The notes under the pieces are model-generated. The model saw nothing but the letters and a program-made list of their open reading frames with translations. It was not told the DNA's origin and searched no databases. This document shows, one piece after another, positions 1 to 36,205 of a stretch of DNA of 36,205 nucleotides (positions are counted from its first letter, which is position 1; each line of letters begins with the position of its first letter). Position numbers and translations under genes: made by a program. Source of the DNA: an uncultured Acidobacteriota bacterium (lineage in GTDB: Bacteria; Acidobacteriota; Blastocatellia; RBC074); the NCBI GenBank assembly GCA_903862855.1, contig CAIOZW010000088.1, positions 1-36,205 of the forward strand, given 5' to 3'.

Positions 1-465
1 ATCGCCCAGCTTGAGCAACTTGAAAGCCGTGATCCACTGCGGAGAATCGCAGCGTCTCTCCAGGTCCTCTATCACTACTGGGATCGGGGAGAGTATGAAC
101 GGGTCGAACCGCTAATGGATTGGATTGACAAGCACCTTGAGCATTATCCGGATGGCTTCCGTCAGGCAGTCCATTTGGAACTGGCTCTTCTTTCCCTCGA
201 TTCCAATGTAGGTTCAACGGGCCACTCATGCGTTGCCGCCGAGCGTCATATGACCGCGGCGGCGGGTGGAATAGTTGATCCCGCCCGACGCCAACTGCTG
301 GCAGCTGCGTTTGCTCTCCGTGAAGGACGATTTGATGAGGCTCAGCTGGCGATCATTGAAGCCCGCCGCGTACTTCCCCGTGGCATGGATCCGGGAATCA
401 ATCTCTTCACGGCTGATCAGCTCGATCGGCTCGAAGGAGATATCGAGAGATCAGTCAAACGGTAG
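1..465 (+). CDS. C-terminal fragment of an unidentified helical-repeat protein
   Basis: The frame is open from the first base, so this is the 3' end of a gene that starts left of the window; the ATG at 115 is internal. The visible 154 residues are hydrophilic and look mostly alpha-helical, with alternating Leu/Ala/Arg/Glu and the pattern LREGRFDEAQLAIIEARRVLP near the end, which resembles the paired helices of a TPR-type repeat. There is no membrane segment and no catalytic motif. I do not recognise the family. It converges with the minus-strand permease gene ending at 548. Confidence 0.6.
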   Translation: MAQLEQLESRDPLRRIAASLQVLYHYWDRGEYERVEPLMDWIDKHLEHYPDGFRQAVHLELALLSLDSNVGSTGHSCVAAERHMTAAAGGIVDPARRQLLAAAFALREGRFDEAQLAIIEARRVLPRGMDPGINLFTADQLDRLEGDIERSVKR

Positions 466-547
466 CTCTGCGTTGATCAACGTTGATGAGGACCGCAGCA
501 TTCCAAGTCTGACTGACCGGACTGCAAGTTCGCCCGTGAAGTTCCAC

Positions 548-1654
548 CTACTCATAGCTTAGAGCCTCAACCGCATCGACACGTGCGGCCCGCCAGGCCG
601 GGTAGAGTGCACCAAGCAACCCGCTCAGAAGCCCACCCAGCGCGGCATAGGCGGCATAATCAGGTTCCCACGACAGAGACAGCCCGAGCCTCGACACGAG
701 CACTATCCTGAGTAGAGAAGCCAGAAGTAGCCCTGCCAAGATGCCAGTAACACAGATCAGAAGAGACTCTTTCAGGAAGATCGTCATAATGTACGCCTTC
801 GATGCACCGAGCGACTTGAGGATCCCGATCTGACGGGTGCGCTCGGTGACGGTCGTAAACATCGTCAGAGATATCACCAGCATACTGATCACTACTGACA
901 GTCCGGTCACCAGATTGAGGAAGAGATTGAGGCTCCCATAACCGCCAGCAAAGAGCCCCGGCAGGTCACGGGTGAAGATGACACGGTAGTCCGGACCCTT
1001 TGCAATAATACGTGCCGCAACTTCATCCTGTTGTGATGGATCGGTCAGTTTGACCAGGATCATTGAACAGAGATCCGGCCGGCCCAGCTCATCCTGCAGA
1101 GTCGCGAGAGGAATCATGATTCGCGATCCGGTCTCCGGTTCGTAGACTCCACTGATTTTGAATTGACGATCAAAGATGGTCATCCAGTCCCCGGCCCTGA
1201 GATGATGGTCCCGTGCAAAGCGGATATCGACAATCGCATGATCACCCTGCGCTGGCAATGGCTCACCATCAATGATGCGGATGCTGGTGGCGGCGGCAAA
1301 CCTGACAAAATCTACGCCGTCGAGCTGGCGGAGTCCGAGCCCGCTTTCACCCTTCATCTCAAGATACTGGGCGACTGCTGTCACTGCGTGCACCCCTTGG
1401 ATGCTCTGCAGCTGTTCCAATGTTGACACCGGCAGAGTCATCGGAAGCGAGCTTAGTGAGATGCCAACCTGATCCCGACGTCCCACCATCAGCTCAACCC
1501 CGGTGTTGGTATCGCGTTCACCGCGTTCACGCAGCATGCCGCGCACGAGACCAACGGTCAGCACGACCAGGATCACTCCCACTGAGATACCGGTGACACT
1601 GGCGAGGGGTCGCCCCGGATGGTGCAGAAGATTTGCTGTCAGCATTGAGTTCAA
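548..1654 (-). CDS. MacB/FtsX-type ABC transporter permease
   Basis: This 368-residue inner-membrane protein has the MacB-like layout: one N-terminal helix (about residues 18-38), a large extracytoplasmic domain (about 40-245), then three C-terminal helices forming an FtsX domain. The FtsX part carries the usual TERTRQIGILKSLGASK coupling segment and ends in PAWRAARVDAVEALSYE. Such permeases work with a MacB/LolD-type ATPase, moving lipoproteins, peptides or antibiotics or acting mechanically in the periplasm. Its start overlaps the stop of the glycosyltransferase gene by 4 bases, so the two are co-transcribed and probably translationally coupled. No cognate ATPase is encoded next to it, so the substrate is unknown. 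Confidence 0.85.
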   Translation of the reverse strand: MNSMLTANLLHHPGRPLASVTGISVGVILVVLTVGLVRGMLRERGERDTNTGVELMVGRRDQVGISLSSLPMTLPVSTLEQLQSIQGVHAVTAVAQYLEMKGESGLGLRQLDGVDFVRFAAATSIRIIDGEPLPAQGDHAIVDIRFARDHHLRAGDWMTIFDRQFKISGVYEPETGSRIMIPLATLQDELGRPDLCSMILVKLTDPSQQDEVAARIIAKGPDYRVIFTRDLPGLFAGGYGSLNLFLNLVTGLSVVISMLVISLTMFTTVTERTRQIGILKSLGASKAYIMTIFLKESLLICVTGILAGLLLASLLRIVLVSRLGLSLSWEPDYAAYAALGGLLSGLLGALYPAWRAARVDAVEALSYE

Positions 1655-2952
1655 GGCATCTCCTCTCTCGATTCGGACAAGGGGACCGGTTCTATCCGCT
1701 TCAACCCGACCGACTCCTGAACAGACGATTCCCCAATCTCACGGTATCGCTGCAGGTGAAGGCGTGCGACCTTGCTCCAGTGAAAACGTTCGGCAGCCAG
1801 CCGGGCCTGACGAGTCCGCTCAATCCGCTCGACCGGATCGTCGAAGATAGAGATGATCGCCCGCGAGTAGGACTCCGCGTTTGGTGCGCAGAGCCATGCA
1901 TTCTCGCGACTGGCATAAGTCAGAACTCCCCCGCGATCCGGGCCGATTAATGGCAGCCCGGCGGCCATTGCCTCAAGTGGCGCAATTCCGAACGGTTCCC
2001 GCGGGTTGGGATGGACGAAAGCGTCACAGTTGACATAGAGCCTGACAAGATCGCTCTTGTCGTCCCCGGCCCCAACCTGGCCGAGCAGATGAATCAGCCC
2101 TGGGGCCTGCAGCTGCGTCTCCTGGCGCAGCCACTCCTCGAGGGGCCCGCTGCCGGCAATCAGCAGGCGGTAGTCGGTATTCGCTGCCCTCCGCAGCTGT
2201 GCCATCAGATCGACCAGCAGTGGGATATTCTTCTCTGGCGACAGGCGTCCGATGTAGAGCAGCAGGCGCGTTGATACGCCGCCTCCAAGGCGCCGGATCA
2301 GCTCCTCACGCCACTCCCGGGAGGGGGTCGCCACCCGTAACCGCTCGATATCCGCACCCATCGGAATTACCTCGATCGGGCGCCGGTGATGATTAACCAT
2401 TGCCGTTTCCAGCTCCTCAGCGGTGTAGCGTGAGTTAGCAATGTGATGGTCAAAGAGGGGGATATAGCAGCGACCCAGATAGGCTTGGGAGGCTACTCTG
2501 CCCGCTGGGTTCAGGGTAACAAAGGCGCGAATATTGTCGTCCATCCGTTCGTGACTGGTTCCAATCAATGCCGGTCGTCCGACACTCGAGATTGCACCCT
2601 TCCTGATCAATCCTGCCAGCCAGCAGAGCGTGTACTTCTCACCAATTTCGACCAGATCCGGCCGCTCTGTCGCCAGCAGGTGACGCAGCCGTCTTCCAGT
2701 TGCACCAAAGGGGTTGAGGTAACTCTTAGGCCAGAGTACCCGGTAACGACGGTCAAAGAATGGAGCCGCCGGCGCCGCCAGGTAGTGAACCTGTACGAAA
2801 TCGTTGATCTTGTCGGTCCTATTATGCTCGCCTGAAGCAATCAGAACCATTTGGTGACCAATCTCTCCGGCTGCTGTGAAGAGCGACCGGTAGAAGGTGC
2901 TGATCCCGCCCGATGTCTGGTGAAACTGGTTGGTCAGATGGATACTCTTCAC
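1651..2952 (-). CDS. Glycosyltransferase family 4 (GT-B fold)
   Basis: This is a retaining GT4-type glycosyltransferase of about 433 residues. The N-terminal Rossmann domain starts with a glycine-rich GGISTFYRSL loop. The C-terminal donor-binding domain has LLYIGRLSPEKNIPLL and the family's E-x7-E motif in EPFGIAPLEAMAAG (E319 and E327). A cytoplasmic role in glycan, glycolipid or cell-surface polysaccharide assembly is usual for the family; donor and acceptor cannot be read. I chose the GTG at 2952 because GAGGG lies 7 bases upstream and the product then begins with the typical MKSIHLTNQ strand. An in-frame ATG at 3030 would add 26 residues that look non-coding. It overlaps the downstream permease by 4 bases. 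Confidence 0.87.
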   Translation of the reverse strand: MKSIHLTNQFHQTSGGISTFYRSLFTAAGEIGHQMVLIASGEHNRTDKINDFVQVHYLAAPAAPFFDRRYRVLWPKSYLNPFGATGRRLRHLLATERPDLVEIGEKYTLCWLAGLIRKGAISSVGRPALIGTSHERMDDNIRAFVTLNPAGRVASQAYLGRCYIPLFDHHIANSRYTAEELETAMVNHHRRPIEVIPMGADIERLRVATPSREWREELIRRLGGGVSTRLLLYIGRLSPEKNIPLLVDLMAQLRRAANTDYRLLIAGSGPLEEWLRQETQLQAPGLIHLLGQVGAGDDKSDLVRLYVNCDAFVHPNPREPFGIAPLEAMAAGLPLIGPDRGGVLTYASRENAWLCAPNAESYSRAIISIFDDPVERIERTRQARLAAERFHWSKVARLHLQRYREIGESSVQESVGLKRIEPVPLSESREEMP

Positions 2953-3876
2953 CCACGTGCCCTCAGGATTCTGAGAACGAAGAGCAGAAATTCGACAACC
3001 AGTCGGGGTATCCGCACCAGATCCCGCCATAGTGGCTCGCGGCCGGTTCCAACGATCAGGGTTCCCCGGCTCATGATGAAGAGATTGAAGTTGGCTGAGA
3101 ACAGTGAGAAGACTAACGAGGGCTTCAGGATTTACTATGGGGCCACTCCCTTATCAGAATTGCGTCAACCAATCCAATTACATTCTCCGCACCCGTAGGG
3201 GCAGGCCTTGTGCCTGCCCTGGTTCTGGTTGAAATGCTCCTGCCGGGAGAGAATGGCTACACAAGATACCCCTGCAGATTATACGAACGAAGGAGTGGCC
3301 GAACATCCCATATGTGATCTTTCTTCACAACGCCTTCAATATCAAAATGCCCTACCCAGTGTTTCACCCTGGGCTGCTACACGACCCTCAGTTGGCGCGC
3401 ACAATCCAGCTGTCTTTCACCACAGGCCCCATTGGCCTGCCTGAATGCCAGTTTTACACAATCCTCCTACAAATAGACCTACTCAGCCATTTATAACTGG
3501 CAGTGCTGGCACAATGATCAAGTGGATATGACCGCGATCGCGGGGCAGCTTCCTGCGGGCATTTGCTCCGCTCATCCAGGAGTGGCAGCTCTTCATTTCG
3601 ACGATGCGTTAGCTTACCCATCCAAAAGTCTGAAGCCCCAACTGAATTGGCACACTTATCAACCGCTCATCGCCTGAAATCACCCGATTATTTAGAAAGA
3701 GAGGCCGCCAGACTCAACCTGACATATCCTCAGTCCGGGATGACAAGATGCGTGATTGTCAGGGCAGTCAGTTGACGTGACGAGTGTCTCCGCCCGGTCT
3801 GCGCAACGTTGTTCGAACTGAAGAGGTAATTGCCCAAGGCATTTCGTAGTCCTGGAGATCGCAGAGGTAGTTGAGT
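2953..3876. other. Long intergenic region between divergent genes
   Basis: Roughly 920 bases separate the glycosyltransferase start from the CDF exporter start. All frames break into short ORFs without recognisable protein patterns, and base composition is visibly more AT-rich than in the genes. The one clear structure is the hairpin at 3195-3221. The 3500-3780 part might be decayed coding sequence, but I could not match it to any family. A ribosome binding site AGAGG at 3863-3867 serves the exporter. Confidence 0.6.
3195..3221. repeat. REP-like GC-rich hairpin
   Basis: Arms GGGCAGGC (3199-3206) and GCCTGCCC (3212-3219) pair perfectly around a 5-base loop CTTGT, preceded by GTAGG. There is no T-tract, and the site lies about 240 bases beyond the start of the minus-strand gene, so it is not its terminator. 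The GTAGGGGC lead followed by a short GC palindrome resembles dispersed intergenic REP-type elements found in many bacterial genomes. Only one copy is in this window, so repetitiveness is not shown. Confidence 0.4.
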
Positions 3877-4893
3877 ATGCAGATCCAATTTACCGCAGAG
3901 AATGATTGTGGGCATCCACAGTATCACGTGCCGATTGCACCGACAGCAAAACACACGCTCTGTTCCGGCAGTGAACATCGGCATCACGACCACCATCACT
4001 ACCACACCCCAGAGACAGCCCTCGCCACTGCTCCGGCAAGACAGCGTCAGTACCGTGCACTCTGGGTCTCGTTTCTTCTGTCGTTTGTCATGATGATGGT
4101 TGAGCTGGTAGCGGGCTGGTTTGGTGGGAGTCTGCTCTTACTTTCGGACGCGATCCACATGCTCTCCCACATATTGGCGCTGGGGATTGGGCTTCTGGCC
4201 ATGAAGATCGCTGCCCGACCTTGTGGCGCTCACCTTCCCTTCGGCCTCTACCGGATTGAAGTGCTCGGGGCGCTCATCAATGGTGCCAGTCTCGCTCTCC
4301 TGTCGCTCTGGATCATCTTCGAAGCCGTCGAGCGAATTCTCAATCCACTTGCCATCTCCAGTCGAGAACTGATTATCGTCGCCAGCCTTGGGCTGGTGGT
4401 CAATCTGGTCTCGGCCTTTCTTCTCCATCGGGCGGGTCAGGAAGATTTGAACTCGAAAGGGGCCTTGTACCACCTTGTTGCCGATGCCATCTCCTCTGTG
4501 ATCGTCCTTGTTGGTGGGGCGGTCTACTCGGTTACCGGATGGGTGACGGTCGACCCTGTTTTGAGCGTTCTGGTCTCTCTCGTCGTTGGAAAGTGGTCAA
4601 TCGGACTGCTCCGGGAGGCAGTATCCATTCTGCTTGAACGCAAACCAGATCATATCAATCTTACGCTCCTCAATACGGCATTGTGCCAGGAGTTTCCGCA
4701 GATTCGGCAGATACACGACCTTCACGTGTGGGAGATTACTACCAATTATGTCTGTTTCTCTGCCCATTTCGTACTTGATGACATGCTGATCAGTGAAACC
4801 CACGTGCTGCGGACGTCGATTGCCAGTCGATTGCAGCAGGACTTTGGAATTGGCCACGCTGTCCTGCAGTTCGAGAGCCGGGATGTTTACTGA
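3877..4893 (+). CDS. Cation diffusion facilitator (CDF) metal exporter, DmeF/CzcD-like
   Basis: This 338-residue proton-driven inner-membrane exporter has a cytosolic N-terminus with a metal-binding-type cluster EHRHHDHHHYH (about residues 33-43), six membrane helices and a C-terminal cytoplasmic domain containing IHDLHVWEITTNY. The transport site in TM2 reads H94-x3-H98 (SDAIHMLSH) instead of the H-x3-D usual in zinc CDFs; TM5 keeps H199-x3-D203. I recall the H-x3-H form from cobalt/nickel exporters of the DmeF type, which fits the cbiMNQO genes next door. The ATG at 3877 has AGAGG 9 bases upstream; a TTG six bases earlier is the alternative. Its likely job is relief of Co/Ni (or Zn) excess. 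Confidence 0.88.
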   Translation: MQIQFTAENDCGHPQYHVPIAPTAKHTLCSGSEHRHHDHHHYHTPETALATAPARQRQYRALWVSFLLSFVMMMVELVAGWFGGSLLLLSDAIHMLSHILALGIGLLAMKIAARPCGAHLPFGLYRIEVLGALINGASLALLSLWIIFEAVERILNPLAISSRELIIVASLGLVVNLVSAFLLHRAGQEDLNSKGALYHLVADAISSVIVLVGGAVYSVTGWVTVDPVLSVLVSLVVGKWSIGLLREAVSILLERKPDHINLTLLNTALCQEFPQIRQIHDLHVWEITTNYVCFSAHFVLDDMLISETHVLRTSIASRLQQDFGIGHAVLQFESRDVY

Positions 4894-5015
4894 AGATCTG
4901 ATCGGTTACATCCGGCAATCGACCATTGATCGGTCTGTTATGACCATTCGCTGAATAGTTATCGCGGATCTGATAGTGGCCGGAATATTCTCTTTAGTCT
5001 CGAGAGGAGAATGCG
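4894..5015 (+). promoter_or_regulatory. Leader of the cbiMNQO operon with direct repeats
   Basis: The 122-base gap holds two copies of GATCTGAT (starting 4895 and 4967) and two copies of GACCATT (4921 and 4942, 21 bases apart). A purine-rich GAGAGGAGA (5001-5009) is the ribosome binding site of cbiM. The gap is too short for a full cobalamin riboswitch and I see no B12-box-like segment. The repeats are only candidate regulator sites. Confidence 0.25.
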
Positions 5016-5675
5016 ATGCACATTATGGAAGGTTTTCTGCCACTAGCGCACGCGGCTGGATGGACGGTTGCCAGTGCACCCTTTGTTATCCATGGGGGGA
5101 GACGGTTTATTCAGCAGATTGGCCGAGATCCCACCTCGAGACTGCTGGTCGGAGCTGCGGGTGGATTTATGTTTCTCTTCTCTGCGCTCAAGATTCCTTC
5201 GGTTGCCGGCAGCAGCTCTCACCCGACTGGCGCCGGTCTGGGGGCAGTCCTCTTCGGACCATCGGTGATGGCGCTACTTGGCACGGTAGTTCTGTTGTTC
5301 CAGGCACTTCTGCTTGCCCACGGGGGGCTAACTACCCTCGGGGCAAATGTCTTCTCAATGGCCATCGTTGGTCCGTGGGTTGTCGGGGCCGTTTTCAGCA
5401 TGCTGCGCAGGTGCGGAGGGCGAATCTCTCTCTCTGTCGGTATTGCGGCAGCCTGCGGAGATCTCGCGACCTATCTTGTGACCGCTGCCCAACTGGCTCT
5501 CGCGTTCCCGGATCGTGAAACAGGCTTTCTGGGGAGCCTGATCAAGTTTGTATCAATCTATGGTATCACCCAGCTCCCCCTGGCGGTGATCGAAGGGTTG
5601 GTAACTGCATCGATTATCAGAACGGTCTATCACCGTCTTCAAGGTCATTTCAGGACGGATCCGGTTGCGGATTGA
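5016..5675 (+). CDS. cbiM: CbiM, substrate-binding component of a Co2+/Ni2+ ECF transporter
   Basis: This 219-residue polytopic membrane protein begins with MHIMEGFLP. In CbiM/NikM the N-terminal Met1-His2 segment folds into the protein and supplies metal ligands, and the initiator methionine followed directly by histidine is conserved. A second signature, KIPSVAGSSSHPTGAGLG, is present about residues 59-76 and supplies the other conserved histidine. About six hydrophobic segments follow, including the typical LLLAHGGLTTLGANVFSM. The length is normal. It starts an ECF operon with cbiN 49 bases downstream, then overlapping cbiQ and cbiO. Together they form an ATP-driven importer of Co2+ or Ni2+; sequence alone does not decide the metal. 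Confidence 0.93.
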   Translation: MHIMEGFLPLAHAAGWTVASAPFVIHGGRRFIQQIGRDPTSRLLVGAAGGFMFLFSALKIPSVAGSSSHPTGAGLGAVLFGPSVMALLGTVVLLFQALLLAHGGLTTLGANVFSMAIVGPWVVGAVFSMLRRCGGRISLSVGIAAACGDLATYLVTAAQLALAFPDRETGFLGSLIKFVSIYGITQLPLAVIEGLVTASIIRTVYHRLQGHFRTDPVAD

Positions 5676-5724
5676 GTTGTTTGCCAGGTGACTCTCATTG
5701 GGAGCTGCATTGGCGTGAGGAGTT

Positions 5725-6048
5725 ATGTTAAGCAAGGCGCGACTAAGATGGACATTAGCAGTGGCTGGACTAACTGGCGGGATGATGATCCTGGTGACGA
5801 TGTTACAGTTGATTGGTAACTCAGCCGGATTGGCCGGAAGCGATCAGATCGCCATGGAGACGGTTCTCCGCATCAACCCTGATTACAAGCCCTGGAGAGC
5901 ATCAACCTGGGAGCCCTCATCAAACGTGGAGATGCTTCTGTTTGGTCTCCAGGCTCTTCTTGGTGCCAGTATCCTCTTTTATTGCATATCGCGTCTCCGG
6001 GTGCGAGTGATGACAAACACCAGCCGCGATTCAACAGGCATAAAATGA
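5725..6048 (+). CDS. cbiN: CbiN, small auxiliary subunit of the Co2+ ECF transporter
   Basis: This 107-residue protein has two membrane helices (about 10-30 and 69-88) separated by an extracytoplasmic loop with the CbiN signature RINPDYKPWRASTWEPSS (about 49-66). CbiN associates with CbiM and is needed for metal loading. Possession of a separate CbiN, rather than NikN or NikL, points to the cobalt-type arrangement. A C-terminal tail of about 15 polar residues is somewhat longer than usual. Its stop overlaps the cbiQ start in an ATGA. Confidence 0.9.
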   Translation: MLSKARLRWTLAVAGLTGGMMILVTMLQLIGNSAGLAGSDQIAMETVLRINPDYKPWRASTWEPSSNVEMLLFGLQALLGASILFYCISRLRVRVMTNTSRDSTGIK

Positions 6049-6887
6049 GTCTACCTCATCTGGAATATCTGACAGCCTCAACAGATGAGAGATCGGGTGG
6101 TTGGCCGGCGACCGAGAGTCTTCTTCTTGCGCTGATCATGTTACTGGTGGTGTCATTTCTTCCGCCCTATCCGACATCATTGATCGTTCTGCCGGTGATG
6201 GTCGTCGCCTCGCGGCTTCACTTTGAGACAGGAAAGAGAGGGTGGAACCGCTGGTGGAGAAGGATCTGGCCATTTGCCATCATTCCGTCAGCATTCTCAG
6301 CGCTCGGTGCTTTTGCCATCGGGGTGAGGTTGAATACAGAGTTGTTGCATTGGCCGAAATGGTCACACCTGCCAGACTGGCAGACTCAAACAGCAGCTCT
6401 ATTTGCCGGTTATGATACCGCCCTGTCAGTAGGAGTTCTGGTTCGATCGATGGCTGGGACAGCCTGCATCGGTTATCTGGCTCTGTCGGTGACCATTGGC
6501 GAGATGGCCTCAGTCTTGAGAAGACTTGGAATGCCTGCGGTCTTTGCCGAACTGCTTGTATCGACGATTCGGTTTGCCAGCATTCTGTTCGATACTGCGT
6601 CGGCCATCTTCAGATCACAGCTGGCCCGTGGAGGTTACAACACAAATGGAACCGCGCGTCGCTCGATCTCGATGCTGATGTCGACACTTCTGCTGATCTC
6701 GATTGACCGAGCACAACGGCTGGAGATCGGCCTCGCGGCGCGAGCCGGCGACGGTGAACTGCGCACTCTGGTGAAGGGGAGCAAAGTCTCGCCATATCGA
6801 CTCTTGATCATCGGTGCCCTGGCGGCCGTGATCATCCTGTTATCGATCTGGATCCCTATTCTCGAACGGTCGGCAGGAGTCCGCTGA
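6045..6887 (+). CDS. cbiQ: CbiQ, transmembrane (T) component of the ECF transporter
   Basis: This 280-residue integral membrane protein couples the ATPase to CbiM. Early hydrophobic segments (about 23-55) are followed by further helices. The cytoplasmic coupling region has the paired Ala-Arg motifs of EcfT proteins, seen as SQLARGGY and GLAARAGDGELRTL (about residues 189-242). I chose the ATG at 6045, which overlaps the cbiN stop as ATGA; the frame extends upstream to a TTG at 5982, but those residues would lie inside cbiN. Its stop shares one base with the cbiO start (TGATG), so translation of the three genes is coupled. Confidence 0.92.
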   Translation: MSLPHLEYLTASTDERSGGWPATESLLLALIMLLVVSFLPPYPTSLIVLPVMVVASRLHFETGKRGWNRWWRRIWPFAIIPSAFSALGAFAIGVRLNTELLHWPKWSHLPDWQTQTAALFAGYDTALSVGVLVRSMAGTACIGYLALSVTIGEMASVLRRLGMPAVFAELLVSTIRFASILFDTASAIFRSQLARGGYNTNGTARRSISMLMSTLLLISIDRAQRLEIGLAARAGDGELRTLVKGSKVSPYRLLIIGALAAVIILLSIWIPILERSAGVR

Positions 6888-7765
6888 TGAGTTATGGAGA
6901 TTTACTACACAACGTGATCGAGGTTCGCGGACTGACCTACCGTTATCACGGTGGAATTGAGGCGCTGTGCGGTCTTGATCTCGATGTCCGGGCCGGGTCT
7001 CGTCTTGCACTCATTGGAGCCAATGGCGCCGGTAAGTCGACTCTTCTGCTCCACCTCAATGGAACAATCCAACCTGAGAGCGGAACGATCAGGTTTGGTG
7101 GAGAGCTGGCCGACTACAGCAGAGAGGGGCGCCGATCCTGGCGGCAACAGGTCGGTCTGGTGCTCCAGAACCCTGATGATCAGCTCTTTGCGCCGACGGT
7201 TGAGGAAGATGTCTCCTTTGGACCGCTCAACCTCGGCCTTACTGATGAAGATGTACTGGACCGGGTAAGAGAGACCCTTCACCTGCTCAAAATCGAGGAG
7301 CTGGCGAGGCGTCAACCCTGGACACTCAGCCATGGCCAGAAGAGGTTGGTTGCGATTGCTGGTGTGGTTGCGATGAGGCCGCGCATCCTGATCCTCGACG
7401 AGCCTCTCTCCGGCCTGGACTGGTCAGGGAGCAGACAATTGATCAGGCTCCTCAAAGGGCTGGAAGAGACCGGTATCACGATAGTCATGGCAACACACGA
7501 TATTGAATTTGCCGCATCATGGGCGAGTGAGATCGCTATCATCGAACGGGGAAGGTTGCTTTGCCAGGATGAGGCCACCGAGATACTGACCAATCCGGAT
7601 CTGTTGGCACGGGCCGATCTGCCCATTCCACTGAGCGTCGAGGTCTGGATGCGTCTTCGTCGTCAAAGAGTCATCTGCTCACAGGAGCGGTTACCGATAC
7701 TTCGCGATGAGCTTCTCGAGAGACTTGAGCAGTCGCTTTTCAGAGGGAGACCTGAGCATGGCTAA
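6887..7765 (+). CDS. cbiO: CbiO, ATPase of the Co2+/Ni2+ ECF transporter
   Basis: This 292-residue cytoplasmic ABC ATPase powers CbiMNQ. Visible motifs are Walker A GANGAGKST (44-52), the Q-loop in LVLQNPDDQLF, an ABC signature LSHGQK (147-152), Walker B with the D-loop RILILDEPLSGLD and the switch histidine in MATHDIEF. A histidine in the signature where most ABC proteins have glycine is common in CbiO/NikO and supports the assignment. The stop overlaps the start of the next gene by 8 bases, which ties the ECF transporter to the iron-sulfur and CobW genes. Confidence 0.95.
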   Translation: MSYGDLLHNVIEVRGLTYRYHGGIEALCGLDLDVRAGSRLALIGANGAGKSTLLLHLNGTIQPESGTIRFGGELADYSREGRRSWRQQVGLVLQNPDDQLFAPTVEEDVSFGPLNLGLTDEDVLDRVRETLHLLKIEELARRQPWTLSHGQKRLVAIAGVVAMRPRILILDEPLSGLDWSGSRQLIRLLKGLEETGITIVMATHDIEFAASWASEIAIIERGRLLCQDEATEILTNPDLLARADLPIPLSVEVWMRLRRQRVICSQERLPILRDELLERLEQSLFRGRPEHG

Positions 7766-8132
7766 AGTGACGGAGAAGGGGCTCCAGACCGCCAGAAAGA
7801 CGATCGCCCAGCTGCTTGTCTGTACCGGATGTTGCTGTGGCCGAACCGATCGTGGCAACCCCGCGGTGCCGGTCGATTGGATGAAGAATGAATGGAAGAT
7901 GCGCGGGATTCTCAAATCCGTTCATCTGACCATCAGCGGGTGTCTGGGTCCTTGTGATCTGGTCAATGTAGTCGGTCTGGTTGGAGAGAATGAGACGATC
8001 TGGCTGGGAGGACTCGTTCACCAGCAGCATTTTGCCGCATTGCGCGATTGGGCTCAGGAGACGGCCCGGCTTGGTGAGATCGCTCCGCTTCCAGACATTC
8101 TCCGCGATCACCAATTCAAAAGGTTTTGCTGA
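7758..8132 (+). CDS. Thioredoxin-fold [2Fe-2S] ferredoxin-like protein of the CobW cluster
   Basis: This 124-residue soluble protein has C22-x2-C25-C26-C27 near the N-terminus and C62-x3-C66 (ISGCLGPCD) in the middle. That is the ligand spacing of thioredoxin-fold [2Fe-2S] ferredoxins (NuoE-like). GILKSVHLTISGCLGPC matches the family's ligand strand-loop. C26 and C27 are extra cysteines beyond the four needed for a cluster. The ATG at 7758 has GAGGGAGA just upstream and lies inside the end of cbiO; an upstream TTG at 7707 would lie deep in cbiO. Its position between the cobalt importer and the CobW GTPase suggests electron transfer or metal handling for that pathway; the partner is unknown. 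Confidence 0.8.
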   Translation: MAKVTEKGLQTARKTIAQLLVCTGCCCGRTDRGNPAVPVDWMKNEWKMRGILKSVHLTISGCLGPCDLVNVVGLVGENETIWLGGLVHQQHFAALRDWAQETARLGEIAPLPDILRDHQFKRFC

Positions 8133-8187
8133 ATCATATCAGCTCAGGATCATCTCTGACTGTCGATGAGGGAGTTGAGGCTGAAAG

Positions 8188-8484
8188 ATGAACTTCAATT
8201 TTGATGGATCCTCTGGATCGAGTGAACGTCATAATCCACGGCAAAAGGCTTCGATTCGCCAATGGGTAGTGGAACTTTTCAATCTCCACGAAGAGATTAC
8301 GGTAATGGTAACTGAGCTCAAGTGTTTGGAGGAGGGGTGTCCACCGGTCGAGACGGTTATTGCCATCCTTGATGCTCCCGGAAGTACCCGGCAGTACAAG
8401 GTCCATAAACCGGTGATGGATATTGAATATGAAGATGTCGTCAGTCTGGCGAAGAAGCCGGCGGAACGGCATGACAATTGTTAG
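8188..8484 (+). CDS. Small two-cysteine protein associated with CobW
   Basis: This 98-residue soluble protein has a polar N-terminal tail of about 20 residues and then a compact domain with [20 protein letters not shown] (C46 and C51) and [16 protein letters not shown] recall similar short proteins beside COG0523 GTPases in other bacteria, but I know no experimentally assigned function. Two cysteines in C-x4-CPP and one conserved-looking histidine (in YKVHKP) could bind a metal or take it from the GTPase; this is inference. It follows the [2Fe-2S] gene by 55 bases and ends 14 bases before the CobW ATG. Confidence 0.72.
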
Positions 8485-8498
8485 CGATCAGGAGGAAT

Positions 8499-9857
8499 AT
8501 GTCTGAAATTACCGCTGAAAATGGAGAAAGAGTGCCGGTAACAGTTCTGACCGGTTTTCTTGGTTCTGGCAAGACGACATTGCTCAACCGTATCCTCACG
8601 GAGAATCACGGCAAGAGAATTGCCGTGATCGAGAATGAGTTCGGTGAGATCGGTGTCGATCAGGATCTGGTCATCAATGCCGATGAAGAGGTTTTCGAGA
8701 TGAATAACGGGTGTATCTGCTGCACCGTGCGCGGTGACCTGATCCGTATTCTCGGCAACCTTATGAAGCGAAGGGATCGTTTCGATTATATACTCATCGA
8801 GACGACGGGGCTGGCCGATCCCGGTCCCGTCGCACAGACCTTCTTTGTCGATGACGAGATGCAGGCCAGAGTGGCGCTGGATGGAGTAGTTACGCTGGTC
8901 GATACCAGGCACATCTGGCAGCACATCGACACAAGTGACGAGGCCAGAGAGCAGGTCGCCTTTGCAGATGTCATTCTCCTCAACAAGACCGATCTCGTCC
9001 CGGCGGAGGAGGTCGATCGTCTGGAATCACGCATCAAGGCCATGAACTCAGCTGCCCGCATCTTTCGAACTACGAATGCCAAGATCGATCTCGACCATAT
9101 TCTCAATATCGGCGGCTTCAATCTTGATCGGGCACTGGAGATCGATCCGCGGTTCCTTGAACCGGAATATCCATTTGAGTGGGCTGGTCTATACCAGTTC
9201 GAGGCTGGCAATTACGAATTTAAGCTTTCGCCAGGTCCTGATGAGTCGATGAATGTTCTGCTGCTCCCGCTGGAGAGCTGCACTCCAGAGGCGCTCGAAG
9301 CGGTCAAGATGACGGCCGTTCTGACCTTCTCCGACCCTGAATTTGAACTTATTTCAGGTGAGTATATCAGGCCGGGCAATCAGCTCTGGCAGCTTAAACT
9401 GGATGGTCGTTCAGCCACCTTTCCATTTCGTATCGTGAAAGCTGGTGCTTATGTAATGTTCACCGAACACAAACCGGCAGAATTTGAGGCAGTGATCGAA
9501 ATCGCTGGCGAGGAGACCTCTCCACAGCTCGAGAGAGAGTATAAGCCCGATCACGAACACGAAGATGAGGTCACTTCGATCGGAATCAATATTTCCGGGG
9601 ATCTGGACAGTAAAAAGCTGAACACCTGGCTTGGAGAGCTGCTTCAGACGCGAGGTACGGATATCTACCGAATGAAAGGCATTCTGTCGATCAAGGGAAG
9701 TCCAAACCGCTACGTCTTTCAGGGAGTGCATATGCTCTTCGATGGGCGACCGGACCGGCCTTGGGGTAAGAATGTGCGACACAACTCGCTCATCTTCATC
9801 GGCCGCAATCTCAACCGCGCTGAGTTGAATGAGGGATTCAGAAAATGCCTGGCCTAA
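8499..9857 (+). CDS. CobW-type (COG0523) metal-chaperone GTPase with an inserted domain
   Basis: This 452-residue cytoplasmic P-loop GTPase has Walker [10 protein letters not shown] (19-27), the metal-binding C-I-C-C motif (C72, C74, C75), Walker B region [15 protein letters not shown] and guanine motif NKTD (162-165). A CobW C-terminal domain occupies about 359-452. Between them lies an extra segment of about 125 residues (about 225-350) with [15 protein letters not shown], followed by a HEHEDE acidic-histidine linker; shorter CobW proteins lack this. COG0523 members load or deliver Zn, Co, Ni or Fe; adjacency to cbiMNQO favours Co or Ni. The ATG at 8499 is preceded by AGGAGG at 8490-8495; an in-frame TTG at 8478 lacks this. 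It overlaps the WD40 gene by 13 bases. Confidence 0.93.
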
Positions 9858-10903
9858 CACTCGAAGGACCGACAAAGATGGCACCACTGGAGCTGGCCTG
9901 GCAGGGAGAGGCGGCCGGCCATGTCATCGACCTGGCGTGGGATCCACACGGTGGTCGGCTTGCTGCGGCGGCAGCCGATGGACCCGTCTCTCTCTTCAGT
10001 CGCGATGGTGCTTCATTCTCAACTCTTGAGGGGCACCGGTTCGGCACCATGTCGATTGCCTGGAGCACCAATGGCAATCGATTCAGCAGTGCTGGTCAGG
10101 ACGGACGAATCATCTTCTGGGATCTTGAAAATGGCCAACCGGCACTCACTCTCGAAGGTGGTGCATCCTGGGTTGAGCATCTGGCCTGGAATCCAATGGG
10201 AGGCCGGAAGGGAATCCCCAATATTCTCGCCTCTGCCGCCGGTCGCTCTCTTCGCCTCTGGGATGAGAACGGACACATGCTCAAGCAGTTTGAAGATCAT
10301 CCGCAAACCATCTCCTCTGTTGCGTGGAAACCTGAATCCCAATTGTTGAGCACCTCAACTTACGGGCAATTGGCTATCTTTGGCATCGCCAGTGCGACAC
10401 CCCAGAGAAGATTTGAGTGGAAAGGCTCGATTCTCAAGATCTGCTGGAGTCCCAATGGTAAATTTGTCGCGACGGGTGATCAGGACTCGACAGTCCATTT
10501 CTGGTTTGAGAAGAACGGTCGAGATCTGCAGATGTCAGGTTACCCGACCAAGGTGCGCGAACTCTCCTGGAATTGTACCAGTCGTTATCTGGCGACTGGC
10601 GGAGGGGTCGATATTACGATCTGGGACTGCAGCAAAAGTCCGGAAGGCTCGCGGCCGATTGTTCTGAAAGGACACGAGCAGTTTCTTACTGCACTTGCAT
10701 ATCAGAATCGGGGCGATCTTCTGGCCTCGGTGGGTGAAGACGGAAGAGTTATCATATGGCAGCCCCATCAACAACGACGAGGGATTGGGGGGATGGCCGT
10801 CAACAGCCAGATGACGAAGCTCGCCTGGTCACCCGACGACCGGCTGCTTGCCGTCGGAACGAGTTCCGGAGCGGTTCTTGTTTTTGCTGCACCGGATAGA
10901 TGA
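9845..10903 (+). CDS. Cytoplasmic WD40-repeat beta-propeller protein
   Basis: This 352-residue protein consists almost entirely of WD40-type blades, about seven, each with a variant of a small-residue pair, a DGxVxFW strand and a GH-type turn. Examples are [33 protein letters not shown] and [12 protein letters not shown]. There is no signal peptide or membrane segment, so it should be cytosolic. Its start lies 13 bases inside the CobW gene with GAGGGA upstream, indicating coupled translation. I recall CobW/WD40 neighbours in cyanobacteria as well. A scaffold role for the GTPase or its client is plausible but unproven. Confidence 0.88.
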
Positions 10904-10925
10904 TGACTTTTCAGGATATGCTTCT

Positions 10926-10953
10926 CCTGCCCGGGCAGGGTAAGATAATCTTA
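10926..10953. promoter_or_regulatory. Two adjacent palindromes before the ABC ATPase gene
   Basis: CCTGCCCGGGCAGG (10926-10939) is a perfect 14-base palindrome. One base further on, TAAGAT-A-ATCTTA (10941-10953) is a perfect 6-1-6 inverted repeat containing GATAAT, the core of Fur-type boxes. The first may be a remnant terminator for the cbi-CobW-WD40 operon; it has no T-tract. The second sits 15 bases before the ATG and would be well placed as an operator or overlap a -10 element. Neither function is demonstrated. Confidence 0.35.
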
Positions 10954-10968
10954 ACGATGGAGTAAACA

Positions 10969-11694
10969 ATGATCGAAGCAATCAATCTGACCAAGGTATA
11001 TCAGACCAGGGATCGTCAGGAGGTGAAGGCGCTCGATGCGGTGAATCTGAAAGTAGACCCGGGCGAGATATTTTGTCTGCTTGGTGCCAATGGCGCCGGC
11101 AAGTCGACGACGATCAACATCTTTCTCAATTTCATCGAGCCGACATCAGGAACGGCTCTGATCGGCGGACTCGATGTGACCCGTTCGCCTCTCGAAGCGA
11201 GGCGACAGCTTGGTTATATCCCTGAGAATGTGATGCTCTATCGTAATCTGACCGGGATCGAAAATCTTGAATACTTTGCTTCACTTGCCGCACCGGATGG
11301 AAGTCACCAGTACTCAAAGTCTGAACTAGTTGCCTTACTAGTCGAAGCGGGACTGCCGGAGGAGGCTGCCGGAAGAAGGCTTGGAGGTTACTCGAAAGGA
11401 ATGCGTCAGAAGGTTGGCATTGCCATCGCCCTGGCCCGACAGGCGAAGCTGCTACTTCTCGACGAGCCGACGTCAGGGCTCGATCCCAAAGCCTCCAACG
11501 AGTTTTCCCGTCTCCTGCTCAGTATGCGTGACCGGGGTATGGCGATCCTCATGGCGACGCATGACCTATTTCGCGCGAAAGAGACTGGAACAAGGGTTGG
11601 AATAATGAACAGCGGGCGAATGGCAGCCAATATCAGCACCAGTGAGATCAGTCATTCGGATCTTGAGTCGATCTACCTCGAGCATATGCATTGA
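10969..11694 (+). CDS. ABC-2 type transporter ATP-binding protein
   Basis: This 241-residue cytoplasmic ATPase has Walker A GANGAGKST (about 40-48), signature LGGYSKGMRQKVGIA, Walker B LLLLDEPTSGLD and switch histidine MATHDLF. It resembles the CcmA/NosF group that partners ABC-2 permeases, and two DUF3526 ABC-2 permeases lie directly downstream on the opposite strand. It is separated from the WD40 gene by 65 bases containing two palindromes, so it may have its own promoter. The start has GGAG in ATGGAGTAAACA just upstream. The substrate is unknown. Confidence 0.9.
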   Translation: MIEAINLTKVYQTRDRQEVKALDAVNLKVDPGEIFCLLGANGAGKSTTINIFLNFIEPTSGTALIGGLDVTRSPLEARRQLGYIPENVMLYRNLTGIENLEYFASLAAPDGSHQYSKSELVALLVEAGLPEEAAGRRLGGYSKGMRQKVGIAIALARQAKLLLLDEPTSGLDPKASNEFSRLLLSMRDRGMAILMATHDLFRAKETGTRVGIMNSGRMAANISTSEISHSDLESIYLEHMH

Positions 11695-11718
11695 TCGACT
11701 GCCGGTCGATACGATCGT

Positions 11719-11751
11719 GGGGATGGGGTAACCGTCAGTTACTCCATCCCC
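11719..11751. terminator. Hairpin between convergent ABC genes
   Basis: GGGGATGG (11719-11726) pairs with CCATCCCC (11744-11751), and GTAAC (11728-11732) with GTTAC (11738-11742). A single G-T (wobble) pair lies between, and the loop is CGTCA. The 14-pair stem sits 24 bases after the ATPase stop and 7 bases before the stop of the minus-strand permease. An AT-rich ATTTAT follows on the plus strand only. It most likely ends transcription from both sides. Confidence 0.7.
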
Positions 11752-11758
11752 ATTTATC

Positions 11759-13195
11759 TCACCCACCGATCGAATATCTCCGCAGCACTCGAAAGCCGAA
11801 CCCGCCTGTCAGGATGACCGGCACTAGTAACCCGAACAGTCCGATCAGGACGCGGCGGAGAAGGCCGCGCTGACTCTCCTCCTTGAACTGGAATACCGGG
11901 AAGTTCTCATAGTCGGTTGCACGAAGCTCGACTCGCCTGACGATGAGCGGAGTAAAGTGGGATCGCCATCGCTGGTGAAAGTCCTCGACGAGGCGCAGAA
12001 AGTGGCGATAGCGGGAGAAGCTTGTACCGGCGACATCGTTGAGGGTGGACTGCGCCACGATGGCTGGCGAAAGAAAGCGCCACCGATCGATCAGTGACTG
12101 CTGACGAAAAGTCTGTTGATCGAAATGGTCGATCACCGGTTGAACGAGACGCTCTGTCTCGGCCTGGATGGCGAGTGTGCGGAGGACGAAGTCGTTCGGA
12201 TCGACTTCACGATCCGTGACAAGCTCCGGGTGATCCTCGAGGTAACGGGCCATGAGTGCGCTCCCCTTGGTCGTCGCCTCGGTTGAGGCGCGACGTGTCG
12301 CCTGGATCATCTCGATTCTTGATGGAACCGGATGAATTGCGCTGACGACCAGATTGAGTATCGACGGAATGAGAAGGACAAAGAGGAGCCAGAGGCCAGC
12401 CAGTGACAAGGCATTAGTAGCCGAGGATCGGCCGGCTCCGTTGACGAGAATGGCCAGCGAGAACCAGAAGGCTCCGTAGACGCCGACGGTTCCCATCCAC
12501 AAGAGCAGCCGGTAGAAACCTTCCGCCGTAGTAATCGTCCCTCCACTTATCAAAAAACCGGCGATCGAGAAGCCAAAGGTCAAAGAGAGAATGATCAGTG
12601 TGCGCACCAGAACCTTGCCCAGGACATAATCCCGCAGACGGACAGGCTGGGAGAGGATCATCTGCAGAGTCCCCTGTTCCCGTTCAGCCGAGAGAAGATT
12701 GTAGCTGAGTGCAAGAATCAGCAGCGGGAAGATGTAGATGATCACGAAGGATAGATCGAAACGTCCGGCAAGAAGATTGGCCGGATTTTCAACCTCTTCG
12801 TTGTTCAGAAAGGTCTGTCTGCTCTGCGAACTTACTTTGAAATAGTAAGGATAAAGATCGCTCTGACCAACACTGAGGGAGGCGAGCGGACTTGGTGGGA
12901 GTATCGCATATCTTGTCCCGGCGCGGCTGGCCGCCACCGACGGGAGTCGTGGATTGGTAAAGGCTGAGGACGCTTTTCCGCCCTGCTCAATTCTGGCCAG
13001 CTCGGCCTGCGCTTGAGAGTAGCGGGATCGTTCTTCGTTCTGCGCGGCAGTGAGGGCTGTTTGCTGGAAGGCTACCCAAGCGGAGCCATTGCTGGCCCCA
13101 TACCCGATCAGTAAGGCAAAGAGGGTGGTGATGAACCAGAGAGTGCGATCGAGAAGGAGTGATCGCCATTCGTGACGCATGATTGTTTTGATCAT
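11759..13195 (-). CDS. ABC-2 permease, DUF3526 family (second of pair)
   Basis: This 478-residue inner-membrane protein has an N-terminal helix (about 18-38), a long extracytoplasmic segment (about 40-150) and about five further helices. The typical ABC-2 coupling segment LLSAEREQGTLQMILSQPVR follows the second helix (about residues 169-188). A second extracytoplasmic domain precedes the last helix. It is a diverged paralogue of the gene ending at 13202, sharing the MIK-x-I-x-R-x-E start and the EREQGTL motif; they probably form a heterodimer. The 6-base gap implies one transcript. The presumed ATPase lies convergent at 10969-11694. Confidence 0.87.
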   Translation of the reverse strand: MIKTIMRHEWRSLLLDRTLWFITTLFALLIGYGASNGSAWVAFQQTALTAAQNEERSRYSQAQAELARIEQGGKASSAFTNPRLPSVAASRAGTRYAILPPSPLASLSVGQSDLYPYYFKVSSQSRQTFLNNEEVENPANLLAGRFDLSFVIIYIFPLLILALSYNLLSAEREQGTLQMILSQPVRLRDYVLGKVLVRTLIILSLTFGFSIAGFLISGGTITTAEGFYRLLLWMGTVGVYGAFWFSLAILVNGAGRSSATNALSLAGLWLLFVLLIPSILNLVVSAIHPVPSRIEMIQATRRASTEATTKGSALMARYLEDHPELVTDREVDPNDFVLRTLAIQAETERLVQPVIDHFDQQTFRQQSLIDRWRFLSPAIVAQSTLNDVAGTSFSRYRHFLRLVEDFHQRWRSHFTPLIVRRVELRATDYENFPVFQFKEESQRGLLRRVLIGLFGLLVPVILTGGFGFRVLRRYSIGG

Positions 13196-13201
13196 AAGTG
13201 G

Positions 13202-14623
13202 TTAGTCAACCTTCATTCGCCGGGCAAAGAGAATGGCCACGCCTAGAGATGTCAGACACCAGGTTGCCAGAATGGCCAGACTCGTCCGTTGCCGGATCAG
13301 CGCAATCCTGGTCGATGGAGCTTGATATCGAAATTCGTCGACTGTCTGCCAGAGGTCTGGTTGCGCCTGGTAGCTGAAGTCTTTCTGAACAGCGTTATAG
13401 GTCAGATCGTCGTTCATCTTTCGGATCAGCATCCGTCGATAGGACTCGGCCGCCGCTGCGAAATCCTGGTGATGAAACATATCTGTTCCTGCCAGCCCCA
13501 TCGAGAAGGACTGCATGGCCATCATCGGCGCCAGAAGACCCGTCCACCATTTCAATCGATTCTGCTGCTCAAAGCGGCTCCAGAGGTCTCCGTAGTGGCG
13601 ATCGAAGATGAGATTGCCGTGCTCCTCACTCTCCTGGAGAGAGAGACCGGCAAAGTTGATGGGCAGGGCCTCGACCCGGTCGACACCATATTGCTTCAAG
13701 ACTCTTTCACGTAGTGCGGTCGTTCTCTTATCCGCGCTGTCATGACCATCCGGTCCGCTCTGCATCTCACGATCGATGGTCTGCTGAAAACTGAAGGCGG
13801 AGGGGGTTGGATAAAGGCGGCGTCCGATATCGGCAACTGCCCGTGGCGCAATCACTCCGTTGATGACCCAGAACCCGAGAAGGAGGACGAGCGCCATCTG
13901 GGCTGAGCTGGCGCGGGCCGAGACAGTAAGACTCAGGCCGATAAAGAGCCCGAAATAGAGCAGGTAGCCAATGGACATCCAGGCGAGACGTGAGAGGCTC
14001 GCGCCCGGAAGCGCACCACCAGAGGCCAGAAGAAGGGCGCTCACCCCGATGATCGTCGCAGGAAGCAGCAGCAGCCCGAGTGCCCCGGAGACACCGAGTG
14101 CCTTACCCCAGACGAGATCACTCTGTCGAACTCCGACGCTGATCAACTGACGGAGCGTCCCCTGTTCACGCTCTCCGGCAAAGGTCGAGAAGGAGAGGAG
14201 AATAATGAGCAGCGGGATCAGCAGTTGCAGGACGGTCGAGGCTGTCAGCTCTCCAAACCTTTGCACGGCAGTTGAGTCCTGGGCCGGGCGATACTTAAAT
14301 TCGTTCTGTTTATGCGCTTCAAGCCAGACCGACTGACCTACAAATGAGTCGATACCACGATCGAGCATCGACGGAAGCATCCGGGGCTTGAAGGCGTAGA
14401 CACCGTAGTGGGCGGCCGAATGCGGATTCTTGGCCGGCTGGCGCAGCCACTGCTCGCGAGTCTCAGCCTGCGCCAGTTCGTGCTGCCGTTTCAGTTCACG
14501 ATAGTGCTGGCCACCCATAAGAAGTGAGGCGAGCAGTAGAACAAGGACGATGGCGGCGGCGAGACGGAATCGTCCATCACGCAGCATCTCGGTAAACTCC
14601 TTACGCGCAATAAGTTTGATCAT
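13202..14623 (-). CDS. ABC-2 permease, DUF3526 family (first of pair)
   Basis: This 473-residue inner-membrane protein has its first helix at about residues 19-37, an extracytoplasmic domain to about 150, then helices around the coupling motif TFAGEREQGTLRQLISVGV, and a last helix before an RRMKVD end. DUF3526 permeases occur in pairs with an ABC-2 ATPase, often beside TonB receptors; their cargo is unknown. I chose the ATG at 14623 because AGAGG lies 9 bases upstream and the start then matches its paralogue. An ATG at 14632 is too near that site, and the frame continuing to 14920 runs through a heptamer repeat and is unlikely to be translated. Confidence 0.86.
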   Translation of the reverse strand: MIKLIARKEFTEMLRDGRFRLAAAIVLVLLLASLLMGGQHYRELKRQHELAQAETREQWLRQPAKNPHSAAHYGVYAFKPRMLPSMLDRGIDSFVGQSVWLEAHKQNEFKYRPAQDSTAVQRFGELTASTVLQLLIPLLIILLSFSTFAGEREQGTLRQLISVGVRQSDLVWGKALGVSGALGLLLLPATIIGVSALLLASGGALPGASLSRLAWMSIGYLLYFGLFIGLSLTVSARASSAQMALVLLLGFWVINGVIAPRAVADIGRRLYPTPSAFSFQQTIDREMQSGPDGHDSADKRTTALRERVLKQYGVDRVEALPINFAGLSLQESEEHGNLIFDRHYGDLWSRFEQQNRLKWWTGLLAPMMAMQSFSMGLAGTDMFHHQDFAAAAESYRRMLIRKMNDDLTYNAVQKDFSYQAQPDLWQTVDEFRYQAPSTRIALIRQRTSLAILATWCLTSLGVAILFARRMKVD

Positions 14624-14641
14624 CTTTAGCATCCTCTCAGG

Positions 14642-14690
14642 CTCCAGGCTCCAGGCTCCAGGCTCCAGGGTCCAGGCTCCATGCTCCAGG
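14642..14690. repeat. Heptanucleotide tandem repeat (CTCCAGG)7
   Basis: Seven consecutive 7-base units read CTCCAGG four times, then GTCCAGG, CTCCATG and CTCCAGG. On the minus strand the unit is CCTGGAG, which contains the Shine-Dalgarno-like GGAG. The array ends about 19 bases before the ATG of the DUF3526 permease, so it lies in its leader. Copy number could vary by replication slippage. Confidence 0.85.
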
Positions 14691-14718
14691 CACCACCAGG
14701 AGCTTTGCGACGAAAGAT

Positions 14719-14766
14719 TCTGGTACTGATTACCAGAGTTGGATATTGGCGTAAGCCCATACGCCA
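14719..14766 (-). promoter_or_regulatory. Two consecutive hairpins in the permease leader
   Basis: TCTGGTA/TACCAGA (14719-14725 and 14731-14737, 5-base loop) and TGGCGTA/TACGCCA (14747-14753 and 14760-14766, 6-base loop) are perfect 7-pair inverted repeats, 9 bases apart. If transcription of the permease genes starts upstream of 14766 they lie in the 5' leader just before the heptamer array. They could be RNA hairpins or protein sites. Confidence 0.35.
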
Positions 14767-14924
14767 TCCGGTGGACTTGTTGATGGGTCTGATTCACAGA
14801 AAAAGTCCATGAATCTGACTTCAGTTGATATGACTTCAAATAACTTTCTGCAACACCAGCATCACTCAAATTCAGCCTGAAGGTGCAGGAAGAGCGCAGT
14901 GACCAACGCGAAAAAAGCATACTT

Positions 14925-14941
14925 TAATGCATTATGCATTA
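14925..14941. promoter_or_regulatory. 17-base palindrome, candidate metalloregulator operator
   Basis: TAATGCAT and ATGCATTA form a perfect 8-1-8 inverted repeat with a single central T. A 7-1-7 inverted repeat rich in AAT/ATT is the architecture bound by Fur-family dimers (Fur, Zur, Nur), though the half-site here is not the textbook GATAAT. It lies between the permease operon and the receptor-chelatase operon, 418 bases before the receptor ATG and 302 bases before the permease ATG, so it could control either. Confidence 0.4.
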
Positions 14942-15358
14942 TCGAAAGATTGGTGGCGAAAGCAATTTCACGACTGGTCAGTTATGTGGGGTCAGTTGTC
15001 GAAAAATGCAACCTGATGGTTTTTCGGTCTCGATTCTCTCGCCAGTGAGCCTGTCAGTTCGCCTCACTCCTCGTCAGGGTATCGACCGGCCCGTAAGAAA
15101 TTCCCGACACAGAATCAGAAACAGCACCCAACCCACTGATGGCTGAACGGAGACTGCTCAGCACGCCAGATCGCCCGTTCGTTGAGAAGTGGTCGATTGC
15201 TTCAGGTTCCCGGTAATAACATCACCTTTACACCTGAAACTGAACACCTTGCAGGCGATTCGGTTCGAATATTACCTGATCCATAAAGAGAAAGAGTATC
15301 TGAAGTGAGCTGAGAGCATTTCAGTCAAATACAAAAGAAGATGAGAGAGGGGCAAGAT

Positions 15359-18325
15359 ATGCGGAAATTTCACATTATGGTAATCACTTCATTCCTGGTG
15401 CTGTCAGTCTGCCTGACAGCCGCCCAGAATGTTTCAGGTACACTGTCGGGACTTGTTCTGGATACGCAGTCATCACCGATCGCCAATGCATCGATAGTGC
15501 TGACCGATGAGCGTCGTGACTGGCGTCGCGAGATCACCTCGGATGCCAATGGACAGTTTAGATTTACCGGACTGCTCCCGAGCAACTATCAGATTGAGGT
15601 TCGACAGACTGGTTTTTCGGACTATCGTCCCGGGAGTTCGCTACGTCTGCTGGCTGGAGAGACACCCTACCTGAGCATTACCCTGCGACCGGTCGGGGTT
15701 ACCGACTCCGTCGTCGTGACGGCCAACCTGGATGAGATGGCAAAGGCGCGGAGCAACTCCAGTCGAGGCGGTAACTTCAGCGAGACTGAGAATATCGACC
15801 TCCCGATGGTTGCCGGAGGGCAGGGACGCAACTACCGCACGCAGGTCTACCTGCTGCCGGGAGTGACACCATCAGCACAGCGGTCTTCGCACGCGCCATT
15901 CTCCATCAATGGACTGCGACCGGTCAACACGGTCAATGTCATGGTCGATGGGGCTGATTTCAATGATCCGCTGATCGGGATATTGAACGGTACCGGGCTC
16001 AGCGAGCAGCCAGTCAGTCAGGAAGTCCTTTCGACGACCGAGGTCCAGACCAACAATTACAAGGCGGAGTATGGTCGGGCGGCAGGTGGAACGATCAACC
16101 TTGTCACGCAGTCGGGAGCCAACACCTGGCACGGAAAGCTTTACAATTTTCACCGCAATGCGGCCTTCGATGCGTCTAATCCGATCTTCAATCGTAAGGC
16201 CCTCTTCCTTCGCAATCATTTTGGACTGGTCCTCAACGGCGCAATCATCAAGGATCGTCTCTTCTTCAATATCAATGGTGAGGGAGTTGGAGATCGGTCG
16301 GTCAATCTTCGTAACTCGGTCTTCACCTTCACGCCGCAGGAGCGCGCGACAGCGGTTCCGGCAGTGAGTGCACTGCTGTCCCATTATCCATTGCCGAATC
16401 TGGTCACGACCAGTCCAACCCAGCCGAATTTTGATCCAACGGTTCGACGGGCAAGGCAGGGTGGACTCTTCTACTTTGGCCGGCTCGACTATATCGTCAA
16501 TCAGACCAACCTGGTCAATTTCCGTTATACCAAGACCGCTTCGCAGCCGGTTGGAATCTTCCCATTCTTTGCTCAGGGAGCAGGTTTCTCATCGGGTAAT
16601 GGCAGTTATTCGGCCGCCTGGAATTCGACACCGTCGAGCCGGATTACCAATGAGATGCGCGCCTATTACACCTATCGATCCTCCAACTCGATTCCCGATT
16701 CTCCGCGACTGGGTGATCCGGCCGTCAATGGGACAGCGGGATTCATTACCGTCGCCGGAGCGGAACGGATTGGAAGTTTCTTTCGTGACTACACGCAGAT
16801 GAACAACTATCAGATGTCGAACGATACATCCTGGTCGGCAGGTGCTCACGGAATCAAGTTTGGCGCGGTGGTCAGATTGATCGAGGCTAACACGACCGCC
16901 AATACAAATTTTGACGGGGTAATGGTCTTTGCTTCGCGGGCCGATTTTCTGCGAGGGACGCCAGCCGTCTACACGAGAGCCTTCGGAGATCCGCGACTCG
17001 ATCAGCGGACCCGTGAGATGGGGCTCTACATTCAGGACGACTGGCGGGTCCGGTCGAATCTCCAGTTCAATGCGGGGCTGAGATATGAGGTCTATGGTAC
17101 GCCAAAGGATCGAAACGGTCGCGTGACCGCCAACTACGAAACCGACCAGAACAACCTGGCACCACGATTCGGATTTGCCTGGACACCTGGAAGACAGAGT
17201 GATCTGGTGGTTCGGGGAGGGGGTGGGATCTTCTTCACGCCTTTGCCAATGAACTATGTTGGTCAGTTACGATTTACTCCACCCAGAGTCCAGACATTCA
17301 CCTATTTCCGCCCGTCGCTCACCAATCTGACCGGAGGGGCAGGGGCACCCAGTTCCAACCGGACGATTACTTCGCCGGATATGGTTCAGCCTTATTCGCA
17401 GCAGTACAACCTGAGCATCGATTACCGGCTCTTCGGGAGCGACACGGTACTCAATGCCTCATATGTCGGGACAAGTGCGCGCCATCTTGGAATGACTCGC
17501 CTGCCAAACGGAGGATCACAATGGGCGGCGACGATCAATGGACAGCCGAATCCGCGGCCGCTTGCTCCGCAGTATGGAAACGCGATCATCACCCTGCTCG
17601 AAACTGGCGCCTCGTCCAACTATCACGGTCTACAGCTGGCCCTCACTGGAAGGCTTGCCAAAGGACTGATGATTCGCGGCTCTTACACCTGGTCAAGAGC
17701 CATGGATGATATCTCAACCGACAGTCAGAATTTTATCAGTGAAAGCCGCCGCCGGCTCGACTATGGGCCATCGGACTTCGATATTCGCCATAATTTCAAT
17801 ACGGCTTTGATGTGGGCGCTGCCGTTTGAGAGACGGGGCTTGCCGGGACATCTTCTGGGAGGATGGCAGGCTACGACCATCATCAGCCTGCGTTCATCGT
17901 TGCCATTCACGATACTGAGTGGAACGGCAACTCCGGATGGGGTCGCGGTCAATCGTCCAAGTCCGGCCGCGGGGGCACTGTTGCGTAATCCGAACAGCTT
18001 CGCTGCGTGGTCACTCGCTCCCGGGGTAACGATCAATCAGCTTATTCCTGGCTTTACCGGCAGCTTCAGCGCGATCACTCCCGTGGGGTCACTCGGTCGC
18101 AACACCGAGCGGGCCGATGGTTATGCGGAGGTCAGTTTTGGTCTTCACAAGGAGTTTGCTGTGACCGAGCGGGTTCGGCTGCAATTCAGGAGTGAAGTCT
18201 TTAACCTCTTCAATACGGTCAATTATCTAAGCTACACGACAAGCCTAGCCAGTCCGGCCTTCGGAGCGGCGCAGTCGGTCTATGGACAACGGACGATGCA
18301 ACTGGCGCTTCGATTGTCATTCTGA
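15359..18325 (+). CDS. Oar-like TonB-dependent outer-membrane receptor (first)
   Basis: This 988-residue outer-membrane protein has a signal peptide (cleavage probably after TAA near residue 22) and a carboxypeptidase-regulatory-like beta-sandwich (about 27-105, GTLSGLVLDTQSSPIANASI). A DSVVVTA segment and plug domain follow (FSINGLRPVNTVNVMVDGAD). The long 22-strand-type barrel has conserved TWSRAMDD and DFDIRHNFN strands and ends in aromatic ALRLSF, the usual assembly signal. Oar-type receptors take up large or unknown ligands with TonB energy. ATG 15359 has GAGAGGGG 6 bases upstream; ATG 15341 is the alternative. It heads a row of genes leading to the CobN-like chelatase, in the place of the HmuR receptor, so a metal-tetrapyrrole ligand is a reasonable guess. 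Confidence 0.9.
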   Translation: MRKFHIMVITSFLVLSVCLTAAQNVSGTLSGLVLDTQSSPIANASIVLTDERRDWRREITSDANGQFRFTGLLPSNYQIEVRQTGFSDYRPGSSLRLLAGETPYLSITLRPVGVTDSVVVTANLDEMAKARSNSSRGGNFSETENIDLPMVAGGQGRNYRTQVYLLPGVTPSAQRSSHAPFSINGLRPVNTVNVMVDGADFNDPLIGILNGTGLSEQPVSQEVLSTTEVQTNNYKAEYGRAAGGTINLVTQSGANTWHGKLYNFHRNAAFDASNPIFNRKALFLRNHFGLVLNGAIIKDRLFFNINGEGVGDRSVNLRNSVFTFTPQERATAVPAVSALLSHYPLPNLVTTSPTQPNFDPTVRRARQGGLFYFGRLDYIVNQTNLVNFRYTKTASQPVGIFPFFAQGAGFSSGNGSYSAAWNSTPSSRITNEMRAYYTYRSSNSIPDSPRLGDPAVNGTAGFITVAGAERIGSFFRDYTQMNNYQMSNDTSWSAGAHGIKFGAVVRLIEANTTANTNFDGVMVFASRADFLRGTPAVYTRAFGDPRLDQRTREMGLYIQDDWRVRSNLQFNAGLRYEVYGTPKDRNGRVTANYETDQNNLAPRFGFAWTPGRQSDLVVRGGGGIFFTPLPMNYVGQLRFTPPRVQTFTYFRPSLTNLTGGAGAPSSNRTITSPDMVQPYSQQYNLSIDYRLFGSDTVLNASYVGTSARHLGMTRLPNGGSQWAATINGQPNPRPLAPQYGNAIITLLETGASSNYHGLQLALTGRLAKGLMIRGSYTWSRAMDDISTDSQNFISESRRRLDYGPSDFDIRHNFNTALMWALPFERRGLPGHLLGGWQATTIISLRSSLPFTILSGTATPDGVAVNRPSPAAGALLRNPNSFAAWSLAPGVTINQLIPGFTGSFSAITPVGSLGRNTERADGYAEVSFGLHKEFAVTERVRLQFRSEVFNLFNTVNYLSYTTSLASPAFGAAQSVYGQRTMQLALRLSF

Positions 18326-18433
18326 ACAGGCAACACAGTCCAGATCACTTAATCAATCTCCGGGGTGGTATCGAGACGGACAAGGCGTTCGATGCCACCG
18401 CTGGACTTTAATGGTGGAGATGAAGGTTACCTT

Positions 18434-19672
18434 ATGCAACTGATGCTACTTCTGCTCTTCATTTGGCAGGGCGTGGGGATGAGCGTGACGGGCGGGTCCT
18501 GGCCGGGTTTTCGCGGTCAGGGAGACAGCCAGAGCAACGCTGACAATCTTCCGGTGGAATGGTCCGATACGAAGAACCTTGTCTGGGATGTTCCACTGCC
18601 GGGATATGGTCAGTCGTCGCCAGTAGTCTGGAAGAGGCGAGTCTTCGTGACCGCCATCGATGGTCCAAACAAGGAGCGGGCATATGTGATCTGCCACGAT
18701 CTGCGAAGCGGGCAGGAGTTATGGCGCCGGGTCGTCGGGACGACCGAAAAGGTCAAGGTCGGAAACATGGTCAGTCAGGCCGCGCCGACACCGGTTGTCG
18801 ATGATAAGAGAGTCTACGTCTTTTTTGAGACCGGAGACCTCTACGCCTTTGATCATCGGGGCCGACCGGTCTGGGAGCGGCAGATGACCCGTGATTACGG
18901 TGGAGTCAAGGGGCCACATGGGCTTGGCAGTTCGCTGGTATCGGACCGGGAGAATATCTTCCTCGCCATCTCCCATCTTGGCGCCTCATTCGTCATGGCG
19001 ATCAGCAAGCGCGATGGACAGACAGTCTGGAAGGCTGAACGTAAGTCGGGTATGGCGTGGGGAACGCCACTCCTGGTCAGGTCTGCTGGGCTTGTAGAGC
19101 TCATTGTCAGAGGTGGCGACGGAGTGACCAGCTACGATGCGAAGGATGGAAAGATCCTCTGGTGGGTGACGGGACTGAAAGGGGCGCCAATGCCTTCGCC
19201 AACCCTGGCAGGGAATCTGGTCATCGTCGGATCTGATCAGAAAGAGGGCAGCATGGCGATTCGTCTGGGTGGGAAAGGTGATGTTACCGCAACCCATATT
19301 GTCTGGCGACCGACCGATGCGACCGCGTATTTCAGTTCACCACTGGTTCATCGCGGGCAGGTCTACTTCGTCAGTAAGGCGGGAATTGCCTATTGTCTCG
19401 ATCTGGCGACGGGAAAGGAGCTCTGGCGGCAGCGTCTTGGCTCCGGTGAGTGCTGGGCTTCGCCACTCGCAGTTGGCGACCGGATCTATATCTTCAGCAA
19501 TGATGGAAAGACCTTTGTCCTTCGTGCCGGAAGTGCATATCAACAATTGGCAATCAATTCAATTAACGAGCTGGAACGTATCTATGGTGTCGCGGCAGTA
19601 GATGATGCACTGCTCCTGCGCTCGGGAAGGCGACTCATCAGACTCAGTGAGAAAAAGCCGAACCGGTCGTAA
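18434..19672 (+). CDS. Secreted PQQ-type beta-propeller protein
   Basis: This 412-residue protein has a signal peptide (MQLMLLLLFIWQGVGM...) and then repeating propeller strands of the PQQ/BamB type, such as CHDLRSGQELWRRV, YAFDHRGRPVWERQM, ISKRDGQTVWKAE, YDAKDGKILWWVT and LDLATGKELWRQRL. The first blade WPGFRGQGDSQSNADNLP is typical of large secreted propellers in Acidobacteriota and Planctomycetota. No lipobox cysteine or dehydrogenase motif is seen, so it is probably a periplasmic binding or scaffold protein rather than an enzyme. ATG 18434 has GAAGG 7 bases upstream; the frame continues to 18365 without a signal-like start. It lies 108 bases after the receptor and 52 before the chelatase. 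Confidence 0.86.
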   Translation: MQLMLLLLFIWQGVGMSVTGGSWPGFRGQGDSQSNADNLPVEWSDTKNLVWDVPLPGYGQSSPVVWKRRVFVTAIDGPNKERAYVICHDLRSGQELWRRVVGTTEKVKVGNMVSQAAPTPVVDDKRVYVFFETGDLYAFDHRGRPVWERQMTRDYGGVKGPHGLGSSLVSDRENIFLAISHLGASFVMAISKRDGQTVWKAERKSGMAWGTPLLVRSAGLVELIVRGGDGVTSYDAKDGKILWWVTGLKGAPMPSPTLAGNLVIVGSDQKEGSMAIRLGGKGDVTATHIVWRPTDATAYFSSPLVHRGQVYFVSKAGIAYCLDLATGKELWRQRLGSGECWASPLAVGDRIYIFSNDGKTFVLRAGSAYQQLAINSINELERIYGVAAVDDALLLRSGRRLIRLSEKKPNRS

Positions 19673-19724
19673 ATCCTCGTGTGGTGTGTTGACTGAGAGT
19701 GTGAAGGAGCAGGTTGAGAAGATC

Positions 19725-22700
19725 ATGAAAATACCTCGTTTGCCGAACTGGAAGAGACCCCGGCTGCCGGAGATGAGTCGAAAGCGCATTCTGTCGGGAG
19801 TCCTGTTGCTGGCCGGATTGTTGCTGGTGGCATTCCTTGGTTATCGATTCTATGCCCGGAATATCGCCCCAACCCGCATTGCCTTTGTCAATTATCCGGA
19901 ATTCAGTCTGGCGAGGATCGAGAAGGCGATTCCATCCGCTTTCATTCGGATCGACAATCTGCCGATAACCGAGCTGAGTCAGGCCCGGAAGTATCCAGCG
20001 GTCTTTGTCTTCAGTCGTGGATTGCAGCTCTCCCCGGAACAGTTTCAGGATCTGCAGAATGCCGGTTTCTCAGGGACGGCGATCTTCATGGAAGGAGCCA
20101 CCAATCTGAACCAGGATGTAACCAATCTGAGGGGTGGGGATCTGGATGCCGTCTCGAGTTACCTGAGATTTGGAGGAGGCCGGAATTACCGGAGCCTGCT
20201 GATCTATGTGCGCCGGATGATCGATCACAAGAAGTATTTTGCCGAGGTACCCCAATCTCCCTTTGAGATTCCCCAGGATGCATTCTTCCATCTTGAGGAG
20301 GAGGCTATCTTTCCCGAATACGCCAGTTTCAGTGAGCATGTCCGCACCAGAAGCCTATTCAAACCGGATGCCCCGACCGTGGCATTGATGACAAGTGTTC
20401 CCGGTCCATTCAATGCAAATCGGGAACACGTCGATACCTTCATCAGGGAGCTCACGGCACGCAACATCAACGTCGTACCGATAGCCGCCGCAACGAAGCG
20501 ACTCGATTTTCTGAAAGAGGTCAAACCGGATCTGGTGATTATGATGCCTCATGGCCGACTGACGCTGGGGCAGGGGGCAGAGGCAGAGGAGTGGATGCGG
20601 AGCCAGAACATTCCGATGCTTGTGCCGGTCAGTGTCTTTCAGGAGTATGACAAATGGTTGAAGGACAAGCAGGGTTTCAGTGGGGCACTGGCCTCGATGA
20701 GTATTGCCTTGCCAGAGATAGACGGCGGCATCGTTCCCTATGCAGTCATTGCCCAGTATCGCAATCAGGAAGGGCTTCTCGAGTTTCGGGCCATTCCTGA
20801 CCGCATGGCGAAGTTCTGTGATGCAGTCAGGCAGTGGCTGAACCTGAAGAAGATGGCGAATGGCGAGAAGAGAGTGGCCATCTATTATTTCAAGGGACCA
20901 GGCAACAATGCCCTGACGGCATCGAATCTCGAGATTGTTCCATCACTCTACAATATGCTGCGACGGATGCAGTCGGAAGGATACCGGATTGATAACCTGC
21001 CGGGGAGTGAGAAGGAGTTCCAGGATCTGCTGATGCGGCGTGGTCCGGTTCTCGGGCCTTATGCGAAGGGTGCATTCGATGAATTCGTCAGATCGGGTCT
21101 GCCCGAACTGGTCAATGTTCGAGACTATAAGCGCTGGGTCGAAAAGGATCTGCCAAGAGAGAGTTATGATGCCGTAGTCGAGAAGTATGGTCAGGCGCCG
21201 GGTGAGTACATGGGCTGGGCCAGTGATGGACAGGACTATCTTGCTGTCACCCGGGTTGAGTTCGGCAATGTCGTGCTTTTGCCGCAGCCCCTGCCGGCCA
21301 TAGGTGGAAACACCTTCCAGCTTGTTCACGGGGCCAAAGTCGCGCCCGCCCATCCGTATATTGCTTCATACCTCTGGACGCGGAATGCATTCAAGGCCGA
21401 TGCGATCATTCACTTTGGAACTCACGGCTCACTCGAGTTTACACCAGGCAAACAGATGGCCCAGTCCCAGTATGACTGGTCAGACGCACTGATCGGGACG
21501 ACACCCCATTTCTACATCTACACCATCAGCAATGTTGGTGAAGCGATCATCGCCAAACGGCGCAGCTACACGACGACACTCTCACATCTTACTCCTGCCT
21601 TCACCGAGAGTGAGCTGTATGGCGATCTCAAGCAGTTGCAGGATAAGTTTCAGGCATACCAGAACGCGAGTGGTGAGTTAAGGCAAGAGTATGCTCGCAG
21701 TATCATTGCGCTGACGGATAAGACCGGCATCACCAGGGATCTCAACCTGCAGATTACCCGGCCTGCAGATCTTGAAGGAGAGGCACTGGGCAGGCTCGAG
21801 AATCACCTTGAGGAGATCGCGGCCGAGAAGATTACCGCCGGTCTCTACACGCTTGGCAACGGGTATGATTCATCGAAGACCGAGACGACAGTGACCCTTA
21901 TGGCGATTGACCGGGTAGCCGAGGGGATGGCGGAGCTGGATCTTATCGCGGGCAAGCTGTCGACAGGCCAGCGCGATGACCGGAAGCTCTTTGATCGTCG
22001 TTACCGGCAGCCGGCCAAACTCCTGATCGGCAAGGTTCTGAAAGGGCAGATGAGCGTCGATGCGGCTCTCCTGCAGATGATAGGGAGAGAGAATCTCACC
22101 TTTGCCGAGGAGTGGGTGAAGGCGTCGCGTCGACCGTCGGATGATGACATAGTGCGGGGATTTATCGGGATGGCGGGGGCACGGGGTGTTGGAGCGCCTG
22201 ACGACAAGGTGGATCGAGGTGGTGTTTCGCCAGCCGAGATCGAGCAGCTCCGCGAGCTGGTGGTGCGGATAATTTCTGATCCAAAGAAGCGCGAGTTCAT
22301 CGCCGGTCTCCGCTCCGAACAGCAGTTTCGGATGACGTCAGGTCTGCTCGATCCGGCGACACTCGAGAGGGCACGGACCGTCGCACGGGCCATTCCGCGC
22401 ATGGCCGAGGCGATCAAGATTGGACTTGAGCCCGATGTCAACCAGCTGCTGCGGATGATGCAGCGCGAACCACTTCGCAACAAGACCTTCGAACTGCTGG
22501 ATGACAAGGAGCTTGTGGTACAGGTCGAAGCGGAGCGAAAGCGGCAGTTGGAGGAGGTTCGACGACTTTGTCAGGCGCCGGAAAAGCTGGCCGCCTTGAA
22601 GCTGGTCAGGGACGGGTCCGCCGTGCGATCGACTGCTGATCTGCCCACCCTGCGTGGACAGGTTGAACAGGTCAGGTTTCTGCAGGGCAACTATGACAAT

Positions 22701-24485
22701 TGTGCAAATCTTCGACAGGTAACCAGACTGCAGATCGGTGGGGCCATCGATCAGCTCTCCCGGCAGATCGTCCGGCTTGAGGATCGCGATCGCGAGCGTT
22801 CACGGGCGATTTTTGCGGCACGTGGCAGTATCGAGAATATCGGCAGATCAAAGACTCTGCTTCAGCAAAGCGGTCGAGCCGAACTGGATAGCGTGATCAA
22901 CGGTCTCAATGGTGGCTTCATTGCGCCATCTTCAGGTGGAGATCCGGTGGTCAATCCTCTGACCATACCGACCGGCAGAAATCTCTACAGTATCGATGCC
23001 GAGAAGACACCATCGGTTGAGGCGTGGCGGGTTGGCAAACAGCTTGCCGACCAACTGCTCCAGCAGCATATGCAGACGCATCAGCACTATCCGAAAAAGG
23101 TTGCGGTGACTCTCTGGCCATCCGATTTTATCGAGACGGAAGGTGCGCTGGTGGCAGAGGTTCTCTATCTGCTTGGGGTCGAGCCGGTTCGTGACCCGTT
23201 CGGGCGGGTTCTCGATATCCGTGTGACGCCAACGGCCGAACTGCAGCGACCGCGGGTCGATGTCGTTGTTCAGACAGCCGGACAGTTTCGGGATCTTGCG
23301 GCGTCGAGGCTATACCTGATCAACAAGGCTGTCCGGATGGTCGCTGGTCTGAATGAAGCGGGTCCCTATGAAAACTACGTCCGAAACGGCACGGTTCAGG
23401 CAGAGGAGGCGCTCAGGGAGAAGGGGCTTTCACCGGTTGAAGCCCGTCAGATCTCGACGCAGCGGGTCTTTGGTGGTGTCAATGGCAGTTACGGGACCCA
23501 GATCATGGGCATGGTCGAGAATGGTAACAAATGGGAGAAGGAGGAGGAGGTTGCGCAGACCTACCTCAACAACATGGGTGAGCTCTACGACGAGGGTGAA
23601 GGGTGGGGGCTTTTCCGCTCCGGGGCCTTTGAGGTGATGCTGCGCGACACCGAGGCTGTCATCCAGCCGCGTGAGAGCAATACCTGGGGGCCACTCTCAC
23701 TCGATCACGTCTATGAGTTCATGGGTGGAGTCAACATGGCAGTCCGCTATGTTACCGGCAAGGATCCGGACGCCTATTTCAATGATTTTCGCAATCCCGG
23801 TCAGGCCCGGGTACAGGAGGTCAAAGAAGCGATCTCGGTCGAGTCCCGAACCACGCTGCTCAATCCAAAGTATATTGCCGAGTATATGAAGGGCGGAGCC
23901 TCATCAGCCGAAAAGTTTGCCGAGACTTTCCGCAACACATATGGGTGGGATGTCATGAAGCCGGAGGCGATCGAGGAGAAGTTGTGGAGCGATCTGCACC
24001 AGGTCTATGTCAAAGACAACCTCAATCTTGGGGTGAAGGAATGGTTCAGCAAAGAGAATCCAGCTGCGCTGCAGGAGATGACAGCGGTCATGCTCGAGAC
24101 GGTTCGCAAGGGATACTGGAAGGCAAGTGCTGAAGAGATACAGGAGATGGTTCAGCTCCACACCCAGTTGATCAGGGATTACAAACCTGGCTGCAGCGAG
24201 TTTGTCTGCGGCAACGAGAAGTTGCAGAGCTACATTAGTGAGCGGCTGGGCAGTGATGAGCGGCAGGCTTACGAAGGAGCAATTGCGCAGGTGCGAGTTG
24301 GAGATAATCAGAACAGAGGTATCGTGCTTGAAAAGGAGAGGAATGAACGAGTGCAACCAATGCCGCCGTTACTCAATCTCTTTCGTTCCGGCAGGATCGT
24401 TGCCGTGACGACGCTTCTGTTTCTGGCCGTGCTGGTGACGCTCTTCGTCTGGTGGCGGCGGCGGGCGGGGCGATCCCAGCTCTGA
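19725..24485 (+). CDS. Membrane-anchored CobN/HmuS-family tetrapyrrole metal chelatase
   Basis: This 1586-residue protein has an N-terminal helix (about 22-40) preceded by many Lys/Arg, a CobN/ChlH-type core, and a C-terminal helix (about 1558-1577) followed by RRRAGR. Core motifs include HFGTHGSLEFTPGKQ (563-577), AKRRSYTTTLSHLTP, GRNLYSIDAEKTPS (near 1085), NGSYGTQIMGMVENGNKW and RTTLLNPKYI. A long charged helical insertion (about 700-1060) separates the halves. CobN inserts cobalt in B12 synthesis with ATP-driven CobS-CobT; none is here. The neighbours match hmuSTUV order, and HmuS is described as acting on haem, so metal removal is the better guess. Both membrane flanks are positive, which puts the core in the periplasm. 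ATG 19725 has AAGGAG 15 bases upstream; the frame reaches 19602 inside the previous gene and GTG 19701 is possible. Confidence 0.9.
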   Translation: MKIPRLPNWKRPRLPEMSRKRILSGVLLLAGLLLVAFLGYRFYARNIAPTRIAFVNYPEFSLARIEKAIPSAFIRIDNLPITELSQARKYPAVFVFSRGLQLSPEQFQDLQNAGFSGTAIFMEGATNLNQDVTNLRGGDLDAVSSYLRFGGGRNYRSLLIYVRRMIDHKKYFAEVPQSPFEIPQDAFFHLEEEAIFPEYASFSEHVRTRSLFKPDAPTVALMTSVPGPFNANREHVDTFIRELTARNINVVPIAAATKRLDFLKEVKPDLVIMMPHGRLTLGQGAEAEEWMRSQNIPMLVPVSVFQEYDKWLKDKQGFSGALASMSIALPEIDGGIVPYAVIAQYRNQEGLLEFRAIPDRMAKFCDAVRQWLNLKKMANGEKRVAIYYFKGPGNNALTASNLEIVPSLYNMLRRMQSEGYRIDNLPGSEKEFQDLLMRRGPVLGPYAKGAFDEFVRSGLPELVNVRDYKRWVEKDLPRESYDAVVEKYGQAPGEYMGWASDGQDYLAVTRVEFGNVVLLPQPLPAIGGNTFQLVHGAKVAPAHPYIASYLWTRNAFKADAIIHFGTHGSLEFTPGKQMAQSQYDWSDALIGTTPHFYIYTISNVGEAIIAKRRSYTTTLSHLTPAFTESELYGDLKQLQDKFQAYQNASGELRQEYARSIIALTDKTGITRDLNLQITRPADLEGEALGRLENHLEEIAAEKITAGLYTLGNGYDSSKTETTVTLMAIDRVAEGMAELDLIAGKLSTGQRDDRKLFDRRYRQPAKLLIGKVLKGQMSVDAALLQMIGRENLTFAEEWVKASRRPSDDDIVRGFIGMAGARGVGAPDDKVDRGGVSPAEIEQLRELVVRIISDPKKREFIAGLRSEQQFRMTSGLLDPATLERARTVARAIPRMAEAIKIGLEPDVNQLLRMMQREPLRNKTFELLDDKELVVQVEAERKRQLEEVRRLCQAPEKLAALKLVRDGSAVRSTADLPTLRGQVEQVRFLQGNYDNCANLRQVTRLQIGGAIDQLSRQIVRLEDRDRERSRAIFAARGSIENIGRSKTLLQQSGRAELDSVINGLNGGFIAPSSGGDPVVNPLTIPTGRNLYSIDAEKTPSVEAWRVGKQLADQLLQQHMQTHQHYPKKVAVTLWPSDFIETEGALVAEVLYLLGVEPVRDPFGRVLDIRVTPTAELQRPRVDVVVQTAGQFRDLAASRLYLINKAVRMVAGLNEAGPYENYVRNGTVQAEEALREKGLSPVEARQISTQRVFGGVNGSYGTQIMGMVENGNKWEKEEEVAQTYLNNMGELYDEGEGWGLFRSGAFEVMLRDTEAVIQPRESNTWGPLSLDHVYEFMGGVNMAVRYVTGKDPDAYFNDFRNPGQARVQEVKEAISVESRTTLLNPKYIAEYMKGGASSAEKFAETFRNTYGWDVMKPEAIEEKLWSDLHQVYVKDNLNLGVKEWFSKENPAALQEMTAVMLETVRKGYWKASAEEIQEMVQLHTQLIRDYKPGCSEFVCGNEKLQSYISERLGSDERQAYEGAIAQVRVGDNQNRGIVLEKERNERVQPMPPLLNLFRSGRIVAVTTLLFLAVLVTLFVWWRRRAGRSQL

Positions 24486-24494
24486 TCCAGCTGG

Positions 24495-25241
24495 ATGGCA
24501 GGGACTCTTCAGATCGCAGAATTGCAGGGGGGCGAGGTCGTGACAGAAATCTGGCTGGCAGGGGCGATGTTGCTGGTGCTGCTGGCAATTATTCGGTGCA
24601 GCCTCCACTCCGGGTGGTGGCGGTTGGCTCTCCCCGCCCTTCTGGCGGGGGGATGGATCTATCTCACCTTCGATGAGATCAGCCGGAAGAGTCTGGCGCA
24701 GATCTACGCTCCATTGACCAAGCTCGATCTGCTGGTGCTGATTCTCATGGTTCCAATCGTTGAGAGTGTGACTGGTATCAGGGCGGCGGTACGATTGATC
24801 GAGCCAGGTTATCGGGCAGGCTGGTGGCAGCAGATAGTCGAAATCCTTCCACCATTGAGCCTCTTTGCCGGACTGCGTCTGCTTATTGCGCAAGCGTTAC
24901 AATTCAATCCGCCGGGGGTCGATTTTGAGACCTTTGGGATGGGGCTGGTGATCAGTTTCACTCTTGCCATCCTTCTTCTGCCAGTGGTTCTGCAGTGGCT
25001 CCTGCCGCCACTGGTATGGCGCATCGAGCTCTATCTTCTGTTGCGCGTAATCCTTCTGCTGGCGATTTTGGCAGGTTATGGCTTCGTGACATTGCAACCG
25101 GTTTCGCCGCCCGATGCGAGCTTCTCCTGGCGCGGAACCGGCTTGGTCTTTGGTGGAATGTGCTTGATCGCCCTGTTTGGGGCCGTCTCAGTCCGGATAG
25201 TCGAACGCATCAGACGGGCAATAGGGATTAACACTAACTAA
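24495..25241 (+). CDS. HmuT-like polytopic membrane protein
   Basis: This is a very hydrophobic protein of up to 248 residues with about six membrane helices and no catalytic motif that I recognise. Polar loops carry IYAPLTKLD and EPGYRAGWWQQI. It follows the chelatase gene by 9 bases and precedes the ExbB-like gene, the place occupied in hmu loci by HmuT, a predicted membrane protein of unknown function. It could be a channel, a permease for the released metal or macrocycle, or an anchor for the chelatase; sequence does not decide. The ATG at 24495 has only a weak ribosome site. A GTG at 24540 with GGGCGAGG just upstream gives a 233-residue product and may be the true start. Confidence 0.75.
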   Translation: MAGTLQIAELQGGEVVTEIWLAGAMLLVLLAIIRCSLHSGWWRLALPALLAGGWIYLTFDEISRKSLAQIYAPLTKLDLLVLILMVPIVESVTGIRAAVRLIEPGYRAGWWQQIVEILPPLSLFAGLRLLIAQALQFNPPGVDFETFGMGLVISFTLAILLLPVVLQWLLPPLVWRIELYLLLRVILLLAILAGYGFVTLQPVSPPDASFSWRGTGLVFGGMCLIALFGAVSVRIVERIRRAIGINTN

Positions 25242-25368
25242 ATATAAATAGCAGATATCGGAACACGTCCCTGATTCGTGGCGATTCCAGCGTGCAGTGT
25301 TCCAATGTTACCTGTTTCGATTTAGCTGAAGGTCGATGATCAAGGCCCTTTGTGGTGACTGAACAAAT
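25242..25368 (+). promoter_or_regulatory. Gap inside the chelatase operon with an inverted repeat
   Basis: This 127-base gap is the largest between genes from the chelatase gene to the DUF2149 gene and is AT-rich at its start (AATATAAATAGC). GGAACAC (25260-25266) and GTGTTCC (25297-25303) are perfectly complementary around a 30-base loop. It could hold an internal promoter or a stem that adjusts expression of the channel genes relative to the chelatase. No T-tract terminator follows the stem. Confidence 0.3.
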
Positions 25369-25959
25369 ATGAACTACGTCAATCAATTCTTGAACTTCAT
25401 CTCGGATGGTTTGTTGCTACCTGCCGTAACTATCGAAATCATGCTTCTCTTCAGTGCCTTGTGGGCAGCAGGGATGTTTGGACGAGATCTCTGGCAGCGA
25501 CTGCGCGGCGCTGGCGCAGTCCGGGAGTTCATTCAACTGGCACCACTCGATCATGACTGGGCCGCCTCGATCGGGAAGATGCCGGTCAGTCGCTTCAGGG
25601 AGGTCATTCAGTCGTTGCTTGACACCAGTAATGATCGCCGCGTTGCGACATACTGTCTCAATCAGTTTGAGAATGAGTGCCAGAGGGAGCTCGATCGCGC
25701 GCGGATGCTGACACGACTCGGACCGATCCTCGGGCTGATGGGAACGTTGATTCCAAAGGGCCACGCCCTCGGGCAGCTTGCTCTCGGTGATGTCTCGGCA
25801 ATGACGCAGAATCTGCAGGTTGCCTTTGCCAACACCGTCGTCGGTCTCTTTATTGGGGCAGTCGGATTTGTGATCCAGCAGGGGAGACAGCGCTGGTACA
25901 AACAGGAACTGGATACGCTCGATTATCTTTATAGTCTTTTATTTGAGGAGAAGAGATGA
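25369..25959 (+). CDS. MotA/TolQ/ExbB-family proton-channel protein (HmuU-like)
   Basis: This 196-residue inner-membrane protein has one N-terminal helix (about 15-38), a cytoplasmic stretch of about 70 residues, and two C-terminal helices. The family core is RLGPILGLMGTLIPKGHAL followed by QNLQVAFANTVVGLFIGAVGFVI, which in ExbB/TolQ lines the proton path around the partner helix. ExbB-type pentamers convert the proton gradient into force, with ExbD as partner. The next gene, overlapping by 4 bases, encodes a protein with ExbD-like topology. They may energise the TonB receptor, the chelatase, or both. Confidence 0.85.
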   Translation: MNYVNQFLNFISDGLLLPAVTIEIMLLFSALWAAGMFGRDLWQRLRGAGAVREFIQLAPLDHDWAASIGKMPVSRFREVIQSLLDTSNDRRVATYCLNQFENECQRELDRARMLTRLGPILGLMGTLIPKGHALGQLALGDVSAMTQNLQVAFANTVVGLFIGAVGFVIQQGRQRWYKQELDTLDYLYSLLFEEKR

Positions 25960-26285
25960 GACGTCGTCGTGAAAGATTCGGTGAAGAGTCGTCAGATCCG
26001 CTCGATTCACTGGCCAACCTCTTTGAGCTGGCCATGGTTCTGGCAGTAGCACTGTTGACCATGATTGCCATACGCTTCAACATGACGGAGATGTTCAGCG
26101 ACAAGGATTTCACCATGGTCAAGAATCCGGGCAAGGCCGACATGGAGATTATCACCAAATCAGGCGAGCGGATTGAGAAATACAAGGCTGCCGATAAAGG
26201 TAACGGAGAGCGCCAGGGAAATGGCAAGCGAGTCGGTACCGCCTATCAGCTCGAGAATGGTGAGATTATCTACGTTCCGGAATGA
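25956..26285 (+). CDS. DUF2149 single-pass protein (HmuV-like), possible ExbD analogue
   Basis: This 109-residue protein has an arginine-rich N-terminus, the DUF2149 signature DPLDSLANLFE (14-24) and one membrane helix (about 25-39), then a small hydrophilic domain ending in GTAYQLENGEIIYVPE. The positive N-terminus puts this domain in the periplasm, as in ExbD, TolR and MotB. Those proteins carry an essential aspartate near the helix start; D14, D17 and E24 are candidates here. Its ATG overlaps the stop of the ExbB-like gene (ATGA), so the two are translated together. It ends the chelatase operon. Confidence 0.85.
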   Translation: MRRRRERFGEESSDPLDSLANLFELAMVLAVALLTMIAIRFNMTEMFSDKDFTMVKNPGKADMEIITKSGERIEKYKAADKGNGERQGNGKRVGTAYQLENGEIIYVPE

Positions 26286-26696
26286 TTCTGCCCAGGCACA
26301 CGACAGGTATTAACTCATCCCCAGTGAGGAGTCACTCTGTTCGGAGCAAGCCCACTCTTTTTCCCGGGTTGCCATCCAGCCGGCGAAATTTCCCAAGGAC
26401 TGATCCTTAATCAGTGCTGCGTTTCGTCGCGGTCTGGCGAACAGGCGTAGATGCCGGAGTGGTGGATCAATGCCTACCTCAGGTTGGCAGACTCGAATGA
26501 ATAGTGATTGATTCTGTCGATAAATAAAAGTCCATTCACTTTAGCAGTCCTTCCATTCATCAGTTCAATTCTACCTCCGGTTGGATTCTGGTTCGTGTCC
26601 CTCCAGTTCTCTGTTATCCAAGACCTTTTAAGAGACGATAGTCTTTTGATGGGTCGGCAGAAATCATGGAATGGAAAATCATGGAACGGAGAAGAT
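26286..26696 (+). other. Intergenic leader of the second receptor gene
   Basis: About 410 bases precede the second receptor. A 6-pair inverted repeat ACTGAT/ATCAGT (26399-26404 and 26410-26415) and a palindrome GAAATTTC (26385-26392) stand out. Near the 3' end a 15-base unit is imperfectly duplicated (26661-26690, AAATCATGGAATGGA then AAATCATGGAACGGA); GGAGAAG at 26688-26694 is the ribosome site. The receptor frame stays open back to a TTG at 26508, but that part looks unlike a signal peptide. No known riboswitch was recognised. Confidence 0.45.
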
Positions 26697-29600
26697 ATGC
26701 ATTTATTATTTGAAATCGCCCCTTTAGGCAGAGTGGGCAGAAAGGTGATGGTAGGATCCATTCTGGGAGTCCTGCTGATTCTTAACGTAGCGGGAGCCTC
26801 AACGTCATCCATCCGCGGAGTGGTAAGGGACGCGAATGGAGCGGTGATAGCCGGGGCCGAGGTGACGGTGACCAATGATTCGACCAACAGTCGGCGGCGG
26901 GTAGTGACAGACGCGGGTGGTCGTTATGTGGTTCCAGACCTGGCTCCGGGTGTCTATACGATCGATGTCAGTCGGAGTGGGTTTCAGCGCACGACGAGAA
27001 GGCAGGTGGTGTTGAATGTGGCTGGCGGCTATACAGAGGACTTCTCGCTGCAGGTTGGGTCGCTCAATGATCGTCTGGTGGTAGATGGGAACAGCTCGCT
27101 GGTCAACCGTGAGTCTGCGGCGGTGGCGACCGTCATTGACCGGCAGTTTGTCGCCAATCTTCCACTCAATGGGCGGAGCTTTCAGGTGTTGATGGAGCTG
27201 ACGCCGGGAGTAAGCCTCGCCAGATCAACCATCCAGAGTACAGGACAGTTTTCGGTCAATGGTCAGCGAACAAACGCCAACTATTTCATGGTAGACGGGG
27301 TCGGCGCCAATTTCGGGGCGAGTCTGACGGCGCAGAGTTATCAGCAGGGGAGCGGAACCCAGCCGGCACTATCGGTTCTGGGAGGTTTCAACAATCTGGT
27401 CTCGGTCGATGCCCTGCAGGAGTTTCGTGTTCAGACCTCGGGGTATGATGCACAGTATGGTCGTTCCCCGGGCGCACAGGTCTCGATCACGACCCGTTCG
27501 GGCGGGAATGAGTTTACGGGGACGCTCTTCAACTACTTTCGGAATGAGGCGCTCGACGCGGCGGACTTCTTCGACAAGATCAACCGGGTCCCAAAACGCA
27601 AGCTGCGTCAGAACGACTTTGGAGGAGTGCTCGGTGGTCCGATCCGGCTGCCGCGCCAGGTCTTTGGGCCGATCGGGTATGATGGACGTGATCGGACATT
27701 CTTCTTCGCCTCATATGAGCAGTTGCGACTGGTGCAGCCTCAGGCGGGTCTCTTCCGCGCGCGCGTCCCGTCGCTGGCGGCCCGGGCCGCGGCCACCGGA
27801 GCAATGAGATCGGTTCTTAACGCCTTCCCACTGCCCAATGCACCGCGAGTGGCAGCAGATGGTGATCCGGCAGACAGCGAGCGCTACATTGCCGGACTCT
27901 CCTATCCATCGCGACTGACGACGTTTGGTGTCCGCTTTGATCACCGCTTCAGTGACAACCTGACAGTCTTTGGGCGGTTCAATCTTTCACCGTCGGAGCA
28001 GTTCTTCAGATCTTTTCCCAGCCAGGAGAATCAGTTCCGGAAAGATACGGAGACCTACACGGGCGGGATGACCTGGACGATCAATCCGCGTCTGGTGAGC
28101 GATCTGCGATTGAACTTCAGCCGTGATCGCGGGGCCTTCGATTTTGTCGGTGTCGCGGCGGACGGGGCGGTGTTGCCATCCGACAACCTGCTCTTTCCAT
28201 CTTTTGCACCGCGGGCAGTGACAGCCGTCAGCCTGCAGACAGTTCCGGGTAACTTCAGTGCCGGGTTGAGCGCTGCCAATCTGACGCAAGGCAAGACTCT
28301 CGGACAGCAGCAGCGCCAGTTCAACATCGTCGAGAATCTGACCCACGTTGATGGAAGTCATGAGTACAGGTTCGGGGTGGATTATCGACATCTTCGCCCG
28401 CTGCAGGATACGCGTTCGTTGAGTATCAGCTACAATTTTGCGACCGATGCTTCGCGGCGAACCGGAGTGCCAACGGCGATCTCGCTGCAGGCCTTTGCCC
28501 CGGTGACCGACTTCATCGTGCGCAATGCGTCATTCTATGTTCAGGATGCCTGGCGTCTTGGGCGGCGGGCGACGCTGACCAGCGGGGTGCGCTATGAGGT
28601 CAATCCGCCACTGGATGGTAAGCGACTCCCGTTCCAGATCGATGGGCTGGAGAATCCACTGACGGCGACTCTCGCCCGGCCGGGAACACGCCAGTGGCGA
28701 ACGCGCTGGAACAACTTCGCGCCACGTTTCGGACTGGCCTGGACAGTCTCCGAGAAGTTCGATCTGGTGCTTCGTGGTGGTGTTGGTATCTTCTATGACA
28801 CGGGGATGGGAACAGCGCTGCGCGGCTACAGCAGCTTTCCGTACAACACGACGCTCAATATTACCAACCCGGCCCAGCTCAGATTTCCGGCAGTCGAGTC
28901 CGACATCCAGCCGCCTCCATTTGCCGATACGCTGCCGCCGCCTTACAACTCGAACTTCTTTGTCTTTGATCGAAATCTGCAACTGCCCTACACCCGTCAG
29001 TGGAACGTGACGATGGAGAAGGGGATTGGCCGAAACAGTGTCGTGTCGATCAGCTATGTTGCGGCGGCCGGTCGAAGGCTGTTGCGGGCCGAGCAGTTGC
29101 AGAACTTCAATGCCGCTTTTGTGCAGCAGCGTTTCGGACTTGAGGCAAGACCGCTGGTGGTGATCAACCCGGCGATCTTCGGGCCGAATCTTACGGCGAC
29201 AGCACCGGTGGGAGGGTCGACAGTCTCGGTGACGCGCAATGCTTCAAACTCAGATTATCAGTCATTTCAGGCCCAGTTTCGGCGACGGCTCTCGCGTGGG
29301 CTGCAGGCGCAGGTCTCCTACACCTGGTCAAAATCGATGGATGATGTCTCGGATGAGACGATCACCGGCATTCCAACCGACCGGATCGATCTGCGGCTGG
29401 AGCGGGGGCGGTCAGATTTTGATATCCGACACAACTTCATCACGGCGCTGACATACGACATTCCGATCGGCAGAGTCCTTGGAGGATACGGGCTGACGCG
29501 GTCTCTGTTTGGTGGCTGGTCGGTCGATGCCATCGGGCGGATGCGTTCGGCACTTCCATTCAATGCGATCTCGCAGGTCTTCGATCCGCTCAATATCGGG

Positions 29601-30035
29601 ACGACAAGGCGGCTCGATTTGAAGCCGGGTGTTCCGATCTACCTTGATGACTCGGCCGCACCGGGTGGTCGAAGGCTCAACCCGAACGCCTTTGCCGTTC
29701 CGACTGCCGGGAGGCAGGGAACCCTGCAACGCAATTTTCTGCGTGGTTTTGCCGCCCGCCAGCTCGACCTTTCGGTCCGTCGCCAGTTCAATCTGACAGA
29801 GAAGTGGAGAGTCCAGTTCCGCACCGAGTTCTTCAATCTGACCAATACGCCAAACTTTGGTGATCCTGCCGCATCCTTTGGATTCGCCACCTTCGGTTAT
29901 GCACAAAATATGCTGGGGCGCGGATTGAGCGGATCGACCGGGGCGACGCAGACCTCTCCAAGTCCCGGTTTCAACTCGCTCTACCAGATTGGTGGTCCAC
30001 GTTCCATCCAGTTTTCACTGAAGATTCTCAACTGA
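26697..30035 (+). CDS. Oar-like TonB-dependent outer-membrane receptor (second)
   Basis: This 1112-residue outer-membrane protein has an N-terminal hydrophobic signal (MVGSILGVLLILNVAGA, about 18-34), a carboxypeptidase-regulatory-like domain (about 37-125, SSIRGVVRDANGAVIAGAEV), a plug (QFSVNGQRTNANYFMVDGVG) and a barrel with SYTWSKSMDD and DFDIRHNFI strands near the C-terminus. It is paralogous to the receptor at 15359, but longer and clearly diverged. The last residues FSLKILN end in Asn rather than the usual aromatic. I chose ATG 26697 with GGAGAAG just upstream; ATG 26748 would give a shorter signal. It is 411 bases from the chelatase operon and may have its own promoter. Ligand unknown. 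Confidence 0.9.
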   Translation: MHLLFEIAPLGRVGRKVMVGSILGVLLILNVAGASTSSIRGVVRDANGAVIAGAEVTVTNDSTNSRRRVVTDAGGRYVVPDLAPGVYTIDVSRSGFQRTTRRQVVLNVAGGYTEDFSLQVGSLNDRLVVDGNSSLVNRESAAVATVIDRQFVANLPLNGRSFQVLMELTPGVSLARSTIQSTGQFSVNGQRTNANYFMVDGVGANFGASLTAQSYQQGSGTQPALSVLGGFNNLVSVDALQEFRVQTSGYDAQYGRSPGAQVSITTRSGGNEFTGTLFNYFRNEALDAADFFDKINRVPKRKLRQNDFGGVLGGPIRLPRQVFGPIGYDGRDRTFFFASYEQLRLVQPQAGLFRARVPSLAARAAATGAMRSVLNAFPLPNAPRVAADGDPADSERYIAGLSYPSRLTTFGVRFDHRFSDNLTVFGRFNLSPSEQFFRSFPSQENQFRKDTETYTGGMTWTINPRLVSDLRLNFSRDRGAFDFVGVAADGAVLPSDNLLFPSFAPRAVTAVSLQTVPGNFSAGLSAANLTQGKTLGQQQRQFNIVENLTHVDGSHEYRFGVDYRHLRPLQDTRSLSISYNFATDASRRTGVPTAISLQAFAPVTDFIVRNASFYVQDAWRLGRRATLTSGVRYEVNPPLDGKRLPFQIDGLENPLTATLARPGTRQWRTRWNNFAPRFGLAWTVSEKFDLVLRGGVGIFYDTGMGTALRGYSSFPYNTTLNITNPAQLRFPAVESDIQPPPFADTLPPPYNSNFFVFDRNLQLPYTRQWNVTMEKGIGRNSVVSISYVAAAGRRLLRAEQLQNFNAAFVQQRFGLEARPLVVINPAIFGPNLTATAPVGGSTVSVTRNASNSDYQSFQAQFRRRLSRGLQAQVSYTWSKSMDDVSDETITGIPTDRIDLRLERGRSDFDIRHNFITALTYDIPIGRVLGGYGLTRSLFGGWSVDAIGRMRSALPFNAISQVFDPLNIGTTRRLDLKPGVPIYLDDSAAPGGRRLNPNAFAVPTAGRQGTLQRNFLRGFAARQLDLSVRRQFNLTEKWRVQFRTEFFNLTNTPNFGDPAASFGFATFGYAQNMLGRGLSGSTGATQTSPSPGFNSLYQIGGPRSIQFSLKILN

Positions 30036-30086
30036 GCCCTGTTCGGTCAGGTTGATCAGATCGACTGCACTGCATCAGATGGGAGG

Positions 30087-30695
30087 ATGAAATTGAAAGT
30101 TCAAACAGTACTGAATACGCTACTATTGATCGTCGCCCTGACCTCTGTTCCGACAATGGCACAGCACGTCGGGGCCTCACACGAGTCGGCGGGTGAGGAG
30201 GGAGATCTGCTCTTCATCCGCGAAAACGGCAAGTTTGGATATATCGATCGAAGCGGGAAGATAGTCATCCCCTGTATCTATGAGAATACCTTCGGTTTTA
30301 CCGAGGGACTGGCGGCGGTTAAACTGAAGGGAAAGATCGGATATATCGATGTGACCGGAAAGATGGTCATTCAACCGACATTCGATGATGCCTACGCGTT
30401 CTTCGAGGGGCTGGCCTGGGTCAGGATGGCCGGTCTCTATGCCTGGATCGACCGGACCGGCAGAGTGGTGATTGAGCCGCAATCGTTCGAGGATGTCGCG
30501 CCCGGCTTTTCTGATGGACTCTGTGCGGTGAAGGTTGATGGTGACTGGGGATACATCGATCGGAGCGGCCGGATGGTTATCAAACCGCGCTATGATCAGG
30601 CCAGCAAGTTCAAGCGAGGCACTGCCCAGGTTCGGCAAGGCAGCGTCTACTCGTGGATTGACAGGAGCGGGAAGGTGCTCTGGTCAGGAAGTTGA
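30087..30695 (+). CDS. Secreted WG-repeat protein
   Basis: This protein of about 202 residues has a signal peptide (LLLIVALTSVPTMAQ, cleavage near residue 25) and five WG-type repeats, for example GKFGYIDRSGKIVIP, GKIGYIDVTGKMVIQP, WIDRTGRVVIEP and WGYIDRSGRMVIKP. WG repeats form short beta-units of unknown binding function and are common in Acidobacteriota and Bacteroidota. GGGAGG directly abuts the ATG at 30087; the in-frame TTG at 30093 has 6-base spacing and may be the true start. It lies 51 bases after the second receptor and is probably co-transcribed with it. Confidence 0.85.
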   Translation: MKLKVQTVLNTLLLIVALTSVPTMAQHVGASHESAGEEGDLLFIRENGKFGYIDRSGKIVIPCIYENTFGFTEGLAAVKLKGKIGYIDVTGKMVIQPTFDDAYAFFEGLAWVRMAGLYAWIDRTGRVVIEPQSFEDVAPGFSDGLCAVKVDGDWGYIDRSGRMVIKPRYDQASKFKRGTAQVRQGSVYSWIDRSGKVLWSGS

Positions 30696-30777
30696 TTGAG
30701 CCACTATTATCCGATATCGCCTCATCTTCATTTGTCCGGGCCTTTTGAATTGAGTCCAGTATTCGCAGGGAAGTGGA

Positions 30778-31713
30778 ATGAAAGCAGCCGTACAGGTTAT
30801 CGCCGGTATTATCAGCATGATCTTCATCTCGTTCAGCCTTGCCGATCCGCTTCCGGTTCGGGGATCAGATATTGCAGACAAGGCAGTCCCCAGCGTTCCG
30901 TGTCAGCAATGCTTTCCACTGGAGAGGCTCTCTGGGCCATTATCGGAGCGGGCCGCTGAACTGCTCCTCAAGGCGCTCGATGGTGAAGCGCTCTACACCT
31001 TTGTCGGAGACCTCAAGCCGATGAGCAGCGGCTTCGTCTCTTTCAATTTCGATGCGCAGTCGCCTCCGGCAGCGACGCTGGCCGGGCTTGAAGAGACCAG
31101 GCGAATCCTGGCCTCCTGGCAGTGCGGACAGGAGTACTATGCCGGACTCCACCATTTTGCAAAGGTCTTTGATGGCAAACGCTATGTTGACGGGCTGGTC
31201 ATCAGACGAGGGCTTCTTGAGAAGGTCATCGATCAGAGAGCCTCGTTCTTGAGCGGTTTTGGAATAACTCGCAGTGCTGATCCGCTGGAGATTGTTACCG
31301 CAGTTGAATATGCCAGTTCGCTCGAGCGTTTGCGCCATTACGGTTACCTGTTTGGGTATCCTGATCACGCGGTCGATTTTTTTGTCGATGCCGCCAGATC
31401 GCAGGAAGCGGATGGCCGTTTCGTAAAGCGAGAGTTTCAGCGCCTGCCGACTTTTCGAGCCAGTGATGAGCGGTCGCCTTTTGTCTACGCTGTCCCCGTC
31501 GGCCACGTTGAAAACGATGCCGACAGGAGCCTCCGTCAGAGAGCGCAGCAGATTCAGGCTGAGTATCGACTCCGGCGAGAGAAGTACATTGGTCCATCCC
31601 GTCCGGGTGTTGTGAGGATGCTGCGTGACTGGTTCGATGATGGGCAAGGCGCGTGTTCTCCGGTAAACGCCAGGTTTGGCTTGGCCCGGGGGGGAGGATC
31701 AGTTGTCAGATGA
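30778..31713 (+). CDS. Secreted protein of unknown function
   Basis: This 311-residue protein has a signal peptide (cleavage probably after SLA22), a C42-x2-C45 pair just after it (VPCQQC), then a soluble domain of mixed composition with LDGEALYTFVGDLKPMSSGF, YYAGLHHFAKVF and GYLFGYPDHAVDFFVDAA. I do not recognise the family. CxxC is not followed by His, so it is not a c-type haem site. Plus-strand neighbours are the WG protein 82 bases upstream and, converging, the LytTR regulator. It might belong with the second receptor, but nothing in the sequence shows its role. Confidence 0.78.
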   Translation: MKAAVQVIAGIISMIFISFSLADPLPVRGSDIADKAVPSVPCQQCFPLERLSGPLSERAAELLLKALDGEALYTFVGDLKPMSSGFVSFNFDAQSPPAATLAGLEETRRILASWQCGQEYYAGLHHFAKVFDGKRYVDGLVIRRGLLEKVIDQRASFLSGFGITRSADPLEIVTAVEYASSLERLRHYGYLFGYPDHAVDFFVDAARSQEADGRFVKREFQRLPTFRASDERSPFVYAVPVGHVENDADRSLRQRAQQIQAEYRLRREKYIGPSRPGVVRMLRDWFDDGQGACSPVNARFGLARGGGSVVR

Positions 31714-31749
31714 GATGGCGCCGACCTGCCTTGCTGAAGCGCGTAATCA

Positions 31750-32526
31750 TCATAGTTTCAGCACCGTATCGCGGAGAATCCGACCCTGCAGACGGCTGAT
31801 CGGCAGCTCTTCACCTGTCCCAAGAACGGCGATGTAGGTTCCGCCAGGCATGGGAGAGATACTTCTGATCTGATCGATATTGGCGATCGATCCACGGCTG
31901 AGGCGGATAAACCGGTGAGGGTCGAGACGTGATTCGAGATCCTTCAAGCGGTGATTGATGGTAAATTTTTGGCGGTTGACAGTGGTCAGTTTAAGCAGCT
32001 CACCCTCAGCGACTATCGATGCAATCTCTCTGACTGGAAGCAGGATGATATCATCCCGTCGACGAATCGGAATTCGCTCGAGTCTTCGCTGAAAACCAAA
32101 CTCATTGCCGAATACTCCCATTTCAGTTGGAAGAGGTGATTCAGTCTGATGGCCGTTGAGGTCGATCTGGGCCTGTGCCCGATCGATGGTCTGGCGGAGT
32201 CTTTTTGATTCGACTGGCTTGAGCAGATAGTCGATGACATTTATCTCAAAGGCCCTGATCGCATACTCTTCATAAGCAGTAACAAAAGCAATGAGCGGTG
32301 AGGCTCTTCTGCCGACACGTCTGGCAATCTCAAGTCCATCGACCTCCGGCATCTGCAGATCGAGCAGGGCCAGATCCGGCGATAGATTCTCGATAAGTTC
32401 AATCGCCTCGAGACCGTTGGAGGCTTCACCGATCAATTGAACATCCTCGTGCTGGCGAAGCACGGAGGCAAGAAACGACCTGGAAGGTCGCTCGTCGTCG
32501 GCAATTATTGTTCGAAGTCTGTTCAT
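31750..32526 (-). CDS. LytTR-family response regulator
   Basis: This 258-residue cytoplasmic regulator has a receiver domain (about 1-120) with the acidic pair D10-D11, phospho-acceptor D56 in LLDLQMPEVDG, T83 and K103 (YLLKP). A LytTR DNA-binding domain follows (about 155-258) with RDDIILLPVREIASI and HRFIRLSRGSIANIDQI. The family binds direct repeats through beta strands. No histidine kinase gene is adjacent, whereas such regulators usually pair with a LytS-type or His-kinase sensor; the gene is therefore an orphan within this window. Its ribosome site is weak. Confidence 0.92.
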   Translation of the reverse strand: MNRLRTIIADDERPSRSFLASVLRQHEDVQLIGEASNGLEAIELIENLSPDLALLDLQMPEVDGLEIARRVGRRASPLIAFVTAYEEYAIRAFEINVIDYLLKPVESKRLRQTIDRAQAQIDLNGHQTESPLPTEMGVFGNEFGFQRRLERIPIRRRDDIILLPVREIASIVAEGELLKLTTVNRQKFTINHRLKDLESRLDPHRFIRLSRGSIANIDQIRSISPMPGGTYIAVLGTGEELPISRLQGRILRDTVLKL

Positions 32527-32960
32527 CGATCCGGTTCAGATGTTACGCAAGATCAGGCCGGGGAACCGATCACTGACCATATATCCCCCGCCTGCCCATC
32601 AGAGGTCTGGTGACGACGGACAGACAGGTGACACCATTAACAAAGCGTAAGATGGAGCAAGATCTTCAAGCCGGCAATCTAATCTCGATCAACGGGCATA
32701 ACCGTCGGCTGAGTGGCTGTTTTATCGGCATGAACAGATCTGTTGACGGCTTGTTTTCACGCAGAGAAGCGAGGAGGACAAGCAATCGGACTGCAGAAAG
32801 GGAGGCGAGGCGGGTTGTCACGAACGGCGAGGAGCCGGGGCAAATTGCCAGGTGGCAAGAGTCGCCCGACCACGGCAGGGGGGCAGGAAGAGCCTTTCTC
32901 CTTCAACCTGCTCCCCAATTCCTGGTTTACTGTCGTTTATCAGCACTATCTTCTCCGCTG
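32527..32960. other. Intergenic region without recognised gene
   Basis: This stretch of 434 bases separates two minus-strand genes. A plus-strand ORF from 32610 continues antisense into the DUF1501 gene and has shadow-type composition. The only clear symmetry is TTGCCA-GG-TGGCAA (32845-32858). The promoter of the response regulator should lie in the left part. Confidence 0.5.
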
Positions 32961-34418
32961 TCACGCCTGCTTGAGCAGTGGGGTGACGAGGTTGCCGTGG
33001 ACATCGGTGAGGCGGAAGTAGCGGCCCTGATACTTGTAGGTCAGTCGGGTATGGTCGAGTCCCAGCGTGTGGAGGATCGTCGCGTTGAGGTCGTGAACGT
33101 GGATTGGATCGCGGACGATGTTGTAGCTGAAGTCGTCCGTCTCGCCGATACTTACGCCCGGTTTGATGCCGCCACCAGCCATCCAGACAGTGAAGCAGCG
33201 CGGGTGGTGGTCACGGCCATAGTTTTCGGCTGTCAGCTTGCCCTGCGAATAGACCGTGCGTCCGAACTCACCGCCCCAGACGACCAGCGTATCCTCGAGC
33301 AGTCCGCGTGCAGCGAGGTCACGGATCAGCGCGGCTGATGGCTGATCCGTATCGAGGGTCTGCTTGACGATGTTCTTGGGCAACTCACCGTGCTGGTCCC
33401 AGCCACGATGGAAGAGCTGGATGAAGCGGACGCCACGCTCGGCGAGACGGCGGGCCATGAGACAATTGAAGGCGAAGGTTCCGGGCTTCTTGACGTCCGG
33501 GCCGTAGCTCTCGAGCGTCTTCTCCGACTCGCCCTTCAGATCCATCAGCTCTGGAACCGAAGACTGCATGCGGAAGGCCATCTCATACTGTGCTGTGCGG
33601 GAGAGTATCTCCGGATCGCCGTAGCGTGTCGCGTTGAGGGCATTCAGCTCACCCAGTTCATCGAGAAATTTGCGCCGGGTATCACGGTCGATCCCGGGGG
33701 GATTGGAAAGGTAGAGGACCGGATCGGGCCCATTGTGAAACTTGACTCCCTGGTAGCGCGAGGGCAGAAAGCCATTGCCCCAGAGACGATCATAGAGTGG
33801 CTGATCGCCACCGGTTCTCCCGACAGAGACGAGGACGATGAATGAGGGGAGGTCCTTGTTCTCGCTGCCCAGACCATAGGCAAGCCAGGCTCCGAGGCTG
33901 GGCCGGCCGGCGAGCTGAAACCCGGTCAGCGCGGTGGTGATTGCCGGATCGTGATTGATCTGTTCAGTGTGGAGCGACTTGATGAAGCTGAGCTGATCGA
34001 CCACTCCGGCGTGGTGCGGCAACAACTCACTGAGCCAGGCCCCCGACTGACCGTGCTGTGCGAACTTGAATTTGGATGGTGCAGTCGGGAAGCTCGACTG
34101 GTAGGCGGTCATTCCGGTCAGTCGCTGCCCCTGGCGGATCGAATCGGGCAGGTTCTGGCCGCGGTACTTTTCGAGCCCCGGTTTTGGATCGAAGAGGTCG
34201 AGCTGCGAAGGCCCACCGGCCTGGAAGAGATAGATCACTCTCTTTGCGGTCGGTTTGAAGTGGGGCTGGGGCAGGGAAGGCGACTGGTCCCCGCCATAAC
34301 CATCCTCACGGAGCAGTGTTGCCAGCGCTGCCGTGCCAAGTCCGAGACTGCACCGGCTGAAGAAGTGGCGGCGCGTCATCTGTAATGCTCTCTCTGCTTC
34401 AATTGGACTGTTCTTCAT
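32961..34418 (-). CDS. DUF1501 secreted sulfatase-like protein
   Basis: This 485-residue protein has a twin-arginine-type signal at about residues 14-36 ([23 protein letters not shown]) and DUF1501 motifs such as [46 protein letters not shown] and [22 protein letters not shown]1501 has the alkaline-phosphatase/sulfatase fold and is nearly always paired with a PSD1 (DUF1549/DUF1553) gene, as here: the partner's stop is 6 bases before this ATG. The pair is common in Planctomycetota and Acidobacteriota and is suspected to act on polysaccharides; no activity is established to my knowledge. An internal ATG at 34379 would start directly at the Tat signal. Confidence 0.92.
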
Positions 34419-34424
34419 ATAGCC

Positions 34425-36205
34425 TCACTGTTTGGTGATCGTTTCATCAAGATTGAGAATCAGGCTGGCGACCATCGACCAGGCCGCAACTTCCCGCGGT
34501 AAGAGCCTTGAGTCGACCCGGCGCTCACCAAGGCTGAGCAGACGATTGGCCTCCTCCGGATGGGCCGTAAAATGTTGCCGTTGTGACTGAAGGTAACGTG
34601 TCAGCACACGCAGTTCATTCTGATCGAGCTGGCGTAGAGTGATCGTGCGGAACCCCCAGGCGAGCCGGTCGGCATCGTCTGGTCCGCCTTCAAGCAGCAT
34701 TCGCTGGGCGATCAGCCGTGATGCCTCGATATAGGTGACATCGTTCATCAGATTGAGTGATTGGAGCGGTGTGTTGGTTCTCGTGTCACGAACGGTGCAG
34801 AACTCACGCGCCGAGGCGTCAAAGACCTGCATGTTTGGTGAAAGAACCGTCCGCTTCCAGAAGGTGTAGAGACTCCGCCGCCAGAGCCCTTCGCCGTGAT
34901 CAGTATCATACCTGGTCAGGCCGGAGAAGGTCATGTCCTTGTAGAGTCCGTCCGGCTGGTATGGTTTGACCGATGGTCCACCAAGTCTCTCCACCAGTAG
35001 TCCGGCGGCCGCGAGAGCCTGATCCCTGATCATATCGGCCGAGAGGCGAGTCCGCGGGCCGCGGGCAAGCAATCGGTTCTCCGGGTCGCGCTGCAGGCTG
35101 GCCGGGGCGAGGATGGCCGACTGACGGTAGGTGGTGCTGGTGACGATCTTCCGGAGCAGTGACTTGATGTCCCAGGCTTGCCCCGTGGATGGTGACTGGA
35201 ATTCGACAGCCAGCCAGTCGAGCAGCTCCGGGTGTGATGGCAACTCACCCTGTGATCCAAAGTCTTCGACAGTTCTGACCAGGCCCGCTCCGAAGATCAT
35301 CTGCCAGAAACGGTTGACGGCGACCCGTGAGGTCAACGGATGATCGGCCGAGGTCAACCACTTGGCCAGCCCGAGCCGGTTATTTGGCAGATCAGCCGGA
35401 AGGGGCGGAAGGATGGCCGGAACGCGCCTCTCAACCTTCTCTCCTGGTGCATCGTAGGCACCACGTCGCAGCAGGTGGGCCGGACGAGGCGTCGGCAGTT
35501 CTTCCATGACCATGATGGTCGTGAAACGGTCGATCATCTTCTGGCGCTGAACGACGAGATCCTGATACTGCTCGTGAAGTCGACGATACTTGCCGGGAGC
35601 CTTTGTTGCCAGATAGGCGGCGCGGAGCCGCGTCCGCTCGGCGTTACTCCGCCCGCTCTCCGGCCGCGCGGCAACTGCCCCAAGTGGTTCACGGCCAGCG
35701 ATCACCGTAATCTCGTCATTATCAAGAGTCCGGGTGTAGAAGCGTACCTCATCCATCACTCCACGGAAGCGCATCTCCTTACCGCCTCCACCACCGATTC
35801 GCAGTGGCTGGTTCGGCAGGCCCCAGTAGAGGTAGAGGTTGGGCTGCGTGACCTTCAGCCTCTGCTCGACGCCATTGACATAGAGACGCACCCGATCATC
35901 GTGCTGCCGGAATCCATCGAACTGGAGCAGGACGTGGTGCCACTCACCGGCAGAGAGGCTGGCCTCGGACTCCGACCGGTAGCCATCATAGTCCCATTCC
36001 CGAACCATCTGGATATGGATCTTCCCGTTGGCGTGGAAGAGTCCTACGCCGCCGATCCGCGGCAGGCCATGGACCCGCTCATCGGCGCTGTCGGCCATCT
36101 TGGTGAAGATCGCTCCACCATTCTCTGAATCCGGCCTGATCCAGGCAGAGACTGCAAAACGCTCGCGGAAATCCCGGGTGGTCGATTTGTAACGGAAGTC
36201 GGCGA
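34425..36205 (-). CDS. LamG and PSD1 (DUF1553) domain protein, 5' end outside the window
   Basis: The frame is open to the right edge, so the gene begins beyond it; the ATG at 36098 is internal. The 592 visible residues start in a LamG jellyroll ([20 protein letters not shown], then YVNGVEQRL and [17 protein letters not shown]). They continue into DUF1553/PSD1 with [19 protein letters not shown] and [21 protein letters not shown]. Such proteins often start with a PSC1 cytochrome and DUF1549 domain; those would be to the right. LamG suggests binding of a carbohydrate. It forms an operon with the DUF1501 gene. Confidence 0.93.

Follow-up and report, generated by a model that had tools for sequence, protein, structure and literature searches.

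The window analysed here, a 36,205-nt stretch of DNA from an uncultured Acidobacteriota bacterium, contains a contiguous run of four genes that we refer to as S, T, U and V, together with a BamB-like gene and two genes for TonB-dependent receptor-like proteins:

15341–18325, + strand: TonB-dependent receptor-like protein upstream of S (CarboxypepD_reg domain and barrel)
18365–19672, + strand: BamB/PQQ-like beta-propeller protein upstream of S (Pfam PQQ_2, E = 1.9e-28)
19602–24485, + strand: S, hmuS-like chelatase (CobN/ChlH superfamily) with a called length of 1627 aa (Pfam CobN-Mg_chel, E = 4.9e-301)
24495–25241, + strand: T, hmuT-like protein with six hydrophobic segments (6-TM), weakly similar by phmmer to Bacteroides/Prevotella HmuT
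25369–25959, + strand: U, hmuU-like protein of the ExbB/MotA/TolQ family (Pfam MotA_ExbB, E = 2.9e-09, above the cut-off)
25956–26285, + strand: V, hmuV-like DUF2149 protein (Pfam DUF2149, E = 1.2e-29)
26508–30035, + strand: second TonB-dependent receptor-like protein, downstream of V (Pfam OMP_b-brl_4, E = 4.8e-155)

Open reading frames and Pfam matches agree with the first-pass annotation, which had described a chelatase gene followed by genes for a polytopic protein, an ExbB-like protein and, overlapping the latter by 4 bp, a DUF2149 protein. Each of the four proteins could be placed in its family, T through its weak similarity to Bacteroidota HmuT, as the Pfam scan assigned it no family. 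The start of S was probably called too early: its first 41 codons lie mostly on top of the upstream BamB-like gene, so the real start is probably Met-42 (19725). Contig C12 of the same genome carries a second complete S–T–U–V cluster (L009, 525–14018), again with a BamB-like gene and flanked by the same kinds of receptor; the upstream receptor-like gene of the window has a partial counterpart there, and the downstream receptor is 94% identical to its counterpart. Because the proteins of the two copies are 72–92% identical with dN/dS values of 0.04–0.19 (0.056 for U and 0.041 for V), all four open reading frames are real genes under purifying selection.

Upstream in the window lies a metal-handling island (3871–9857) encoding a cation-efflux protein, CbiM, CbiQ, an ABC ATPase and a CobW-family protein; such cobalt-type importer, CobW-family and cation-efflux genes would be in keeping with a non-iron metal. 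An ABC ATPase gene accompanied by two DUF3526 permease genes lies near S–T–U–V both in the window (10969–14920) and in Aureibacter of the Bacteroidota (L013, 16266–19884), and this set is possibly an exporter tied to the S–T–U–V pathway. No cobalamin riboswitch was detected in the window or in the C12 stretch scanned.

The solved structure nearest to S is HmuS (9d26, 1246 bits, as against 404 for ChlH and 367 for CobN), the tree places S in a clade with the HmuS proteins of Bacteroides, Prevotella and Aureibacter with a support of 100, and the S–T–U–V order matches that of Bacteroidota hmu loci. Judged by these comparisons, the locus is an acidobacterial form of hmuSTUV, a known operon type that had been missed when the locus was presented as a new way to power a chelatase. 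The following residues and segments bear on the function of S and V:

19788–19844, + strand: N-terminal membrane helix of S, residues 63–81 (hydropathy)
21423–21425, + strand: His-608 of S, aligned with the catalytic His-538 of Bacteroides thetaiotaomicron HmuS, in the motif HFGTHG (pattern HFG(T/A)HG)
23706–23708, + strand: His-1369 of S in LSLDHVYEFMGG, aligned with B. thetaiotaomicron His-1209, part of the HmuS-family signature
24318–24335, + strand: GIVLEK, residues 1573–1578 of S, degenerate juxtamembrane motif and proposed docking segment
24396–24452, + strand: C-terminal membrane helix of S, residues 1599–1617, proposed contact with the ExbB/DUF2149 motor
26025–26027, + strand: Glu-24 of V, acid at the start of the membrane helix, D or E in 66/66 relatives

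The segment around His-1369 reproduces the LSLDHxxEFMGG hallmark, including the positions of His-1209 and Glu-1212. Of the two HmuS site-1 heme ligands, S keeps the equivalent of His-254 and lacks Met-79, which is Arg in the window protein, in its C12 copy and in Aureibacter, and the position of Gln-1198 is Glu. The methionine-rich insertion of domain IV is also absent, with 4 Met in 203 residues as against 21 in 80 in P. nigrescens. As Met-79 and this insertion belong to the HmuS hallmarks (PMC12583661), S is best named HmuS-like, a name under which heme would not be assumed as the substrate. Its likely reaction would be metal removal rather than insertion, since the closest characterised homologue removes metal. 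With a helix at each end, S is predicted to be extracytoplasmic and membrane-anchored at both ends, and not cytoplasmic like the CobN and ChlH large subunits.

V has one membrane helix (residues 21–39) and a small domain modelled as beta at low confidence; the models of V (mean pLDDT 66) and T (pLDDT 52) are both poor, each protein having been folded alone and not from an alignment of relatives. Three acids of V had been proposed as conserved, of which only Glu-24 stands, as the position of Asp-14 is occupied by D, N or S and that of Asp-17 is not conserved. A single helix with an invariant acid is what would be expected of a proton-coupled stator partner. V has no Pfam ExbD match, and hhalign against ExbD gave a probability of 1%; we therefore dropped the assignment of V as a proven ExbD and limit the claim to topology and the conserved acid. 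T holds the place of DUF2162, a 'predicted transporter', in methanogens and Trichlorobacter. In the open-licence literature, DUF2149 is named in five papers and DUF2162 in none, and no experiment testing U or V came to light; no DUF2149 was found in the viral contigs scanned.

The first-pass annotation had started from the dependence of CobN and ChlH on AAA+ partners, and had suggested that a pair such as U–V might supply proton-gradient energy instead. The window indeed encodes no AAA+ partner, and the genome (97.4% complete), searched specifically for ChlI and CobS, returned generic best matches of 24.8 and 22.3 bits, respectively, far below the cut-offs, so that neither stands out. Because S lies outside the cytoplasm, no cytoplasmic ATPase could act on it. 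A CobN-like piece on contig C108 was considered as a partner of S and dropped: a single open frame there (L010, 1–2940) runs on from a penicillin-acylase-like protein, labelled so from reading the sequence rather than by family search, into a CobN/BchH-like piece, and the contig is probably chimeric. HmuS of gut Bacteroides is a de-chelatase that pulls iron from heme outside the cytoplasm; the purified B. thetaiotaomicron protein converts heme to PPIX with NADH, without ATP, a gradient or partners, and HmuS in membrane fractions makes PPIX without ATP (PMC12583661). The reaction is limited to 1–2 turnovers, as its authors point out (PMC12583661). The need for an AAA+ partner thus fails for HmuS, and so does a strict requirement of the chemistry for a proton gradient, as purified HmuS was active with no gradient and no U–V; activity of a purified chelatase without its membrane partners, which the first-pass annotation had named as evidence against its idea, is on record for this homologue, within the 1–2 turnovers. 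That limit leaves room for a partner.

Which protein the U–V pair serves can be approached through organisms that have the pair and lack TonB receptors, such as methanogens, whose cells are without an outer membrane. DUF2149 was found in 64 of 197 archaeal genomes of the phylum to which a Methanosarcina belongs, and a TonB-receptor plug in 0 of the 120 genomes of that phylum sampled. The archaeal counts, like those for topology below, come from related sequences that are not independent and so overstate the number of events: among 45 loci, each 15 kb or longer, of methanogens and relatives (one of them a Methanobrevibacter belonging to a different phylum), U adjoins V in all 45 and T is present in 42, a CobN-like gene is found on the strand of the pair and no more than 9 kb away in 38, and a full-length CobN-like protein with a C-terminal helix is encoded nearby in 36. 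In the first set tested, all 17 readable pair-linked chelatases end in a C-terminal membrane helix, as against 0 of 14 unlinked CobN/BchH proteins, the annotated ones of which have AAA/VWA, cob or bch genes as neighbours. An archaeal CobN survey that was not selected for linkage gave the same picture, with DUF2149 in 12/12 genomes with a C-terminally anchored CobN and an anchored CobN in 0/14 readable CobN-bearing, DUF2149-free genomes. Among the archaea sampled, no TonB receptor was found that the pair could serve, and the simplest common client of U–V is S. The proposal that the pair is a chelatase motor thus stands in one part, as methanogen linkage and the C-terminal helix associate the pair with an extracytoplasmic chelatase and not with TonB, and falls in the other, that the chemistry needs the pair. 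On this comparative evidence, the link of motor to chelatase is now better supported than the published TonB assignment; proton-driven chemistry is not supported. HmuV-like sequences have been listed in Methanomicrobia without the conclusion that the pair serves the chelatase (PMC10100974), and two BtuS proteins were reported in M. barkeri, which was said to lack the entire operon (PMC10846266).

The catalytic His is missing from 6/49 readable linked chelatases (Methanoculleus, Methanocalculus and Methanosarcina types), and chelation is therefore not the sole job of the module. These six proteins, to judge from their sequences, could not work like HmuS and may be binding proteins rather than enzymes. 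Their loci (L157, L158, L159, L160, L246 and L263) encode an FSIFS-like sequence in place of the superfamily THG histidine; a further CobN-like protein of L160 retains this histidine.

If S is the client, its tail is a candidate contact site. The linker preceding the C-terminal helix is poorly conserved except for a motif G-x-(V/E)-(M/L)-x-(E/K), usually with V-x ahead of it; the strict pattern, written after inspection of the tails, occurs in 31/49 of them, as against 0.9 on average and at most 4 in shuffles. The motif is degenerate across the HmuS clade, and GIVLEK of the window scores weakly by weight matrix. Some ExbB/DUF2149 pairs have no CobN nearby. Among non-CobN neighbours, the strict motif was found in 6/21 proteins adjacent to the pair versus 2/37 distant ones (p = 0.02); the weight matrix gave p = 0.22 overall, and every distant protein scored below the three clear motif-like tails, of which two belong to one family. 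Taken together, these comparisons are suggestive of a docking motif in the neighbours. Two unrelated kinds of C-terminally anchored protein beside pairs have similar ends, namely a Peripla_BP_2 protein with the tail VAGHPMEP, a setting found in two genomes, and a 1966-residue CARDB/BamB-like protein with the tail VNGYPMGE. Where no anchored CobN adjoins the pair, its neighbours include different extracytoplasmic proteins that have a C-terminal helix, as in L316 (9049–10680), L340 (6488–8119), L279 (1937–7837), L327 (5863–7809) and L334 (10212–15179). Several of these neighbours end in V-x-G-x-x-M/F-like tails, and the motor might have further clients among them. Next to two archaeal pairs lie S-layer proteins without the motif, which were set aside as probably unrelated.

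Bacterial loci vary in content. On a Comamonadaceae plasmid, the 5′ end of a U–V–S set bears a cobalamin riboswitch and the nearest 9 kb contain no receptor, and in several Proteobacteria with U–V–S no T is annotated. Cobalamin riboswitches lie beside ExbB/DUF2149/CobN clusters in Comamonadaceae (L021, 8040–8288), Trichlorobacter (L016, 5960–6426) and Azospirillum (L020, 9312–9529), which suggests corrinoid or cobalt substrates there. In Runella (L017, 1740–15998), a receptor/ExbB/DUF2149/CobN cluster lies within a hydrogenase-maturation (hyp) gene set, a setting pointing to nickel. A Marinobacter CobN-like protein (L179, 3903–8105) has an apparent N-terminal signal, no C-terminal helix and no ExbB/DUF2149 genes nearby, and groups with a methanogen protein on a long branch.

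Gene content, clade, topology, conserved residues and linkage in organisms without TonB receptors are the observations on which we base a working model of the HmuSTUV module, to which we assign a probability of about 0.58: S removes the metal from a tetrapyrrole, and U–V is a proton motor dedicated to S that cycles it. In this model, S, a periplasmic, doubly anchored homologue of class-I chelatases, probably takes the metal off an imported metallo-tetrapyrrole, and its histidines H608 and H1369 would protonate the ring. U together with V, with the invariant acid in its membrane helix, would form a proton motor for S and not for the TonB receptors. The extracytoplasmic domain or the membrane helix of V would grip S at its C-terminal helix and juxtamembrane segment, and the S tail would serve as the handle of the motor. 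The motor would most likely cycle the conformation of S, through opening of the cleft, release of the metal-free ring or hand-off of metal or ring to T, and probably does not power the chemical step itself. The direction of the reaction in the source organism, the contact between S and V, the action of the motor and the role of T are what we infer in this model.

It is unlikely, in our estimation, that U–V is instead a second dedicated ExbB/ExbD engine that works with a TonB from elsewhere and energises the neighbouring outer-membrane receptor or receptors. For the hmu operon, this role is the one given in the literature (PMC12583661 and PMC10100974), P. aeruginosa PA1924 has been read likewise (PMC4542158), and receptors flank the cluster both in the window and in Bacteroidota. 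However, U–V is frequent among archaea that yielded no TonB-receptor plug, where it lies beside an anchored CobN, T. lovleyi encodes U–V and a separate, complete ExbB–ExbD–TonB set within one cluster, and the source genome has ExbD and TonB genes of its own besides U–V.

A role of T–U–V as a proton-driven inner-membrane transporter for a metal, a tetrapyrrole or another chelate, with S as a delivering and sometimes catalytic receptor, would accommodate the DUF2162 annotation, the Peripla_BP_2-type neighbour with an S-like C-tail in two genomes and the six linked S proteins without the catalytic His, for which it would be favoured. For the module in general we consider it improbable, because T is not annotated in several U–V–S Proteobacteria and iron released in B. 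fragilis is taken up by FeoAB. To our knowledge, moreover, ExbB-type proteins are not transport paths for metal or tetrapyrrole solutes. Least credible is that the proton gradient relayed by ExbB/DUF2149 is the required energy for the (de)chelation step itself: in its favour, the extracytoplasmic topology of S excludes a cytoplasmic ATPase partner and the genome shows no outstanding ChlI or CobS match, but HmuS makes PPIX both purified and in membrane fractions, with neither gradient nor ATP.

Extended beyond this locus, the dedicated-motor model would make ExbB-like/DUF2149 pairs a widespread motor class of bacteria and archaea that acts through the C-terminal helix and motif of its clients, with CobN-superfamily chelatases as the main clients and as a proton-driven counterpart of the AAA+-driven CobN/ChlH; we advance this tentatively, at somewhat less than even odds. 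Energised class-I chelatases are known only in combination with AAA+ ATPases, and the known partners of ExbB-type proton-channel pairs are limited to TonB, Tol, flagella and a small number of others. If U–V drives S, a further kind of client, archaea included, would be added for such pairs, and the roles of HmuU and HmuV in gut and oral Bacteroidota and of PA1924 and PA1925 in Pseudomonas would need revision. A motor acting on S would also be a reason why purified HmuS halts after 1–2 turnovers, and the acid of V and the C-tail of S would provide a single testable site for oxygen-free metal release from tetrapyrroles. The locus type itself, hmuSTUV, was already known; with the comparative evidence, the role of HmuUV can be put to a direct test.

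The window cluster resembles hmuYRSTUV of P. gingivalis and B. thetaiotaomicron in the order S–T–U–V, the overlap of U and V and the double anchoring of S, and S shares with Bacteroidota HmuS the HFGTHG and LSLDHxxEFMGG motifs, the His-254 equivalent and TonB receptors nearby. Unlike the Bacteroidota loci, the window has a BamB-like protein upstream and receptors of the CarboxypepD_reg/OMP_b-brl_4 type instead of HmuR, and no HmuY was Pfam-identified among the neighbours scanned around the cluster; an hmu arrangement without HmuY has been recorded for 385 species (PMC10100974). S itself departs from Bacteroidota HmuS in the Arg at Met-79, the Glu at Gln-1198 and the absent methionine-rich insertion. 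The methanogen T–U–V–S loci (DUF2162, ExbB-like, DUF2149 and CobN-like) contain the same four-gene module with both anchors and the juxtamembrane motif, but have no outer-membrane receptors, and their S proteins fall in other clades, some without the catalytic His. P. aeruginosa PA1922–PA1925, by published description, likewise brings together receptor, CobN-like, proton-channel and DUF2149 genes, but is Zur-regulated (zinc), with no T mentioned (PMC4542158 and PMC9431628). CobNST and BchHID/ChlHID share with S the large-subunit family and the superfamily THG His, whereas their large subunits lack a C-terminal helix and work with AAA+ partners in the cytoplasm, and S is extracytoplasmic with an ExbB/DUF2149 pair. 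As in ExbB–ExbD, TolQ–TolR and MotA–MotB, U belongs to the MotA/TolQ/ExbB family and V has one helix with an invariant acid; V is not recognisable as an ExbD by profile, and the proposed client of U–V, unlike those of these three pairs, is a chelatase.
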